Assembly (NCBI RefSeq): GCF_000014585.1
Contig: NC_008319.1
Location: forward strand, 1,302,001-1,366,000
From: Synechococcus sp. CC9311
GTDB lineage: Bacteria; Cyanobacteriota; Cyanobacteriia; PCC-6307; Cyanobiaceae
Reading direction: 5' to 3'
Length of the DNA stretch: 64,000 nt
The position numbers and the translations under genes were made by a program. This document shows positions 1-64,000 of the stretch, piece after piece (within the stretch, counting starts at the first letter, position 1; every line of letters begins with the position of its first letter). Below the pieces are notes generated by a model. It searched no databases. It saw only the letters and a program-made list of their open reading frames with translations, and had not been told where the DNA came from.

Positions 1-714
1 TCTGGAACGGTACGACCAATCCAGGATTTGATCACACTTCAAGATGCGTGGGGCGTAGTCACATCAAGCCGCCAAATTGTGATCTTTTTTGGATTTTTAG
101 TCTTATTTACTCTCGGATTATTTTTACAGGATCCAATTCTGGAAAGTTTTGGTGCTGAGGTCTTTGGGATGCCTGTGTCTAAAACCACTTTGCTCAATGC
201 TTGGTGGGGATCAGGAACACTGGTGGGTTTGCTTCTAGCGGGCTGGTTCATCACACCACAACTTGGAAAGTTGGCAACTGCCCGTTTGGGTTGCTTGATG
301 GTGATGGGTTCTCTGTTCCTATTGGTAATCAGTGGTTGGCAGCAAGCATCAGGACTTCTCCCCGTCGTCATGGTGTTGTTTGGCTTAGCGGCAGGCGTAG
401 GCACCAACAGCGCACTGACCTTGATGCTTGATCTCACACTGCCAGCGATGGCAGGAACTTTTGTAGGAATTTGGGGATTAGCGCAAGCTCTCTCACGAGG
501 TATGGGCAAGGTCGTGGGTGGTGGGCTGCTTGATCTGGGTCGTCAGCTACTCCCAAACGCTGGTCCTATGGCTGGTTACGGCTTGGTTTTTTCGATCGAA
601 ATTCTTGTTATGGCAGGCGCTTTGATTGTTCTTAATCAGCTCAGCGTCGGTCAATTCAGAGAAACCACAACGCAACGACTTGAGACTGTGATGATGGCCG
701 AAATCGACGGTTGA
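1..714 (+). CDS. PucC-like MFS transporter, C-terminal part
   Basis: The reading frame is open to the left window edge, so only the last 237 codons are visible; the TTG at 28 is not the real start. The protein has about six hydrophobic segments with glycine-rich turns, and a GxWGLAQALSRG stretch near residue 160 typical of the PucC/bacteriochlorophyll-delivery branch of the major facilitator superfamily. Cyanobacterial members are thought to help deliver chlorophyll or assemble pigment-protein complexes in the thylakoid membrane. It ends one base before the stop of a convergent small gene. The family call rests on overall appearance; the substrate is unknown. Confidence 0.75.
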   Translation, partial: SGTVRPIQDLITLQDAWGVVTSSRQIVIFFGFLVLFTLGLFLQDPILESFGAEVFGMPVSKTTLLNAWWGSGTLVGLLLAGWFITPQLGKLATARLGCLMVMGSLFLLVISGWQQASGLLPVVMVLFGLAAGVGTNSALTLMLDLTLPAMAGTFVGIWGLAQALSRGMGKVVGGGLLDLGRQLLPNAGPMAGYGLVFSIEILVMAGALIVLNQLSVGQFRETTTQRLETVMMAEIDG

Positions 715-715
715 A

Positions 716-943
716 TCAAGCGGCAGGTTTACGGGTATAGCGGGTTAGAGATAAAAGAGCTTTTGTACGTAACCGTTGAGTTTGAGCAGCAAAGACGTAC
801 CGAATCACTTTTCCAGGACAAAGAGCGAGCCCCCGCACTTCATCGCCATGCACCTCTGCCGTGAGGATCTTGGTTTTTGGGCCCATTCGAGATGTCAACG
901 GACCTGAGACCTCAGTTCTGAGGGAATCGACAGATCGGAGCAT
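716..943 (-). CDS. small basic hypothetical protein
   Basis: A 75-residue ORF, taken from the ATG at 943 rather than the TTG at 952. It converges tail to tail with the PucC-like gene, with a one-base gap. It is rich in Arg and Lys, has no signal peptide or membrane segment, and has a middle part (TKILTAEVHGDEVRGLA) that reads like a beta-strand-rich domain. I do not recognise the family. The close packing against its neighbour and normal codon use favour a real gene. Confidence 0.5.
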   Translation of the reverse strand: MLRSVDSLRTEVSGPLTSRMGPKTKILTAEVHGDEVRGLALCPGKVIRYVFAAQTQRLRTKALLSLTRYTRKPAA

Positions 944-1016
944 GGCTCGCAAGCAACACTTACCTGATCTCTAGCCAGAGTGGCTAACTTAAACAAGCTT
1001 TACTGTTGAACCCCTA

Positions 1017-1301
1017 GTGGGCCGTCTTGTCATTACGCACAGCACCTACGTAAAAGGGCTGATCCCCTGGCTCAAGGTTTTGGCGAATGACCCACAGATC
1101 CAGACCATCACTCCAGGAGTGATTGCAAGGGTCAAGGGACGTTGCCCAGACTTGACGCTGAGGCCATCGGTCCCAATCCGAGGTGGGTTCAAGTTGATGG
1201 CACGCCGTGGCAGGAGTGCACAGGAGGTTTTTGTTATCACATCTTTAGAAAAATCAGACTTAATGGAACGATTGGCCAGCTCCAAATCTTCAATTTTATA
1301 A
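1017..1301 (+). CDS. DUF2103 family protein
   Basis: The gene starts at GTG and encodes 94 residues (MGRLVITHSTYVKGL...). The pattern of an N-terminal HST, then TPGVIARVKG, then a basic GGFKLMARRG and QEVFVIT matches DUF2103, a small family in cyanobacteria and archaea that databases describe as possibly metal-binding. The role is unknown. It stands alone, about 90 bases before the next small gene. The family assignment is fairly firm. Confidence 0.78.
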   Translation: MGRLVITHSTYVKGLIPWLKVLANDPQIQTITPGVIARVKGRCPDLTLRPSVPIRGGFKLMARRGRSAQEVFVITSLEKSDLMERLASSKSSIL

Positions 1302-1393
1302 ACGCTAAAAGCAATAACACTTCGATATGAAACGCTAAACTTTGACAAGTGGAACATTAGTGCCTAGAAGCTACACTGCTATAATCAATAAAA

Positions 1394-1582
1394 ATGAAAC
1401 AACGGAAAGCAGGTCAAATTGTTTTAGCCATTGTCGCCCTCTTTACTCTTTTCGGGATTTCGAATAATGTTAGCATTCCCGCCAAAGATCGTGAAGACAG
1501 AAAAGAACATATTATAGCATTAGTAATGATTGGAGGAGTCGCAACTGCGGCATTGGTAAAATCAATGATAGAAGATAAATAG
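1394..1582 (+). CDS. small membrane protein, hypothetical
   Basis: A 62-residue protein with a basic N-terminus (MKQRKAG), a hydrophobic segment at about residues 8-23, a charged middle (PAKDREDRKEH), and a second hydrophobic segment at about 41-55. This suggests a hairpin-like protein with two membrane spans. There is no recognisable family. The region is more A+T-rich than its neighbours. Confidence 0.5.
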   Translation: MKQRKAGQIVLAIVALFTLFGISNNVSIPAKDREDRKEHIIALVMIGGVATAALVKSMIEDK

Positions 1583-1687
1583 ACATTTTCGCCAAAATAG
1601 ATATTTCAACTTCTTTGCGCTCTAGGCTTTTATGGCACTTTTGTTATTGGGTTCGCCGGGTTTACTTTGCTACGCAGCACAGAGCTC

Positions 1688-1713
1688 TTTTAAGACGCAG
1701 TAGAGTCTTAAAA
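1688..1713 (+). promoter_or_regulatory. inverted repeat overlapping a start codon
   Basis: TTTTAAGAC and GTCTTAAAA are perfect 9-base arms around an 8-base loop. The last base of the right arm is the A of the lipoprotein gene's ATG. The same arms, again running directly into ATG, recur at 49702-49737 with an 18-base spacer. In RNA this hairpin would cover the translation start; in DNA it could be an operator. No regulator is identified. Confidence 0.4.
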
Positions 1714-1925
1714 TGAAAAAATTACGGCTGCCCTTAACTCTTCCTGTTTTGGTACTGATGATCTCCTGTTCTTCGGAGGATGAGGAACAGAGAATTAGGA
1801 GCACCTGTGCTCTTAGAAATGCCGGACAATTAACAGCTACGGAAGCAATAGAGAAGTTGGATAAACAAAATTTACCGGAACAAGGTTTTGAAATCGACGA
1901 GTTCTGCGAATCCTATATAAACTAA
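1713..1925 (+). CDS. small putative lipoprotein
   Basis: A 70-residue protein starting MKKLRLPLTLP with a hydrophobic core and a lipobox-like LMISC at residues 15-19, so Cys19 is the predicted lipidated residue. The mature part (about 50 residues) is acidic and contains two more cysteines (STCALRN and DEFCES) that could pair. No family is recognised. A perfect inverted repeat overlaps its start codon, which may matter for its expression. Confidence 0.55.
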   Translation: MKKLRLPLTLPVLVLMISCSSEDEEQRIRSTCALRNAGQLTATEAIEKLDKQNLPEQGFEIDEFCESYIN

Positions 1926-2065
1926 ATAACGAAAAAGCCATTGCTGATAATCTCTTCAATATCGTTCCACTCACAATATTGTAATTGCAAAGATACTCAT
2001 AACGTTCAGTTTGCTATGACCTCTATTTCACTCGCCCTATCCCGCTTTTCCGCTTTGTAGGTATA

Positions 2066-2252
2066 AACGTGGGTGGATTAGCTGATTTGGCGCCAGCTGA
2101 GCCCCGTTGAACCCATTGGGTTGAACCACCATGCCGTGCGCCAATCTGTGGTCGACCTGGAGTTACCAGAAGGGGCGAAAGATTTCGAGAGGATTCGTTT
2201 CCGGTTACGAGACCGGTTTACGGCACCAGCACGACAGTCACCCCATGTCGAA
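2066..2252 (-). ncRNA. ssrS: 6S RNA
   Basis: On the minus strand, just downstream of purK, the 3' half contains GGTTCAACCC-AATG-GGTTCAAC, the same kind of self-complementary element as the TTGAACCAAGGGTTCAA part of E. coli 6S RNA. GGGTG near 2245 can pair with CACCC near 2070, and GGTGCC with GGCGCC further in, giving the long closing stems expected for an RNA of about 185 nt. Cyanobacterial 6S RNA is known to lie next to purK and can be cotranscribed with it. 6S RNA binds RNA polymerase holoenzyme. The ends are approximate. Confidence 0.68.
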
Positions 2253-2304
2253 AGAGAGTCAGATCAGAGCACTAGAGAAAGGCTGTCACCAACACAGCAG
2301 TTCT

Positions 2305-3474
2305 CTACCAATTTAGGGGAAGAGGCCAGATTTCACGAATGCTTTGCAGCATTTGCTGTCCAATCTCGGCCCGTTCAGCAGCGCTATGGCCCTTGAGCAG
2401 GGTGGTGACATGCCCCAATTTGCGTCCCGGGATTTCATCTTTTCCGTACCAATGCAAATGCAACTCCTTCATCGAGCGGAGTTTGGCAAGACGTTCTTCA
2501 AGCGGTTCTGCATGGTCTTGACTTAGACCAAGCAGATTGACCATCAAGGAGCCATCTGCAATCAGATCTGGATTGGGTACATCCAGACCTGCCGCAATAC
2601 AGAGTTGTTGATCAAATTGACTACTTGAACAAGCCTCAATTGAAAAATGCCCTGAATTATGTGTTCTAGGCGCTACTTCATTGACAAATAAACCTGACGA
2701 TCCATAGAAAAACTCCAAAGTCATCACCCCCACATAACTAAGCTTTGTAAGAAGTGAAGCTGCAATGTTGTAAGCCGTTGCCTCGACGAGTTGACTCACT
2801 GCTGCCGGCGCAATCACCCAGTCACAAACTTGGTTTTTCTGATGCGTTTCAGCTAAGGGAAGGCTTCGGATTCGCCCTTTTGAATCTCGGCTGACAACGA
2901 GAGCAAGTTCCTGCTCGTAGGAAACCCAGGCTTCGATTAACCACTCATTGGCATCGACGTTGCGAAGCAACTGAGCCAAGCCGTTCAGATCTTTTACAAC
3001 TCGTGTGCCTTTGCCGTCATAACCGCCATAGGCAGCCTTCGCCATGACAGGAAAAGTCCATCCGCTCGGTAAGGATGGCGATCCAGGATTGAGCTCAGCT
3101 AATGAAATCCATTCTGGACTTGGGATTAACAGATCGTCGAGAAGCCGTCGCTGGGACAACTTATTAACGAGAGGAACCAAGCTGGCTAGTGATGGAGTGA
3201 ATTGCACTCCCTGTCGCTCAAGAGGCATCAATGCATCAACAGCAACCCATTCATTTTCGAAGGTAATGCCGGCGCAGTACGTTGAAAGCTCCCTCGTTGC
3301 ACGGGCATCTGTGGATCCAGCGATCACTAGATCCTTCGCCAGGGAGGCAGCAGGGTCTTCAGCTTTTGACGCTTGAACCGCAAGCGTCAAACCTCGTGTT
3401 TGCGCTGCTTCACCGAGCATCAGGGCAAGTTGCCCGCCACCGATTACACCAATTGTGTTGTCAACGCTGGGCAT
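2305..3474 (-). CDS. purK: N5-carboxyaminoimidazole ribonucleotide synthase (PurK)
   Basis: ATP-grasp enzyme of purine synthesis that uses ATP and bicarbonate to carboxylate aminoimidazole ribonucleotide, supplying PurE. It has 389 residues, normal for the family. Visible signatures are the N-terminal VIGGGQLALML (10-20), the glycine loop AYGGYDGKG (148-156) and the diagnostic NEVAPRTHNSGH (265-276). The ATG start at 3474 gives the expected N-terminus. The 6S RNA gene lies about 50 bases downstream on the same strand, so a shared transcript is plausible. Confidence 0.95.
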   Translation of the reverse strand: MPSVDNTIGVIGGGQLALMLGEAAQTRGLTLAVQASKAEDPAASLAKDLVIAGSTDARATRELSTYCAGITFENEWVAVDALMPLERQGVQFTPSLASLVPLVNKLSQRRLLDDLLIPSPEWISLAELNPGSPSLPSGWTFPVMAKAAYGGYDGKGTRVVKDLNGLAQLLRNVDANEWLIEAWVSYEQELALVVSRDSKGRIRSLPLAETHQKNQVCDWVIAPAAVSQLVEATAYNIAASLLTKLSYVGVMTLEFFYGSSGLFVNEVAPRTHNSGHFSIEACSSSQFDQQLCIAAGLDVPNPDLIADGSLMVNLLGLSQDHAEPLEERLAKLRSMKELHLHWYGKDEIPGRKLGHVTTLLKGHSAAERAEIGQQMLQSIREIWPLPLNW

Positions 3475-3534
3475 CCGTTACAGATTGGTGTGAGGGAAGC
3501 TTGCCATTCTCTCCTAGTAGCAATGCTGGCAGAC

Positions 3535-4431
3535 CTAAATCAGGCTTCGTTCTCCTCCGAACGCAAGTCGAATGGCTGTCAGCAACAAAACCAGTAGGAA
3601 TAACGCGAGGCCAACCGTGCAGGCATAACTGATCTCTAGTTCTGCAAACGCCTGGTCATAGACGTAATAAACGAGGGTGCGTGTGGAGTCTGCAGGACCT
3701 CCCTGTGTCATCAGAAAGACCTCCTCAAACACCTTGGTTGCAGCAATCGCCGAGATCACTGCCACAAGGGTCACGTACGGACGGAGCAACGGCAACGTGA
3801 TGTCGACATGCTTCCGCCAACCTTCACTTCCATCCAGCTCAGCGGCTTCATAAAGCTCTTTCGGGATTCCTTGCAGACCTCCCAGAAAGATCACCATGTA
3901 ATACCCCAAACCTTTCCAAAGGGTGACGAGCATCACTGAGGGAAGTGCCAAAAATGGATTGGTTAAAAAATCAATGGGGATAAACCCCTGACCAAACAAA
4001 GCACCAAGCCAACCGTTAATTAATCCGTTTTCGGCATAGAGCCATCGAAAGGCGATGGCAGCAACAACAATCGATACCAACACTGGCGTGTAGAAAGCAG
4101 CGCGCAGGAAATGCACTCCTGGAAGGATTCGATTGACAAGAACCGCCAGGGTTAGGGCGCCGATCACAATGGGTGGAACAACGCCGAATAAGTAAATCAG
4201 AGTGGTACCAAGCACCTGATAAAACATTGGATCACCGAGTAGTCGCTGAAAATTGGCGAAGCCGATGAATTTAAGGGGTTCGGTAACGTCTAGGCCTGTT
4301 TGCGTGAAACTAATCACCAGAGCCATGAATGCCGGAACTAAAACGGAAAGGCTCAGAAGAATCAGAGCAGGAGCTAAAAATCCCCAAGCAATGAGCGTGG
4401 ACCGCTGTTTGGACATCGAAGGCAGAGCCAT
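3535..4431 (-). CDS. sugar ABC transporter permease, MalF/UgpA type
   Basis: An inner-membrane permease of about 298 residues with six hydrophobic spans. The cytoplasmic EAA loop ([21 protein letters not shown]) near residues 196-216 docks to the ATPase. [17 protein letters not shown] near the C-terminus is typical of the MalF/UgpA/GgtC group, which imports sugars, glycerol phosphate or glucosylglycerol. The partner permease, ATPase and binding protein are not adjacent, so the substrate cannot be set from context. The ATG at 4431 follows a GTG at 4434; either could be used. Confidence 0.87.
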
Positions 4432-4481
4432 CACCAGCGCCAGATGGTTTGAAGGAGAATAGATCCGTCACAGCGGGCGGC

Positions 4482-5615
4482 ATGATCCAATCCCAACCGA
4501 GTACAACAGCATCGGCAGAGTTAAGACGTCTCAGCGTTGCACTCGAACGCAATCCCTATGACGTTGTGATCACAGCGGGCGGGATCGACCATCTCGGCAC
4601 TGAATTGCTTCGACTCGGGATTCGCGAACACACAAAAATTCTGGTGGTTAGCAATGCAGATGTTGCTACGCACTACGGAAGCCGTTGTCTTAACAGCCTC
4701 GAACAGGCGGGATTTCAATCCACTTTGCTCACGATCCCCGCGGGTGAAGAGCAGAAAACATTGAACACCTTCAGCACGATCCTTGATGCAGCAAAAGAGA
4801 AAGGGTTAGAGCGCCAGTCACTCATGCTCGCTTTAGGTGGTGGGATTGTGGGTGACATGACGGGTTTTGCCGCGGCTTGCTGGTTGCGTGGAATCGGCGT
4901 CGTTCAGGTCCCTACAACGTTGTTGGCCATGGTGGATGCCGCGATTGGCGGAAAAACTGGTGTCAACCATCCAAGCGGTAAAAATCTGATCGGCGCCTTC
5001 CACCAGCCCCGGCTGGTCATGATTGATCCAGATACACTTCAAACCCTTCCCGCGCGGGAATTTAGGGCTGGTCTTGCTGAGGTCATCAAATACGGCGTCA
5101 TCGGAGATTCAGATCTGTTCGAATTGCTCGAACGATCCGTCAGCTTTGACAGCCCTCTTTCGATTTCAAAAGAGTTGCTGGCAACGATGCTCGAACGTTC
5201 TGCCCAAGCCAAGGCAGATGTTGTAGCTGCTGATGAAAAAGAAGGTGGTCAAAGGGCCATCCTCAATTACGGCCATACGTTTGGTCATGTGGTCGAAACA
5301 CTGACCGGATACGGCACCTGGCTCCATGGTGAAGCTGTGGCAATTGGGATGGTGGCAGTGGCTGCACTTGCCGTGCAGCGCGGTGTGATGGCCCAATCCG
5401 ATGCGGAACGACAAACACGTTTGATCAAAAGCGCTGGATTGCCTAGCCAATGGCCTGATCTCAATCCAGATTTGGTCTTAAAGACACTTCAGGGCGACAA
5501 AAAAGTCCGTAATGGTCGTCTTCGCTTTGTGTTGCCGTCAAGCATCGGTGTTGTGTCGATCGTGGACGACGTAACCCATGAGGAAATCAGAGCATGCTTG
5601 GCGTCAATGCGTTGA
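4482..5615 (+). CDS. aroB: 3-dehydroquinate synthase (AroB)
   Basis: The second enzyme of the shikimate pathway, turning DAHP into 3-dehydroquinate with NAD and a metal. The signatures are [13 protein letters not shown], the substrate-binding stretch [17 protein letters not shown], and the metal-ligand regions [15 protein letters not shown] and [10 protein letters not shown]. The ATG at 4482 leaves a short leader before the conserved [10 protein letters not shown]; an upstream TTG at 4449 keeps the frame open but is less likely. It is divergent from the ABC permease. Its 3' end overlaps the convergent methyltransferase by 29 bases. Confidence 0.94.
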
Positions 5616-6849
5616 TGCCAGTCGGTTCTTGAAGGAATTGACTCCGTTCCCCGGTTCCGTTTCTGGGTACCAAAGGGTTGAATCGGAGGAACGACAGCCA
5701 TCGGAACTCACCAAGGCAGGCAGGATCCACGAGACGTAGGAGTGCTTCACGACGTTGCAACACCTCAGCGAGTTGGCTGCCAGGAAGCTGTTGAAGACTG
5801 CTGAAGCGTTCAGCAAGGCCTAAGGCGAGTAGAGCCTCACCCTGGCGACACTGCCCTTCCAGGGACCAACCATTGGTTGTGGCTTGATGGACCATGGTCT
5901 CAAGACACAGATGGGCCGTGAGGTCTTGCTGTCCTGCATCCACCAAGACACTGCTACTGGCCCGTTGGTTTCGATAGGCCATGAGCGTCCCCTCTCTGCG
6001 TCGAGCGGAGTAATAGCGATGAGCCTCAAGGACGTAGTCGACAACAAGAAGATGACCGGCGATTAAAGCCTCAGACGCTTCAGCGAACCAACTGGCGCAT
6101 GCGTCATGCCATTCCGTTGTCCAACCATCCTCCGCATCCGGTGGAGGCAAGGCAATCTGCGTTGCTGAGAGCGTTGCATTCATCCGCTCTTGAAGCGATT
6201 GCGGGATGGGTTCCGTTCCCCAGTGCAGATCTCCACCACCAACATGTTCTTGCTGGAATTGAACGGTCTGACGACGAAGTTGTCCATCGATCAATTCAAG
6301 GCGTTCCACCGGAAAGGCATCGAGGAGCTCATGAGCAATCAAGACACCAATCACCGGTTTTGCCTTGAGATCTGACAAGGAAGTCCAGCGTTGCGGAAAG
6401 AGTGGTTGAGCCTGTTGAGAAACCTGGTGCTGCTTCAGACGATTGCGTTGACGCTGTTCCATCCCAGGATTCGTTTCAACCAAAACCAGCTCAAGGCGAT
6501 GCATCAGGTCAGGAAGATGCTCGGCCAAATGATCGATGAGATCACAACTCAACTCCCCTTCTCCAGGACCAACTTCAACGATGGAGAGGGTTTCTGTTGG
6601 GTAGTTCAGAGCGAGAGTTCGCACCCACTGGACCAGTTGACAACCCAACAAGGCTGAAAAATCAGGTCCGAGAGTTGCAGACGTCACAAAATCACCACCC
6701 TTACCAATCTTCAGCTGGCCACTGCCATAGGCCCCGTGCTCGGGGTCATGTAGGGCCCAGGCCATGAACTGGGAGAAGGGAACGGAACCTCCTGATTGAT
6801 CAAAACGCTGTTGAAGCCATAAAGGGCAGGGCGCAGCAGGGCCTGTCAT
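5587..6849 (-). CDS. MidA/NDUFAF7-type SAM-dependent methyltransferase
   Basis: A protein of about 420 residues with the COG1565 signature. EVGPGEGEL is the SAM-binding loop, [15 protein letters not shown] follows motif II, and [26 protein letters not shown] lies in the C-terminal half. In eukaryotes the relative NDUFAF7 methylates an arginine of respiratory complex I; a role towards cyanobacterial NDH-1 is inference only. The ATG at 6849 is preferred because the longer frame to 6891 would overlap the divergent TPM gene. It converges with aroB. Confidence 0.85.
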
Positions 6850-6879
6850 TGAGGAGAATGCCTGTAATGCAACAGAGCT

Positions 6880-7689
6880 ATGGGAACACAACCGCGCTTC
6901 ACACGATTCTTGTTCCCGCTGTTCAGCTTATTTCTGTTGCTCCTAGTCGCAAGTCCTGTGCAGGCGATCGACAACCCAGAGCTGCTACCAGACCATCCAA
7001 CGCCAGTGATCGATCTGGCTCGAGCCTTCAGTGACAATCAACTCAAGGAGCTGGAAACATCGCTGGATGCTTTTGAAGAACGCAGCGGATGGAAACTGAG
7101 AGTTCTCACCCAATATGAAAAGACTCCTGGACTCGCCATCAAAGAGTTTTGGGGTCTCGATGAACGAAGTTTGTTAATTGTCGGAGATCCTCGCGGCGGC
7201 AACCTGCTCAATTTCAACGTGGGGGATGCCTTTTTTGCCTTAATGCCACGCACCTGGTGGGTGGAGCTCCAAACCCGTTATGGGAATCAGTATTACGTCC
7301 GCGACAATGGCGAGGACGGTTCAATCCTGGCAACGGTTGGGGCAGTAGAGCTCTGTCTTGACCGGGGAGGTTGTCAATTCGTTCCGGGTTTACCACAGGA
7401 GCAATGGCTTTTAACTTTGGCTACATCTGTGCTGGGTGGATTAATCGCGGGATTTGCCGCCTATCCACGTAAACAAGGTGAACGCATCGCCTGGGCTTGG
7501 GTTCTTTTGCTGTCTCCCCTATGGGTGATGTTGTTTGGAGTGTTTGGGATCGCACCTGTGGTCACCCGTACCAGCGATCTTTTGCCGCTGATTCGGAACG
7601 GCATGGGATTCATTGGAGGAATGGTGGGCGCTTATCTGATCGCACAAGCAACAGTGGGAAGAAATTTGGCAGAAGAGTCAGAGAACTAA
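6880..7689 (+). CDS. TPM-domain protein, exported and membrane-anchored
   Basis: A 269-residue protein. The N-terminus MGTQPRFTRFLFPLFSLF to VQA is a signal peptide. A TPM domain (residues about 35-165) follows, with the typical opening PVIDLARAFSDNQLKELETSLDAFEERSGWKLRVLT. Two or three C-terminal hydrophobic spans are at about 178-255. TPM proteins include the plant thylakoid-lumen protein TLP18.3/Psb32, linked to photosystem II repair, so a lumenal photosystem role is possible here. The start lies in the short gap opposite the MidA-type gene. Confidence 0.83.
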   Translation: MGTQPRFTRFLFPLFSLFLLLLVASPVQAIDNPELLPDHPTPVIDLARAFSDNQLKELETSLDAFEERSGWKLRVLTQYEKTPGLAIKEFWGLDERSLLIVGDPRGGNLLNFNVGDAFFALMPRTWWVELQTRYGNQYYVRDNGEDGSILATVGAVELCLDRGGCQFVPGLPQEQWLLTLATSVLGGLIAGFAAYPRKQGERIAWAWVLLLSPLWVMLFGVFGIAPVVTRTSDLLPLIRNGMGFIGGMVGAYLIAQATVGRNLAEESEN

Positions 7690-7716
7690 TTCGGATCCTT
7701 TCGGCCAGGTTTCTGC

Positions 7717-8460
7717 TCAGGGCATCCCACAAAGAATCTTTGGACCGGTGCAAACGGGTGCCTTAATTCCTTGGCTACCCGACTCTTCACTGAGTGCTTC
7801 CTGACGTTGATCTCTGATCTGACGTAGCTGGCTCAAATTGACCTTGTAAAACGACTGAAGATTGGCAAAACGTTTAACTGGTTGGCCGTAGTAGCTCCGG
7901 CCTCGAAGGGTGGGGAATGAAGCCCACTCTGGTGCAAGCTTCGCCGCAAGCTGAGGTGTCATGACACCCACGTCGGTGAGCCTCAAGGCTTTACGCCTTT
8001 GGACTAAAAACAGGGCGCCTTGATCTTGAACTTCTGGCCCAAAACCCCTAACCCCCAAACTGCGCTTGACCAGATCCCATGTGAAAGGCATGAACTGATA
8101 AGCACCAGCAGCAGCACTCGCATAACGAGAGGAATAAATCACGCGATCGGGGTGACGATCCATCGAGCGCATCAAACTTCCGCCAAACATCACGCGGTAG
8201 CCCACATCGTGACCGTTTTTCCAAGTTCCCTCGGCGAAGCGAATCGTATTCAGAAGCGCACGACGTTCAGGAGTGATGATGTAAGGGAGAGCACTCGTTT
8301 GAGACTGTTCTGGAGATGTGATCAGACCAGAGCGGGAAACTTGAAGCGTTGGAAGCGCAGCAACGGAGGCTTGAACTGCCTCAAACGAAATAAAAACAGG
8401 AGCACAACTTGCGAGAGCCGCTGGAAGGAAACGACAGACAGTTTTCGCAAGAAAAGACAT
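7717..8460 (-). CDS. exported lysozyme-like muramidase (GH104 type)
   Basis: A 247-residue protein with an N-terminal signal-like segment (MSFLAKTVCRFLPAALASCAPVF). Residues 65-195 resemble phage-lambda-type muramidases (COG4678): LLNTIRFAEGTW contains the expected catalytic Glu, followed by SAAAGAYQFMPFTWD and RKALRLTDVGVMTPQLAAKLAPEWASFP. These enzymes cut peptidoglycan glycan strands. No phage genes or holin lie nearby, so a host role in wall remodelling is more likely than a lysis module. The C-terminal 50 residues are not conserved as far as I can tell. Confidence 0.8.
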   Translation of the reverse strand: MSFLAKTVCRFLPAALASCAPVFISFEAVQASVAALPTLQVSRSGLITSPEQSQTSALPYIITPERRALLNTIRFAEGTWKNGHDVGYRVMFGGSLMRSMDRHPDRVIYSSRYASAAAGAYQFMPFTWDLVKRSLGVRGFGPEVQDQGALFLVQRRKALRLTDVGVMTPQLAAKLAPEWASFPTLRGRSYYGQPVKRFANLQSFYKVNLSQLRQIRDQRQEALSEESGSQGIKAPVCTGPKILCGMP

Positions 8461-8485
8461 ACGTGAAAGAGAGAAAAAATTGACC

Positions 8486-8635
8486 GGAGGAGGTGATCAA
8501 CAAGCCGCTCAGTAGACGGCGATCGAAATATCAGACAAGAACGAAATTGAACGTATCGAGCTCAATGGGTGGAACTTTAACGAACAGGCTCACGAAGCCC
8601 AAGAGCTGATGTGCCAGATGAGTAATTGTCTCTAA
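8486..8635 (+). other. extended Shine-Dalgarno-like sequence plus start-less short ORF
   Basis: The gap between the muramidase and the glycosyltransferase (8461-8732) holds GGAGGAGGTGATC at 8486-8498, almost a full complement of the 16S rRNA 3' end. Downstream, 8516-8635 is an open frame of 39 codons that reads protein-like (NEIERIELNGWNFNEQAHEA) but has no ATG, GTG or TTG start before its core. It may be a decayed small gene. On the other strand the same bases form the 5' leader of the muramidase gene. Confidence 0.25.
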
Positions 8636-8732
8636 AGCCTGATAAGACTCAGGTGGGACGCAAAGTGCGTCAAAGCCAGAGCAGGGGTGGCGTCTCGGCT
8701 GAGATTAAAAAAATTAATTGAAGCAATCAGCC

Positions 8733-9821
8733 CTACTGAACAGTGCTCGATGCAACCAAGGCCAAAGCCTTTGCAGCCTCTTCAGCGCCATGCTTTGACG
8801 TCATTGGATGGATGGCTTTGACCAGTTGCTTGTCCAATCCCCATTGACCTTGAGCGAAAGCCTCGCGGCTCAGGATCCTGTGATTTCCATAACGACGGAG
8901 ACCATCCATGAGTACGGGAGCTTCGGCGAAGCCATCACGCTCCACGACATGCATACCCAGTTCTTGGCTTAATGCCTCGCAGAAGGTGCTGTAACCAGGC
9001 TTGCCTAAGTGCCGGTCGCAATAGGGCATGACATCAAAAGGGCGAACACTTTCAGGCAAAAGAGTGACATTGATTTCAGATTGAAAGCGGACGCGAAGAT
9101 GGGGCGCCACCGGAGCTGGCATCAGAAAATGATGATTGGGCCAGAGACGAAACAAGGCAGGATCGATGGCAACACCTAGGCCCCCAAACCCAACAAGCAC
9201 AAGCGGATGATGAATCTGTTCCAAGTGATGAAGCAATTGGCTTGGAAGCTCTCGCAAAGCAGAAACCGTGACACCCAACTCTTGCTCTTTTAAACCCCAC
9301 TCCATCGCGAGTGAGAAAGGACAGCGCAAGAGCAGATCACCCGTTTGATAGTGAGCTCTTGCAGCAAGTGCAAACTCGGAGAAGAGCGCACCAAGAGGCT
9401 CATAAATGTCATCCCAACCGAAGTTACCCATCCATACCAATGGAGCTCCAAGCCGTTCAGCAAGAACTGCTGCGGACGGTGGAATGTCACCGACAACCAG
9501 AACAGGTGTTTTTTGCTTGGCAATCCAGGCAGCCTCTTTGTCAACACGTTGTGGAAGAGAGCTGTCGAGAGCCTTCAAGCAGCTCAACGTTTTCTCGTGA
9601 TCAACGCCCAGTGCATCGGCTTGGATCATTCCCACATCCCAACCGACTGAACGATGTTCTACGGGTACATCTCCAAAAACCAGCTTGAGGAAATCGGCAG
9701 AGACAAGGGAGCTGACGACAAGCCTCCAGGTTGGCTGAAGCCGATGCAACGCACTTAAAACAGTTGCTTGCCGCGCAGCATGACCAAAACCATGAGTGCT
9801 TAGACACACATAAATCAGCAT
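8733..9821 (-). CDS. MurG/GT28-like glycosyltransferase
   Basis: A 362-residue protein beginning MLIYVCLSTHGFGHAARQ, the HGxGHxxR opening of GT28/GT1-type glycosyltransferases with two Rossmann lobes. The C-terminal lobe carries LVLVGFGGLGVAI and the nucleotide-sugar region DRHLGKPGYSTFCEALSQELGMHVVERDGFAEAP. Plant arabinokinases carry a related N-terminal domain. The acceptor and sugar are unknown. Its start overlaps the end of the upstream phosphoesterase by seven bases, so the two are probably one transcription unit. Confidence 0.78.
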   Translation of the reverse strand: MLIYVCLSTHGFGHAARQATVLSALHRLQPTWRLVVSSLVSADFLKLVFGDVPVEHRSVGWDVGMIQADALGVDHEKTLSCLKALDSSLPQRVDKEAAWIAKQKTPVLVVGDIPPSAAVLAERLGAPLVWMGNFGWDDIYEPLGALFSEFALAARAHYQTGDLLLRCPFSLAMEWGLKEQELGVTVSALRELPSQLLHHLEQIHHPLVLVGFGGLGVAIDPALFRLWPNHHFLMPAPVAPHLRVRFQSEINVTLLPESVRPFDVMPYCDRHLGKPGYSTFCEALSQELGMHVVERDGFAEAPVLMDGLRRYGNHRILSREAFAQGQWGLDKQLVKAIHPMTSKHGAEEAAKALALVASSTVQ

Positions 9822-10672
9822 GGCGTCAAGCTTTGAGTCGGCTGTCGCAACAATGTTTGTTCATAGGCGAGCGTTCCATTCAGATGAAACCAGCGATGGC
9901 TGACAAGGCTGAGATGACGCCCCTCAAATTCAACCCAGGTGAAGTGAATCAAGGTCTGTCCAGACTCATCAGATCCAGAGCGGGGAACGCAAGCCGCATT
10001 GACATAGGCGGTGCCGTAGCGATCGCGATGGAAGGTCAGGCGTTCTCCTTTTCCACCTCTGAGGCTGTGATGCATATGACCGAAGACCACGAGATCAGCA
10101 GCTCGCCGGGGGCGCAAGGTCTCTACAGCGATTGCAAGGTCTCGATCCCCCCAGTCGATGTGGGGATGCTTCCAATCGCGACCACAGATGCTCGAGGCGT
10201 CGGATCCGAGACCAGTGGGACCACTGTGGGCTAGAAGAACAAGTGGCCAAGATTCGGGAGCGCCAGACGCGGCTTGAACGATCCGGTTTACCGACTCCTC
10301 TTCGGTGACTGGTCCGAACACACTTTGAACAGCTTCAGATAGGTGGAAACCGCCTCCTGAACTGCAGGGACGGGCACCAACAATCGCAACGGCCGGAGAG
10401 GACCAGTTACGCATCCTCCATGAACAGTCAAGATCGCCCAACATGGAAAGCTGCTGTCTCAGCCTCTCACCACTGCGATCTCTGCCTCGATCGTGGTTGC
10501 CCAGAATCACAGCACAGGGAAGTTTCAGGCGGGTGATTGCTTTGACTAAGCGAAGATCACCGTCACTTAGGTCCCCAACAAACAACAAGGCATCAGGCTT
10601 CAGTTGATCGAGCAGTTGCTCGTCGTTCGAGGTCCAATCACCGTGAAGGTCTCCGGCAATGGCGAGGCGCAA
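9815..10672 (-). CDS. calcineurin-like metallophosphoesterase (TIGR04168 type)
   Basis: A 285-residue protein with all metallophosphoesterase blocks: GDLHGD (7-12), VGDLSDGD (32-39), LGNHDRGRD, LLAHSGPTGLG and VFGHMHHSLRGG near residue 205. The arrangement fits the cyanobacterial/plant group TIGR04168. These bind two metal ions and cut phosphoesters; the substrate is unknown. It is coupled to the downstream glycosyltransferase by a short overlap and divergent from nadA. It is not the ligase-associated PdeM family, despite lying near that cassette. Confidence 0.83.
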   Translation of the reverse strand: MRLAIAGDLHGDWTSNDEQLLDQLKPDALLFVGDLSDGDLRLVKAITRLKLPCAVILGNHDRGRDRSGERLRQQLSMLGDLDCSWRMRNWSSPAVAIVGARPCSSGGGFHLSEAVQSVFGPVTEEESVNRIVQAASGAPESWPLVLLAHSGPTGLGSDASSICGRDWKHPHIDWGDRDLAIAVETLRPRRAADLVVFGHMHHSLRGGKGERLTFHRDRYGTAYVNAACVPRSGSDESGQTLIHFTWVEFEGRHLSLVSHRWFHLNGTLAYEQTLLRQPTQSLTPC

Positions 10673-10724
10673 TCGGGTCAGGAGTGGTGCCTAGGCTTTG
10701 GACATCCTGCCCGATGTGGCCAGA

Positions 10725-11702
10725 ATGTCCGCAATCAACACCGAGACAGGTCTAGAGATCAGGATCATGAAAGAAACTCCCGATGATCTCGTCAGGGCAA
10801 TCAACCAGCTTCGAAGCGAACGCAACGCAGTTGTTTTGGCGCACTATTACCAGGAGCCTGAAATACAAGACATCGCTGATTTCATTGGTGATTCGTTAGA
10901 GCTTTCACGTAAAGCCGCAAGCACAGATGCGGATGTCATCGTGTTTTGCGGAGTACATTTCATGGCAGAAACGGCAAAAATATTAAGTCCGGAGAAAATT
11001 GTTCTGCTACCTGATACCGAAGCAGGCTGTTCACTCGCAGATGATTGTCCAGCCGATCAATTCAAAGCCTTCAGGGCCAATCATCCTGAACATTTTGTTG
11101 TAAGTTATATCAACTGCACTGCAGCAGTAAAAGCCCAAAGTGACTTGATCTGCACGAGTAGCAACGCGGTAGATTTGGTTAACCAACTTCCATCTAATCA
11201 ACCAATCCTATTTGCCCCGGATCAAAACCTGGGGCGATGGGTACAACAACAAAGTGGTCGCGAACTTACTTTATGGCCGGGACGATGCATTGTTCATGAA
11301 ACTTTTAGCGAAGAAGCATTGTTAAAGCTTAAGCTCAAGCATCCAGATGCTGAAGTAATTGCTCACCCTGAGTGCATGGAAAACCTTCTTGATCTGGCTG
11401 ATTTCATCGGTTCAACAAGCAAATTATTATTGCACGCACAGACGAGCGCTGCATCAACATATATCGTACTCACTGAGCCGGGTATATTGCATCAAATGCA
11501 AAAAATGGTTCCGAGTAAAACTTTTATTGATGTGCCAGGACTTGACGGATGTAGCTGTAATACATGCCCATACATGCGAATGAATACTCTTGAAAAACTT
11601 TGGCAGTGTCTCGAAACACTAGAGCCAAGAATCGAGATGGACGAAGAAATTAGAGTGAAAGCATTGGAGCCAATTCAACGAATGCTTCAAATGAGCAAAT
11701 AG
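10725..11702 (+). CDS. nadA: quinolinate synthase (NadA)
   Basis: Condenses iminoaspartate with dihydroxyacetone phosphate to quinolinate for NAD synthesis, using a [4Fe-4S] cluster. From the ATG at 10725 the protein has 325 residues. Visible features are [24 protein letters not shown] (38-61) and the cluster ligands: Cys131 in [10 protein letters not shown], Cys217 in AHPECMEN and the [12 protein letters not shown] motif (276-287, last Cys 281). An upstream TTG (10698) and a downstream ATG (10767) are also possible starts. It is divergent from the phosphoesterase. The 3' half is more A+T-rich than the genes before it. Confidence 0.94.
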
Positions 11703-12077
11703 CTTATTGTTAAAATGCAAACAAAGCGTCAAAACCCGGAGAATTAAAAAAATTGCAAGAAACTATTGAGAATTACCCCAAGCCAATACCTTGCCAACCC
11801 AAGCTTTAACCCAGAATCGGGATTAAATTGTTGTACAATATACTCAAAAACAAGATACAAAATAAAAAACTATTCACTGTAAGTATGTTGCTGCTCAAAT
11901 CTCAAAGCATTGTACATGAACAAATGAGCAACACAGAAAAAAGAACAATCTAAACTACATCCACAGGAAAAAGATAAAGCTGAAAATGAGAATGTAAAAT
12001 TGAAACGCGAAACACTTAATGCAAAGCCAATTGTAAATAGGGCCACGTTCAGAAGAAAGTTACGACAAAATGAGCTG
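11703..12077 (+). other. A+T-rich intergenic region before the repair cassette
   Basis: No gene is supported here. The stretch is strongly A+T-rich, and a frame open from 12000 (TTG) into the exonuclease gene is probably just its untranslated leader. It marks the left border of the A+T-rich repair island. No clear terminator for nadA was found. Confidence 0.4.
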
Positions 12078-13055
12078 ATGTCGGTTTTGCAACGCCACAA
12101 CCAAGGTTTGTATTGCCCAGCAGCAGATGCATGGATTGATCCAAATCGCCCCGTAAAACGGGCAATAATCACTCATGCTCATGCTGATCACGCCAAACCA
12201 GGATGTGGTGAATATTGGGCCAATAATCAGTCTGAAGGCGTACTTCGACAACGACTTGGAAGAGACATCGAGCTCAACTCGATGGCCTATAGAGAAGAAT
12301 TCGCACTGGGGAAAGCAAAATTGTCGTTACATAGCGCAGGACATGTCTTAGGAAGTGCACAAATTCGTATCGAAGTAGAAGATGAGGTATGGCTCGTCAC
12401 TGGTGATTACAAACGCTGCGAAGACCCAAGCTGTGAACCGTTCGAATCCGTTAAATGTGATGTACTGATCACAGAATCAACATTTGGCCTACCGATCTAT
12501 CATTGGCAGTCAGGCAAGGAAGTTGCGAGAGATATCTATGAATGGTGGAGTACAGCGAAGGAACAACCATCATTACTCTTCTGTTACGCATTTGGTAAAG
12601 CGCAGCGGGTACTCGCTGAACTGAAATCACTGGGCGTTATGGATGAAGTTCTCCTACATGGAGCAGTTGAGACCATTACGAAGCATTACCGAGAGGCTGG
12701 AGTTGACATGTGTCCTACAAAACCTGTGAGCGAATTTTCTCGTAAAGATCCAATGAAGGGACGCTTAATCATCGCGCCACCATCTGCATATCGAACGGTA
12801 TGGATGAAACGATTTAAAGAACCACAAACAGCCTTTGCATCAGGATGGATGGCAGTCAGAGGTGCGAGAAGAAGGAGAGGATATGAGCGTGGTTTTGTAC
12901 TAAGTGATCATGCAGATTGGCAAGGTTTGATAAGAACAATAAAAGAGAGCAAAGCAAAAAAGGTCTATGTCACCCACGGACAAGATGATGTATTAGCTAG
13001 ATATTTAAGTGAGTTGGAAGGATTAGAAGCCTATCCACTAGAAAAGTTAGGGTAA
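12078..13055 (+). CDS. ligase-associated DNA exonuclease (beta-CASP metallo-beta-lactamase fold)
   Basis: A protein of about 325 residues from the ATG at 12078. It carries the metal-binding ITHAHADHA (32-40), SAGHVLGSAQI, the VTGDYKR strand, LITESTFGLP and a C-terminal SDHADW typical of SNM1/Artemis-like nucleases. The family (TIGR04122) is found beside ATP-dependent DNA ligases and is thought to trim DNA ends. The ligase starts 10 bases after its stop, so the genes form an operon. A longer frame to 12000 exists, but its N-terminus looks unconserved. Confidence 0.88.
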   Translation: MSVLQRHNQGLYCPAADAWIDPNRPVKRAIITHAHADHAKPGCGEYWANNQSEGVLRQRLGRDIELNSMAYREEFALGKAKLSLHSAGHVLGSAQIRIEVEDEVWLVTGDYKRCEDPSCEPFESVKCDVLITESTFGLPIYHWQSGKEVARDIYEWWSTAKEQPSLLFCYAFGKAQRVLAELKSLGVMDEVLLHGAVETITKHYREAGVDMCPTKPVSEFSRKDPMKGRLIIAPPSAYRTVWMKRFKEPQTAFASGWMAVRGARRRRGYERGFVLSDHADWQGLIRTIKESKAKKVYVTHGQDDVLARYLSELEGLEAYPLEKLG

Positions 13056-13065
13056 GATATAAGAA

Positions 13066-14763
13066 ATGAATCAAGTAAACTTAAAACAATTTGGTGAACT
13101 GATCACGGCAATTGATCAGAGCAGTGGAAGCAATAAAAAGATCGATCTAATTTCAGAATTTATTCGCAACATTGATCCATGTGATGGATGTTGGACCCTT
13201 AGCCTTCTGATGAATCAAGGACAGAAAAGACTAATAACAGGGAAAAAGCTTAGAGAAATACTTCAGGCTAGTACAAGTATGCCCTCATGGTTATTCGATG
13301 ATTGCTTTGCTCAGGTAGGAGATTCCGCTGAAACAATAAGTTTATTATGGCCACAAATAAAAGAAGAAAATACGAACAAAACACCTAAAAAATCAGAAAA
13401 CGATGAACTACTGTATACAATGACAAAAACAGCAAAACCACTTCACTGGTGGATGGAAACATTACTTCCTTCATTAAAAAACAAAACTGAGACTGAACAA
13501 AGGAATGCTGTGATTGAGTTATGGATGAAAATTCCAGATGATAACCATTATCTTCTCAACAAGCTTATAACTGGAGGATTTCGTATAGGGGTGTCAAAGG
13601 GGCTTGTGGTCAAGAGTATTGCAAGAGCCTACGAACTTAATGAAAGCACAATACTGGAGCGACTTATGAAGTCAGAAAATATAACAAAAAAGTGGTTTCA
13701 GGACCTTGTCAAACCACCTATGCAGAATCAATCTGATCGTGGAGCAATTCCCTATCCATTTTATCTAGCAAGTCCTGTAAACCTTATAAAGTTGAAAGAG
13801 ACACCTATAAATGACTGGAGACTAGAATGCAAGTGGGATGGCATAAGAGGACAATTAATACGAAGAGAAAATGGTATCTATCTATGGAGTAGAGGGGAAG
13901 AGCTGATCAATGAATCGTTTCCAGAAATCATAAATATGGCAGAAAACCTGCCAATTGGAACCGTACTTGACGGTGAATTACTTTGCTGGAGAGATGGATC
14001 AAAACAACCAATGACTTTCGCATCGTTACAGCGAAGAATTGGGCGAAAAAGAGTTACCAAGACAATGTTAAGAGAATATCCTGTAAAATTTATTGCCTAC
14101 GATTTGATAGAGAACGAGAGTAAAGATCAAAGAAACATAGAACTGAGGCAAAGGATAAACTTATTAGAAGTGATTCATAAGAATCACAATCATAATGACC
14201 TAATCATAAGTGAAGGAAAGAAGATTACTAATTGGGATCAGTTAAGTAAAACAAGAGATGAGACAATTAAAGAGGGTGCTGAGGGTTTAATGATTAAGAA
14301 AATAGATTCGATCTATCTATCGGGAAGAAAAAGAGGTAATTGGTGGAAATACAAACATGATCCAATGACATTAGATGTTGTATTAATCTATGCTCAAGCA
14401 GGGACGGGAAAAAGAGCAAATCTATTCACAGACTACACCTTTGCATTATGGGATACACCAAACACAGCTATAGGGCCTAGGAAACTCGTGACATTTGCAA
14501 AGGCATACTCAGGACTTGATAATAATGAAATTGAACATCTAGATCGATGGATCAGAAAAAATACAAAAGAACGATTTGGACCAACACGTATGGTGGAACA
14601 AAAGCAGGTCTTTGAAATTGCCTTTGAAGGTGTCATGGAATCGAAACGACACAAAAGCGGACTAGCAGTTCGATTCCCTAGAATTCGCCGATGGAGAGTC
14701 GATAAGATAGCTGAAGAGGCAGATTGCCTTGAACAGGCACAAGCTCTATGCAAGAGAGATTAA
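13066..14763 (+). CDS. ATP-dependent DNA ligase of the repair cassette
   Basis: A 565-residue protein. An N-terminal DNA-binding domain (about 1-225) is followed by the nucleotidyltransferase core: CKWDGIRG at 255-262 with Lys256 as the predicted adenylated residue, LDGELLCW (301-308), EGLMIKK and NWWKYK (motifs V/VI region), then an OB-fold. It matches the bacterial ligases (TIGR04120) that occur with an exonuclease and an Lhr-type helicase. It is distinct from the NAD-dependent replicative LigA. Codon use is A+T-rich like the rest of the cassette. Confidence 0.9.
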   Translation: MNQVNLKQFGELITAIDQSSGSNKKIDLISEFIRNIDPCDGCWTLSLLMNQGQKRLITGKKLREILQASTSMPSWLFDDCFAQVGDSAETISLLWPQIKEENTNKTPKKSENDELLYTMTKTAKPLHWWMETLLPSLKNKTETEQRNAVIELWMKIPDDNHYLLNKLITGGFRIGVSKGLVVKSIARAYELNESTILERLMKSENITKKWFQDLVKPPMQNQSDRGAIPYPFYLASPVNLIKLKETPINDWRLECKWDGIRGQLIRRENGIYLWSRGEELINESFPEIINMAENLPIGTVLDGELLCWRDGSKQPMTFASLQRRIGRKRVTKTMLREYPVKFIAYDLIENESKDQRNIELRQRINLLEVIHKNHNHNDLIISEGKKITNWDQLSKTRDETIKEGAEGLMIKKIDSIYLSGRKRGNWWKYKHDPMTLDVVLIYAQAGTGKRANLFTDYTFALWDTPNTAIGPRKLVTFAKAYSGLDNNEIEHLDRWIRKNTKERFGPTRMVEQKQVFEIAFEGVMESKRHKSGLAVRFPRIRRWRVDKIAEEADCLEQAQALCKRD

Positions 14764-14967
14764 ATGGCATCATCGTACAAAAGGCCATATTATTCTAATA
14801 AAACAAGCAATTCAGGCTCACTGGGCTTTAGCGATCTTTTTGTATTTGGAATAAGCAAACAAATCAGGCATGTACTCAATCTATTTAAGTATTTCTTGAA
14901 ACCTAAAACATATCTGGTAAGGGTTTCAGGAAATAAAGCTCTCTGGAAGAATAGTAAGCCAGATTGA
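14764..14967 (+). CDS. 67-aa hypothetical protein between ligase and helicase
   Basis: Its ATG follows the ligase stop codon with no gap, and its stop lies two bases before the helicase ATG, so it fills the space between the two genes exactly. The 67 residues are basic, with a central amphipathic/hydrophobic stretch (SDLFVFGISKQIRHVLNLFKYFLK) and no known motif. Perfect packing suggests translational coupling and a product that works with the cassette; the alternative is a chance frame in a short spacer. I do not recognise it. Confidence 0.45.
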   Translation: MASSYKRPYYSNKTSNSGSLGFSDLFVFGISKQIRHVLNLFKYFLKPKTYLVRVSGNKALWKNSKPD

Positions 14968-14969
14968 AG

Positions 14970-17414
14970 ATGGAGAGTCTTAGACAAATTGAATCCTGGT
15001 TTAAGCAACAAGGATGGGAACCCTCACAGTTTCAAAGGTCTAGCTGGAATGCTTATCTAGAAGGGGCAAGCGGACTGATTCAAGTCCCAACTGGAGCAGG
15101 CAAGACATTTGCAGCTGTGATGGGACCAATCGCACGAATCCTTTCAGACAAGACACACAACAATGGAATACGACTCTTATACATCACACCATTAAGAGCT
15201 CTAAGTCGTGACCTGACAATAGCCATAAGGGAACCTATTGAAGCAATGGGTTGGCCAATTCGAGTTGGAACTAGAAATGGAGATACAACAAACGCAGAAA
15301 GAATGAAACAACTTAAAAACCCACCTCAGATTTTAGTCACAACACCTGAATCACTTTGTGTGTTGTTAGGTAATCCGAAGGTAACAGAACTTTTTGAGAA
15401 TCTCGAATCTGTGATTCTTGATGAGTGGCATGAATTAATAGGAAGTAAGCGAGGAACACAAACTGAGCTAGCACTCAGTTGGCTACGGATGCAAAAACCA
15501 ATTCTTCAGACATGGGCTTTGAGTGCCACAATTGGAAATACTGATCAAGCATCAGAACATGCATTAGGTATAAGAACTAAAGGGAAATTGATCAATGAAG
15601 CACAAAAACGTTCTACAAATATTAAAAGTATCATTCCTGATAATATCAATGGATTTCCATGGGCTGGACATCTTGGGCTAAGAATGTACGAGAATCTAAT
15701 TGAAGTATTAGATGTTAATAAAAGCACTTTACTATTTACAAATACACGAAATCAATCAGAGAGATGGTATCAATGCTTGAGATTTGCATGTCCAGAAATG
15801 GAAGAAGCATTAGCGCTACATCACAGCGCTATTGATAGAGCCGAACGAGAATGTATTGAAGAACGGATGAAAAATGGACAGCTCCGATGGGTTGTCTGCA
15901 CAAGTTCCTTAGACCTAGGCGTTGATTTCCAGCCCGTAGAAAGAGTGGTGCAAATAGGTAGTCCAAAAAATATTGCAAGACTTCTGCAAAGGGCAGGTCG
16001 ATCGGCTCATTGTCCAGGTGGAACATCGCAAGTCTTGTTTATGCCGACAAATGCACTTGAGCTACTGGAACTTAGTGCCTTGCGTCGTGGACTGGACAAC
16101 GACTTGATAGAGACAAGAAAACCACCCCATAAACCACTCGATGTTCTACTGCAACACCTAACGACTTTGGCATGTGGACCTGGCTTTAATCCAAAAGAAA
16201 CTCTTATAGCAATTCGCGGAACTGCTAGCTTTAAATCCATTACCAATGAAGAGTGGAAATGGTGTCTACTATTTTTAGAAAAAGGAGGTAGTTGTTTGAA
16301 TGCGTATTCAAGGTATCGAAAAATTGAATGGAACCCACATGCTGAGAGGTTTTTCGTTCGGGAAAAATCTATATCACGCCTTCATAAGCTAAATATTGGT
16401 ACGATCACCTCTGCACCATCAATACGGGTTCGTTTTAGTCGCGGAGCCATCCTTGGACATGTAGAGGAAAACTTTATCAGCCAATTGAACCCTAAAGATG
16501 TTTTCTTTTTTGCAGGACGTCAATTAGAACTTATAAGGATAAAGGATATGACAGCTTATGTAAAAGTATCCACTCGGAAAAGCAAAACTGTGCCTGCGTG
16601 GGCAGGAGGGCAAATGGCCTTGTCTGATCTATTAACTACAAAGTTGAGAGATGAAGTAGAATTAGCATCAAAACATATTCTCGATACAGCAGAGTTATTA
16701 GCACTAAAACCACTTCTAGACCGACAACAAGACTTATCAATTCTGCCTAAACAAAATGAACTATTAATTGAAACCTGCGTAACAAAGGAAGGGCAGCATT
16801 TATTCGCTTATCCGTTTGAGGGACGTTTTGTACACGAAGGCCTTGGATTTCTATGGGCATCTCGGTTTACTAAAAAGCAAACAAGTACAATCACGGTATC
16901 AGTGAATGATTATGGCTTTGAGCTATTAGCTCCCAAAACATATCCATTAACAAGTCACTTTACTGAAATTTTAGAACATCTACTAGAAGATGTAAATTTA
17001 GAATCTGATCTTGAGAATGCATTGAACTTATCAGAACTGTGCAAACGGCGCTTTAGAAGTATCGCTCAAGTGTCCGGTTTAATGGTACAAGGGTATCCGG
17101 GCAAAAGTAAAAGTAGTGGTCAACTTCAGATTAGTAGCTCACTTCTATGGGATGTATTTAGAAAGCATGAGCCCGATAATTTGCTACTAAAGCAGGCACG
17201 ATATGAAGTTCTCCATGATCAACTGGAAATGTTACGTTTGAAAAAAGCATTAAAACGAATGAGAACAGGTAATATCATTCATAGTGAAATACAAAGACCA
17301 GGACCATTGGCTTTCCCTCTTTTAGTGGAAAGATTGCGAAATAGAATGAGCAATGAATCTGTACTAGAGAGAATAACTAGAATGCAAAATGAGGCATTAA
17401 AACATGAATACTAA
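14970..17414 (+). CDS. ligase-associated Lhr-type DEXH helicase
   Basis: A protein of about 814 residues. The SF2 motifs are Walker A VPTGAGKTF (39-47), LDEWHELIGS (DEXH box), WALSATIGN (motif III), then LLFTNTRNQSERW, SSLDLGVDFQPVERVVQIG and LLQRAGRSAHCPGG (motifs IV-VI). A long C-terminal region follows. It fits the ligase-associated helicase family (TIGR04121), related to Lhr. The ATG at 14970 is chosen; an upstream TTG is in frame. It is the third gene of the cassette, and no pdeM phosphoesterase follows it. Confidence 0.9.
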   Translation: MESLRQIESWFKQQGWEPSQFQRSSWNAYLEGASGLIQVPTGAGKTFAAVMGPIARILSDKTHNNGIRLLYITPLRALSRDLTIAIREPIEAMGWPIRVGTRNGDTTNAERMKQLKNPPQILVTTPESLCVLLGNPKVTELFENLESVILDEWHELIGSKRGTQTELALSWLRMQKPILQTWALSATIGNTDQASEHALGIRTKGKLINEAQKRSTNIKSIIPDNINGFPWAGHLGLRMYENLIEVLDVNKSTLLFTNTRNQSERWYQCLRFACPEMEEALALHHSAIDRAERECIEERMKNGQLRWVVCTSSLDLGVDFQPVERVVQIGSPKNIARLLQRAGRSAHCPGGTSQVLFMPTNALELLELSALRRGLDNDLIETRKPPHKPLDVLLQHLTTLACGPGFNPKETLIAIRGTASFKSITNEEWKWCLLFLEKGGSCLNAYSRYRKIEWNPHAERFFVREKSISRLHKLNIGTITSAPSIRVRFSRGAILGHVEENFISQLNPKDVFFFAGRQLELIRIKDMTAYVKVSTRKSKTVPAWAGGQMALSDLLTTKLRDEVELASKHILDTAELLALKPLLDRQQDLSILPKQNELLIETCVTKEGQHLFAYPFEGRFVHEGLGFLWASRFTKKQTSTITVSVNDYGFELLAPKTYPLTSHFTEILEHLLEDVNLESDLENALNLSELCKRRFRSIAQVSGLMVQGYPGKSKSSGQLQISSSLLWDVFRKHEPDNLLLKQARYEVLHDQLEMLRLKKALKRMRTGNIIHSEIQRPGPLAFPLLVERLRNRMSNESVLERITRMQNEALKHEY

Positions 17415-17572
17415 GGAAACAACTCTAAGGAGATAATATTTGCCGTTAGCCAATAGTATTCGAGCCCAAGTGCAATTTAAATTATCAAAATGTATAGATG
17501 ATAGACGTCAAATTATCAATAATCAATGAAGCGGTCAACGGTATCACCTGCTGCCGTCTAAACTTAGTGAAA

Positions 17573-18067
17573 ATGCATATTCGAATGCTACCCAAAGAGC
17601 ATGTATCAGATTATCCAAGACCGCCAAAGGTCGAACTCATTAATGGGAATGTATCTGTGACAATTGGAACTGAAGTGATTGCTGAGGATACTTATTATAT
17701 CCGTGTGTGTGAAACATTCCATCCACCTACCATTTATATCAACCAAGATGCTTTCACTATTGGAACACTAAAACGAGCCTCTGGACCCGTCTCATACTGC
17801 GAATGGAAAGGACTAGCTGATTACTGGACATTGAGCAAGTCTGATGGAAGTGAAGTGCGACATCGTGCTGGATGGAGCTATCCAAGGCCTAGCAAACGCT
17901 TTGAGCAACTTACGGACTGGATTGCTGTTTACCCTCGATTAGTGGATACCTGTCTATTGGAAGGAGAGAAGGCTAAGCCACAGCCAGGATCATTTTATGG
18001 CGGATGGGTAACAAGTTGGACAATTGGTCCATTTAAAGGAGATCCAAACCACCCTGAATTACTCTAA
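17573..18067 (+). CDS. DUF427 domain protein
   Basis: A protein of about 164 residues from the ATG at 17573 (the frame extends to 17498, but DYPRPP normally sits close to the start). It shows the DUF427 pattern: RVCETFHPPTIYI, a CEWKGLADYW stretch near residue 90 and a C-terminal FYGGWVTSWTIGPFKG. DUF427 proteins are small beta-rich proteins of unknown function, common in cyanobacteria. It overlaps the next ATG by one base, indicating coupling to the fibrillin gene. Confidence 0.8.
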   Translation: MHIRMLPKEHVSDYPRPPKVELINGNVSVTIGTEVIAEDTYYIRVCETFHPPTIYINQDAFTIGTLKRASGPVSYCEWKGLADYWTLSKSDGSEVRHRAGWSYPRPSKRFEQLTDWIAVYPRLVDTCLLEGEKAKPQPGSFYGGWVTSWTIGPFKGDPNHPELL

Positions 18068-18621
18068 TGAATCAAACTGAACAACTCATTGAGCTACTTC
18101 GTAAAAATCCCAAAAGCAATTTAATTGCTTCACTCATTCAGGAAGTTGAATCCTGTTCACAGGTGAACCTTGATAGTGATGCAGATCTGCTAAAAGGTGT
18201 TTGGGAATTGAGATGGAGTAGCTCAACCCAGCCGTGGCTTAAACAAGCCTCCTGGCTTGAAAATATACAAGTTCTTGATCCACAACAAAAAAAGGGCATG
18301 AATTTACTACGTGTAAATGGACCCATTGGATCGCTTGCTATGATTGCTGTTGAAGCAGAATTATCTGTTAATAGAGACAATAAAGTTGGCGTGCAATTCA
18401 AAAAAGGAGGTTGGATTGGACCCTCTACAAACAATGGATGGAGACCTAAATTAATGAAATCTATAAATCAATCTTTTCCTGCATGGCTAGATATTACCGC
18501 AATTAATAAGACATTAAGGATATGTCGTGGGAATGCAGGAACATGTTTCGCTCTCATTAAGAGACAAGATTTGGCAGTTACTGACTGGATTCCTGCTTCC
18601 CCACAAAACGTAGCTGAGTAG
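18067..18621 (+). CDS. PAP/fibrillin family lipid-associated protein
   Basis: A 184-residue protein. LKGVWELRWSSSTQPWLKQ (about 38-56) and the beta-rich remainder match plastid-lipid-associated/fibrillin proteins, which bind lipids or hydrophobic compounds in thylakoids and plastoglobules. There is no signal peptide. The start overlaps the DUF427 stop (TAATG), so the two are translationally coupled. The pair follows the repair cassette on the same strand but shows no functional link to it. Confidence 0.78.
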   Translation: MNQTEQLIELLRKNPKSNLIASLIQEVESCSQVNLDSDADLLKGVWELRWSSSTQPWLKQASWLENIQVLDPQQKKGMNLLRVNGPIGSLAMIAVEAELSVNRDNKVGVQFKKGGWIGPSTNNGWRPKLMKSINQSFPAWLDITAINKTLRICRGNAGTCFALIKRQDLAVTDWIPASPQNVAE

Positions 18622-18769
18622 AGTGAACTTTTTTGGAAATTTGATAAAGATACCACAACGAATTGCATTCTCTAGGATCAAACCTAAAGGACTGGTATGA
18701 ACAATCAAAGAAACATCTTCCCTGTCACTACTCTTCCATTGCCCGGAAGCTCTCTATTTCAAGCAATAC

Positions 18770-19162
18770 CTACATCACTTCCTTCGTGGTGACATCAAAC
18801 TCACATTCATCCCAGCTATTGGGACAAGGTGTATCTATATCCATGCTATATCCAACATTCTTTGTTTCCATGGGACCGATCAACCCTGAACAGACAATAC
18901 TAGAGCTCTTTAGATTTGAGTTGTATTTGTTTGTAAGAGATACTTCAACGCATTGGCGACCAGAGGTATTATCTTCAACAGTGAACTGACATTTACCTCC
19001 CTGAAGTCTGCTCACATTGCAATACGACGAGATCTCTCCACCTTGACCGTTTCCGAAGCGTTCATAAGCAACGAAGGCTGTCACTCCAATCACACATAAC
19101 CCAGCGAAGGAGACCACGATTTCTCTAAAGGCTTTTGTTGTTGTCAAGACCAATGGAATCAA
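18770..19162 (-). CDS. membrane-anchored cysteine-containing hypothetical protein
   Basis: A 130-residue protein. One N-terminal membrane span (about 13-33, IVVSFAGLCVIGVTAFVAY) is followed by an extracytoplasmic domain of about 95 residues with six cysteines (SYCNVS, GGKCQFT, GRQCVEV, SIVCSGL, TPCPNS, DECEFD) that could form three disulfides. The start is a TTG; no better start was found upstream. The family is unknown. The overlapping plus-strand frame 18663-18989 lacks this organisation and was dismissed. Confidence 0.6.
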   Translation of the reverse strand: MIPLVLTTTKAFREIVVSFAGLCVIGVTAFVAYERFGNGQGGEISSYCNVSRLQGGKCQFTVEDNTSGRQCVEVSLTNKYNSNLKSSSIVCSGLIGPMETKNVGYSMDIDTPCPNSWDECEFDVTTKEVM

Positions 19163-19275
19163 GTTCGGACAGCCAGCAAAGCATCTTTTATGTCTTGCGC
19201 CGACAACCAGAGAAGAACTCTAGTAATTCTGAACTAGCTGTGGTAATGCAATTTTAACCGAGGGTTAGCTCTTTG

Positions 19276-19557
19276 ATCGAGAGGGTTGTTGGCAGTAACG
19301 GTTCCACAGGGATGAGGTCTCATGGTGTTGCAACGCAAAGTTGTTTATCGATAGCGGTAGGACGATGCCAAACGGTGAGCCCGCATTGCTGAAGAGCAAA
19401 CGTCATCTCTTCATCATGGATGGCATCAGGTGGATCCTGACTGAGGAGCAGGCATTAAGCCATAAAAATGGGAGGGTGATTACTCCTCCCACGTCTACTG
19501 TGTTCGACATCCCAATTTTGGCTTCTCAAAACGCAGTGCACATGAGTAAAGACTGAG
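19276..19557. repeat. 282-bp dispersed repeat, copy A
   Basis: The region from ATCGAGAGGGT to AAAGACTGAG is collinear with 22447-22728, with the same length and the same internal order. Shared landmarks include GGCAGYAACRGTTYCACAGG, GCTGAAGAGCA, an AAAAATGGGAGGG..CCTCCCA hairpin and ACATGAGTAAAGACTGAG. In both copies the last frame ends FDIxILAxxNAxHMSKD-stop, so part of it may descend from coding sequence. A 71-aa frame spans copy A but is broken in copy B. Confidence 0.72.
19469..19491 (-). terminator. Rho-independent terminator (minus strand)
   Basis: The stem TGGGAGG/CCTCCCA has a 9-base loop; read on the minus strand, TTTTT follows the stem. It lies about 115 bases downstream of the small minus-strand gene at 19605-19778. 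It is part of repeat copy A. Confidence 0.55.
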
Positions 19558-19604
19558 AGAGACTTATCGTGTGCGTCTCAAACGCTGGCAGCGTTCTCTT
19601 GAGT

Positions 19605-19778
19605 TCAATCGTTCTTCTTGGCAAATATCCATGTCAACATTCCTTGATTGTCGTTGTTGAGCGAAACAAAAATGAAACTACCAAGAAATAACAAAGACGA
19701 AGAGACTAGAACAGCAGCACCTATATTGCTGATTTGAAGATGACCTAATGTCACAGCTAGCAGAATTGAATGATTCAT
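19605..19778 (-). CDS. 57-aa single-span membrane protein
   Basis: A small ORF with an ATG start. MNHSILLAVTLGHLQISN is followed by a strong membrane span (IGAAVLVSSSLLFLGSFIFVSL, residues about 19-40) and a short tail ending IFAKKND. This looks like the small one-helix proteins of thylakoid complexes, but I cannot match it to a named subunit. A minus-strand terminator hairpin lies downstream. No clear ribosome-binding site was seen, which lowers confidence. Confidence 0.42.
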   Translation of the reverse strand: MNHSILLAVTLGHLQISNIGAAVLVSSSLLFLGSFIFVSLNNDNQGMLTWIFAKKND

Positions 19779-20208
19779 TTCGTTAATTCAGCTCTCGCCT
19801 CTCTAGGAACAGGCCCCAGAGCTAGAAGTATGTGCTCATCTGAGAAGAGTTCAAATTCTGAGAGCAACGAAAAAATCCAGTCGAACATCAATTGTGAAAA
19901 TCGATAATCGCAATCTATCTCTTAAGAATAGAGGGCGGTGAAGACTTATCAAGTCTCAACACAGGTGTATCATTTTTGCTAAACAAAGGATACAGATGAT
20001 TATGATTAATTGGTATCAATTTGATGATGTTGTCTATGAATAAAGGTTGAGATCACTCTTAAAGTCACACGTCCTTGCTTTAGGAGCCTAAAGGCTGAGC
20101 GAAAACACAGGCTATGCAGTCATCAACTGTGAAGAATGCTTAGGTGTAAATTCGAATTAGCTATATACCATATGCTATACAGTAAATCATCATGCCTTAC
20201 CGGTTGGA
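19779..20208. other. intergenic region, no gene supported
   Basis: Only very short frames occur on either strand. The right part (20160-20205) is A+T-rich and probably holds the promoter of the secreted protein gene that starts at 20209. No repeat or RNA fold stood out. Confidence 0.4.
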
Positions 20209-20589
20209 ATGAAGAAATCTAGTTATTCAATGATTTTATTCATTTCCTTATTTGTTCATTTATTGTCAGCATCTGCTTTTGCTGAAACCGACAAGAAAAT
20301 GTTTGAATCAATAAGAAACAAGGATGTGTCTTATTTTAAGTGCTCTTATAATTCTGGGAAGAAGATGGGAGTAAAACAAATTGGCAATGGGCCAATGTTT
20401 AAACTTGAATGGCTGGATGGCGTATCGCAAATTTATTCTTATGTAGTAGCTGGTAGAAGAGCTTATGACTACGATGTAATTGACACCCTTGGAGGAAAAT
20501 GGACAATGAAGGGTGGCAATAGCCCTAAAGAGCCATTTGTCCTTAGGAATATTGATAATAACAACACTATTAGGTGCAATTCTTTTTAG
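20209..20589 (+). CDS. secreted hypothetical protein
   Basis: A 126-residue protein. The signal peptide (MKKSSYSMILFISLFVHLLSA) has a likely cleavage after ASAFA, before ETDKK. The mature part of about 100 residues is beta-rich, with one early and one C-terminal cysteine (YFKCSYN and TIRCNSF) that could pair. No family is recognised. It stands alone between long non-coding stretches and is more A+T-rich than the acyltransferase gene after it. Confidence 0.65.
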   Translation: MKKSSYSMILFISLFVHLLSASAFAETDKKMFESIRNKDVSYFKCSYNSGKKMGVKQIGNGPMFKLEWLDGVSQIYSYVVAGRRAYDYDVIDTLGGKWTMKGGNSPKEPFVLRNIDNNNTIRCNSF

Positions 20590-20834
20590 GCTTATGGAAT
20601 CACAGCTTCAGACAAAACAGTTTGCTTGCTCATCATTTGTGATCTAAGCATAGAAGTCTTTCTGTAGTAGCTGCTTCATAGAAGCACGAGTCTTCTCTAC
20701 TTCTATAAGTGCATTAACTGTGAACATAAAAAACTTAATAGCTTTATGCTATTGGAGGACAGCTCATATATAAAAAGGTATTCCCTCACGCATACTGTGG
20801 GAAAGCCTTTTGGATTCCTAGTGAAGACAGCCAG

Positions 20835-21980
20835 ATGAATAGCCAACAGCTCAGCAATACCAAGCGTTTGCTTTTCCTTGACCAGATCAAAGCATTGATG
20901 ATCGCGTTGGTGATTGTCTTCCATGTGGCGTTGGAAATACGCTATCCATGGCTCGGCGTTCTAATTCCCAACGGAGGATCAGAGCACCTGTTGTTTGAAA
21001 CGGTTGCGGACTGGTTTTTGTTTACCACCAATGCCTTCTTTATGGGTATGCTGTTTCTACTTTCGGGCTACTTTGTCCCACGTTCGGTGCACAAAAAGGG
21101 CATTGCGCGCTACCTGAAGGATCGGCTCCTACGCATCGGCGTACCCTTCCTGGTCGGCTTGCTGTTAATCAATAACGCCTCAGTGATTTTGGCCCGCCTC
21201 TCGCCTGAAAGTCCATTGGCCAATATTGCCTGGAATCAGTTGCCTTTTAACAAGGTAGGGGTGCTTTGGTTTTTGGTCGTTCTGTTCGCCTTTGATTTGA
21301 TCTATTGCACTTGGATTCGGCTGCGGGGTGATCACTTTGCCATTGATACTTCTGTGCCCATGCCTAAACAGCGTTGTTGGCTGATCAGTGCCGTTGTACT
21401 CGCGTTGATCGAGTTAGTGATGTCGATGCAGACTGATCTCTGGGCAGCGTTGCAGCGTTCACCGTTTGATGGCCTAGGAACCCAGGGCATGCATATATTC
21501 ACTTATGCATTTCTATTTTTTTTGGGATGCAAGGCATCGTTTCATCGTTGGCTGGAGCGTCTTGATACCCATTTGGTTGTGCGGTGGTTTCGCTTTTCAG
21601 TGGTGTTAGCTCTCAGCCTTCTGATGGTGGGAATAGTTATTGCATTTGGCGGTGGGGCTGATGGAGCTCATTCCGTCAAATTTTCGTTGTTGATGAGTCT
21701 CCTAAGTCTCTTCATCGGCTGGGGAGTTATGGCCTATCTGCTTTTGTGGTTCCAGCGTCATGAGCAGCGCTACGGCCAATGGCTGGCCAATGCTGGAATC
21801 GATAGCTTTGGAGCTTACATAATTCATCCTTTAGTACTGGTAGTGGTGCTTGAGGCCGTTGGTTTCATTGGCCTCAACCATTGGCTGATCTTCTTAGCAG
21901 CGTCAGCCCTTGGGATTGTGATCTCATTCGGACTCAGCCATCAGCTGCGGCGAATACCAGCTATTGCCAAGGTGATCTGA
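20835..21980 (+). CDS. acyltransferase 3 family membrane protein (OpgC-like)
   Basis: A 381-residue protein with about ten membrane spans. It opens with the family signature RLLFLDQIKALMIALVIVFHVALEI (about 10-34), where the R/K..FLD..K and the histidine in VFHV are the hallmarks of acyltransferase 3 enzymes, including the glucan succinyltransferase OpgC. It ends with GAYIIHPLVLVVVLEAVG. Such enzymes add acyl groups to extracellular sugars or lipids. The donor and acceptor cannot be told from context. Confidence 0.85.
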   Translation: MNSQQLSNTKRLLFLDQIKALMIALVIVFHVALEIRYPWLGVLIPNGGSEHLLFETVADWFLFTTNAFFMGMLFLLSGYFVPRSVHKKGIARYLKDRLLRIGVPFLVGLLLINNASVILARLSPESPLANIAWNQLPFNKVGVLWFLVVLFAFDLIYCTWIRLRGDHFAIDTSVPMPKQRCWLISAVVLALIELVMSMQTDLWAALQRSPFDGLGTQGMHIFTYAFLFFLGCKASFHRWLERLDTHLVVRWFRFSVVLALSLLMVGIVIAFGGGADGAHSVKFSLLMSLLSLFIGWGVMAYLLLWFQRHEQRYGQWLANAGIDSFGAYIIHPLVLVVVLEAVGFIGLNHWLIFLAASALGIVISFGLSHQLRRIPAIAKVI

Positions 21981-22104
21981 CCCACAAAACCGACGAATTG
22001 CTCGCTGCAGTGACAGTCAATTTGGATTCGATGGACCAAGAAGGTCCCATGGCCTTGCCTTACAAACCTGAAGTTGAACGCTTGAGTTCTCTTAGACGTT
22101 TGCC

Positions 22105-22254
22105 ATGTTTACGAAAGCTGCCATGACCATGATCGCGATGACCACAGTGCCGCCAAAGAAGGCAAGGCTAGAAATTCCTAGCCTTGGCACTTTACAAACC
22201 GTTACTAAAGCTTTACATTGTGTTGAGCGTTCCTTGGACGGGATCAGCGATTAA
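22105..22254 (+). CDS. possible 49-aa protein followed by a terminator
   Basis: A short ATG frame (MFTKAAMTMIAMTTVPPKKA...) ends 33 bases before a strong plus-strand terminator. Inside it lies a perfect 9-bp inverted repeat, CAAGGCTAG/CTAGCCTTG (22163-22186). The terminator argues that some transcript ends here; it could come from this frame, a small RNA or the acyltransferase gene upstream. The peptide resembles nothing I know. Confidence 0.28.
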   Translation: MFTKAAMTMIAMTTVPPKKARLEIPSLGTLQTVTKALHCVERSLDGISD

Positions 22255-22287
22255 ACCCTCTGGGAAGAGGCTTTTATTCACTTTTGA

Positions 22288-22314
22288 GGTCTCTGTGGAA
22301 GGAGACCTTTTTTT
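22288..22314 (+). terminator. Rho-independent terminator (plus strand)
   Basis: A perfect stem GGTCTC/GAGACC with an 8-base loop is followed directly by seven T residues. It lies about 310 bases after the acyltransferase stop. Confidence 0.75.
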
Positions 22315-22446
22315 ATGGCTTCTTATCCCTGACTTATCTGCTGACATCGCTCCTGCACCTTGGTGTCGCGCTATGGAACCTGACAAGCCAAATAGTAATT
22401 TTGAACCAGTTACAGTGCTGCGATGGGACCCGAACGTTTGCTTTTA

Positions 22447-22728
22447 ATCGAGAGGGCTATTGGCAGCAACAGTTTCACAGGGAAGAGCTCTCAAAATGTC
22501 GCCAACCAAAGGTGTTTATCGACAGCGCTAGAACGCTGACAAAACGGAAAGCCTGCATCGCTGAAGAGCAGGCTTCACTTCCGCATCAAAGATGGCAACA
22601 GTTGAATCCTGGGTTGGGAACTGCCATTGAGCCATAAAAATGGGAGGGTGCTTACTCCTCCCACGGTGACTGTTTCGACATCTCAATTTTGGCTTACTTA
22701 AACGCAGCGCACATGAGTAAAGACTGAG
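22447..22728. repeat. 282-bp dispersed repeat, copy B
   Basis: The partner of 19276-19557, in the same orientation and with the same landmarks at matching offsets. The frame that is open in copy A has a stop just before the hairpin here, yet the C-terminal HMSKD end is kept. The two copies flank the secreted protein and acyltransferase genes, about 2.9 kb apart. Confidence 0.72.
22641..22663 (-). terminator. Rho-independent terminator (minus strand) in repeat B
   Basis: The stem TGGGAGG/CCTCCCA matches that of copy A, with TTTTTA following on the minus strand. It may serve as a second terminator for minus-strand transcription coming from the methyltransferase gene. Confidence 0.5.
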
Positions 22729-22756
22729 TGCTTCTCAAGAGCTGGCATTGAAGCAT

Positions 22757-22786
22757 AAAAAAGAACGGTCGCATTCTCAGGACCGT
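22757..22786 (-). terminator. Rho-independent terminator (minus strand)
   Basis: The stem ACGGTC/GACCGT has a 10-base loop; read on the minus strand it is followed by TC and a run of six T residues. It lies about 270 bases beyond the stop of the minus-strand SABATH methyltransferase gene and probably ends that transcript. Confidence 0.6.
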
Positions 22787-23057
22787 CCTCCTTTATGAAC
22801 CCAAACTCCTCAGTTTTGATCCGTTTTCAAGGTGACCTAGGGCACGGATCTCTGTCATAGAAACTGTAGAAAGGCGCAAGCACTCAAAAAATCAAAGGTG
22901 GGTCGATCACTACTGGGGTTGATGGACTCTGAAAGTCACTCTCCCCCGCCTTACGAACTGAAAGCCAAAACGTTACGCCTTTTGCTTACATCCGTACATC
23001 TAAAACAATAAATTCAACCCAAGCTTCAGAATCGTTTGGAATGTATCGCATAAAGGC

Positions 23058-24149
23058 TTAGAGACGAGTTAATAATAATCCTACAGATATGTAATGGAAC
23101 TCATAACGAGCAGGATTGGATACGAGCCGTTGTTCTACCTGTCCGTAAATCTTATCTAAAGCACTTGATATTGACATGTTGCCTGGTAACGCAGAAGCCA
23201 GAATTGTTTCTGTAAAAGCACGCAAAAAACCACAATAACTGCGAGCCCATATCAATTCATCACCAGTATCTGCGAAGACAAGATTAAATGGAACAGGAAC
23301 CTCACGGCTTTCGGCCTTCTCCACATGAAAGGCTTGAGAAAGATGTTCATCAGTTTGAATTGGAGCACTTAATTCTTCAATCGTTCGGAAATAGATTGGA
23401 AATATGAGATCCTCATAGACTTTACGTGGAAGTAGGCCCCCCTCTACACAGTCGAGAATCGCATCACTCAGGACATCATAGATTCCATTGCTAGTTGAGA
23501 AGCAGTTATTCCTGCCAAAGACCTGGACAAGAAGCTTGCCACCGGTAACAAGTTCCTGGGAACGAGTGGCATAGTAACGATGTAGATCATTGGCAGCTTG
23601 AAGTCTGAACGGTTCTTGTTCACTCTCAGTGACATAAACACCATCACGTGGAGCTAATAACCCGGGCTCCATTGGGAGTATATAATGTGGAATTGCTGAG
23701 TCTGGTTCTTTCTCAAGCCATCCGATTGCGTTGAAGGTTGTGGAGATATGTAGAGTCCTATCAGGAACAAGACGATCAAACGCTGTTCCACTGATAGCAC
23801 CAGGAAAGATATTTGTATGCGAAAGAGTTAAATCATCATCATCACAAGAAAGATTTAAAAAAAGATGATTAAAATCATTTGTGGGAAGATCATTAAAAAA
23901 CACCCAGATCGACTGGCTTGAACAGCAACGTAATGTACTGATAAGGCGGTTCATTGCGTAGATAGCATTGCCTCCCTCAGAAGATCCAACATCCAATATG
24001 CCTATAGGTGTTTGGCAATCAGATGAAATGACTAATCCTGGAATCGAAGCTTCGAGCCAAGGCAGAAAAGCTTCCAACGCTGAACGTTGAGCTGACGAGT
24101 TAGCATCGTAATAACCACCCCCTTTCATTCCTGACGTAGTTGGCATCAT
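23058..24149 (-). CDS. SABATH-family carboxyl methyltransferase
   Basis: A 363-residue protein. It opens MKGGGYYDANSSAQR, like the NGGxGxxSYAxNSxxQ opening of plant SABATH enzymes. ILDVGSSEGGNAI (49-61) follows as the SAM site, then FNDLPTNDFNHLF (about 84-96) and the HISTTFNAIGWLEKEPDS region that corresponds to the plant SSxxLHWLS stretch. SABATH enzymes transfer a methyl group from SAM to carboxyl groups of small molecules such as salicylate, jasmonate or farnesoate; the substrate here is unknown. TAGGAG precedes the ATGATG start at 24149. It stands alone. Confidence 0.82.
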   Translation of the reverse strand: MMPTTSGMKGGGYYDANSSAQRSALEAFLPWLEASIPGLVISSDCQTPIGILDVGSSEGGNAIYAMNRLISTLRCCSSQSIWVFFNDLPTNDFNHLFLNLSCDDDDLTLSHTNIFPGAISGTAFDRLVPDRTLHISTTFNAIGWLEKEPDSAIPHYILPMEPGLLAPRDGVYVTESEQEPFRLQAANDLHRYYATRSQELVTGGKLLVQVFGRNNCFSTSNGIYDVLSDAILDCVEGGLLPRKVYEDLIFPIYFRTIEELSAPIQTDEHLSQAFHVEKAESREVPVPFNLVFADTGDELIWARSYCGFLRAFTETILASALPGNMSISSALDKIYGQVEQRLVSNPARYEFHYISVGLLLTRL

Positions 24150-24809
24150 TCACTCCTAGAAACAGATGGAAATCAAGCCATCAATTAAATAATTTTGGTC
24201 ATTATCGCAAACCAACAATACAGCCTGGCAAATACTTTATAAAAAACACAGGATTCAAAAATATAGAATGAAATTCATTGTGTATTCTGTATAATTTATG
24301 GCTAAAGCTATTCTGTCTATGATCTATAAACATTAAATAACGCCAGGAGAGAAGGACTTTTCGCCTAGCCAACATCCTAATCTCTTCTCACCGTTGAATA
24401 CGTTCTGGAATGATCGCCCTTGAAAGGGAATATAAATAATCAAGCAATTTGTGCTTTATGTTGTAGATGATCATATTTTTACAGGAAAGAAATAATTCGT
24501 ATGCCAATTCTATCCATAGGTACCAAGTAAAGACCAATGTAATGTCGTCTGGCACAACCCGTGAGATTGCTACTCGCTAAGAGATGAACTCAGTTTCCTG
24601 CGAGAGCGTCAGTTCCCAACTCCTTGGGGACAGATCAGAGCTGCTAGACATCTTTTTAGTCAGGGGAGGAATATTCATGCCTAGGAAACAACGAAAGAGC
24701 TGATCATCGACCCCATAGAGATGGAAAGAAACGACATGACCGTAGTGCAGTTGATTCGACGATACATATAATCAACATTTGGCATTTAGGAACTAAGAGA
24801 ATATAAGTT
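24150..24809. other. 660-bp intergenic region
   Basis: No supported gene. Several short frames (for example 38 codons from the ATG at about 24581) lack a ribosome-binding site or protein-like pattern. The stretch up to about 24500 is A+T-rich and contains the promoters of the divergent flanking genes. Confidence 0.35.
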
Positions 24810-25379
24810 TTGAATTCTCTAAAATCCCAGAAAGGGTATAATCTCAAAGACAAACGATTACTTGTGACCGTGCGTTCAGTCGTAACTACTTTCTTCATGC
24901 TTTGTATGTCGCTACTTTTAGCGGCATATGCAAACACAAGCGAAGATCACATAAATAAAGGTATCAATCATCTTGAGGACATGAACTATAGAGGCGCACT
25001 GATAGATTTCAATAGCGAAATCATGCTCAATCCAGATAATGCACCTGCGTTTAACTATCGCGGGGTAACCAAAGCAAAACTAGGTGATTTTGATGGGGCA
25101 ATAATGGACTACAATAGAAGTATAAACTTAGAGCCTAATAGTATTGAAGCTTTAAACAATCGTGGTATTGCTAAAGCAAGGACTGGAGATCTTGACGGTT
25201 CAATTTCAGACTTTGATATAGCTATTTCAATAGACCCATTAAATGGCAATTCCTACTTTAATCATGGCATGGCAATGGATATGATTTCAAACATTACAAG
25301 TGCTTGTTCTGATTGGGAAAAATCATATAATCTTGGTTTCAAAGAAGCAAATAGATTTGTGAAACAAAAATGTTCTTAG
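24810..25379 (+). CDS. exported TPR protein
   Basis: A 189-residue protein. A hydrophobic segment near residues 24-42 (VVTTFFMLCMSLLLAAYA) is a signal peptide or anchor; a later GTG start (24864) would give a shorter, more usual signal peptide. Three to four tetratricopeptide repeats follow (about 48-165), with the recurring NxRGxxKAxxGDxDGAxxDYxxxIxLxPxN pattern. TPR repeats mediate protein contacts. The start is TTG. The A+T-rich composition matches the next genes. Confidence 0.78.
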   Translation: MNSLKSQKGYNLKDKRLLVTVRSVVTTFFMLCMSLLLAAYANTSEDHINKGINHLEDMNYRGALIDFNSEIMLNPDNAPAFNYRGVTKAKLGDFDGAIMDYNRSINLEPNSIEALNNRGIAKARTGDLDGSISDFDIAISIDPLNGNSYFNHGMAMDMISNITSACSDWEKSYNLGFKEANRFVKQKCS

Positions 25380-25801
25380 AATGAAAACCAATAGTCAAAT
25401 CTAGAAGCGTGGCCTATTATCTAACCAGTATTTTTTATCAGCTTGTATTGCCTTCTTTTATCACTGAATGGTCATTTGATGATTGAGCACAACTCACAGA
25501 TTAATCTGTTATTAGAAAGAGAAGGCTAGATCCTTTCTCTTGAAAAACGTTGAAAGGCTCAGCAAGTTATTGCTGATAGAGTATTTATAGATCGTTAATA
25601 TACAAAGCCCAGTTCAAAAGAGCAGATCAATGCTTTGAGAACATTTAATGTTATAATCGGTATGTGAACAAATTTTCTCACGAAATCAGAAAACACCTTT
25701 AGTGAGACTGAGTTGGAAATGGAAGCATCTGTTTGAATTCACAAAAAATGGTTGAATACTTTGGGGTAAAAGTCTTATATTGACACTCATATTTTGGCAC
25801 C
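25380..25801. other. intergenic region, no gene supported
   Basis: There is a weak inverted repeat (AGAGAAGG..CCTTTCTCT) near 25519-25542. No open frame of note occurs. It separates the TPR gene from the convergent minus-strand gene. Confidence 0.35.
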
Positions 25802-26284
25802 TTAAGAACCAACATCATTGATCCTTCTTCCATCATTTGTTGGAGGTGAAACCAGAAGCAAATCTCCTCGATACTCTCCAAGCTGAATAATTAACATCTT
25901 ACGAGGATATGCACTAAAACCTTTCTTGGCGATTTTAATCGCATTAAACACATCATCAATTGTCCCTAGGGTTATGTTGCGAGCTTTTTGCTTGATAACA
26001 TTAAGTTGATTCAGAAAATTCTGACCGCTCAATAGATCATCATCGATCATTTTCTTTGCTGCCGCTTCAGTTGAGCCCATTTCAAGGGAACTAGCAAGAT
26101 AGAGAGATATCTGTTCTATTGAAATATCGGTTGGAATATCAATATAACTTACGAGATCATTCAAAGTGTTTTCAAATAGATCTCCATCTTTGTTTATCAC
26201 AATACAAGGTGCACTTAAATTAAAGATGGAATGATCTCGTAGCAGAATCCAATGATTCTCAATTTCTTTCCAACTGCAAGACAT
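25802..26284 (-). CDS. hypothetical protein, 160 aa
   Basis: An ATG start gives a soluble, acidic protein with no signal peptide. Its middle (LASSLEMGSTEAAAKKMIDDDLLSG) looks helical, and its end (KMLIIQLGEYRGDLLLVSPPTN) beta-stranded. No family is recognised. Codon use is A+T-rich and regular, and the frame is the only long one in the region, so it is probably a real gene. Confidence 0.58.
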   Translation of the reverse strand: MSCSWKEIENHWILLRDHSIFNLSAPCIVINKDGDLFENTLNDLVSYIDIPTDISIEQISLYLASSLEMGSTEAAAKKMIDDDLLSGQNFLNQLNVIKQKARNITLGTIDDVFNAIKIAKKGFSAYPRKMLIIQLGEYRGDLLLVSPPTNDGRRINDVGS

Positions 26285-26693
26285 AGCCTTAAAACCTTTA
26301 ACTGAGAGGAGGTTGGTTTTTCTTGTAAAACGGGGATAACGAATTTTTATTCAGAAAAAAGAGAAAAGTGTTTACTTGATTCGATTAAAACAGAAAGATA
26401 CTTGATACAGTAAAACTGCCTCAATTGCGAACACTTTGATTATAGCGACACATTAAACTTTCATTGCCAATTGCTTTAATCTTCACACATGGTCAAAGCA
26501 GGTTAGTTTTATATTATTAGCAGATACAATAAAAAATAAAATTAGCGGGAAAGTGAATATCAGTACTGTTCATGATTTTGCGACCACAGATAGATGTACA
26601 TGAGTACAGATTTTCATATCAGCCTTAAGCAAAGTCAATATATGAGAACAAATTAGAGATCAGTACTTAATAAGTATAAGCTCATTTTATGCA
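26285..26693. other. intergenic region, no gene supported
   Basis: A very A+T-rich stretch of about 410 bases between divergent genes; it presumably holds both promoters. No open frame, repeat or strong hairpin was seen. Confidence 0.35.
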
Positions 26694-27095
26694 TTGGTGA
26701 AGCTCATAACTTTTCCGTGCGCTTACTTAGCGCTATTATGGCAAATGAGCTCCAGGCCATCCATGATCTTTCCATACTTAATCGTATTTTTGATTGCATC
26801 ATCATTTTTCAAACCATTCTGGAACCTTTATCGTCTTTTGATTCATTGGTCATTCTTGCTTATTTTGTCACCCTGGATTGTAGGTAAAGCATTAAGTGCA
26901 CGTTGGGCTGAAGACGATTATGGAAATGGTCCGAGACTAATTGCTTTACCAATTGCTGTAGGAGGATATTGGCTTTTGTATGGTTCTTATGTGCATCCAG
27001 AATATTCATTATTTCCGTTATTTATTTACTATTTTGTGGCTTGGCCAGCATTTCGTCATAGTGATGCATGGGAAAAGTTAAATAGAAAACCCTAG
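26694..27095 (+). CDS. integral membrane protein, hypothetical
   Basis: A 133-residue protein with four hydrophobic spans, roughly 3-20, 27-44, 50-66 and 83-112. It has short charged loops, one of them ARWAEDDYGNGPR, and a charged tail. The start is TTG followed at once by GTG; an ATG at 26745 would remove the first span. No family is recognised. Confidence 0.58.
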   Translation: MVKLITFPCAYLALLWQMSSRPSMIFPYLIVFLIASSFFKPFWNLYRLLIHWSFLLILSPWIVGKALSARWAEDDYGNGPRLIALPIAVGGYWLLYGSYVHPEYSLFPLFIYYFVAWPAFRHSDAWEKLNRKP

Positions 27096-27205
27096 ATTAC
27101 TTATAAAGTCTGTCCATTCTCAAGATTGAGAACTTTTGATTTTTTTCAATCAACTTATTGAAAGTACCAAAGAGAACTACTGATGATCAGATTCTATTTG
27201 ATTGA

Positions 27206-28441
27206 TTAGCTGATTGTATTACTGCTATCTTTTTGGGTTATTTCCTCTGGCAACCTAAATCCTGTACTAACCTGAAGTTGCTTCAACAACGTGGCAATTG
27301 AAAGATTAGTCTGCCCCTGTCGTTCACCAATGAGATTGACTTCTTCAACCTCAATAGGCCGAACAGTATCACTTAGCATTGTAAGAAGGGGTTCGAGCTT
27401 TTGCAATAAAAATAGTCGCTTAGCATCATCACCTGAACGTTGCAGTGATGCGACTAAATCGCGTAAACCTTCAGCTTGAGACCGTCCTTGTTCAATGATA
27501 GTTGCGGCCTCACCTTTCGCCTCCGCCATCATTGTTTGACATTCTGACTCTGCAGGTGCAATAACGTCAGCTTCTAATTGTTGTGTCACTTGTTTAATAC
27601 GCTGTTCTTGTACTGGAAGCTCTGCTTCGGCTCGAGCTAATTCAGCGCCAATGCGTGCTTCCTCCTCAGCAACTAACGCATCTCGCCTCGTCAATGCATC
27701 TTGCACCCTCTTGTTGGCATTTGCTGTCGCGATAGCTAGGTCTTTATCAAGTCTTCTCAATGATGTAATTCTTTCATTTTCAGCACGCTTTACAGCAGAC
27801 TGTGACTTAGCCTCTGCTTCTGCAATGCGGGAATCTCTCTTCAATTCAACTAATTGCTTTCTTCCAATCGAGTCGAGATATAAGACATCATCTGAGATGT
27901 TTTGAATCTGAAGTGTATCCAATACTAAACCGAGTTTTTGAAGGTCATCCTCAGCTTCCTCCAAAAGAGTGCGTGCAAAGGTTACCTTGTCTTCATTTAA
28001 TTGCTCCGGAGTTAAACTTGCCATCACACCTCTCAAATTCCCTTCAAGAGTTTCTTTGGCAATGTGTCGAATTTCATCTTGAGATTTGCCAATTAAACGC
28101 TCAATCGCGTTATGAATTCCGGGCTCATCGCCTGATATCTTGATATTTGCGACACCAGATACATTTAATGGAATACCCCCACGTGAATAGGCATTTGTTA
28201 CTTGCAGATCAATGATCATATTGCTTAGATCCAAGCGCATCACCTCTTCGAGCAATGGAATGCGAAGCGCACTTCCACCACGAACTGTGCGATATCCCAC
28301 CTTTTGACCTGATCCAGTTGTTCTCCTCAGACCAGCAAAGATCAAAGCCTCACTCGGTTGACAGATGTAATACAACTGACGAAGAAGGGCAATAAAAGCC
28401 CATAAACCTGCAGCACCTGTTAACCCAATAGCTACGAACAT
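27206..28441 (-). CDS. flotillin-like SPFH/band 7 protein
   Basis: A 411-residue protein: an N-terminal membrane span (1-22), then an SPFH domain (about 28-200) with GYRTVRGGSALRIPLLEEV and a conserved LEGNLRGVMASLTPEQLNEDKVTFA. A long Ala/Glu-rich coiled coil (about 200-330) and a short tail follow. Flotillins form ring-like scaffolds in ordered membrane patches. The upstream paralogue at 28444-29796 ends two bases before its ATG, so this is the last gene of the NfeD/flotillin operon. Confidence 0.87.
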   Translation of the reverse strand: MFVAIGLTGAAGLWAFIALLRQLYYICQPSEALIFAGLRRTTGSGQKVGYRTVRGGSALRIPLLEEVMRLDLSNMIIDLQVTNAYSRGGIPLNVSGVANIKISGDEPGIHNAIERLIGKSQDEIRHIAKETLEGNLRGVMASLTPEQLNEDKVTFARTLLEEAEDDLQKLGLVLDTLQIQNISDDVLYLDSIGRKQLVELKRDSRIAEAEAKSQSAVKRAENERITSLRRLDKDLAIATANANKRVQDALTRRDALVAEEEARIGAELARAEAELPVQEQRIKQVTQQLEADVIAPAESECQTMMAEAKGEAATIIEQGRSQAEGLRDLVASLQRSGDDAKRLFLLQKLEPLLTMLSDTVRPIEVEEVNLIGERQGQTNLSIATLLKQLQVSTGFRLPEEITQKDSSNTIS

Positions 28442-28443
28442 TA

Positions 28444-29796
28444 CTAATTTCCTCTGTTTGATAGTGTGTCGATAAGATCAATGCCAAAAATTTCTTTGAC
28501 TTGATCAAAGAACTGACGGACAACAACGTGATTCAGCGCTACAAGGCTGGCAAGACTGGATGCATCGTTTCCATCCAAGGTTGTAATCCTTTTCAAATGA
28601 AGTCGTCCAGGAAGACGTGTGGCGTGATCAAGCACCATTTCAATTTGCTGAAGCAAAAAAACGAGCTCTGCAGTGCTACCAGCCTCTTCCCAGACCTGTG
28701 TGAGTAGATCATTCACTAACGCACTTGCCTTAACGTCCTCGGCCGTTGCAGCAGCCATGCCACGAGCTCTTAATTCTTTAGCCTTTTGATTTGCTTGTGC
28801 AGGAAGAACTTGTTCGGCTTGCAGCCTTAATCGCTCCAGCTCAGCTCTTACTTTTTGTAGTTTTTGCTCCGCTATCGCTCTAGCTTCCAATTCAGCCGCT
28901 TCTGTTCTCTCCTCTTCAGATCGAGCCTTCTTTTCCATTTGGGCTATTTTGGTACGCACACCGTTATCTTTTTCAAGAACCACGGTCTGAGCCTCAGTCC
29001 GCACCACTTCAGCTTTTTCTTCCATTTCCGCTTCAACTCGCTCAGCTTGACCGATCGCCTCAGCCTCTGCAATTTCTGCATCACGGACGATCTGAGCAAC
29101 TCTTCTTCGACTAATTGAATTGAGATAATCAACATCATCTGAAACGCTTTGAATCTTTAACGTATCCAGTTGAAGTCCGAGTCGTCTCAGGTCATCGCCC
29201 ACATCTTTGGCAATTTGCTCAGCAAAACGAAGACGGTCTTCATTCACCTCTTCCGGAGTGAGCTGTGCAAGAACACTACGAAGATTGCCCTCTAGGTTTT
29301 CTTGTGCAACCTGGATAATTTCACGGGAATCACGTCCGAGAAAACGTTCGATTGCATTGTTGCGAACATCAGGATCCGTACTGACCTTCACGTTGGCAAT
29401 CGCCTGAATATTCAGGGGTGTGCCTCCATTGGAGTAAGCATTTTTTACTTCAACCAAAACAGGTAGAAGTGTGACATCCATTCGCCGTGCTGTTTCGAGC
29501 ACAGGTTTCACAAACGTCCAACCACCATTAGCAACAACTCGATATCCCTTGAACCCCTGACTTCCTTGGTTGGAGCGTGACCCCGTCACAACCAACATTT
29601 CATTGGGGCGACAGATTCGTATCATCCATCGACTCAGAAGGGTCAGTCCCACAAGACTGACAACAACAATGCCCACTCCACCTGCGACTGTGTTGTTTTG
29701 GTCCCTCGACAGGAATCCAAGCGGTTGTGAGGGCTGCTCATGGAGCAGTCGTGAAGACATTGAGATCCAACCAACTGACCTTGGCTTAGCTCTCAT
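28444..29796 (-). CDS. flotillin-like SPFH/band 7 protein
   Basis: A protein of about 450 residues with a membrane span near 42-62. Its SPFH domain shares NVKVSTDPDVRNNAIERFLG and LEGNLRSVLAQLTPEEVNEDRLRFA with the downstream paralogue. A long charged coiled coil, rich in EAEAIGQAERVEAEMEEKAE-type repeats, follows. The ATG at 29796 is taken; an internal ATG at 29760 is possible. It sits between nfeD-like and the second flotillin gene on one strand, with gaps of about 20 and 2 bases. Confidence 0.87.
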   Translation of the reverse strand: MRAKPRSVGWISMSSRLLHEQPSQPLGFLSRDQNNTVAGGVGIVVVSLVGLTLLSRWMIRICRPNEMLVVTGSRSNQGSQGFKGYRVVANGGWTFVKPVLETARRMDVTLLPVLVEVKNAYSNGGTPLNIQAIANVKVSTDPDVRNNAIERFLGRDSREIIQVAQENLEGNLRSVLAQLTPEEVNEDRLRFAEQIAKDVGDDLRRLGLQLDTLKIQSVSDDVDYLNSISRRRVAQIVRDAEIAEAEAIGQAERVEAEMEEKAEVVRTEAQTVVLEKDNGVRTKIAQMEKKARSEEERTEAAELEARAIAEQKLQKVRAELERLRLQAEQVLPAQANQKAKELRARGMAAATAEDVKASALVNDLLTQVWEEAGSTAELVFLLQQIEMVLDHATRLPGRLHLKRITTLDGNDASSLASLVALNHVVVRQFFDQVKEIFGIDLIDTLSNRGN

Positions 29797-29817
29797 CAAA
29801 CAGATTGACCACAGATC

Positions 29818-30321
29818 TCACATTCGGTCCACGCGCAGGGTGTGCTGATCACTAGCCACGACCACCACCATGGTCCCTTCTTCGAGTGTTCCTGCATTGC
29901 TAAGAGCAGGTCTGCGGATCAAACTGCCACGCACTTTCAATTCAACAAAGCCACGTTGGTTTTTGGCAACAGTCAGAGTGATTTGTCCTTGTTGACCAAC
30001 TAAGTCGTCATTTCGGATGAGGGTGTCTGCCTCCCGGCGGCTCATCAAGCGCAAAACGTGTGAAGCTCCCCATCCCATAGCCAGCCCCATAGCGCTGGCA
30101 ACGATCAAAGTGGGCAAGCCGCTGTCCTTAGGACTAAGAATTAACATCAACAGACCGCATAACCCAAATCCACAGAGTCCGAATGACCAAAACGGCGTAC
30201 TGAATAACAGGCTTAGGTTTCCGCCTAAACCATCGCCATCCAGCCCACCAGCATCATTGTCAAGAGAGAGGGCAATCAAGACAACGCCTGCAACAAGGCA
30301 AAAGGAGTAGGTCCAAACCAT
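29818..30321 (-). CDS. NfeD-like membrane protein
   Basis: A 167-residue protein with three hydrophobic spans in the first 95 residues and a C-terminal OB-like beta domain (DDLVGQQGQITLTVAKNQRGFVELKVRGSLIRRPA). That layout is the one seen in short NfeD proteins encoded upstream of flotillins. NfeD proteins pair with flotillins in membrane organisation. It is the first gene of the three-gene operon; ATG start. Confidence 0.8.
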   Translation of the reverse strand: MVWTYSFCLVAGVVLIALSLDNDAGGLDGDGLGGNLSLLFSTPFWSFGLCGFGLCGLLMLILSPKDSGLPTLIVASAMGLAMGWGASHVLRLMSRREADTLIRNDDLVGQQGQITLTVAKNQRGFVELKVRGSLIRRPALSNAGTLEEGTMVVVVASDQHTLRVDRM

Positions 30322-30533
30322 CGAAGATCAGCAGCTGAGTACTCATAATGGCGATCTGTATTGATTCTGGTCCCGTTACCCGATCAAGGCCACTACTGAT
30401 GGGATGAATGGATAGGCCAGATCAAGAAACAGTAATAAGTAGCATCACATCAAAACCAATCAACCATTAATAAAACTCTTATGCTTTCATCAATTTCCAC
30501 ACATTGAGCACAATTCATCCAAACTGACAGATC

Positions 30534-31325
30534 ATGAAAGAGCGTGAATCAGCACCTACACAAAATTGGAATTCATTTTGGAATTTCCACTTAGGAGCCT
30601 GGAGTGGAAAGTGGTCGCGTTATCAACCAACTGGTGAGTTATCAGAAACATTTCTAAGTTGCCGATCCTTTAGTGCAGATCCACACAAAAAATGTATCAA
30701 CCAATTGAACCAGTATTTATATGATGATGGACAGAATGTCAAAAAAGAATGGAATTACAGCTTCCTAGAGCACTGCAAAGAAGATGGATTCATGCATCCA
30801 GCAAGTGACTACATGAGAGGCCTAGCTTTCAAGAATGGTGCTGCCGCATGGCTCGTTCCTCAGCTCATTCTAAACCAATATTTTCCAATGGAGCTTTTTC
30901 TTGCCAACAAAAATGTACGTCTCAGCGTCGGCATGCTCTATGGGTTGAACGGTGCACTTGAGAGAATAGCCTGCATTCGTGAGCAGAGGAATAATCTAGT
31001 TCAGTCAACCTGGTCAGATGACGTTCAAATGATCCCGTCTTGGGACATAGGAAACAACTGGCGAGGAATCACTAATACTATTGATGCAACTTTAAATCGA
31101 TCGAGAGTTGCAGGTACATTTGAAATGACTTCACAACCTGGTGATAACGAATACTTTTTTCCTGATAACATAATTTTACGCTGTCCAGAAAGACTTAGTT
31201 TCAATAAACCATTTGCAATAAGTTCGATATGGCTTGAATCCAACAATCAGCTAAGGACAATCATGGCATCCTATGGGGCCGATTCAAGCTTAATTGACGT
31301 TCGCCTACAGCATCTATCACGATAA
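30534..31325 (+). CDS. DUF3598 family protein
   Basis: A 263-residue soluble protein. The opening NWNSFWNFHLGAWSGKWSRYQPTGE is characteristic of cyanobacterial DUF3598 proteins, which are predicted beta-barrels of lipocalin type. The rest alternates hydrophobic strands and ends IMASYGADSSLIDVRLQHLSR. The function is unknown; a ligand- or pigment-binding barrel is a family-based guess. It converges with the J-domain gene. Confidence 0.8.
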   Translation: MKERESAPTQNWNSFWNFHLGAWSGKWSRYQPTGELSETFLSCRSFSADPHKKCINQLNQYLYDDGQNVKKEWNYSFLEHCKEDGFMHPASDYMRGLAFKNGAAAWLVPQLILNQYFPMELFLANKNVRLSVGMLYGLNGALERIACIREQRNNLVQSTWSDDVQMIPSWDIGNNWRGITNTIDATLNRSRVAGTFEMTSQPGDNEYFFPDNIILRCPERLSFNKPFAISSIWLESNNQLRTIMASYGADSSLIDVRLQHLSR

Positions 31326-31348
31326 ACAGAATTAGTGAATTTGATGAT

Positions 31349-32161
31349 CTAAACATGAAGCAGCAGGAACTGATAAGCTTCATTGATTCTACGAAATTCG
31401 TCAGCAGAACCGCCTATATCAGGGTGATGGTTTTTCACCAAACGACGATAAGACTTCTTAATTGCGTCTTGCGATGCACCCCGCTTAAGTCCTAAAACAT
31501 CGAGTGCCTCACGAATCGAAAACTCTGATGGATTGTTGCCGTTCCCGTAAGCCTGAGAGCTTCGGTCAGAGGCCCTCTGATCAGATCTAGTTCTACGACG
31601 TTGGCGCGAACTCTGTTGACGATTTTTTAATTCAAAAACAACCCGTTGCGGGTCTTCATCCAGCCACTCACGAGATCTAATGCCATACAAAGCAAAAGAA
31701 GCAAGCACAGCATATTTTTTTTTGGTCATCGGTTTCGGTATCGCAGCCACCAAGTCAGTACCTAAACCAGGCATCAGCCGATCCAAACGATCTTTGAGAT
31801 TCAGGTGAGAGTGAAAACTCTCGCGATTGAAGACATCGATGAGGTTTTCAAGGTCCTTGAGGCGAAGCTCACTCCAGCCTTGCTGGCGTGAAAGCGCTTC
31901 GCCCCAACGTTCAACCTGATCAGAGGAGACAGATGAAGATTTTGGTTCACGTTCATGGCTTTCCGCTTGAGAACGCTTTTGATATCTTGACTGTGAAGGC
32001 GTCCACTGACGCTGACGTAGCAAATCAATCTGCTTCTTGAGCTGCCGTACCTCTCTGCGAAGACTGTCGTTTTCAGCCAAGAGTGCATCAACATTGCTTG
32101 TAACGGTCTGACGACGATGCGGTTCAGCCGCTGACGACCAACGCCGAGGGTCAAACCCCAT
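31349..32161 (-). CDS. J-domain protein with coiled-coil N-terminus
   Basis: A protein of about 270 residues from the ATG at 32161. A coiled coil (SNVDALLAENDSLRREVRQLKK) lies near residues 22-43, followed by a basic low-complexity stretch and a helical middle region. The C-terminal J domain occupies the last 57 residues, with the catalytic HPD in KNHHPDIGG. J domains stimulate Hsp70 ATPase. The C-terminal placement of the domain marks a specialised co-chaperone rather than DnaJ itself. Confidence 0.85.
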   Translation of the reverse strand: MGFDPRRWSSAAEPHRRQTVTSNVDALLAENDSLRREVRQLKKQIDLLRQRQWTPSQSRYQKRSQAESHEREPKSSSVSSDQVERWGEALSRQQGWSELRLKDLENLIDVFNRESFHSHLNLKDRLDRLMPGLGTDLVAAIPKPMTKKKYAVLASFALYGIRSREWLDEDPQRVVFELKNRQQSSRQRRRTRSDQRASDRSSQAYGNGNNPSEFSIREALDVLGLKRGASQDAIKKSYRRLVKNHHPDIGGSADEFRRINEAYQFLLLHV

Positions 32162-32373
32162 TAGCTGACAACACAAGCCACAGGATCCACTGCCTTATTG
32201 CTCTGATCACCATAGGGTGTCAATCCAGCAGCTCAATGAGGTGGTTATCAATGCCCGAAAATCTGACATGGATTGACTACAAGGAAATCATTGATTCAAA
32301 AGATCTGTTACTACACAATAAAATAATCGATCAGCGCAGAGATGTCCATCACTAACCAGACTCGTTATCATCT

Positions 32374-33108
32374 ATGAATATTATTCTCCTCAAAAAACAA
32401 GATTTTATCAATCACTCAACCACTGCAATAATTCGTGATGATCGCTTAGTTCATATCCGACAAGTCTTGAATCCGAATGTGGGGCAATCATTAAAAGTTG
32501 GTCTTTTAGGCGGCAACTGTGGTTATGGCATCGTGGAATCGATCAATTCATACGGGATAATCCTTCAGATAGTCCTAAACGAACCAGCACCACATAGACA
32601 TCCATTTGACATCGTACTTGCATTACCACGACCCAAGATGCTGCGACGTATTTTACGAACAATTGCTGAATACGGAGTAGAAAACTTACATTTAATCAAT
32701 AGCGCGAGGGTAGAAAAAAGCTTCTGGCAGAGCCCACTCTTGACACCGGAGAAAATTCACGATGCACTGATTGTAGGCATGGAACGCTCCAAGGATACAT
32801 TAATGACAAATGTTAAATTGCACCGACGGTTTAGACCTTTTGTAGAAGATCAATTGCCTGAGATATGTGTAAATCGTACTTGCTGGCTTACAGATATGAA
32901 AGCAACTCAATCAATTGTTGATATTGAGAGCTCCTCAAAACCTGCCGTCGTCATGATTGGGCCTGAAGGTGGGTTCGTACCCTTTGAAATTGAGTTAGCA
33001 GAAACAAAAATTGCACGGTCTGTCCATCTAGGAGGAAGAACTCTTAGCGTAGATACCGCAGTAACAACAGTGTTAGCTCAAGCCTTACCGAAAAGTAGAC
33101 ACCAATAA
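32374..33108 (+). CDS. RsmE-like RNA methyltransferase
   Basis: A 244-residue protein. An N-terminal PUA-like part (RLVHIRQVLNPNVGQSLKVG) is followed by a SPOUT knot with AEYGVENLHLINSARVEKS, MIGPEGGFVPFEIELAE and HLGGRTLSVDTAVTTVLAQ. This is the fold of RsmE, which makes m3U1498 in 16S rRNA. The usual knot sequence LGxRxLRxETA reads LGGRTLSVDTA here, so the Arg is replaced by Ser and the Glu by Asp. It may be a divergent RsmE or a paralogue with another target. Confidence 0.8.
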   Translation: MNIILLKKQDFINHSTTAIIRDDRLVHIRQVLNPNVGQSLKVGLLGGNCGYGIVESINSYGIILQIVLNEPAPHRHPFDIVLALPRPKMLRRILRTIAEYGVENLHLINSARVEKSFWQSPLLTPEKIHDALIVGMERSKDTLMTNVKLHRRFRPFVEDQLPEICVNRTCWLTDMKATQSIVDIESSSKPAVVMIGPEGGFVPFEIELAETKIARSVHLGGRTLSVDTAVTTVLAQALPKSRHQ

Positions 33109-33283
33109 ATGATCAACTAAAAAAGAGAATAAAAGCTCATAAGTTAAGCTGCTCAGCTATTAGAATGATTGTGACTTCTAGGTACCATCACAAGCAATAA
33201 ACAAGAATAGCGATAACATGAGACTACGATCAGCTTCTTAAGAGGACCGTTGAGCATTTTACCTCACATAACTAGGAACGATA

Positions 33284-33511
33284 ATGCGTCTTGACGAATT
33301 CCAGAAAGATCTTTCCAAGCGAATTGGGAAGAGAGTCACCAACATCTTTAATCGAGATGGAGAACCTGTTCAGGAATTAATTGATCTCTACCAACCGTCT
33401 CCAGCTGGTTTCGCCGGACAACTGATTTTGGTGGATGGGTCCCGTCACTCTTGGGAGTTGTGGCAAGAGGCCGAAGAGATGTGGAACTTTCAATCCACAC
33501 GTATCTCCTGA
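33284..33511 (+). CDS. small conserved-looking hypothetical protein
   Basis: A 75-residue soluble protein starting MRLDEFQKDLSKRIGKRVTNIFNRDGEPVQELIDLY, helical then beta-rich, with many aromatic residues near the end (SRHSWELWQEAEEMWNF). It stands alone with its own leader. I believe similar short proteins occur in other picocyanobacteria but cannot name the family. Confidence 0.62.
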   Translation: MRLDEFQKDLSKRIGKRVTNIFNRDGEPVQELIDLYQPSPAGFAGQLILVDGSRHSWELWQEAEEMWNFQSTRIS

Positions 33512-34123
33512 TTAATGACCCCTGATTTAGATGTAATGAGAGGTTTTATAAATTGGAAAAAATTTAACACCAATCTGATCATGCTTAGATTCACAGATGG
33601 ACATTGATTCGTACCCTTTTCCGCAATGCCTAATCACTGCAATATCCCACTGTAATGCAGCGGTTCAGACCTTTTACCTGTGTATTTAAAAGCAATCTCA
33701 CCCAGACCACTGTTTGAAATTCGCCATGCCAACTCTGGAAATTTTTTGGATTAACCCTTTATGACAACGTTGACCCTCGATTGCGAAGTCCATTTGCCTC
33801 GACACTACAAAAAGTCCCCACGATCTCTTTAAGCAAGGACTGGGATTGAAGAAGTTCGGGATGCCCATCATCCTCTTGCTGTTCAACGGAAGAAGTGGAA
33901 TGCAATACAGCATCTTCGCTACACCGCAGATTCCTCACTCAATGCTGGCCGTCATACACGAAGCCTCTCAATTGAGCTAACACGGAATCCCACGTTTTTC
34001 AAAGTTTCGCCATGTAGATCCTGATCGCTTTCTCGCTGACCGTACGAATTCCGTTCCTTATCCACTACATGTTGACATGTTGATTGATTTCTAATCAAAC
34101 TGTTCATTGATTCAGAGGACCCT
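33512..34123. other. 612-bp gap with possible gene remnants
   Basis: No intact gene. Between about 33830 and 34020 two overlapping plus-strand frames of 44 and about 61 codons run without a good start, which could be a decayed gene or chance. An SD-like GAGGA at 34116-34120 precedes the TTG start of the SDR gene. Confidence 0.3.
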
Positions 34124-34789
34124 TTGGCCACCTTTCTTGTCACAGGCGCAAACAGGGGCATCGGACTTGAGTTCTGCCGTCAATTGCAAGCTCGTCATGA
34201 TCATGTGATTGCGGTATGCCGCCAAGCCTCTCCAGAGCTTGAGGCCATGGGTGTGGAAATTCAGTCGGACATCGAACTCACCAGTGAGACCTCTATCGCT
34301 GACCTAGTTCGGAACCTGATGAATCGGCAGTTGGATGGAGTCATTCTGAATGCAGGGATTCTGCAATCAATGGGGCTCGAGGAACTGGATAGCGAAGGAA
34401 TTAAACGTCAATTCGAGGTCAATGCGTTAGCCCCGTTGTTGTTGGCAAAATCATTGATCGGACAGATGCCTTACGGGGCGAAGCTGGCCCTGATCACCAG
34501 TCGAATGGGATCTATCGACGACAACACTTCGGGTGGCTCATATGGCTACCGGATGTCAAAAGTGGCACTGAACATCGCTGGACGATCATTATCAATCGAT
34601 TTGAAACCACGCGGAATTGCAGTAGCCATTCTCCATCCTGGGCTCGTCAGCACGCGAATGATCAATTTCAACCCTAATGGCATCAGCACAAAAACAGCAG
34701 TTCTAGGTCTTCTGGCAAGGATTGATGACCTTGAATTAGAAACCAGCGGGACGTTTTGGCACTCCAATGGTCAAAAGCTTCCATGGTGA
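34124..34789 (+). CDS. short-chain dehydrogenase/reductase
   Basis: A 221-residue Rossmann-fold oxidoreductase. The cofactor loop is TGANRGIG (residues 7-14), NAG lies near 85, the catalytic Ser is in LITSRMGS, and the Tyr/Lys pair is in SYGYRMSKVAL; HPGLVSTRM follows. The pattern fits the classical SDR type. The start is TTG with a GAGGA ribosome-binding site. The substrate is unknown. The gene converges with the minus-strand epimerase-like gene. Confidence 0.85.
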   Translation: MATFLVTGANRGIGLEFCRQLQARHDHVIAVCRQASPELEAMGVEIQSDIELTSETSIADLVRNLMNRQLDGVILNAGILQSMGLEELDSEGIKRQFEVNALAPLLLAKSLIGQMPYGAKLALITSRMGSIDDNTSGGSYGYRMSKVALNIAGRSLSIDLKPRGIAVAILHPGLVSTRMINFNPNGISTKTAVLGLLARIDDLELETSGTFWHSNGQKLPW

Positions 34790-34823
34790 GTTGATAAGAG
34801 ACAATGGTCAAAGCACAAGCTAC

Positions 34824-35039
34824 ATGATTACTCTTGCTGAAAATTTCAATAGTTCAAACTGTTTTTTGATAAAATGCATTGAACTCATTTTTATCGTAGA
34901 GGATTCTTTTTTTGATTTCTATCTACAACTTATCCTTAAACATCATGTCAAGGATTTCATTCTGTTGGTTGAATCCAACGATGCAAGTGATACATGGCGG
35001 CAGAGTAAGAACAGATTTGCGAAAAATTATGGTTTTTGA
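34824..35039 (+). CDS. doubtful 71-aa ORF
   Basis: An ATG frame of 71 codons in the gap between the SDR and the convergent epimerase-like gene. It is much more A+T-rich than either neighbour and has a glycosyltransferase-like snatch (KHHVKDFILLVESNDASDTW). There is no ribosome-binding site. It could be a fragment of a larger lost gene or chance. Confidence 0.25.
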   Translation: MITLAENFNSSNCFLIKCIELIFIVEDSFFDFYLQLILKHHVKDFILLVESNDASDTWRQSKNRFAKNYGF

Positions 35040-35076
35040 TTTTCAAATACGATCTTAAACCTCACAAACATCACAG

Positions 35077-35925
35077 CTAAACAAGAGTGGGCATCAACAT
35101 GGAAGGTGAGCTAAGGCGGAATCCTTTTGTTTTGATTTTGTCATTGGTAACTTTCGCATTCATTGATCTAGCACCTGGTGCATTTTCATTCGCCCAGATC
35201 ACAGGGGGCAAACCATCAATGTCGCAGATTTCATTAGACAATTGACGCCGACTCAGCTGCATATCGTCGACCAGGTTATAAATCCCAACAAGCTGATTAT
35301 TGAAAGCAAAACTCACACCATTGGTGATATCAAAAATGCCACTCCAAGCAGGAATATCATTTCCGTTTTTGGGAATCGATTCTCCAGCTGCCTGCTTGAT
35401 CATGGATACCATGTCTCGTCCAGGGCCATAAATACCACCAAGGCGCAGTACGCAGATTGAGGTGTCGGGACGATCGATTGTGAGCAAAACGTTTTCAGCC
35501 TCAACCAACATCGCATTCACAGGATTCAAACAATCCACAGGTGAGTCTTCTGTCACCAACTCACCTTGTTGATCTCCATACACCCCAGCAGAACTGATGT
35601 AGGTCACATGAAGCTGATGGGTGGACTGACGACAGCGCAGAGCTCGGGCAAGGTTTCGTATGCCATTCGAAAAAACGCCTTGATACCCGTCTCCATTCTG
35701 CGTGGGTGCGACGCTAATCAGCAAACCATGCTGGTCTTCAAGAAAAGAAAAATCGCAGTCTTGCTGAGCAAGATCAAGACTGATTGGCTCGTTGACCACG
35801 TTGCGCAACTCAGCAAACCGCTGTGACGTGCGGGTGGTGCCAACAACGTAATGCCCTTGGTTTTTCATGCTTGCCGCCACAAAGCTACCGACGTAGCCGC
35901 AGCCAATGACTGAGTAAGAGGACAT
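35077..35925 (-). CDS. NAD(P)-dependent epimerase/dehydratase-like protein (YeeZ type)
   Basis: A 282-residue extended-SDR protein. The N-terminal GCGYVGSFVAASM (8-20) is the GxGxxG cofactor loop. VTYISSAGVYGDQQGE contains the usual SSxxVYG motif, and CVLRLGGIYGPGRDM follows near 160-175. The canonical catalytic YxxxK appears changed (NAMLVEAEN lies where NPYxxxK is expected), as in the YeeZ/COG0451 group whose members often lack it. The role is unknown, possibly sugar- or cofactor-linked. Confidence 0.78.
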   Translation of the reverse strand: MSSYSVIGCGYVGSFVAASMKNQGHYVVGTTRTSQRFAELRNVVNEPISLDLAQQDCDFSFLEDQHGLLISVAPTQNGDGYQGVFSNGIRNLARALRCRQSTHQLHVTYISSAGVYGDQQGELVTEDSPVDCLNPVNAMLVEAENVLLTIDRPDTSICVLRLGGIYGPGRDMVSMIKQAAGESIPKNGNDIPAWSGIFDITNGVSFAFNNQLVGIYNLVDDMQLSRRQLSNEICDIDGLPPVIWANENAPGARSMNAKVTNDKIKTKGFRLSSPSMLMPTLV

Positions 35926-36329
35926 CAGGACAAGGACGAGTCAACCCATTTTTACAACTCTTTACCCATCAACTGTGGGTCGGTCGGTTCCCTATGCACC
36001 GGATCTCTGACATTGGGAAGGTTCTAGGGGAGCTCGGTTCGTCGTCTGCTAACGGAATGATGAACAGCAATCACATAAAAACATGATGCAAGTTTGTCTC
36101 TTTGAACTAAAATTTCTGATGGCTTTGTGAGCCGCCCACCACGAAGACGTCACTAATTTAAATGGGCCACACCGCCACCACATGACACAGCTACTAGAGA
36201 TTCAACAGTGAACTGGTAAATCAAAAGACTTAGTGATTCCAACTTCTTTAAATCAAATGATCTGGGCCGTATCGCTACTGATAGACATTGCTGATGAGTC
36301 TATGGTGACCTAAAAAAAGTCAATATCAC
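35926..36329. other. intergenic region, no gene supported
   Basis: About 400 bases between the start of the epimerase-like gene and the 3' end of the P450 gene. Only short frames occur. No hairpin convincing enough to call a terminator was found. Confidence 0.35.
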
Positions 36330-37598
36330 TTACTCAAGTCTTCTCTGAGAAGTGATAACAAGACCATCCCGCGGAGTAGGGCTTGGTATTTGCTGCAACG
36401 ACAAATCCTGATTTGGGTGAAGCTGTAACTCAATATTCTTCAGAACACCCAAAGCCATCAAGCGAATTTCAAGATCCGCGAGTGCTTTGCCAAGACATAC
36501 CCGTTCTCCGCCGCCAAAAGGTAACAGTGTCTGATGGAATGATCCGTCCAAATGACGTTGAGGACGAAAATCAAAAAAGTCTGAATCATCGCTAGGTGAT
36601 GAGGGAGTCAGAACCACTTGAATCACTCGATCGGCGGAAACTTCAATACCAGAAAGTATGACTGGAGCCTTCGTACGGCGAAAGAACCCTCCAACCGGTG
36701 GTGTCAAACGCATCACCTCTAAAACTGTGGCATCCAAACGGGGTAAGGATCGATCTAAATCATCTTGTGCAGACTTAGCATCCAGTTCTGATAACAACCA
36801 AGTGTTCACCGTTGGATCGATCAACAATGCACGAAAGAGACAACTAAGCGACGATGCCGTTGTTTCATAACCAGCAAAGAGAAGCAGCAAGAGTTGCTCG
36901 GCTAGATCATCATCATCCAGTGAAATTCCAGATTCATCCACTCCAGCTCGGAGGAGATCTAGACCACCTCTCAAAGGAGTGTCATTGGCAAGCAGCTGTT
37001 TAAAGCGTGTGAGCAACCGCGTTCGTGCGTTCATCGCTTGCGCAAAAGGAGTACCCGGGATCGAGATCGGGATCGAAAACAAAGCCTTCGTCCAAATCTC
37101 GAAATCAGCAAAACATTCATCTCTATTGCGGTCATCGAGTCCCAAAACAACGTTGGCGATCACACTGAACGCAAAGCGACGCATGCGCGGAGCCAGTGGT
37201 TGAGGAGAGGTGCTGTTCAGCAATTCATCCACCAGCTTTTGCACGAGTACTGAGATTTCTGGTGTATAGCGGCGCAGAGCAGCGCTTGAAAACAATTGAC
37301 CAACAACACGCCGGCGAACTTTATGACCATCACCATTGCGATTCGCTAAGGAGCGGCTGCCGAGCAGCAGTTGCACACTTTTAGGCCACCAACCCTCAAG
37401 ACATCCACCTTGTGCCAAGAGATCAGCAATGGGTTGATCCCCTTGGATGAACACGATGCGTTGGCCTAAGAGACAGGTCTCAAAGACATCACCGTGAGCA
37501 CGGAAACGCCGTTTGGCAAAAGAGGGATCTCGGAAAAACGCAAGAGACTCAAAAACTCCGGTCAAAGCACCGGTGGTAGGCAGATGTGCGTGAGCCAT
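36330..37598 (-). CDS. cytochrome P450
   Basis: A heme monooxygenase of about 422 residues. The I-helix oxygen-binding motif AGYETTAS is near 242-249, the K-helix ExxR is EVMRL, and the heme loop is PFGGGERVCLG with the axial Cys near 368. There is no membrane anchor, so it is probably soluble and served by ferredoxin. It faces the methyltransferase / oxidoreductase / type III PKS operon across a 200-base gap, suggesting it tailors the polyketide. The ATG at 37598 is preceded by a TTG. Confidence 0.93.
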   Translation of the reverse strand: MAHAHLPTTGALTGVFESLAFFRDPSFAKRRFRAHGDVFETCLLGQRIVFIQGDQPIADLLAQGGCLEGWWPKSVQLLLGSRSLANRNGDGHKVRRRVVGQLFSSAALRRYTPEISVLVQKLVDELLNSTSPQPLAPRMRRFAFSVIANVVLGLDDRNRDECFADFEIWTKALFSIPISIPGTPFAQAMNARTRLLTRFKQLLANDTPLRGGLDLLRAGVDESGISLDDDDLAEQLLLLLFAGYETTASSLSCLFRALLIDPTVNTWLLSELDAKSAQDDLDRSLPRLDATVLEVMRLTPPVGGFFRRTKAPVILSGIEVSADRVIQVVLTPSSPSDDSDFFDFRPQRHLDGSFHQTLLPFGGGERVCLGKALADLEIRLMALGVLKNIELQLHPNQDLSLQQIPSPTPRDGLVITSQRRLE

Positions 37599-37799
37599 CA
37601 AGGTTGGTTGAGGTTGTGGAACTCAGAGATCGAGGTTCGATCCAACTCAGGATGATCCCAGGAGAAGCAAGCGAAGATCCCTTATCAGATAATTGAGGGC
37701 TGTCTTGTCACAACAATCCTAAGAATCAACTAAACCCACTGAGCCCCGCGTATCCAGCCAATGTATTTCCTAGCTTGTTGAAACTTAGATGCTGGTTTG

Positions 37800-38519
37800 A
37801 TGATCTGGGGTACAGCACTCAACAACCGCGATCGTCAAGCGGAAGTGATGGATCAAGCGGGCCTCGATCCCAATGAGCATGCAGAAGCTTTGAAGGGTTT
37901 GAGGCGCATCAATACAATCAGCCGCTGCTCCGCTGGCTTGTTTCGTCCCATCGAGGCTCTAGCGATCACGCAGCCAACCACGCTGGTTCGAGTTCTTGAA
38001 CTTGCCTGTGGAGGCGGTGATACAGCCATCGACCTAGCGCTGATGGCCAAGCGAAAGGGTTTGGCACTCGACATTCATGCCTGTGATCTCAACCCTGAAG
38101 CTATAGAGATATCTCGGAACAATGCAAGGACAAGAAAAGCTGAAGTCAATTTTTTTACGGCTGATGCTCTGGAAATGCCGACAGACCCGATGACCTTTGA
38201 TGTTGTGTATTGCACACTGTTCGCGCATCACCTTGATGAGATTGACGTGGTTCGTCTCTTAAAAGTGATGGCGATGCGATCGCGAAAACTCATCCTCGTG
38301 GATGACTTAATACGTAGCCGGCTTGGGTTTGCATTGGCCTGGGTTGGCACCCGACTGTTAAGTCGTTCCTGGGTGGTTCATACCGATGGTCCACTGTCTG
38401 TTCGGGGCGCTTTGCAACCCGATGAAATGATCACCATCGCCAAGCAAGCAGGTCTGGAAGATGCGCAGATCGAATGCTCATGGCCAGAGCGATACCTGTT
38501 GAGCTGGACACGGTATTGA
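37800..38519 (+). CDS. class I SAM-dependent methyltransferase of the PKS operon
   Basis: A protein of about 239 residues. VLELACGGGDTAIDLAL is the SAM-binding motif I, followed by DIHACDLNPEAIEISRNNA, FFTADALEMP and FDVVYCTLFAHHLDE. UbiE-like methyltransferases of this shape commonly sit beside FAD oxidoreductases and type III polyketide synthases in bacteria and O-methylate the phenolic product. The next ATG lies one base after its stop, so the operon is tight. The ATG at 37800 follows a TTG at 37797. Confidence 0.87.
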   Translation: MIWGTALNNRDRQAEVMDQAGLDPNEHAEALKGLRRINTISRCSAGLFRPIEALAITQPTTLVRVLELACGGGDTAIDLALMAKRKGLALDIHACDLNPEAIEISRNNARTRKAEVNFFTADALEMPTDPMTFDVVYCTLFAHHLDEIDVVRLLKVMAMRSRKLILVDDLIRSRLGFALAWVGTRLLSRSWVVHTDGPLSVRGALQPDEMITIAKQAGLEDAQIECSWPERYLLSWTRY

Positions 38520-38520
38520 G

Positions 38521-39681
38521 ATGCAAACCTTGTGGGATGTCCTGATCATTGGAGGAGGCCCGGCTGGAGGTCTTGCTGCTTTGGATTGTGCAGCTCATGG
38601 ATTGCGCGTGTTGCTCGTAGAACAACGGTTATTTCCGCGCTGGAAGGTCTGTGGATGCTGTTTCAACAGCCAGGCCCAAGCGATTCTGAACTCGCGAGGG
38701 CAGAACAACTTGATTGTGGATAGCGGTGGACAAGCACTACAAAGCTTGCGACTTGGATTGCGTGGACGGGAGGCAACGTTGGCGCTACCTAACGGCTTTG
38801 CACTGTCTCGTGAGCGATTCGATCAAGCCCTGATCAATGCAGCAATCAAAGCTGGAGCAACAGCTCGCTTTCGAGTGACAGCCCAAGTTGGAACCGCATC
38901 CCCTGGGTACAGAAGTGTGAGCCTTAAAGATCGTCAAAGTGGGGCTACCAGCCATGTCAAAGCTCGCGTAGTGCTGGTGGCCGCTGGTCTGACCCAACGC
39001 TGCCTTCCCCAAAATGAAGCAGGGCAAAGCAGCATTCGTCAGCAATCAAGACATGGTGCTGGATGCGTCGTGGATGATGACAGCCATCACTACCCGGCAG
39101 GTGCCATTCACATGGCTATTGGTGATCGGGGCTACGTGGGTTTGGTGCGAAGGGAAGACGGATTGCTCAACCTGGCAGGAGCCTTTGATCGTGACGCTCT
39201 ATCCCAAGGCCAAGGAGCAATTGATGCGGCACAACACGTTTTGAATCAGGCAGGATTTCCTGTACCAGCTGCACTTCAACAAGGACAACGCTGGCAACTC
39301 ACTGCAGCTCTGAGCCGGAGCTCAGATGTGGTGGCAGGGGAACGCTTTCTTGTGATGGGTGACGCCGCGGGATATGTCGAGCCCTTCACCGGTGAAGGAA
39401 TGGCCTGGGCGCTAACGGCGGGTGCTGCTGCTGCACCATTCGTTCTGGAAGGACTGGATCGATGGACTGAGGATTTGGAAACGCGCTGGAAGACAACACT
39501 TCAGCGGCATATCGGCAGGCGTCAAACCGTCTGCCGCGCCCTGTCTTCGGTGTTAAAACGGCAGAGCCCCACAGCTTTGTTATTTGAACTCGTAAATCGC
39601 TGGCCCGCCATGGCTGAACAGATCATCTCCAACTTGAACGAGGTCAAGTTGCCATCGCCCAAAGGTGAGCCATGCCTCTGA
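38521..39681 (+). CDS. FAD-dependent oxidoreductase, geranylgeranyl-reductase-like
   Basis: A 386-residue protein. IIGGGPAGGLAALDCAAHGLRVLLVEQ (9-35) binds the ADP part of FAD, VCGCCFN (about 43-49) follows, and VMGDAAGYVEPFTGEGMAWAL (about 278-298) is the second FAD motif. It belongs with geranylgeranyl-reductase-like/FixC-type flavoproteins and probably oxidises or hydroxylates the polyketide, or a precursor. It overlaps the type III PKS start by 10 bases, indicating translational coupling. Confidence 0.88.
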   Translation: MQTLWDVLIIGGGPAGGLAALDCAAHGLRVLLVEQRLFPRWKVCGCCFNSQAQAILNSRGQNNLIVDSGGQALQSLRLGLRGREATLALPNGFALSRERFDQALINAAIKAGATARFRVTAQVGTASPGYRSVSLKDRQSGATSHVKARVVLVAAGLTQRCLPQNEAGQSSIRQQSRHGAGCVVDDDSHHYPAGAIHMAIGDRGYVGLVRREDGLLNLAGAFDRDALSQGQGAIDAAQHVLNQAGFPVPAALQQGQRWQLTAALSRSSDVVAGERFLVMGDAAGYVEPFTGEGMAWALTAGAAAAPFVLEGLDRWTEDLETRWKTTLQRHIGRRQTVCRALSSVLKRQSPTALLFELVNRWPAMAEQIISNLNEVKLPSPKGEPCL

Positions 39682-40766
39682 GTATTCACGGTCTCGGTAC
39701 TGCAATACCCGAGCAAACCGTCAATCAAACAGAGTCAACAGCACTGTCTGAATGGGTCAGTGCCGACAATGCAGAACGAGCGTCGCTCGTACGCCGCATT
39801 CAAAGGCGCTCGCAAGTCCAAACCAGAGGCAGTGTTTTATTAACTGGTGATGCAAAGCAAGCAATTCATCAACGCTTGCCGTTTTACGGAGTTGATAGCC
39901 CCAGCACGGCTACACGGATGGAGGCATTTCGGCTGCATGCCACTTCATTGGCGCTCAAAGCAAGCAAACATGCACTAGCAGAAGCGCAAATCTCTGCCAA
40001 TAGGATCACGCATTTGATCACTATCAGCTGCACAGGTTTTCATGCTCCTGGTGTTGATTTTGATCTGATTGATCAACTTCAACTACCTCTCAATATCCAA
40101 CGCACACATGTGGGATTTATGGGATGTCATGCGGCGTTAAATGGTTTACGCGTTGCTCACGCTTTTATAGAAGCCGATCCCAAGGCTGTTGTTCTGCTTT
40201 GCGCTGTGGAATTATGCAGTCTTCATTTGCAATACGGCTGGAATCCTGAACAAGTAGTGGCCAATACGTTGTTTGCTGATGGTGCTGCTGCTTTGATAGC
40301 GACGCGTTCTGAGATAAACAACAAAGAGCCAATCTCTGCAGGATTATCACTTCAGGCTTCTGGATCCACAGTGATTCCAGAGACCCGCGATTTAATGCAT
40401 TGGCAGATTGGAAATCAAGGATTCTCCATGGGCTTATCCCCCAAAGTGCCTAAGGAAATTGCCAAAACATTGCAACCATGGTTAAGCGAATGGCTGAATG
40501 AGCGAGGCACAGATCTCAACAGCATTCAACATTGGGCCATTCATCCTGGAGGTCCAAGAATTCTGCAAGCTTGTGCTGATGCCTTATCCCTGAGTGAAAA
40601 CCAACTTGCTGTATCAAGACATGTCCTGAGTCACTACGGAAACATGTCGTCTGCAACCGTTTTGTTTGTTCTTGAGCATATGAGACAGCACCATTGCCAT
40701 GGACCCTGTGTTGCACTTGCGTTCGGGCCAGGCTTATGCGCAGAAGTTGCTTTGATGTCTCTGTAA
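39672..40766 (+). CDS. type III polyketide synthase (chalcone/stilbene synthase family)
   Basis: A 364-residue enzyme with the complete catalytic triad: Cys120 in TISCTGFHAPGVDF, His291 in AIHPGGPRIL and Asn324 in HYGNMSSATV. HVGFMGCHAALNGLR near 146-160 and VANTLFADGAAAL near 196-208 are also typical. It makes alkylresorcinol- or pyrone-type products from an acyl starter and malonyl-CoA; starter and chain length cannot be read off. It is the last gene of the MT/FAD/PKS operon, with the P450 opposite. Confidence 0.93.
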   Translation: MPLSIHGLGTAIPEQTVNQTESTALSEWVSADNAERASLVRRIQRRSQVQTRGSVLLTGDAKQAIHQRLPFYGVDSPSTATRMEAFRLHATSLALKASKHALAEAQISANRITHLITISCTGFHAPGVDFDLIDQLQLPLNIQRTHVGFMGCHAALNGLRVAHAFIEADPKAVVLLCAVELCSLHLQYGWNPEQVVANTLFADGAAALIATRSEINNKEPISAGLSLQASGSTVIPETRDLMHWQIGNQGFSMGLSPKVPKEIAKTLQPWLSEWLNERGTDLNSIQHWAIHPGGPRILQACADALSLSENQLAVSRHVLSHYGNMSSATVLFVLEHMRQHHCHGPCVALAFGPGLCAEVALMSL

Positions 40767-40872
40767 ATGCAATGAACTCAAGTGCAATGAATATTGATTG
40801 AGTTTCTACTTCTAACGATAGGGATATTAAAGGAACCCAGCCACTTATGATCATGGAAGTGTTACCGATGTG

Positions 40873-41382
40873 ATGGGGATGAAACGGGTTTGTTTGGGGA
40901 TTTTAATCGCTCTATTTTTCGCAATCCTCTCTCTTCCTGTGAATGCTCAGCAGACAGCAAACGTCATAGAGGAACCATTGAGTCCATCCACTCCCTCCAA
41001 GATTGCCATTTATCGATCTGAGAGTTGTGGGTGCTGCACAAAATGGGGGGAGTACATAGAAGCTGAAGGCTTCCCGATCCAAGACAAGGTGGTGAAGGAT
41101 ATGGATGCTTTCAAACAAGCCAATGGGATCACCCCAGAGCTGGCGTCTTGCCACACTGCGGTAGTGGAAGGATACGTTGTGGAAGGGCATGTTCCCGCAG
41201 CATCCATCAACAAAATGTTGGACGAACGTCCAGACATCAAAGGTCTCACAGCGCCTGGAATGCCCATGGGATCTCCTGGGATGGAAACGGCAGGTATCAA
41301 AGCTGAAGCCTTTGATGTCCTTGCCATCGCGCACGATGGAACGACCACTGTCTTTGATCAGATAAGGCCTAAGCAACCATAA
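40873..41382 (+). CDS. DUF411 family exported protein
   Basis: A protein of about 169 residues. The signal peptide runs from MGMKRVCLGILIALFFAILS to about VNAQ. The mature domain has the DUF411 pattern IYRSESCGCCTKWGEYIE (metal-binding CGCC), ITPELASCHTAVVEGYVVEGHVPA and a final IKAEAFDVLAIAHDG. DUF411 proteins are periplasmic and often linked to copper or other metal handling. The starts GTG 40870, ATG 40873 and ATG 40879 are all possible. Confidence 0.86.
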   Translation: MGMKRVCLGILIALFFAILSLPVNAQQTANVIEEPLSPSTPSKIAIYRSESCGCCTKWGEYIEAEGFPIQDKVVKDMDAFKQANGITPELASCHTAVVEGYVVEGHVPAASINKMLDERPDIKGLTAPGMPMGSPGMETAGIKAEAFDVLAIAHDGTTTVFDQIRPKQP

Positions 41383-41548
41383 TTTTGGCGAGTCCTGAAA
41401 CACTTACCATCACGGATAGTCGACAGATTTAGAAAAACTCTGCTCTACCAAAAGACCTTAACGGGTAAAATTACCAACGTATTTTTACAGACAACTGTGC
41501 AGGTGAATTCACAGTTAAATAATCAATTTTCATGCAAGACATCATCCT

Positions 41549-42415
41549 CTAGCGCATTAGTCCAAGAGCATGCGCATGATGCTCCAAATGGCGATCGATC
41601 ACGCTGGCGACGAAAAAATAGCTGTGGTCGTATCCCTCATGAATGAATAACGCCAGTGGTTGATGGTTGTTTGCCGCAGCAGTGCGCAAATCAGTTGCAC
41701 GTAGCTGCTCGTGCAGAAATGGATCGGCTGAACCCAGGTCAACCAACAGCTGGTCGTTTCGACGGTAACCGTCTTCTAACAAGGCAACGGCATCCCACTG
41801 CCGCCATCGCAGTTGCGCTTCAGGGGTAGTGCCAAAAAAATAACTAAAGGCTTTTCGCCCCCAGGGACATTGGCTGGGGTGGGAAATCGGAGCTACTGCC
41901 GACACTGATTGATAACGGTCTGGATGACGCAAACCAAGAACCAAGGCACCATGGCCCCCCATCGAATGACCAGATAGTCCAAGACGCTGATCATCAAGAG
42001 GCAATTCAGAGCAAAGCCTTAAAGGCAATTCCTCCAGCACAAAGCTATGCATCCGGTAATGCTCAGACCAGGGATCTCGTTCAGCATCAACGTAAAAACC
42101 TGCTCCACAACCAAAATCCCACTCCCCTGATGGATCTGTAGGAACGTTGTCTCCCCTTGGACTGGTATCCGGAGTAATTAATGCCAGGCCAAGTTCAGCA
42201 GCTCGGCGCTGGGCACCAGCTTTCTGCACAAAATTCTCATCAGTACAGGTCAGTCCAGACAACCAAATCAATGCAGGTACAGGTACCGCATCAGTCACAA
42301 GAGCACTCGGAGGTAAAAACACGCCCACGGTGCTGCTGCCATTCAACTGCTTAGACTCCAAGAGATAGCGGCGTTGTTCCCCGTCGAAACAACGTTGGCT
42401 GCTCAGCAATTTCAT
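41549..42415 (-). CDS. fghA: S-formylglutathione hydrolase
   Basis: A 288-residue alpha/beta hydrolase (esterase D family). The opening CFDGEQRRYLLES is followed by LIWLSGLTCTDENFVQKAGAQ near 48-68 and the nucleophile elbow LGLSGHSMGGHGALVLGLRHP, with Ser about 148; HDYSYF-like GYDHSYFFVA near the end holds the catalytic His. It releases formate from S-formylglutathione, the second step of formaldehyde detoxification. It lies 17 bases after adhC on the same strand. Confidence 0.92.
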   Translation of the reverse strand: MKLLSSQRCFDGEQRRYLLESKQLNGSSTVGVFLPPSALVTDAVPVPALIWLSGLTCTDENFVQKAGAQRRAAELGLALITPDTSPRGDNVPTDPSGEWDFGCGAGFYVDAERDPWSEHYRMHSFVLEELPLRLCSELPLDDQRLGLSGHSMGGHGALVLGLRHPDRYQSVSAVAPISHPSQCPWGRKAFSYFFGTTPEAQLRWRQWDAVALLEDGYRRNDQLLVDLGSADPFLHEQLRATDLRTAAANNHQPLALFIHEGYDHSYFFVASVIDRHLEHHAHALGLMR

Positions 42416-42432
42416 TCTTTCAATAATCTCCG

Positions 42433-43659
<1,227 letters not shown>

Positions 43660-43677
43660 TCAATCTGAAGACGCGTG

Positions 43678-43818
43678 GTGATTAACAACACCATTGATCA
43701 AATGTTAGACAACAAAATCGGCCAAGACTCATCCCTGGCCAATCAACTACAGGCATTGGAAAAACTGCAGAAAGTCCAGACAAAGCAAAGTGTCACTAAT
43801 CCAAGACCATTGACCTAG
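43678..43818 (+). CDS. 46-aa hypothetical protein
   Basis: A GTG-start frame in the gap between adhC (divergent) and the DUF2834 gene (convergent, 4-base overlap). The peptide is helical and amphipathic, with a clear heptad-like stretch (SLANQLQALEKLQKVQTKQ), which suggests a short coiled coil. An internal ATG at 43702 would give 38 residues. The family is unknown. Confidence 0.42.
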   Translation: MINNTIDQMLDNKIGQDSSLANQLQALEKLQKVQTKQSVTNPRPLT

Positions 43819-44180
43819 GCAGAAGCATTGGTGGACCGCATTAGATTACGCTCTCTATTAAACATAAAGAGTCCGAATGAAAACGCGAAAGAGATTCCAA
43901 AGGTTGCCACAAAATAAAGATACCAATACTTCATCTTGAGCCTCATTGCCTCAGCAACAATGAATGCAAAGGCAGCGATGAGGACGAGCGTTAAATCCGC
44001 CGCAATAAAACCAGCGGAAGCATTCGCCCAGACCCCCTGAGAAAACAGTTCAACAATTTCGAGTGGGTCGGTCAGACCTAAAGCTTCTGTTTCTTGGATG
44101 AACTGGTAAATGCAGTACCACGGCCAGACAACCCCCCCCACAGCTGTGACGGCATAAATCAACAATCGTAGCTTTGCCAT
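43815..44180 (-). CDS. DUF2834 membrane protein
   Basis: A 121-residue protein with three membrane spans, at about 7-27, 60-80 and 87-107. The middle contains FSQGVWANASAGFIAADLTLVLIAAF, typical of DUF2834, a small family of unknown function. It stands alone between the small plus-strand ORF and the cellulose-synthase-like gene. Confidence 0.78.
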   Translation of the reverse strand: MAKLRLLIYAVTAVGGVVWPWYCIYQFIQETEALGLTDPLEIVELFSQGVWANASAGFIAADLTLVLIAAFAFIVAEAMRLKMKYWYLYFVATFGISFAFSFGLFMFNRERNLMRSTNASA

Positions 44181-44381
44181 AGCAACAAAGGAAGAATGCC
44201 CACTATCTCATACGAACAGCTGACAGTAAGTACAAACGCTACAGAGGCGCTTTGTATTAATCTGGGAATAATCAATAGTCGTCAAAGATTAAGCATTAGA
44301 ACTACAGCAAAGTACAGCATTGTCAATCATAACAATGAGAAGACACGAGCCAAACAAAGCCATGGCTATTATAACGGTTGC

Positions 44382-46370
44382 TTAAACATAAGATATACGC
44401 AACAATCTCATGAAAGCCTGAATAGGCCTCTTACCATATGGATACTGCAAAGAAGGCCTTGAAGACTGGTAAAGATATTTATTTAGAAGTTGTTGTTGAA
44501 TGGAGTCAAAACGATTAAAGCTAAGACTAGAAGCAGCGCTATGATCAGAAGAAGTAACACAAACTGCATCAATAATGATAGTTTTGGTCAAATGAATCTT
44601 GCAAACACTACTTTTAGGAATATCCTTAAACGAAGAATCTATTACAAAAGAGCAGCCAAGCGGAGAAATTGATGTTACCAAAACTGGTAACACGAGATTG
44701 TCATCAAAAACAATTTTAGAGCGTTGATTACAGGAAAGCAAATATTTAGCTTCGTTGTCTTCGCGCTGGCTGGACATCAACAAGACAACACCTAATATAC
44801 AAATATTGTAAATGATCCAAATAAGAGTTACTAGACGCGACGACGTAGGAGATACTTGCACGTAATGAGAAGAATTAGTACCTACAACCACCAAGCTGAT
44901 AAAGTTAATTAGGAATAAAGCAAATGCAGGCCTCAGTGTTGGCGTGTAGTAACGCTCACTAACCGACATTTTACCTTTTGGCGTAACTCTAAACGGAGCT
45001 CCAAATGGTTTTATAAATGTAGAAAGAATTTCGGTGTAAACGCCTAATCCAATAAATGTATTAACACCTTCACTCAAAACTGGAAGGTAATGCTTGTCAC
45101 TCAATAGCAACATTGCCATATGAATAGACACAAAAAATGGAATAAATAAATATGGAAACTCAGATATAGTAGATACGGGAAATGGCGATAGACCAAAGAA
45201 GACGGTAAGTGCAGGTATGATAAAAAAGATTGGACGCAATAACGTATTCAAAATACTCAAAGCAGGATTTAATAAAATACGATGAGATAAAGGTAAACCC
45301 TTCATCAAAGTCATAATCATGGAAGTTTGAATTGCACCACGGACCCATCTCCTACGTTGAATAAAGAAAGACTTAAGGGACTCAGGTGAAAGACCTCTTG
45401 CCATAGGTAGTGAATGAAAATATGTCTTCCAACCTTTAGAGTACAATATAATACTAAGAAGAGTATCTTCAGTGACTGATTTAGTAGGGAAACCACCAAT
45501 TTCTAAAATAGCTGTTCGTCTATGGATAGAAGATGATCCGCAGCAAGTTGCAAGGCCAATTGAATTCTTTCCTGGTTGCACAACATTGTGATAGAAGGCT
45601 TGCTCATCAACCCAAAAATTATTTAATCTCAAATTACTAAGAATGGGATCAGGGTTGAAAAAGCAGTGTGGGGTTTGAATAGTAGCAATGTTCGAATTGG
45701 ACTCGAACTTAGAAATGATAGGACCTAATGAATCAGCGAAAATCACAAAATCTGCATCCAAAATCACAAAGTATTTACCAAATGTTTTTTGTAGAGCGTT
45801 ATTAAGATTGCCAGCTTTGGCATGAACATTTGATGTACGAGTAATGTATCCGACTTGAAGCTCAGTACATAGCTTATCTACCCATTTTCTATTACCATCA
45901 TCCAAAACCCAGACGTTAGAATTTTGATACTTAACATTCATTGCTGCCATAATAGTCGGAGTTATGATCTCCTCGTCCTCATTGTATGTTGTGATAAAAA
46001 TATCAACAGATGGAGAGTTTCTTAAAGCTTTATTACTTAAACATAACTCAGGAGTAAATCTTGTACTAAAATTAATTAAAGGTAAATGCCTATTAAGAAC
46101 TTTGCCAGAAGGCTTTAATAGAATCAAGGAATAAAGCAAAAAGTCAACATATGCAAGAATTTCCAAACAAAAGAGTAAAACAGTGAAAATGTAATCAGAA
46201 GTATATATAAAATCATTTGCAATAATACCGTTAAGCCTCCAAAACAAATAGATTGCTCCAGTTAGGAAGAATACAGTAACGGTAACTAGCCTTCTTAAGA
46301 GGCAAGGTTTAAAACCAAAAAAGAAAAAAATTGCACAGACATTAAGAAAAATAAAAGCCCAAAAATTCAT
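44382..46370 (-). CDS. cellulose-synthase-like processive glycosyltransferase (GT2, BcsA type)
   Basis: A protein of about 662 residues with N-terminal spans before and C-terminal spans after a GT-A domain. The processive-GT2 motifs are all present: DDG (157-159), DAD (205-207), QTPHCFFNPDP (232 on), TCCGSSS, TED (300-302) and QRRRW (338-342). Such enzymes polymerise UDP-sugars and push the glucan through their own channel. The C-terminal tail (about 550-640) has a PilZ-like SISPLG but no clear c-di-GMP RxxxR. It starts four bases after the HlyD-type gene's stop. It is strongly A+T-rich. Confidence 0.9.
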   Translation of the reverse strand: MNFWAFIFLNVCAIFFFFGFKPCLLRRLVTVTVFFLTGAIYLFWRLNGIIANDFIYTSDYIFTVLLFCLEILAYVDFLLYSLILLKPSGKVLNRHLPLINFSTRFTPELCLSNKALRNSPSVDIFITTYNEDEEIITPTIMAAMNVKYQNSNVWVLDDGNRKWVDKLCTELQVGYITRTSNVHAKAGNLNNALQKTFGKYFVILDADFVIFADSLGPIISKFESNSNIATIQTPHCFFNPDPILSNLRLNNFWVDEQAFYHNVVQPGKNSIGLATCCGSSSIHRRTAILEIGGFPTKSVTEDTLLSIILYSKGWKTYFHSLPMARGLSPESLKSFFIQRRRWVRGAIQTSMIMTLMKGLPLSHRILLNPALSILNTLLRPIFFIIPALTVFFGLSPFPVSTISEFPYLFIPFFVSIHMAMLLLSDKHYLPVLSEGVNTFIGLGVYTEILSTFIKPFGAPFRVTPKGKMSVSERYYTPTLRPAFALFLINFISLVVVGTNSSHYVQVSPTSSRLVTLIWIIYNICILGVVLLMSSQREDNEAKYLLSCNQRSKIVFDDNLVLPVLVTSISPLGCSFVIDSSFKDIPKSSVCKIHLTKTIIIDAVCVTSSDHSAASSLSFNRFDSIQQQLLNKYLYQSSRPSLQYPYGKRPIQAFMRLLRISYV

Positions 46371-46374
46371 AATC

Positions 46375-47556
46375 TCAAACCTCAACTCTTACTGGTTGGC
46401 CGTATGGACAATTTGATCCAATTTCATGTTTTGGAACTGCAATATGAAGCCTTACTCGTTCAGATTTTGATGTAGGAAAAATAACTGAACTAAATTTCAA
46501 CTCAGACAAATCAATAGATTCCCATTGTTTGCTAAGCAAAACACCATTGTATTTTTTGTTGTTTATTTTATCAAAAACACTGAGAGAATCACCAGGATTT
46601 AAATGTCGTACTTTTCTAGGTTCAAAAAGAGCTTCTACACGTAATGATTCACAATTCACAAGTGTTAATAGGCTTGTACCTTTTGAAACTTCTTTGCCAG
46701 AATTAGCCTTTCGCGCTAATACTAAACCAGTAAAGTTAGGTGCAAACTTGAATGAATTTCTAGATTTGATTTGCATAATTTCTCTATTTTTAATATTTAG
46801 TTCATCGTTTAACTCATAGAGAGAAAGTCTATGATTACTTATTTGAAGATCATGTTGAGACAGTGACTTGGCAGAAATTGGAAGTTTGCCAGTAGAATCT
46901 GCTAAATATATTGAAGATGATGCCAATTGCATTTTAAGTTTATTTTCTAATCTCTTTTGATATTCTAATTCGGATTTTAAAGTATTGTAGGCGGAATCAT
47001 TAGTTAGTCGGTCTGATAACGATATTGCATCTTTATTAGTTTCAAAATCAATCAATTCTTTTAGTGACTTGTGTTTAAGGAAATCATTTTCAAGTGAAAT
47101 TATCAGTGATTTTGTCTTATGCAAATCATCCTTTATTGAACTAATACTAGATTCAATAAGAAATGAAAGCTCAGGCTGAAGTCTATCAATTTTAGTTAGA
47201 ATCGTATCCCTTTCAAGTATTGTTGTTTCAAGAAGATCTTTACTTCTTTTTGAACCATTAATTTCAATTAATAGCTCATTAGCACTTACTAGCTGTCCAG
47301 TTTGAACAGTCGATCGCGATACCATACCATCTAATGGAGATACAACTTCAGTCACATCACCTGTAATATATGCACGAAGACTTGTATCTTCAACAAATAG
47401 AAAAGAAAAGGCTGTGATACCACCAAATAGTGAGATAAAAGAAATCAGCTTTCTTCTCGACAAATTCCTAAATATCGGAGATTCCACAATTATTTTTCTT
47501 ATAGATTTCTTGTTCTCTTTAGAAATGTTTTGATTGTGCGTGCTGTCAGTGTTCAT
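46375..47556 (-). CDS. HlyD-type periplasmic adaptor (membrane fusion protein)
   Basis: A 393-residue protein. A cytoplasmic N-terminus is followed by one span near 40-56, then a lipoyl/barrel half (DVTEVVSPLDGMVSRSTVQTGQLVSANELLIEING, about 76-110). A long coiled coil runs over about 113-265, and the second half-motif is FAPNFTGLVLARKANSGKEVSKGTSLLTLV. Such adaptors bridge an inner-membrane exporter to an outer-membrane channel. It is directly upstream of the cellulose-synthase-like gene in one operon, and no ABC exporter or TolC is nearby, so the synthase is the likely partner. Confidence 0.87.
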   Translation of the reverse strand: MNTDSTHNQNISKENKKSIRKIIVESPIFRNLSRRKLISFISLFGGITAFSFLFVEDTSLRAYITGDVTEVVSPLDGMVSRSTVQTGQLVSANELLIEINGSKRSKDLLETTILERDTILTKIDRLQPELSFLIESSISSIKDDLHKTKSLIISLENDFLKHKSLKELIDFETNKDAISLSDRLTNDSAYNTLKSELEYQKRLENKLKMQLASSSIYLADSTGKLPISAKSLSQHDLQISNHRLSLYELNDELNIKNREIMQIKSRNSFKFAPNFTGLVLARKANSGKEVSKGTSLLTLVNCESLRVEALFEPRKVRHLNPGDSLSVFDKINNKKYNGVLLSKQWESIDLSELKFSSVIFPTSKSERVRLHIAVPKHEIGSNCPYGQPVRVEV

Positions 47557-47733
47557 GAGAGCTCGGTGATATATTCAAATTTTATGTAAATGAAAATTCA
47601 TAACCCTTAATTTACAGACATACGCAAATGCACAAAACCACATAGAGAATTCGCAAAACGCTATGATGATGTGATAGTTGATTCCGTATGTATCAAGGTT
47701 TACAAGTACTTGATGTAAGTAGAAACAAGTAAA

Positions 47734-49374
47734 ATGAAATTGAAAACCAATTCGAAAATATTTTTATCCTTGTTGGCATTATATTCTATATATGAATATA
47801 GTTTTAATAAGGCATTTGGTTCTACTCAAAAAACCATAAACGAGACAGTTGATATTACGATCAATTCAAAAAAAGCTACTCATAAGATAAGTCCACTTAT
47901 ATTTGGTATGAATCGTTTTGATGATGATGTTCTCGTTAAAGTTAAACCATCGATAATGCGTTGGGGAGGGAATGACACAAGCAGATATAATATAAATTCT
48001 GACACAACGAGTCTAGGAAAGGATTATTTCTTTCAGAATATACCGAAACCAAAGGACTTTCTTTCAACTCTTGTTAATAGAAATAAATCTGCTAACATTA
48101 ACACTATAATTACTTTACCATTATTGGGATGGATCCCTAAAAGAAGAAAGGAAGAACATCCATATGATTGTTCTTTTAGTATAACAAAATATGGTTTACA
48201 AGATGATGTTGATACATGGGACACCGACTGCGGTAATGGTTTTAAAGATAACTTAGCTCTTACAAATAATAATCCACAAGATGCGAGCATTTTATTTAGT
48301 AAAGATTATCAATCTAAATTTCTAAATTTATTTATTAGAGAATTTGGACTAGCAAGAAATGGAGGAGTCAGATTCTACAGTTTAGATAATGAACCAATGT
48401 TGTGGCATAAGACCCATCGGGACGTTGTTAAAAAACCAATAAATTACACAGATTTACTTGATAAACAGATTAAGGGTGCATCCATTATTAAACAAACTGA
48501 CCCAACTGCCGCCACATTAGGTCCAGTCTTGTGGGGCTGGTGTGCATATTTCTTTTCAGCTCAAGATGGCTGTAAAGCAGGATCAGACTATAGAAAAAAC
48601 CAAAACTTATCTTTTTTACCATGGTATTTAAAACAATTTTACAATCAGGAAAAGAAAAATAAAATCAGGCTCCTCGATTTTCTTGATGTTCATATTTATC
48701 CTCAAGGTGATAATATCTATTCTCAAAATCCTGGTACAATTAAAACACAGAAGTTACGATTGCGTTCAACAAATTCACTATGGGACAAGTCTTACATTGA
48801 TGAAAGTTGGATTAATCAGCCAATTTATTTGATTAAAAGATTGAAAAATTGGATTGATTTGTACTACCCAGGTACTAAAATTGCAATATCAGAGTACAAT
48901 TGGGGAGGCTTTAGTAGTGTGAATGGAGCAATTGCTCAAGCTGACATATTAGGTATATTCGGGTCCGAAGGGGTAGATATTGCAACTCATTGGGAATATC
49001 CCAAAGCAACTATGCAACAACCTGGTGTTTATGCATTTCAGATATACACTAACTTCGATGGAAAAGGGAGTGCTTTTGGTTTAAATGGTGTCAATGCTGC
49101 TTCCAGCAATAGAGAAAAAGTTTCAGTTTACTCATCTCTGCAAGATAAAGGAAATCTTACAACAATATTTATTAACAAGTCATTCAACACTGTTTTAGCT
49201 GATGTGTCACATATTACAAACAAAGAGTTTGCCGCTGAAGCAGAAACTTACACATTTTCTTCAATTAATTCTTCTTCAATTTTAGCCAATCGTGTGTTAC
49301 TGCCTGATTTGAACAAATTTAAATTAACTCTCCCAGCTCAATCAATTTGTTTACTTCTTTTGCACAAACAATAA
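47734..49374 (+). CDS. secreted GH44 endo-beta-glucanase-like protein
   Basis: A 546-residue protein with an N-terminal signal/anchor segment (about 8-30). The family-44 features are ISPLIFGMN (52-60), SIMRWGGNDTSRYN (73-86), YSLDNEP with the predicted acid/base Glu220, and AISEYNWGG with the predicted nucleophile Glu387. A C-terminal beta region ends in QSICLLLL. GH44 enzymes cut cellulose, xyloglucan or mannan internally. It is divergent from the HlyD/GT2 operon across 177 bases and shares its low GC, so it probably trims the exported polymer. Confidence 0.88.
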   Translation: MKLKTNSKIFLSLLALYSIYEYSFNKAFGSTQKTINETVDITINSKKATHKISPLIFGMNRFDDDVLVKVKPSIMRWGGNDTSRYNINSDTTSLGKDYFFQNIPKPKDFLSTLVNRNKSANINTIITLPLLGWIPKRRKEEHPYDCSFSITKYGLQDDVDTWDTDCGNGFKDNLALTNNNPQDASILFSKDYQSKFLNLFIREFGLARNGGVRFYSLDNEPMLWHKTHRDVVKKPINYTDLLDKQIKGASIIKQTDPTAATLGPVLWGWCAYFFSAQDGCKAGSDYRKNQNLSFLPWYLKQFYNQEKKNKIRLLDFLDVHIYPQGDNIYSQNPGTIKTQKLRLRSTNSLWDKSYIDESWINQPIYLIKRLKNWIDLYYPGTKIAISEYNWGGFSSVNGAIAQADILGIFGSEGVDIATHWEYPKATMQQPGVYAFQIYTNFDGKGSAFGLNGVNAASSNREKVSVYSSLQDKGNLTTIFINKSFNTVLADVSHITNKEFAAEAETYTFSSINSSSILANRVLLPDLNKFKLTLPAQSICLLLLHKQ

Positions 49375-49818
49375 TAATCACACCACCGCAATAAAGAATA
49401 AATTGTATTTAAGGCAATGCAATAACTTTGTTATCCACAAAGATCAAAATACTACTCATTACTCCTGTATTAGTGCCTGAATAATTTGGAAATCATGGCT
49501 AAATTGTTTAATTGATATTCAAGCTATGGATGTAAAATACTAACCAAAAACACCAGCCTATTAAATTTATAAATCACTTGGGCGCCTGCTACAAGGGCTT
49601 ATATGGATATAGATAGTGGTAACAAAAAAGAGCCGGCTTTTTCGCAGCATGCATTTAATGAACCTTCAGCATCTCTTAATTATCCAAAAATTTGCGCTTC
49701 CTTTTAAGACAATTTCTGCAAGTAAGTGGTCTTAAAATGTCGGAATAGGTCATTCACGAGCGATGCAATATAAGAAATTACGGGTAACAATTCAACGTCT
49801 TCTAAATTAAATTAGGAC
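49375..49818. other. intergenic region with inverted repeats
   Basis: 444 bases without a gene. A weak A+T stem (AAAAAG/CTTTTT) lies around 49624-49645 and could end the GH44 transcript. The TTTTAAGAC/GTCTTAAAA pair is listed separately. Confidence 0.35.
49702..49737. promoter_or_regulatory. inverted repeat TTTTAAGAC-n18-GTCTTAAAA
   Basis: Both 9-base arms are identical to those at 1688-1713, and again the right arm runs into ATG; here only a three-codon frame follows. It may be a copy of the same regulatory element that has lost its gene, or a binding site for the same factor. Confidence 0.35.
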
Positions 49819-50295
49819 TCATTCCATCATCAATTTGAGCGGGGCATTGAGTGCCTGAAAATTATGGTCATTAAGATTGGTATCGCTCAACTCAAGGTTG
49901 TAAAAAAGCGCAGTTGGTGCATGAAAAAATGGCCCAGAGTGCCAAGTGCCCTGGTGAAGCTGTACAGCTTCACCAGGGCCTACTGCCACCAACAGCACCG
50001 ATGCAGAAGAGAGCTCCTCGGGTTGAAGCGCTGGAGCGGCTACGGCAAGCCACCAAGGTTGCGCATCAGCAGACCCCAAACATTGGGTAGCCCGCTGATG
50101 GCGAGTCATGCTTGCCAACACTGCCGGTCGATGACGTAGACGCATTACGTAGTAACGGAGGTCTGCGCCTTCAAATTTGAGCTTGGCATCGACGTCGCTA
50201 TGAGGCGTCATGTCGTCCACTGGGAAGATCGCAGTGCCAAAGCGCTCAAACTTGCAATGTCCCAAGGGGAGGGCAGTCAGTGTCGCTGCAGTCAT
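49819..50295 (-). CDS. ureidoglycolate lyase family protein
   Basis: A protein of about 158 residues, a cupin-fold relative of AllA. FERFGTAIFPVDD near the N-terminus and VAVGPGEAVQLHQGTWHSGPFFH with DTNLNDHN near the end match ureidoglycolate lyase, which splits ureidoglycolate into glyoxylate and urea in allantoin breakdown. The ATG at 50295 gives the usual short N-terminus; one at 50316 is also in frame. No other purine-catabolism genes are nearby. Confidence 0.8.
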   Translation of the reverse strand: MTAATLTALPLGHCKFERFGTAIFPVDDMTPHSDVDAKLKFEGADLRYYVMRLRHRPAVLASMTRHQRATQCLGSADAQPWWLAVAAPALQPEELSSASVLLVAVGPGEAVQLHQGTWHSGPFFHAPTALFYNLELSDTNLNDHNFQALNAPLKLMME

Positions 50296-50678
50296 GACAC
50301 GATGATCACTCAACATCCGCTTTAGCTCATCGCCAGTGTTGTTGATGAATCACTTCCAAAAAGTGTTAACAGAAGCGCTCCTATCATCAGACATGAAACG
50401 ATTACAACATGCTAAATCAACGCAATGAATAAGATGTGGACAAAGCCATATCACGAGACAGCGTTCGCACTGTCATGAAACAAAAACCTTGATAAGTCTA
50501 ATGACAGGGACACTCAAAATATTGACCCCAAAAACGCGTCTACACATAAAGATCCAACTACAGAACAAAAAGTCTGCGCCTCCAAGCGATTTGTCAGACA
50601 TTCCCAACAAAAATTGCTGACATATCAAGGCAATGCCCGTGTTGATGCATTAAAAAGAGGAGATCTGATCGATCACAA
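50296..50678. other. intergenic region with a possible gene remnant
   Basis: The plus-strand frame open from about 50480 to 50681 reads protein-like near its end (KRFVRHSQQKLLTYQGNARVDALKRGDLIDHK) but has no normal start, and its stop overlaps the next GTG. It may be a decayed upstream gene. Nothing else was seen. Confidence 0.25.
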
Positions 50679-51059
50679 GTGACAACAAAGCAAGAGGCAC
50701 ATACAATTATCAAGGATTGCCTTGAAACAAATAACGCGTGGGTTGAAACTTTTAACGAGCTCGGTTGCGTACTGGCATTCGACCTCGACCCGATGCTTGA
50801 AGGGACCGTCACCGTGGACTTCATCGTCAAAGATCTCTGGGACAAAGGAATAAGGGCCACTCAAGACGAAGTTGTTAAATGCATTTGCAGCTATGCCATT
50901 GAAAATGATTACATCTGGTCTATAGAAACTATCTTTGACAACTATGAGTACACAGCTAAAACCCTTGAGAATCTTGGCGAAGACAGCAAAGCATTGTTGA
51001 CTGACATGGCCAACGATTCGGGCAATGAAGCCTTTAAAACCATGACCAAAGCAGGCTGA
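50679..51059 (+). CDS. hypothetical protein, 126 aa
   Basis: A GTG start gives a soluble, acidic, mostly helical protein (MTTKQEAHTIIKDCLETNNAW... to FKTMTKAG). It contains three cysteines and no membrane segment. The overlapping minus-strand frame (50673-51080) is judged the shadow, because its composition is aromatic- and cysteine-rich in the way antisense frames are. Family and function are unknown. Confidence 0.58.
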   Translation: MTTKQEAHTIIKDCLETNNAWVETFNELGCVLAFDLDPMLEGTVTVDFIVKDLWDKGIRATQDEVVKCICSYAIENDYIWSIETIFDNYEYTAKTLENLGEDSKALLTDMANDSGNEAFKTMTKAG

Positions 51060-51304
51060 TAGACAATCCAAATAGAACAATTCATTCGATATTGATCAAA
51101 GTATGTAGTCAATACCAAAAGCAACCAATCTTTCAGCCACCTAGCCGTTGCAAGCAACAGCTATTACAGCTGTATATAAATACCATTACGCTTTATCACT
51201 AAAATTCAAAACGCACTAATAATCATGCCATCGACAATACAGAACATGGCTCTACCGAAAAGCAGGGATGGCTTTTGTAGAACATCACCGGCCATACTGA
51301 GAAC

Positions 51305-51430
51305 ATGAAACGTCTCCTACAACTCATCAAGCGACTAACAGGAAACACGCAGAAGCCTCCGCTTCATACACCTGAAGAGTTGGAGTGCTTCAAACGGGAT
51401 GCTATTGAAAATCGGGGAAAGCACTACTGA
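51305..51430 (+). CDS. 41-aa hypothetical protein
   Basis: A short ATG frame, MKRLLQLIKRLTGNTQKPPLHTPEELECFKRDAIENRGKHY. It has a basic amphipathic N-terminal helix and a Pro hinge before an acidic helix. It is more protein-like than the overlapping frame at 51399-51611. No family is recognised. Confidence 0.45.
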   Translation: MKRLLQLIKRLTGNTQKPPLHTPEELECFKRDAIENRGKHY

Positions 51431-51672
51431 TCAGGGCGGATTGGAGTTGGGACTGATTGCAATCCTTTTGAAGGCCTCCAAATGGCGGGCTAATACAGTC
51501 GCTTTTTATAGAACACGACAGATCACACCTATGGAGGCATCAAAGCTCCAAAGCTCAAATTCACTGAGCAACGAACGCAATACTCTGGTGAGAATTTTTA
51601 GGAAACCATGATGGCTAAATCATCAATTTCCAGTCTCCTCTTTAGCTCTCATCTCGATCAGCTCAAATCCAC

Positions 51673-51966
51673 TTAAAAGTAGAGAAGACTTGATCGGCAA
51701 AGGCGAAGAGCATCACGGGCCGAATCCACCGATGCCTCGTTGGGCGCGATCAAACCTTTTGGCACAACAAGTTCGTCATTAGGATCCAAGTGAACCCGCG
51801 CAGAGAACCAAGATCCACCCCCAGGAATAGATGCACGACAAACGTGATTTTGTTCGTTGTCAAGCTTGCGTTCAATCAACCAGCTATCGACACGATCAAG
51901 CATCTGAAAACTCTGAGCCAGCGCTGATGTTCCAATCAGCGAAATCAGTAGCAAGGTGTGTTTCAT
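51673..51966 (-). CDS. small secreted hypothetical protein
   Basis: A 97-residue protein with a clear signal peptide (MKHTLLLISLIGTSALAQ, cleavage after ALA). The mature part has two cysteines (NHVCRAS and ALRLCRSS) that may form a disulfide, with GGGSWFSARVHLDPNDELVVP between them, a beta-rich domain. The function is unknown. Confidence 0.68.
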   Translation of the reverse strand: MKHTLLLISLIGTSALAQSFQMLDRVDSWLIERKLDNEQNHVCRASIPGGGSWFSARVHLDPNDELVVPKGLIAPNEASVDSARDALRLCRSSLLYF

Positions 51967-52211
51967 CAGTTCAGTCTGTCAGCATCAGTCATTCGTGCTG
52001 TTGCACTCTTTGACCGGAAGTTGAGTTGATACGAAAACTTACAGCCAGTCGCATTAGCCAATGAAATCTATGACGGATCATAGTTTCTTCTCTTCATAGG
52101 TCTGAATATCAACAGAGATTGAAATCATGGTTCGTCATGTCATCACTGGCTTTCGATTACTACCAACGTCATCTGAGTAGCGATTGAGAGAATGTGTTCT
52201 TGATCATTAAA

Positions 52212-53744
52212 TCAATGCTTGGAGGTCATGGCATGAAGAGCCACACGATTGATCTTTCCTACAGAATTCAGAGGTAGAGAGGTAAGGACCTGCAACACTT
52301 CCGGAGCCTTGTACCCAACACGCTCACGGGCGAAAGAAATCAGTTCTGGAACTGTGGGGAGATCACATCCGGATTTGAAGGACACATACGCATGCACATT
52401 TTGTCCATGCACGGCATCTTCAATCCCGATCACGCCTGCCTGGTCTACAGCGGGATGCTCCATCAAAGCCTCCTCAACATCTTGAGGACAAATATTGGAT
52501 CCGTCGTGAACGATGATTTGTTTTCGGCGACCACAAAACCAAAGATAGCCATCATCATCGAGACGCATAGCGTCGCCGGTGTTAAGCCAACCCTCCTGAA
52601 TGGTCTCTGCTGTAGCGGCAGGATTATTCCAATATCCCACCATCAAAGTGGGCGACTTAACCCAGAGCACACCCTCCTCACCAAAACTCAGCTCGCGTCG
52701 ATCGGATGAGCGGATGCAGCCTTCAAAACCAGGACACATCTGACCAACAGATCCAATCCGATTTTCACCTTCAATTGGGGAGAGGCTTGCAAAGCCAATC
52801 TCACTCATGCCGTAGCACTCATCAATACGCTGTCCGGTTGCTTGCTCAAACTCCACATGCAACTGATGATTCACCTTGTCTCCACCACTGATGCAAAGGC
52901 GAACCGATGAAAAGTCGCTGCGTTGTAGACGTTCATCACGCACAAGGCTGAACAACGTGACAGGTAAGGCCAACATGACCTGGGGGTGGTGCTGCCGAAG
53001 CAACATTTCAAGGCAGCTACAACTGAGATTGTTAGGCACCAGAACAGAGGCGCCACGGCACAACGCAGACAAAGCAAACGTGGATGAAGCGATATGGGAT
53101 AAAGAGCCACCAGCTAGAAATTGCTCACCAGGCTTTAAGCCGGTGGCATCCAGAACAGAAGAAAATATCCAGCCCAAGCTTTGCCGTGTATGAGTGACAC
53201 CCTTCGGTTTCCCTGTGCTTCCTGAAGTGAAGAACAAAAAACAAGGCTGATCAGATTCATGATCTGTTTGGGAAAGGGCAAGCTTTCCAATGTCTTGTCT
53301 CAGCTTGGAGATGAATCCAGCGTCATTCGCCGTTATGCATCCAAGATCGCAGGCACTTGAAACATTGCTGGCATCAATATCAGTCTGACGTTCGCAGTGA
53401 TGTAACACGCATCTGGCACCGCTGACCTCAAGAGCATGGTTGATTTCGGGAACGGTATAGCGATAGTTCAGTGGCGTTAAAACAAGCCCACAGCGCAAGC
53501 CAGCTAAATAATGAATCAACAACTCCAAACTATTTGGCATCAGTGATGCAATTCGGTCACCAGGGCGAAGACCAATGCTCAGATAATGCTTAGCTAGATC
53601 ATTGCAAGACTGTTCAAGTTCAGCCCAGCTCATGCTGCGGCTTAGATCATGCAGAGCAACTGCAGCTGAATCTCGGCTCAAAGCTGAACGCAGCGGATCG
53701 TTGAGAGCGACTGGTTCAGCAAGGGATCGACCGGAGACTTGCAA
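52212..53744 (-). CDS. AMP-dependent acyl-CoA synthetase/ligase
   Basis: A 510-residue ANL-superfamily enzyme. The phosphate loop is FFTSGSTGKPKGVTHT near 172-187, ECYGMSEIGFASLS near 310 binds AMP, GWLNTGDAMRLDDDGYLWFCGRRKQIIVHDG near 387-417 covers the hinge, and the C-terminal catalytic Lys lies in LNSVGKINRVAL. It activates a carboxylic acid as adenylate and then, usually, CoA thioester. A link to the type III PKS (starter supply) is possible but 11 kb away. The start is TTG at 53744. Confidence 0.9.
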   Translation of the reverse strand: MQVSGRSLAEPVALNDPLRSALSRDSAAVALHDLSRSMSWAELEQSCNDLAKHYLSIGLRPGDRIASLMPNSLELLIHYLAGLRCGLVLTPLNYRYTVPEINHALEVSGARCVLHHCERQTDIDASNVSSACDLGCITANDAGFISKLRQDIGKLALSQTDHESDQPCFLFFTSGSTGKPKGVTHTRQSLGWIFSSVLDATGLKPGEQFLAGGSLSHIASSTFALSALCRGASVLVPNNLSCSCLEMLLRQHHPQVMLALPVTLFSLVRDERLQRSDFSSVRLCISGGDKVNHQLHVEFEQATGQRIDECYGMSEIGFASLSPIEGENRIGSVGQMCPGFEGCIRSSDRRELSFGEEGVLWVKSPTLMVGYWNNPAATAETIQEGWLNTGDAMRLDDDGYLWFCGRRKQIIVHDGSNICPQDVEEALMEHPAVDQAGVIGIEDAVHGQNVHAYVSFKSGCDLPTVPELISFARERVGYKAPEVLQVLTSLPLNSVGKINRVALHAMTSKH

Positions 53745-53864
53745 GGCAGCAACTCAATTTCTTACTTTGATAGCACGCATCAAACGATCGAATTCTTTAG
53801 AGACCTGCGTTCAAAGGCACATACAGAACACACTGGAGGAGTCCTCTTCTGCCATAAAAAATCT

Positions 53865-55937
53865 GTGACAGGGACTCCGCTTCACCCTCTCCAACAGTTG
53901 GCTCCCTACATCGTGGGTCGCGTTCGGCGTGGAGTTGTAGGCAGCAGTCGCTACGCCTGCAAGCTACGTGAAGCGATCCGAGGCGCAGCCTCAGATTCCG
54001 AGCGCAGACCTGTTCTGATCTACGGGGAGCCTGGCTTGGAAAAGGACAACATCGCGTCTTTGATTCATTTTGGATCGCCAGACCGCAAGCATTTCATGCT
54101 TCGGTTGGATGGAGCTCTTCTCAAACCAGATGGCAGCGACATTTTCGGCTCTCAGGGAGATCCGTCCAAACCGTCATTACTGAAACAACTGGGGCATGGA
54201 TCGCTACTAATTGATCAGCTGGAACGGGTGCCAGAACAGCTCAAATCTCGCCTGTTGGAGTTAGCAGAAGGAAAGGTTGATATCCAAGTCCGGCTGATCT
54301 TCACCTCGGAAACAGTCAGTCCTGGCTTTGATCGTTGCTGCACATTGATCCGAGTTCCCCCCCTGCGTGTACGCCGGCAGGATCTCGGTGAATGGCTGCG
54401 CTACGGAGTTCGGCAACGCAGTTCCATCTTGGGCTGGGCTCAAGCTCCTCTAGTTCCGGAGGCGGTGGTGAAACAGTTGCAGGCTTACGACTTCCCCAAC
54501 AATCTGCGTGAGCTTGAAACGCTGATACAGCAGGCTCTCCAACAAATGGAACAGGAAGGCCAAGCCGCACCAAACGTGATTCCAGAAGTCGTGTTCTGGA
54601 CACCTACAAAGCAACAGCTCTATCGCTTCGACATTTGGCGTTGGAAACCAAAGCTACGCGAGTTGATGCGCTCCCAGTCGTTATGGAATGGGTTGCTGTT
54701 TGGAATTGTGAGCTGGTTGTTTGTGTTGGTGAACCTTTGGTTATGGCTCGGACCACAAGACCGGGCCCATAACGGCGCACTCAATCTGTTCTGGGCCTGG
54801 TGGTGGCCTCTCATTCTTTTGAGTTACCCATTCGTGGGTCGACTGTGGTGTTCCTTCTGCCCATTCATGGTCTGGGGAGAGATTGTTCAACGCAGCGCTC
54901 GCAGACTTGGCTGGCAACCCAATCGCTGGCCTCGAAGTCAAAGCGACACTTGGGCCTCACCCGTGCTCGCAGCTGGATTTTCTGTGATTTTGATCTGGGA
55001 AGAGGTGTGGAACCTACAAAACACAGCTTGGTTGAGCAGCTGCCTCTTGCTTGTCATTACAACAGGTGCAGTGATCAGTTCGCTGCACTTTGAAAAACGA
55101 TTTTGGTGTCGTTACCTCTGTCCGATCGGGGGAATGAATGGGTTATTTGCCAAACTTTCCGTCTTAGAACTACGAGCGAAAGCAGGAACATGTAGCGGCA
55201 GCTGCAGTAGTTATGCCTGTTTCAAAGGAGGACCATCTGAAGGGGACGGATTTGCCACGGAAGGATGCCCACTTGGAACGCACCCCGCCCATCTACAAGA
55301 CAACCGCAACTGCGTTCTCTGTCTCACTTGCGCGCAGGCCTGCCCACATCAATCCGTGCAAATTTCTGTGCGGCCACCTGCAGCAGACATTCAGCGCACG
55401 ATGCAATTTCCAAGTGGCGAACCGGCGCTTATTTTGGTTTTAGCAGGTGATATTTGCTTGCAAAACTGGCAACAACTATGGAGCTGGTGGACTCAGGCTC
55501 CGCTGAGCCTTGCCCAAGGTCCATTGCTCCCAAGACTTGGCATCGCGGTAATCACGCTGGCTTTTCCTGCAAGCATCTACGCAATCGCTCGTCTTCTGCT
55601 CAAAAAGCAAAGACTCCAACGCACACTCTATGGATTGCTGCCATTGCTTTGGGCACTCATGCTGGCTCAATATCTACCTCTAGGTATGAGCGAAGGTGGA
55701 GCTTTCTTACCAGTGAGCTTCTCTCCTCTTGATCTTTCCTGGCAGGAAGCGCTGCCTGTTTGGAGAGCTGATTCCCATGTGATTGGTTTCTGCCAAAGCG
55801 GAGCTGTAGGTGTGGGTTTGTTGTGGAGTGTGGTGCTACTCAGGCGTCAGCTGGCTACCCATCGCTCGGCCTGGATTGTCGCTTCCGCTTGGGTTTCCGT
55901 TCTTGCAATAGGTGGACGATGGCTCGTCAACAGCTAA
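53865..55937 (+). CDS. AAA (sigma-54-activator-like) domain fused to membrane polyferredoxin
   Basis: A protein of about 690 residues. Residues about 15-240 follow the layout of sigma-54 activator AAA domains (PVLIYGEPGLEKDNIASLIH, VPPLRVRRQDLGEWL, YDFPNNLRELETLI), but the Walker A lacks GTGKE and the sigma-54 contact loop is absent. Several membrane spans follow, with CSFCPF, CRYLCPIGG, a four-Cys CSGSCSSYACFKGG..CPLG stretch, and CVLCLTCAQACPH, the NapH/CcoG-like 4Fe-4S pattern. The start is uncertain: GTG 53865 is preferred over TTG 53739, which overlaps the divergent ligase gene. Confidence 0.8.
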   Translation: MTGTPLHPLQQLAPYIVGRVRRGVVGSSRYACKLREAIRGAASDSERRPVLIYGEPGLEKDNIASLIHFGSPDRKHFMLRLDGALLKPDGSDIFGSQGDPSKPSLLKQLGHGSLLIDQLERVPEQLKSRLLELAEGKVDIQVRLIFTSETVSPGFDRCCTLIRVPPLRVRRQDLGEWLRYGVRQRSSILGWAQAPLVPEAVVKQLQAYDFPNNLRELETLIQQALQQMEQEGQAAPNVIPEVVFWTPTKQQLYRFDIWRWKPKLRELMRSQSLWNGLLFGIVSWLFVLVNLWLWLGPQDRAHNGALNLFWAWWWPLILLSYPFVGRLWCSFCPFMVWGEIVQRSARRLGWQPNRWPRSQSDTWASPVLAAGFSVILIWEEVWNLQNTAWLSSCLLLVITTGAVISSLHFEKRFWCRYLCPIGGMNGLFAKLSVLELRAKAGTCSGSCSSYACFKGGPSEGDGFATEGCPLGTHPAHLQDNRNCVLCLTCAQACPHQSVQISVRPPAADIQRTMQFPSGEPALILVLAGDICLQNWQQLWSWWTQAPLSLAQGPLLPRLGIAVITLAFPASIYAIARLLLKKQRLQRTLYGLLPLLWALMLAQYLPLGMSEGGAFLPVSFSPLDLSWQEALPVWRADSHVIGFCQSGAVGVGLLWSVVLLRRQLATHRSAWIVASAWVSVLAIGGRWLVNS

Positions 55938-55982
55938 CCCACTCATGGTTGGAAGCACATCCCCTACTTACCGTCCTGACAA

Positions 55983-56357
55983 TTAACCAAATCCGAGCTT
56001 CGACGTACCCGATCGGCCTGCAATGCTAAGAAATTCAATGTTATTGCTAGCTGAGTCATACAGGGTGTAATTAGCCCCTGAGCCGATGCCGATCACACTA
56101 CGTTTTGGAACGGTGTGTTCCTGTAATGCTTCGCCTGCAGGATCGAACACCTTTGACTGAATCTCACCGCCTGTGAGCTGAAGTCGGAATTGCCGACCAC
56201 TGCGAGCGGTAAACAGACGATTCACATCCAGACGGGTTAGACGATCCAAACGAATCAGCGGCGACGTTGACTCAAGCAAACAATCACCAACATCAGCTGA
56301 ACTGCCGTGAATCAAGCCACAATCCAGTTCAATGAAGCCAAACCGCGGTGACGCCAA
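55983..56357 (-). CDS. hypothetical beta-rich protein, start uncertain
   Basis: A frame of 124 residues from a TTG. The same frame stays open for about 24 more codons upstream and reads like protein (FYSPLHAFSRDWLASPRFGF), yet offers no ATG, GTG or TTG there, so the true start may be unusual or the 5' end may be damaged. The body (LTRLDVNRLFTARSGRQFRLQLTGGEIQS) is beta-rich, with no family recognised. It converges with the polyferredoxin gene. Confidence 0.52.
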   Translation of the reverse strand: MASPRFGFIELDCGLIHGSSADVGDCLLESTSPLIRLDRLTRLDVNRLFTARSGRQFRLQLTGGEIQSKVFDPAGEALQEHTVPKRSVIGIGSGANYTLYDSASNNIEFLSIAGRSGTSKLGFG

Positions 56358-56493
56358 CCAATCTCGGCTGAAGGCATGAAGCGGAGAATAAAAACGCAGA
56401 TGCTCAACAGCATCTCTGCCAATTACTCAGGCCAGGCGGCTTGACCAGATGAGCAAGCCGCACTAAAACTAAAACAATAGTTCAGACGTACTA

Positions 56494-56793
56494 GTGAGCA
56501 CCGATCATTTGTCTCCAGCTGTCAGCCCACTAGATGGGACGAAAGCTCCAACGTTTCTCAGCGTCAAGACTGGCGACTGGGTGATCATCCAGGCACAACA
56601 GCAGACTGCTCAGCAGCTCAACGATCAATGGTGGATGGGTCAGGTGATCTTCTGCGAAGGAGGAGCAAGAGATCCACGAGTGAAAACAATGTTTCAGGTC
56701 TCAAACGTGGATAACGGGTGCATCCGTTGGGTCAACGGGGACGAGGTGACCCATGTCGTCCGATCACTGGATGGACTACCGATAAACACTTGA
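56494..56793 (+). CDS. DUF3104 family protein
   Basis: A 99-residue protein starting with GTG. FLSVKTGDWVIIQA, DQWWMGQVIFCEGGARDP and TMFQVSNVDNGCIRWVNGDEVTHVV match DUF3104, a small SH3-like beta protein family known mainly from Synechococcus and Prochlorococcus. The function is unknown. Confidence 0.78.
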   Translation: MSTDHLSPAVSPLDGTKAPTFLSVKTGDWVIIQAQQQTAQQLNDQWWMGQVIFCEGGARDPRVKTMFQVSNVDNGCIRWVNGDEVTHVVRSLDGLPINT

Positions 56794-57019
56794 ATTCGCT
56801 TAGCCGTCCAAAAGAAAAGGAATGGTTCTACTGGGCTCTTGAATGTCCACATTCAACGAGGATGCAGCCATAAGCGCCTAATCATTGCTGCGCATGATTC
56901 ATCAACTCGCCTTAGCGATGACTGAATGCATTGCATTGGTTACCCCAGTAAATAAAAAGAGAACATTGAAAATGTGCTGAGAGCTAGAACCACCAGTTTT
57001 GAATTTGCTTTGATAAGTA

Positions 57020-57082
57020 AGCCCCGAACCTGCTCGGTGGCGCACATGGAGTGAGCCGTTCCTTGGCAGGGGGCGGCTTTTT
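57020..57082 (+). ncRNA. candidate small RNA 3' end (two hairpins and T-tract)
   Basis: A GC-rich hairpin around CCGAACCTGCTCGG (57023-57038) is followed by a strong terminator stem at 57054-57078 and TTTTT. There is no coding frame upstream that would need it; the nearest plus-strand gene ends about 260 bases earlier. The 5' end is unknown. It could also be a late terminator of the DUF3104 gene. Confidence 0.35.
57054..57082 (+). terminator. Rho-independent terminator (plus strand)
   Basis: AGCCGTTCC pairs with GGGGCGGCT (9 bp with two G-U pairs) around a 7-base loop, followed by a run of five T residues. Confidence 0.72.
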
Positions 57083-57568
57083 CCTGTCGGTACAAAAACG
57101 GGACGCATGAAAGTTGTTGACTGCTGATCCCTATCTATTAATTCAAACGACCGTGCATAAAAAACTAAATAACAATCACCATAAAACAGCTAGCCGTAAC
57201 TTTGTTCACCTACTGACTTAGCAATAGCCGAAGCATAGGCATTTCAATGAGTTTGCTCTAGTGCATCAAGAGTGAAAAATGCCTGCTTCGAATGTGACAC
57301 AGCTAGCATTTAATAAACAGACATATTGAATCCAGCAGGCATCAAGCTGTAGATAAACCAGTGACTTGCAGTCGCATAAGCCGAATGCTTTATGTAGGCA
57401 TCAAGATAATTACAAAGAATCCAATGAATGCCGATCTGTCATTGGCGACAGTATGAGTCATGATTGACAAATCTGGAACAACAGACTACTGGAATTGCGA
57501 TCAGCCGCAATCGAGGTGCTATTACTAAGTTGTATTCATACAATTTAAATTGCTGAATATCAGGAGGT
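57083..57568. other. intergenic region, no gene supported
   Basis: About 490 bases of moderate to high A+T with only short frames. It precedes (on the minus strand, follows) the small membrane protein gene. No hairpin with a T-tract was found. Confidence 0.35.
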
Positions 57569-57799
57569 CTACTTATAGTGCTGACAGAATATAGAAACTG
57601 AAGAACCTTCCACTAACCCAAGCTTTTTAAGTGCTGCTGCATCTGATGAGTGAGACTCGCTTAAGCTTCGCGCACAGGTCTCCCTGTAATGCATTTCCTC
57701 AATTGCATTTTGCATGAAAACAGTCAATTGACAGGCAATAATGACAAGGATTAGCCCACCAACACTAGCTACAAGACTAAATTTAAAATGGCTTTGCAT
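57569..57799 (-). CDS. small single-span membrane protein
   Basis: From the ATG at 57799 the protein has 76 residues. It begins MQSHFKFSLVASVGGLILVIIAC, a signal-anchor, followed by an extracytoplasmic tail with ETCARSLSESHSSDAAALKKLGLVEG and a final Cys. The frame extends to 57862 but the extra residues look unconserved. Short anchored proteins of this style are common in picocyanobacteria; the function is unknown. Confidence 0.55.
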   Translation of the reverse strand: MQSHFKFSLVASVGGLILVIIACQLTVFMQNAIEEMHYRETCARSLSESHSSDAAALKKLGLVEGSSVSIFCQHYK

Positions 57800-57899
57800 A
57801 TTTTTCCACGTTAAACCATTAATATCATAAGGATTGATTGGTTGAATCCCTAGTCGCCACACTAGCAGGGTAACTGAATAGTCACTACTTATTCATTTG

Positions 57900-58160
57900 C
57901 TATGGTTCTTTCTTTTGTCGTCTAATCTGTTCTTCAAACCATTGCATCTCAAGTTCTTTAAAGTCAATCGGTTCACCGGGAACAAGATCAAGGTCAAAGA
58001 CTGAGCGTGGCTTCTGCCTATTTGGACCAGGATCAAATCCTCTGCCATTTTTTCTTAGTTCGTGCATTAGATGCCACTCCTCTTCACTTATATACTGAGT
58101 GAAAGCCTCGGTCTGATTTTGAATTACAACTGCAAATAATGCTTCAAAATACGTTAACAT
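57900..58160 (-). CDS. hypothetical protein, 86 aa
   Basis: An ATG start gives a soluble acidic/basic mixed protein, MLTYFEALFAVVIQNQTEAFTQYISEEEWHLMHELRKNG... It ends in a charged helix (IDFKELEMQWFEEQIRRQKKEP). It lies upstream of the small membrane protein on the same strand, with a gap of about 100 bases. No family is recognised. Confidence 0.55.
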   Translation of the reverse strand: MLTYFEALFAVVIQNQTEAFTQYISEEEWHLMHELRKNGRGFDPGPNRQKPRSVFDLDLVPGEPIDFKELEMQWFEEQIRRQKKEP

Positions 58161-58378
58161 TTGCTTTCATCTTCCTGACTTCGGCTCAAAGGAGCTCGTA
58201 AAGACAACAATTGACGTCTTCATTGAAATGGCAATGAGAGAATGGGTTCATCAGAAGTATTGCAGTCCTTCTCAAGGACAACATCATTGCATATAAGCAA
58301 GGATAATGTATCGAATGAGTGATTGTAGGACTAGGGAATATGTCTATTATTATCTAAATCACATTTTCCCAGACCTGC

Positions 58379-58864
58379 ATGGAGTTCACTCTCAAGCACC
58401 TTAGCCCTGAAAATATTAAGTTGATTTTAGAAGCAGAATCCATAACTGTTGAGAAGATAGTTCCAACAAAGTTTGAGAAGGATGGAGAGACTCAGAAATA
58501 TTGGGGGCATGTTTGGGTGAAAGAGGAGAGTTGTTATTGGCGTATCACTCCTACAGATGATGAATTCATTCAGTTCTCATATGGTTTTATAGCCGATGGG
58601 GAACAGAACACACCAGAGATGGTTCTTCTTAGCGCATCTAACTTCTTTGATATGTTCCCTGTTCACCTGCACTACAAAGGCAAGAACGATGATGGACATC
58701 AGTCGTTTGAGTTCGTATATTCACAGATATTTCCCAATGAAGGAGTGATTACTCCAGAGCAGTTCGTAAATATATTCAAGACATTTCAAAAACTTACCAA
58801 AAAGAACATGCGCAACTTTAACACTGTCATTAATATCATCAAAGAAGGGGGAGAGGCGATTTAA
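58379..58864 (+). CDS. hypothetical protein, 161 aa
   Basis: A soluble protein rich in aromatic and acidic residues (MEFTLKHLSPENIKLILEAESITVEKIVPTKFEKDGE). It has alternating beta strands (KYWGHVWVKEESCYWRITP, FIQFSYGFIA) and a helical C-terminus (FVNIFKTFQKLTKKNMRNFNTVINIIKEGG). The layout resembles small YbjN-like or chaperone-like folds, but this is only a shape comparison. It is A+T-rich and stands alone. Confidence 0.6.
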   Translation: MEFTLKHLSPENIKLILEAESITVEKIVPTKFEKDGETQKYWGHVWVKEESCYWRITPTDDEFIQFSYGFIADGEQNTPEMVLLSASNFFDMFPVHLHYKGKNDDGHQSFEFVYSQIFPNEGVITPEQFVNIFKTFQKLTKKNMRNFNTVINIIKEGGEAI

Positions 58865-59321
58865 AAACCATCTTTTGTACCATTTAATCCTATGGGAATT
58901 GCTCGGCTGTGGTCGCAGGTACGGGTGGCTAAGGAGTAGTTGCATTGAATTTCCATAATTAGATCATCATCCAATAAATTGAAATAAACCTCCCAAGTCG
59001 GCAGGCATTTCGATCTTATCCTGACATTGCCATTCAGTTATTGCATTAAATATCCAATGGAAGGATGTGGACTTACGATCCACAGCAGTGTTGCTGAAAA
59101 TCCGCAAAATACTTTTATAATCCCAAAACTTTGATACAGCTGAGATTGTAGATACATAGGAATTGGCCTAGACAAAGTCAATTCAAACTTAACGCTAGTT
59201 GTCTTAAAAGTAATACCTCAATAGTGCTAGGTCTTTTTATGCTCGCTTCGCTCGTGGCGGTCAATAGTCCGACATCACCTCCATATTTACCTAAGAGCAT
59301 TAACCATAAAAAGATGTACGT
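58865..59321. other. intergenic region, no gene supported
   Basis: About 460 bases with short frames only. A GTCTTAAAA half-site like the arms at 1688 and 49702 occurs near 59203, without its partner arm. Confidence 0.35.
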
Positions 59322-59549
59322 CTAATTTTCTTCCCAAGTAATGGTGCAACGATATGTAGTATTAAACCCTGCTGTTTGTATTTCCTTGCATGAAGTATCC
59401 ATAACTGTTGCACCTTGGGGAACTTTTGACTTTAGGAGATTGAGTGTGATCTCCTCACTCACTCCACTTCTTGTAAGAGAATGAGTATTGGCTTGAGCTT
59501 GGGCAGTAAACAGAAATAATCCAGCAAGTAGTCCGAAACAGGCCTTCAT
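59322..59549 (-). CDS. small secreted hypothetical protein
   Basis: A 75-residue protein with a signal peptide (MKACFGLLAGLFLFTAQAQA, cleavage before NTHS). The mature part has two cysteines (DTSCKEI and YRCTITW), probably disulfide-linked, and a KVPQGATVMDTS turn. No family is recognised. Confidence 0.65.
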   Translation of the reverse strand: MKACFGLLAGLFLFTAQAQANTHSLTRSGVSEEITLNLLKSKVPQGATVMDTSCKEIQTAGFNTTYRCTITWEEN

Positions 59550-60087
59550 AGCAATCGATCACAGCAACTTCTGTCTAACGACACCATATGAATACTGCAG
59601 CTACCTCTTCATGAATTGTTCGTATGACCCGTTACTGAAGGCTTCCCAAGCGTTCCAACACGATAAGGGCAACGCCTAGTGGATTATGTGTGTTGCTAGC
59701 TTCGACGCTATCCTTCCAGGTCTTGCTCAGATCTGTGGTGTGCTCGGGTTTCTTGGTCTTGGCACGATAGACGCTGGCCTAACTCGTTAGTTCTTTAACT
59801 CTATGAATGAGGAAGAACGACAGAAGCTGCGTGATACCCCTGGCGTAGAAATGAATGTTTCAATGTAGTCATACCGATAACTACTTCTTATCGCACTGTT
59901 GACCTCACATCTGCCTTAATCCTTATAAGAAATGAAGTGAATGCAAAACAAGTGTATGACCGAAGATTAAGACACTATTGACGACGAATGCCTACAAGAT
60001 TTAATTCCTGTGTAAACGATGACGATTCAAATCAACAGCCTACACAGCAGAAGCACAAAACACTAACACCTTTTCTACTGACAAACT
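59550..60087. other. intergenic region, no gene supported
   Basis: About 540 bases. Frames of 34 codons (59686-59790) and 21 codons are present but have no supporting features. No repeats or RNA folds stood out. Confidence 0.35.
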
Positions 60088-60489
60088 ATGCCTCCAAAGA
60101 TCACTACCATTCTTGCTTACTGCATTGCTGTGCCTGATGCACTAGCCGAACGGCTTTTTCCTGCTTTGAAAGTCTCGTTTGAGTACCTGTTATTCCTAAT
60201 GAATAAAGCAGCTGCTCTTCCCGAGATAGCAACTGAAACTACAGATGCCCCAGCGCTTGCAGTGGTTGAGGATGCGCCTACTCTTGCTACTCCTGTCAAA
60301 GCACCAGTGACAGACATTACGCCTATCCCGACACTAGCTTTGGTTGAAGATGGTTCCGCTATTGATACTCCTGTAAAAGCACCAGCGACAAAATCAACAC
60401 GCAAGACATCGAAGCCAAAGGGTTTTACTGCGAATACCACCAAGCGCAGGGGTAAGCGAGCCACCGTCGTTGCTGCTGCTGCTGAATGA
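60088..60489 (+). CDS. hypothetical protein with internal repeat and basic tail
   Basis: A 133-residue protein. An N-terminal hydrophobic/amphipathic part (about 1-40) is followed by two copies of a Pro/Ala/Val/Glu repeat (LAVVEDAPTLATPVKAPVT and LALVEDGSAIDTPVKAPAT, about 57-101). A Lys/Arg-rich tail (STRKTSKPKGFTANTTKRRGKR) ends in Ala residues. The tail resembles histone-H1-like or nucleic-acid-binding low-complexity tails. The function is unknown. The antisense frame is an artefact of the repetitive composition. Confidence 0.58.
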   Translation: MPPKITTILAYCIAVPDALAERLFPALKVSFEYLLFLMNKAAALPEIATETTDAPALAVVEDAPTLATPVKAPVTDITPIPTLALVEDGSAIDTPVKAPATKSTRKTSKPKGFTANTTKRRGKRATVVAAAAE

Positions 60490-60747
60490 ATGAATGAATG
60501 AAGCACACAACTGAACAACTTCTGATACCTGTTGCCTCTAATGAGACAGCAGGATTTTTTCTTTCCAAACTGAGCTCTCTGCTGATGACGAACTCAACTG
60601 TCAGGACTGAGACTAACCACCCATTTGAGTAAGTCTCCCATCATTATGAACATAACGCTTTGTCCCTAATTAAAGTGTTTGTGTAGTCTCTTTTGTGCCT
60701 GTATGAGCATACGCACTCGTGCCTAAGGACAGAAAAATCCTGAAAGT

Positions 60748-60957
60748 GTGCGCCGTCGTTCTCGCAAAAGTAAAGCAAGCAGAGCTGGGTCAAATGATGA
60801 AAGCAACCTCGTGATTGCTTGCCAAGCCTGTTATCAAAAGAAGGAAGGCAAGACCATGCGTGAATACTGGTTGTGGCAAGAGAAAGTAGGACTAACAAAA
60901 ACTGGTAATAACAAGAGACGAATAGATCAACCCCGACACTTCACTGGCTATGCCTAA
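60748..60957 (+). pseudogene. HNH endonuclease C-terminal fragment
   Basis: A 69-codon frame (GTG start) containing NDESNLVIACQACYQKKEGKTMREYW, the second half of a typical HNH domain (NLxxxCxxCNxxKGxxTxxEY). The first half, with the CxxC and the first His, is missing. The frame is closed by a TAA about 24 bases upstream. It is most likely a remnant of a homing or phage-type HNH nuclease. Confidence 0.5.
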
Positions 60958-60970
60958 TAAAATCTGAGGG

Positions 60971-61264
60971 CTAGTGCTTCCTAGGTTCCCCATCAGCTGA
61001 CCACTCAGAGACCTCAGCTGTCTCAAGCATGACGCCATGGCTTGAAATCCAATCTGCGTATTTAGCCATGAACTTTTCTGCAGCGCCGTCGGGATGCTGG
61101 TGAACAATCAAAACTTGAGTGGGATCTGCTTGACTCACCCCGCGAAAAAGCGGCTTAATACCAAATTCTAAGTGGCGTTCTTGAGTAAGCTCACTATCAA
61201 ATTCCATGACCCATTCACTGAATGGGACATTAATGGTGACCTTGATTGTACTTGTCGTCATCAT
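60971..61264 (-). CDS. DUF3764 family protein
   Basis: A 97-residue protein. IKVTINVPFSEWVMEFDSELTQERHLEFGIKPLFRGVSQADPTQVLIVHQ fits DUF3764, a ferredoxin-like alpha/beta-barrel-type family common in marine picocyanobacteria. The function is unknown. ATGATG start; the second ATG (61261) could also serve. Confidence 0.75.
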   Translation of the reverse strand: MMTTSTIKVTINVPFSEWVMEFDSELTQERHLEFGIKPLFRGVSQADPTQVLIVHQHPDGAAEKFMAKYADWISSHGVMLETAEVSEWSADGEPRKH

Positions 61265-61350
61265 ATTAATGAAGTTGAAAATGGTCTCCCCTTGAAATCA
61301 ACCTTAGCTCAAAGAAGCCGTGACGATTGGCGATGAGCACGAAGCTTTAC

Positions 61351-61566
61351 TTATGAACCCTGAGTGTTTCTAATTACACAAGCCAAACCAAATGCGTAGG
61401 TTAAACTCACATAACAACGCGAGTTATTGATGCCCTGCTCTGTGAGTTCATCTTCAAAGACTTTGAGTCGCGCATTAAAGACATTAGGCATCGGCTTCAT
61501 AGCACTCATCGTGTTTGGCTCAATACTTAAAGCGTTATCACCCCAGAAGCCCGTGCCTGAGGACAT
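61351..61566 (-). CDS. hypothetical protein, 71 aa
   Basis: An ATG start at 61566 (a TTG precedes it). The segment IEPNTMSAMKPMPNVFNARLKVFEDELTEQGINNSRCYVSLTYAFGLACVI looks like an ordered protein with a helix and a hydrophobic end. It is on the same strand as the DUF3764 gene. No family is recognised. Confidence 0.48.
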   Translation of the reverse strand: MSSGTGFWGDNALSIEPNTMSAMKPMPNVFNARLKVFEDELTEQGINNSRCYVSLTYAFGLACVIRNTQGS

Positions 61567-62007
61567 CAAGAAGAATGAACTCCAAAGCCAGAAGGAGTAG
61601 AAAGCCTCCAGTTCTTATTTATTTAAGATTTGAGCCCCACGCTTGGCTGCTTACAGTCATTAACCTGGATAAATGACTTTTATACTTTGTTGTTTCCTCA
61701 TTTTGCTGAGTGTTGGTCTCATCTCTTCTATTCTGTCTGGAAGGCTGCTTGGTTGATGCCTCGCGATTCAATAATCCTCCCACTGAGAAGGGTTTTTTGT
61801 AACGTTCTTTTTCTGGATTATCCCAAGACTCACACTCAATATTCTATTTTACATCTGAATCAGTAAGTCATCGATCAACTCGCTCAGGGGCACACTTGCT
61901 CTAGTGATCAAACAAAAGATTTACCACGTTAACCATAACTTTACTGCGTTATTGGGGTTTATCAACGCTCACATACGTGGCTGGGATCTTCAGCACGTTC
62001 GGCATAT
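61567..62007. other. intergenic region, no gene supported
   Basis: About 440 bases. A plus-strand frame at 61630-61866 has no ribosome-binding site and an unlikely composition. The right end contains the eroded 3' side of the CobW-like pseudogene. Confidence 0.35.
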
Positions 62008-62445
62008 TCAAATCCATGACTCAAGCTGAGTGAAATCAAGAGTGTCTTGTTGAGGCAGCTCTGAGTTGCGACCAAAAAGAAAAATCTTGTCAGAGCTGAG
62101 ATTAAACCGTTCCAATTACTGCAGGATCCGAGGCTCGATCCCATCGGCATCACCCGTTGTGGTCGGTTTGAACTGTTGGGCCTCAACGAGCAACAAACAG
62201 TCCACTGAAAATGGCAGCTCCTGCTGACCTAAGAGGGAAAGATCTTGCAGCTGCGGAATTTGATCGCACAAACACGTGCGATCAATCCCTGCATTCATAG
62301 CCGCCTCTAAGCCTTCATGACTACATCCATCGAGCCGCAAATAGGCACACAAACCATGATGCTTCAGCAGGATTTCGCGGATCCAATTGGTTTTTCCGCA
62401 ACCGGCGGGGGGGGGGGGGCCAGCGATTAATCAGGTCTGCTGCAT
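62008..62445 (-). pseudogene. decayed CobW-like P-loop GTPase with G13 tract
   Basis: Read on the minus strand from the ATG at 62445, the frame is M-Q-Q-T-stop-L-I-A-G-P-P-P-P-A-G-C-G-K-T, so a stop at codon 5 precedes a P-loop. A 13-base G tract (62407-62419 on the plus strand) has stretched the loop into a proline run. The rest (CAYLRLDGCSHEGLEAAMNAGIDRTCLCDQIPQLQDLS) resembles picocyanobacterial CobW/G3E proteins. A second in-frame stop (62116-62118) is followed by family-like LERFNLSSDKIFLFGRNSELPQQDTLDFTQLESW, then a third stop. The C-terminal half is missing. Confidence 0.72.
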
Positions 62446-62749
62446 GGGCCTGAATTTAACGAGAGCATTCTCAGCAAAGGCCAATGCCAACAATGAGAAT
62501 GAATCTCGTGATGGGCATCAAATGGCACTTGTGCCTGTAACCAGCATTCAGATCTACAACGTTAAGGCCGCATTGGTACCAGAGGAGGGATGAGAAGACA
62601 CGACCAAGCAAATGCCTGCCTCGGACAACGGATTCAAAGGTCAAAAATTCCACGAAGCGGTTTAGCCATGAATTTCAGATATTGATTGAAGATTGGGAAC
62701 CTGTAGAGGAATGCTCAATATGCTGAGACTGCGTCTGCGATAACTGGCC
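62446..62749. other. intergenic region, no gene supported
   Basis: About 300 bases between the pseudogene's start and the channel gene. The plus-strand frame through the G tract ends at 62593 and is not supported. Confidence 0.35.
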
Positions 62750-64000
62750 TTGAAAAGGAACAATCTGGTGTTGTCTTTTTTAGTTGGTCTTTGCTGCGTC
62801 TTGATTGTGTCTGGGCTGCCCTCCTTTGCAGAGCCACCAAGCAGTGACCATCAACCACTGAATCTCAGACATGAAAGTTCTCTGCCAGTGATTCCACTGG
62901 AGAATCAACCCTTTTATCCGGAGCTCGTACAAAGAGCCGATCTTTGGCTACACACTCCTTTAGGTCAGGTCGTTGGCGATACGCCAAGAGACACATTGCT
63001 GAACTTCTATGCCGTGATGGCAGATGTTGGGCTTCTCATTGATCAGGTTACAGAAAACCATTTGAATGATCCAGGTCTGTTCTGGACTCGTCAAACACAG
63101 ACCGAGATGGAAGAGGCAGAAGCTTTGTTTGATGCAGCTGTGTCTGCTTTAGATGGATCATCCTTCCCACTAGGTGTGCGCTCCTACCTTAAAGATGAAG
63201 CGGCCATTCAACTAAAACAGGCACTTGATTTCATTTTCCACAACAGCCGCCAAATAATCACCATTCCAGACGCCAGTGGAATGAAGGCACTGAATGAAAA
63301 TCGATCAAAGCAGACACAATCATGGACACTACCTGGCTCATCGATTGAGCTCAGCAGTCAGCTGCCTGAGAATCCAATCAATAGCAATTTTTTCTTCTCG
63401 GCTTCAACAGTTGCCAATGCATCCAACATCTACGAGCAAGTAAAGGATCAATTTGAATATATAGAAGGCCAAAAATTTGCAACAACTACTTTTTACCAGG
63501 ACTTTATCCATACACCCGGACATCTCTTTCCACCGAAGTGGTATTTGAAGTTACCTAGTAGAATTAGAAGTACGATAGAAACAGAAATCCTATTTGGTGA
63601 AACCCTATTTCAAGTTACTTTAGCGGCTATTGCACTTAGCATCTTTGCACTTGTCACCGCAATACTCTTTCATCAATTAATTCAAACCTACAAGAAGAAA
63701 TCAGAGGATCCATCTAGGGCTTGGCTGATGGATTCGCTTGCCTGGAAACGAGCAGCGCTAGTTCTGCCATTGGTTCCCTTAGCAAAATTAACCGAAGTAT
63801 TCATTGATGAATACCTGAACTTCACAGGCTTACCACTGATGATATTCACAATCATGTTTGAAGTTACGTATTTCAGCTTCCTCGTGATTCTAGTATTTCT
63901 CTTTTTTGAAGCGTTCGGACGATCAACATCAGAAACTCTTGTTCGAATGTCTGGGAGTCACGAGGTCTGGGAATTGTCAAGAACCAGCAATCGGATCATG
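62750..64000 (+). CDS. MscS-like mechanosensitive channel, N-terminal part
   Basis: 417 codons are visible and the frame runs off the right edge. The chosen TTG gives a signal peptide, MKRNNLVLSFLVGLCCVLIVSGLPSFA. A periplasmic region of about 260 residues follows, starting LVQRADLWLHTPLGQVVGDTPRDTLLNFYAVMADV. Three membrane spans then lead to RMSGSHEVWELSRTSNRIM at the edge, where the channel core would follow in large cyanobacterial MscS proteins. A GTG at 62768, with AAGGA upstream, is an alternative start but would weaken the signal peptide. Confidence 0.7.
   Translation, partial: MKRNNLVLSFLVGLCCVLIVSGLPSFAEPPSSDHQPLNLRHESSLPVIPLENQPFYPELVQRADLWLHTPLGQVVGDTPRDTLLNFYAVMADVGLLIDQVTENHLNDPGLFWTRQTQTEMEEAEALFDAAVSALDGSSFPLGVRSYLKDEAAIQLKQALDFIFHNSRQIITIPDASGMKALNENRSKQTQSWTLPGSSIELSSQLPENPINSNFFFSASTVANASNIYEQVKDQFEYIEGQKFATTTFYQDFIHTPGHLFPPKWYLKLPSRIRSTIETEILFGETLFQVTLAAIALSIFALVTAILFHQLIQTYKKKSEDPSRAWLMDSLAWKRAALVLPLVPLAKLTEVFIDEYLNFTGLPLMIFTIMFEVTYFSFLVILVFLFFEAFGRSTSETLVRMSGSHEVWELSRTSNRIM

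Follow-up and report, generated by a model that had tools for sequence, protein, structure and literature searches.

Among described systems, one of the closest to the locus studied here is BgsBA of the root-nodule bacteria Sinorhizobium meliloti and Rhizobium etli, which makes a mixed-linkage beta-glucan; for S. meliloti, PMC7997180 reports that lichenase yields a DP2 product only. As in Synechococcus sp. CC9311, the gene of the HlyD protein lies directly before that of a family 2 glycosyltransferase (GT2) of the 660-aa class. In a passage of PMC9495663, BgsB is described as HlyD-like and thought to help build the exit channel, and a section of PMC5567048 reports that BgsA binds c-di-GMP via a non-PilZ C-terminus. 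For cyanobacteria, part of PMC12430437 distinguishes two structural types of cellulose synthase, one carrying a PilZ domain and the other a plant-like PCR domain, and reports that S. elongatus and Nostoc punctiforme have operons of XcsA, XcsB and an endoglucanase; XcsA/XcsB/XcsC (Thermosynechococcus, S. elongatus and Nostoc) have the same parts list as the CC9311 locus (synthase, HlyD and endoglucanase), with XcsA, of the PilZ type, forming a separate GT2 clade of 710-817 aa in 21 rows. An operon on a plasmid of Pacificitalea manganoxidans, GH8-HlyD-GT2, resembles the CC9311 locus in having a glycoside hydrolase beside an HlyD-coupled GT2, but it has GH8 for GH44, all on the same strand, and its GT2 falls in another sub-branch. 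Between BgsBA and the CC9311 system, only the former has a known product. Here we describe an island of three foreign-looking genes in CC9311, which probably serve to build a cellulose-like sugar polymer, bring it out of the cell and trim it.

Organization of the island

The window analysed was a stretch of 64,000 nt of Synechococcus sp. CC9311 (NC_008319.1, positions 1,302,001-1,366,000, forward strand), to which all positions refer. Three ORFs were found where a preliminary description had placed them, being called as 44382-46385 and 46375-47556 on the minus strand and 47734-49374 on the plus strand. Since an ATG at 46370 lies four bases beyond the HlyD stop codon (TGA), the TTG start of the longer GT2 ORF is unneeded, and the shorter GT2 is listed in Table 1.

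Table 1. Features of the CC9311 island and its flanks (window positions)
Feature	Position	Strand	Remarks
GT2 processive beta-glucan synthase, predicted Bgs-type (HlyD-coupled)	44382..46370	-	662 aa; C-terminal PilZ-like region without c-di-GMP motifs
HlyD-family periplasmic adaptor, BgsB-like	46375..47556	-	393 aa; one N-terminal hydrophobic segment
Divergent intergenic region, 177 bp	47557..47733		promoters of both transcription units presumed here
GH44 endoglucanase-like protein	47734..49374	+	546 aa; short hydrophobic N-terminus (export inferred); E220 and E387
AT-rich island	44245..49818		left edge approximate; right edge before ureidoglycolate-lyase-like gene
Left flanking gene, DUF2834	43815..44180	-	adjoins site in three relatives
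Right flanking gene, ureidoglycolate-lyase-like	49819..50316	-	adjoins site in three relatives

The unusual A+T-richness ascribed to all three genes was borne out, the GC contents of GT2, HlyD and GH44 being 0.35, 0.32 and 0.33 and their GC3 values 0.29, 0.20 and 0.25, respectively, compared with 0.44-0.55 (GC) and 0.40-0.52 (GC3) in 13 other measured genes nearby. In three related genomes, a P450-type gene takes the place of the island between the same flanks. The absence from these three relatives and the foreign composition are in line with the horizontal acquisition that had been proposed. The left edge was set where a 24-bp match to a relative stops near 44245, and no convincing boundary repeat was found at the edges. 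An Rfam search of positions 40000-56000 gave no match; in positions 44000-50000, consensus promoter sites were no more frequent than in shuffled sequence and no terminator-like site was seen.

The synthase and its adaptor

The GT2 contains a complete set of catalytic-core motifs (DDG, KAG, DAD, QTPH, CCGS, TED, QRRRW and FRVTPK), among them all those by which it had been recognised as a processive enzyme encoded four bases after the HlyD gene, and it matches glycosyltransferase family 2 models as well as the CelA model TIGR03030. Its scores against the curated CelA/BcsA models were under the cut-offs (337 bits against 699 for TIGR03030; 229 bits against 992 for NF008558), which BgsA and one XcsA-like protein also failed to reach. 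A PilZ domain gave no Pfam match in this GT2, and no BcsB gene was present among the families found in the scanned neighbours of GT2, HlyD and GH44. The adaptor matches PF13437 and PF16576. Motifs, family models and gene order thus agree with the first proposal, a processive, BcsA-like synthase coupled to an HlyD adaptor.

The closest relatives of this pair were found in six genomes of a sister picocyanobacterial genus (g8; loci L211-L216), in which HlyD, GT2 and a CHASE/PAS/GGDEF gene form an operon of the same gene order. These contain the nearest GT2s (up to 358 bits; 28-32% identity in an alignment of four), with a length of 655-658 aa compared with 662 aa in CC9311, and the nearest HlyDs (up to 132 bits). 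HlyD and GT2 are separated by 3-5 bases in five of the loci, and in L214 the HlyD ORF overlaps GT2 by 176 bases. Unlike the CC9311 island, the g8 operons have a diguanylate cyclase as the third gene, PilZ motifs in the GT2, a GC content of 0.53-0.60 and other neighbouring genes; a relative of GH44 was found in none of the g8 loci.

In blastp, the CC9311 HlyD scored 108-132 bits with the four g8 HlyDs compared, 44 bits with BgsB and at most 30 bits with three XcsBs, to which it is hardly similar and one of which gave no match. With regard to an ABC exporter as a possible true partner of HlyD, which the preliminary description had named as refuting its reading, HlyD adjoins this GT2 type in all six picocyanobacterial loci and in 7/7 matching Pseudomonadota loci; in seven annotated records from alphaproteobacteria, it immediately precedes GT2. 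Co-occurrence in relatives, on which the preliminary description had also made its reading depend, is conserved for GT2 with HlyD, but not for GH44. A class-wide HlyD search of 388 genomes, a sample that missed the six g8 genomes, returned the CC9311 HlyD only; a plasmid search with HlyD gave no match, and scans of viral contigs for HlyD and GT2 gave nothing confirmed. In phmmer, the CC9311 HlyD recovers distant HlyDs poorly (BgsB reached just 35 bits), so that such absences are weaker for HlyD than for GT2.

Phylogenetic position of the synthase

The GT2 tree was built after removing eight of 45 rows, namely three near-duplicates of BgsA and five rows from cyanobacteria, and adding six from g8. 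The GT2s of CC9311 and the six g8 genomes grouped with a support of 99/99, and this group joined rhizobial BgsA as its sister with 99/96. AU tests, which were not blind because the g8 rows were added after the g8 matches had been seen, rejected 1) placement of the CC9311 GT2 alone with XcsA-type rows (p-AU 0.0023), 2) placement of the CC9311 and g8 GT2s together with XcsA (p-AU 2.9e-5), and 3) placement of the CC9311 GT2 with BgsA apart from g8 (p-AU 0.0031); kinship with XcsA had been borderline before the g8 rows joined (p-AU 0.054). The exact position of the CC9311 GT2 is uncertain, as its branch is very long (3.05) and its composition unusual.

Judged by these sequence comparisons, the HlyD-GT2 pair falls within a picocyanobacterial branch, so far little noticed, of machinery familiar from root-nodule bacteria, and the CC9311 system is best seen as a Bgs-type, HlyD-coupled synthase in a form not described before. 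Kinship with the route of thermophilic cyanobacteria (XcsA/XcsB) that the preliminary description had cited was not upheld, and the trees led us to abandon Xcs membership, our own first working idea. We next considered a direct rhizobial origin because the 20 best plasmid matches were rhizobial; it was dropped because the GT2 and HlyD matches in g8 are closer and a placement with BgsA apart from g8 was rejected.

Possible control by c-di-GMP

HlyD and GT2 are followed by a third gene in all six g8 loci; this gene encodes CHASE-PAS-GGDEF in the four that were scanned, and its GGDEF motif was present in 6/6. The PilZ motifs RxxxR and D/NxSxxG were likewise found in all six g8 GT2s, including the four aligned with that of CC9311, which has neither. 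The c-di-GMP-binding motifs and the neighbouring cyclase gene suggest that c-di-GMP probably switches on the g8 synthases. In CC9311, with the motifs gone and no diguanylate cyclase gene adjacent to the GT2-HlyD pair (four GGDEF matches occur in the genome), the synthase is probably off direct c-di-GMP control. Loss of the PilZ motifs is, however, no proof of lost binding, because BgsA, about 30% identical to the CC9311 GT2, binds c-di-GMP and also has no canonical PilZ motifs. At the alignment columns of the BgsA c-di-GMP residues R599 and H615, the CC9311 GT2 has a gap and S, respectively; among the 11 rows of HlyD-coupled GT2s from alphaproteobacteria, only the three of BgsA have both residues.

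The GH44 protein

The divergent gene, starting 177 bp from the HlyD start on the opposite strand as first described, encodes a protein matching PF12891 (210 bits; cut-off, 25), whose residues 36-543 align with the solved cellulase 3ii1. E220 and E387, which we take to be the catalytic pair of GH44, were invariant in 85/85 aligned rows (one locus entered twice), so both glutamates noted earlier are in place. With the NCBIfam model EpsB, a glycoside hydrolase of family GH44 whose name refers to exopolysaccharide synthesis, it scored 327 bits, far under the cut-off of 1250 bits; EpsB belongs to a different pathway type. Calling the protein secreted, as had been done, was too firm: residues 9-19 are its most hydrophobic 11-residue stretch, but a 19-residue hydrophobicity scan found no segment above 1.3; judged from this N-terminus, it is probably exported.

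In the GH44 tree, the CC9311 protein has an end branch of 2.51 (median, 0.21), and its nearest rows are from Chloroflexota and Thermodesulfobacteriota, not cyanobacteria, the placement, and hence the origin, being ambiguous. GH44 was detected in only four of 387 other cyanobacterial genomes, and no relative of the CC9311 GT2 or HlyD was found near it in the stretches examined (locus L020 ends at a contig end on one side), nor beside GH44 in the best 80 of 398 relatives in public genomes; of these 80 loci, 42 offered at least 5 kb of sequence to the left and right of GH44, and 66 to one side or both. In one cyanobacterial locus (L019, which is L090 among the 80), about 4-8 kb from GH44 and past a 1171-aa ORF, there are one GT1-family gene and two small genes of the GT2 family (419 and 418 aa); these glycosyltransferases gave no blastp match to the CC9311 GT2 at 1e-3. 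On these surveys, GH44 was rejected as a conserved partner of GT2-HlyD, and with a diguanylate cyclase as the third gene in g8, its proposed role as a conserved substitute for GH8 did not stand. Because GH44 was found beside GT2-HlyD in CC9311 only, among all genomes searched, its functional link to the pair is drawn from the divergent neighbourhood and the shared composition.

Alternative explanations

An ordinary cyanobacterial Xcs cellulose system, with GH44 in the role of XcsC, would consist of the same kinds of parts, including an adjacent endoglucanase gene (XcsC being compared here as an endoglucanase, not by GH family), and loci such as L141 and L148 show that cyanobacteria, too, can have HlyD before GT2; operons of synthase, HlyD and endoglucanase in S. 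elongatus and N. punctiforme were cited above from part of PMC12430437. We consider it very improbable, since the XcsA placement was rejected, the GT2 has no Pfam PilZ match and neither PilZ motif, the HlyD is far nearer to those of g8 than to XcsBs, and the S. elongatus control genome gave no GH44 match.

That GT2 and HlyD are a working pair and GH44 is unrelated cargo in the same AT-rich hot spot, serving in scavenging or acting on the polysaccharides of others, would accord with the absence of GT2 or HlyD relatives from the other GH44 loci and with its nearest tree rows, ambiguous as they are, lying outside the cyanobacteria. The divergent start codons 177 bp apart, the similarly low GC3, the hydrolase gene in the related Pacificitalea operon and the three glycosyltransferase genes near one cyanobacterial GH44 argue against it and leave it a doubtful, though conceivable, reading. 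Decay of the island, with a synthase that has lost its activation site and cyclase and a polymer no longer made, would explain the long branches along with these losses, and the motif loss may reflect decay rather than new control. Nevertheless, the three intact reading frames (662, 393 and 546 codons), the catalytic motifs kept in both enzymes and the tight four-base gene junction make decay of the whole island rather improbable.

Proposed function and significance

With moderate confidence, we place the CC9311 system among the HlyD-coupled beta-glucan synthases of Bgs type, as a divergent representative from picocyanobacteria; it is probably free of direct c-di-GMP control, and its product would be exported via HlyD and trimmed by GH44. 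The GT2 would polymerise a UDP-sugar, most likely UDP-glucose, and thread the chain through the inner membrane, and the HlyD adaptor would guide the chain through the periplasm towards a TolC-type channel in the outer membrane. Two outer-membrane efflux genes, with four domain matches, are candidates in the CC9311 genome (near 945 kb and 2226 kb), and such a partner is a guess. In the close relatives, the synthase would be turned on by c-di-GMP; in CC9311, synthesis would probably proceed free of such direct control, and the divergent GH44, probably exported, would trim or release the polymer outside the inner membrane.

By extension, it is possible, though we think it unlikely, that in some picocyanobacteria a Bgs-type HlyD-coupled synthase, controlled by a diguanylate cyclase of its own operon, makes a mixed-linkage-type beta-glucan. 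In one marine lineage, an AT-rich version would then have been acquired, all c-di-GMP control given up and an exported GH44 added, so that polymer output would depend on cleavage outside the membrane instead of allosteric regulation within. Independently of this extension, a Bgs-type HlyD-coupled synthase in picocyanobacteria would be a third kind, beside the two described types, in abundant primary producers, and both the HlyD adaptor as a real conduit for a polysaccharide synthase and the fate of a synthase after loss of its c-di-GMP switch would become testable in small genomes. Such a synthase might also supply beta-glucan to marine aggregates and to the bacteria feeding on them.

Organization and site of the island

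The three-gene GT2/HlyD/GH44 island proposed in the preliminary description was borne out by intact frames, by spacing and by low GC3. Four bases separate the HlyD stop codon from the GT2 start, and 177 bases lie between the HlyD and GH44 starts; GC3 was 0.20-0.29 in the island genes versus 0.40-0.52 in 13 other genes measured. The source genome is one contig of 2,606,748 bases.

Features of the window and of fetched loci
Feature	Location	Strand	Remark
GT2	window 44382-46370	minus	intact gene
HlyD	window 46375-47556	minus	intact gene
GH44	window 47734-49374	plus	intact gene
Methyltransferase-like (judged by eye), FAD oxidoreductase and type III polyketide synthase genes	window 37797-40766		in series
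ATP-dependent DNA ligase, Lhr-type helicase	window 13066-17414		adjoining; 37-41% GC
SAM-dependent carboxyl methyltransferase	window 23058-24149		PF03492
SPFH/Band 7 proteins	window 27206-29799		two, adjacent
Second cellulose-synthase-like GT2, same genome	L015 9265-11280 (genome 561-563 kb)		671 aa
GH44 of another cyanobacterium	L019 1158-10998		two small GT2-family genes and one GT1-family gene about 4-8 kb off

Of 31 genomes of the genus, 9, counting the source genome, have the conserved neighbour AdhC, and the eight AdhC-bearing relatives were fetched for comparison of the site. Three of them (L196, L197 and L198) kept both the DUF2834 and the ureidoglycolate-lyase-like flanks, 1.6-1.75 kb apart, the remaining five being without this arrangement. 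The interval, 81-97% identical in DNA among the three, is taken up by an ORF of about 460-470 aa, which in L197, the one scanned, was a cytochrome P450 (PF00067); apart from 24 bp that match at the left end, no island remnant was found in these intervals. Since another ORF lies between the same flanks, the island occupies the site of a different gene in relatives, and either the island or the P450 may be the later arrival. The site is thus variable, and the block it holds in the window, foreign in composition, is absent from three close relatives. In L196-L198 the P450-type gene lies, at the site held by the island in the window, a few kb from a methyltransferase-like/FAD oxidoreductase/polyketide synthase row.

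Relationship of the synthase and its adaptor

All core motifs of processive GT2 enzymes are present in the window GT2, which scored well under the cut-offs of curated cellulose synthase models, as did BgsA (rhizobial mixed-linkage beta-glucan synthase) and the one XcsA-like (cyanobacterial cellulose synthase) protein tested. At 1e-60, 109 of the 388 cyanobacterial genomes in a class-wide sample had a match to it, the source genome among them; of the other matches listed, none came from the window's genus or family, and the XcsA-like proteins from these matches were longer (710-817 aa, 21 rows). Within the window's own family, 388 genomes searched at 1e-57 gave seven matches, the window itself and six genomes of a sister picocyanobacterial genus, g8. 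In all six, HlyD and GT2 are followed in the row by a gene of about 660 aa (GC 0.53-0.60 in these genes); this third gene is a CHASE-PAS-GGDEF diguanylate cyclase by Pfam in the four scanned and has the GGDEF motif in all. This operon adjoins a 1339-aa gene (L211-L216).

Rhizobial synthases ranked top in a plasmid search with the window GT2, and in annotated records of such synthases, from rhizobia and other Alphaproteobacteria, an HlyD gene directly precedes GT2. It did so likewise in all seven Pseudomonadota genomes (of 398 sampled) that matched at 1e-70. Identification of the S. meliloti protein in locus L159 as BgsA rested on the fit of 10 of 10 published residues at a single offset.

The window GT2 grouped with the six g8 synthases in a tree of 43 rows (support 99/99), and this group joined BgsA (99/96). 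The preliminary description, which pointed to a synthase-HlyD-TolC route proposed for thermophilic cyanobacteria, misjudged its kin: placement of the window GT2 within the XcsA-type rows (17 in all, 16 of them cyanobacterial and one the second GT2 of the source genome) was rejected (p-AU 0.0023), and the window HlyD scored at most 30 bits in blastp against three XcsBs, the HlyD partners of XcsA. Also rejected were window plus g8 within these rows (p-AU 2.9e-5) and the window GT2 with BgsA apart from g8 (p-AU 0.0031); in an earlier test lacking the g8 rows, the XcsA placement was borderline (p-AU 0.054). The window GT2 sits on a very long branch (3.05), which makes any finer placement unreliable. 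The HlyD scores, 108-132 bits against the four g8 HlyDs compared and 44 bits against BgsB, the HlyD-like partner of BgsA, agree with the GT2 tree on kinship. The second GT2, also on a long branch, fell within the cyanobacterial XcsA side, and no window-HlyD match was found in the 19 kb examined around it.

The island is best read as a novel variant of a Bgs-type, HlyD-coupled synthase, in which the c-di-GMP switch has probably been lost and GH44 added. Searches confined mostly to open-access papers, judged by titles and abstract starts, brought up neither a description of the window operon nor a Bgs-type synthase in cyanobacteria. The subject of Maeda 2018 is reportedly the Xcs system. A cyanobacteria-only GT2 clade of unknown function has been reported (PMC6821405).

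Probable loss of c-di-GMP control

In cellulose synthases c-di-GMP is bound, according to published work, by RxxxR and D/NxSxxG motifs; the residues that serve in BgsA are different ones, R599 and H615 (PMC5567048). Both motifs occur in the C-terminal region of all six g8 synthases; PilZ (PF07238, cut-off 22.5 bits) gave 26.6 bits in one of two scanned and 17.1, below the cut-off, in the other. The g8 operon is a candidate for a glucan synthase that is switched by c-di-GMP and accompanied by a cyclase of its own. Neither motif is present in the window GT2, R599 and H615 are unmatched in the alignment, and no cyclase gene adjoins the operon, so that direct c-di-GMP control has probably gone. 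R599 and H615 were not both matched in the alphaproteobacterial HlyD-coupled rows other than BgsA. The genome has four GGDEF matches, and the one g8 cyclase compared matched three of these proteins, in the PAS-GGDEF half only (25-30% identity). A c-di-GMP binding mode of unrecognised kind, constitutive activity and decay are all possible; intact frames and motifs favour an active enzyme.

The GH44 protein and a possible export route

The window GH44 is full-length with both catalytic glutamates, which were invariant in 85 of 85 aligned rows (one locus entered twice). The protein is putatively exported, since the N-terminus holds its most hydrophobic 11-residue stretch, but a 19-residue scan gave nothing above 1.3. 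GH44 was not named in passages, found by a few-term search, of an exoproteome study including strain CC9311 (PMC4949707).

Few cyanobacteria have a GH44 (5 of 388 genomes, the source genome among them), and no relative of the window GT2 or HlyD occurred in the 10-19 kb examined at the other four loci. The GT2-family and GT1-family genes at L019 bear no resemblance to the window synthase. A public genome collection yielded 398 confirmed GH44 relatives; in the flanking DNA examined for the best 80 (at least 5 kb on both sides in 42), no GT2 or HlyD relative was detected (phmmer, 1e-4). The trio is therefore known only in the source genome: of the co-occurrence proposed earlier, the GT2-HlyD pairing held in six of six g8 genomes, and the pairing with GH44 was seen only in the source genome. 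An HlyD-coupled synthase operon of this kind has a glycoside hydrolase next to it, GH8 in that case, also on plasmid pDY25-A of Pacificitalea, an alphaproteobacterium from Pacific sediment (L162), where GH8, HlyD and GT2 stand in one row. The window GH44 may act on the island's own polymer.

An XcsA-XcsB-TolC route has been proposed, its experimental confirmation still awaited according to a review passage (PMC12430437), and BgsB is described, in part of another source, as likely to help form the Bgs exit channel (PMC9495663). Two outer-membrane efflux genes, with four domain matches, are present in the source genome. Near the first lie a further HlyD gene and a FUSC gene; the second has inositol-phosphatase-like, DUF512 and BacA neighbours, no transport partner being found among these three, and is the freer candidate for the island's outer-membrane partner.

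Elsewhere in the window, the ligase-helicase stretch resembles a module of its own, for repair or of mobile nature, and the carboxyl methyltransferase belongs to a family known mainly from plants.
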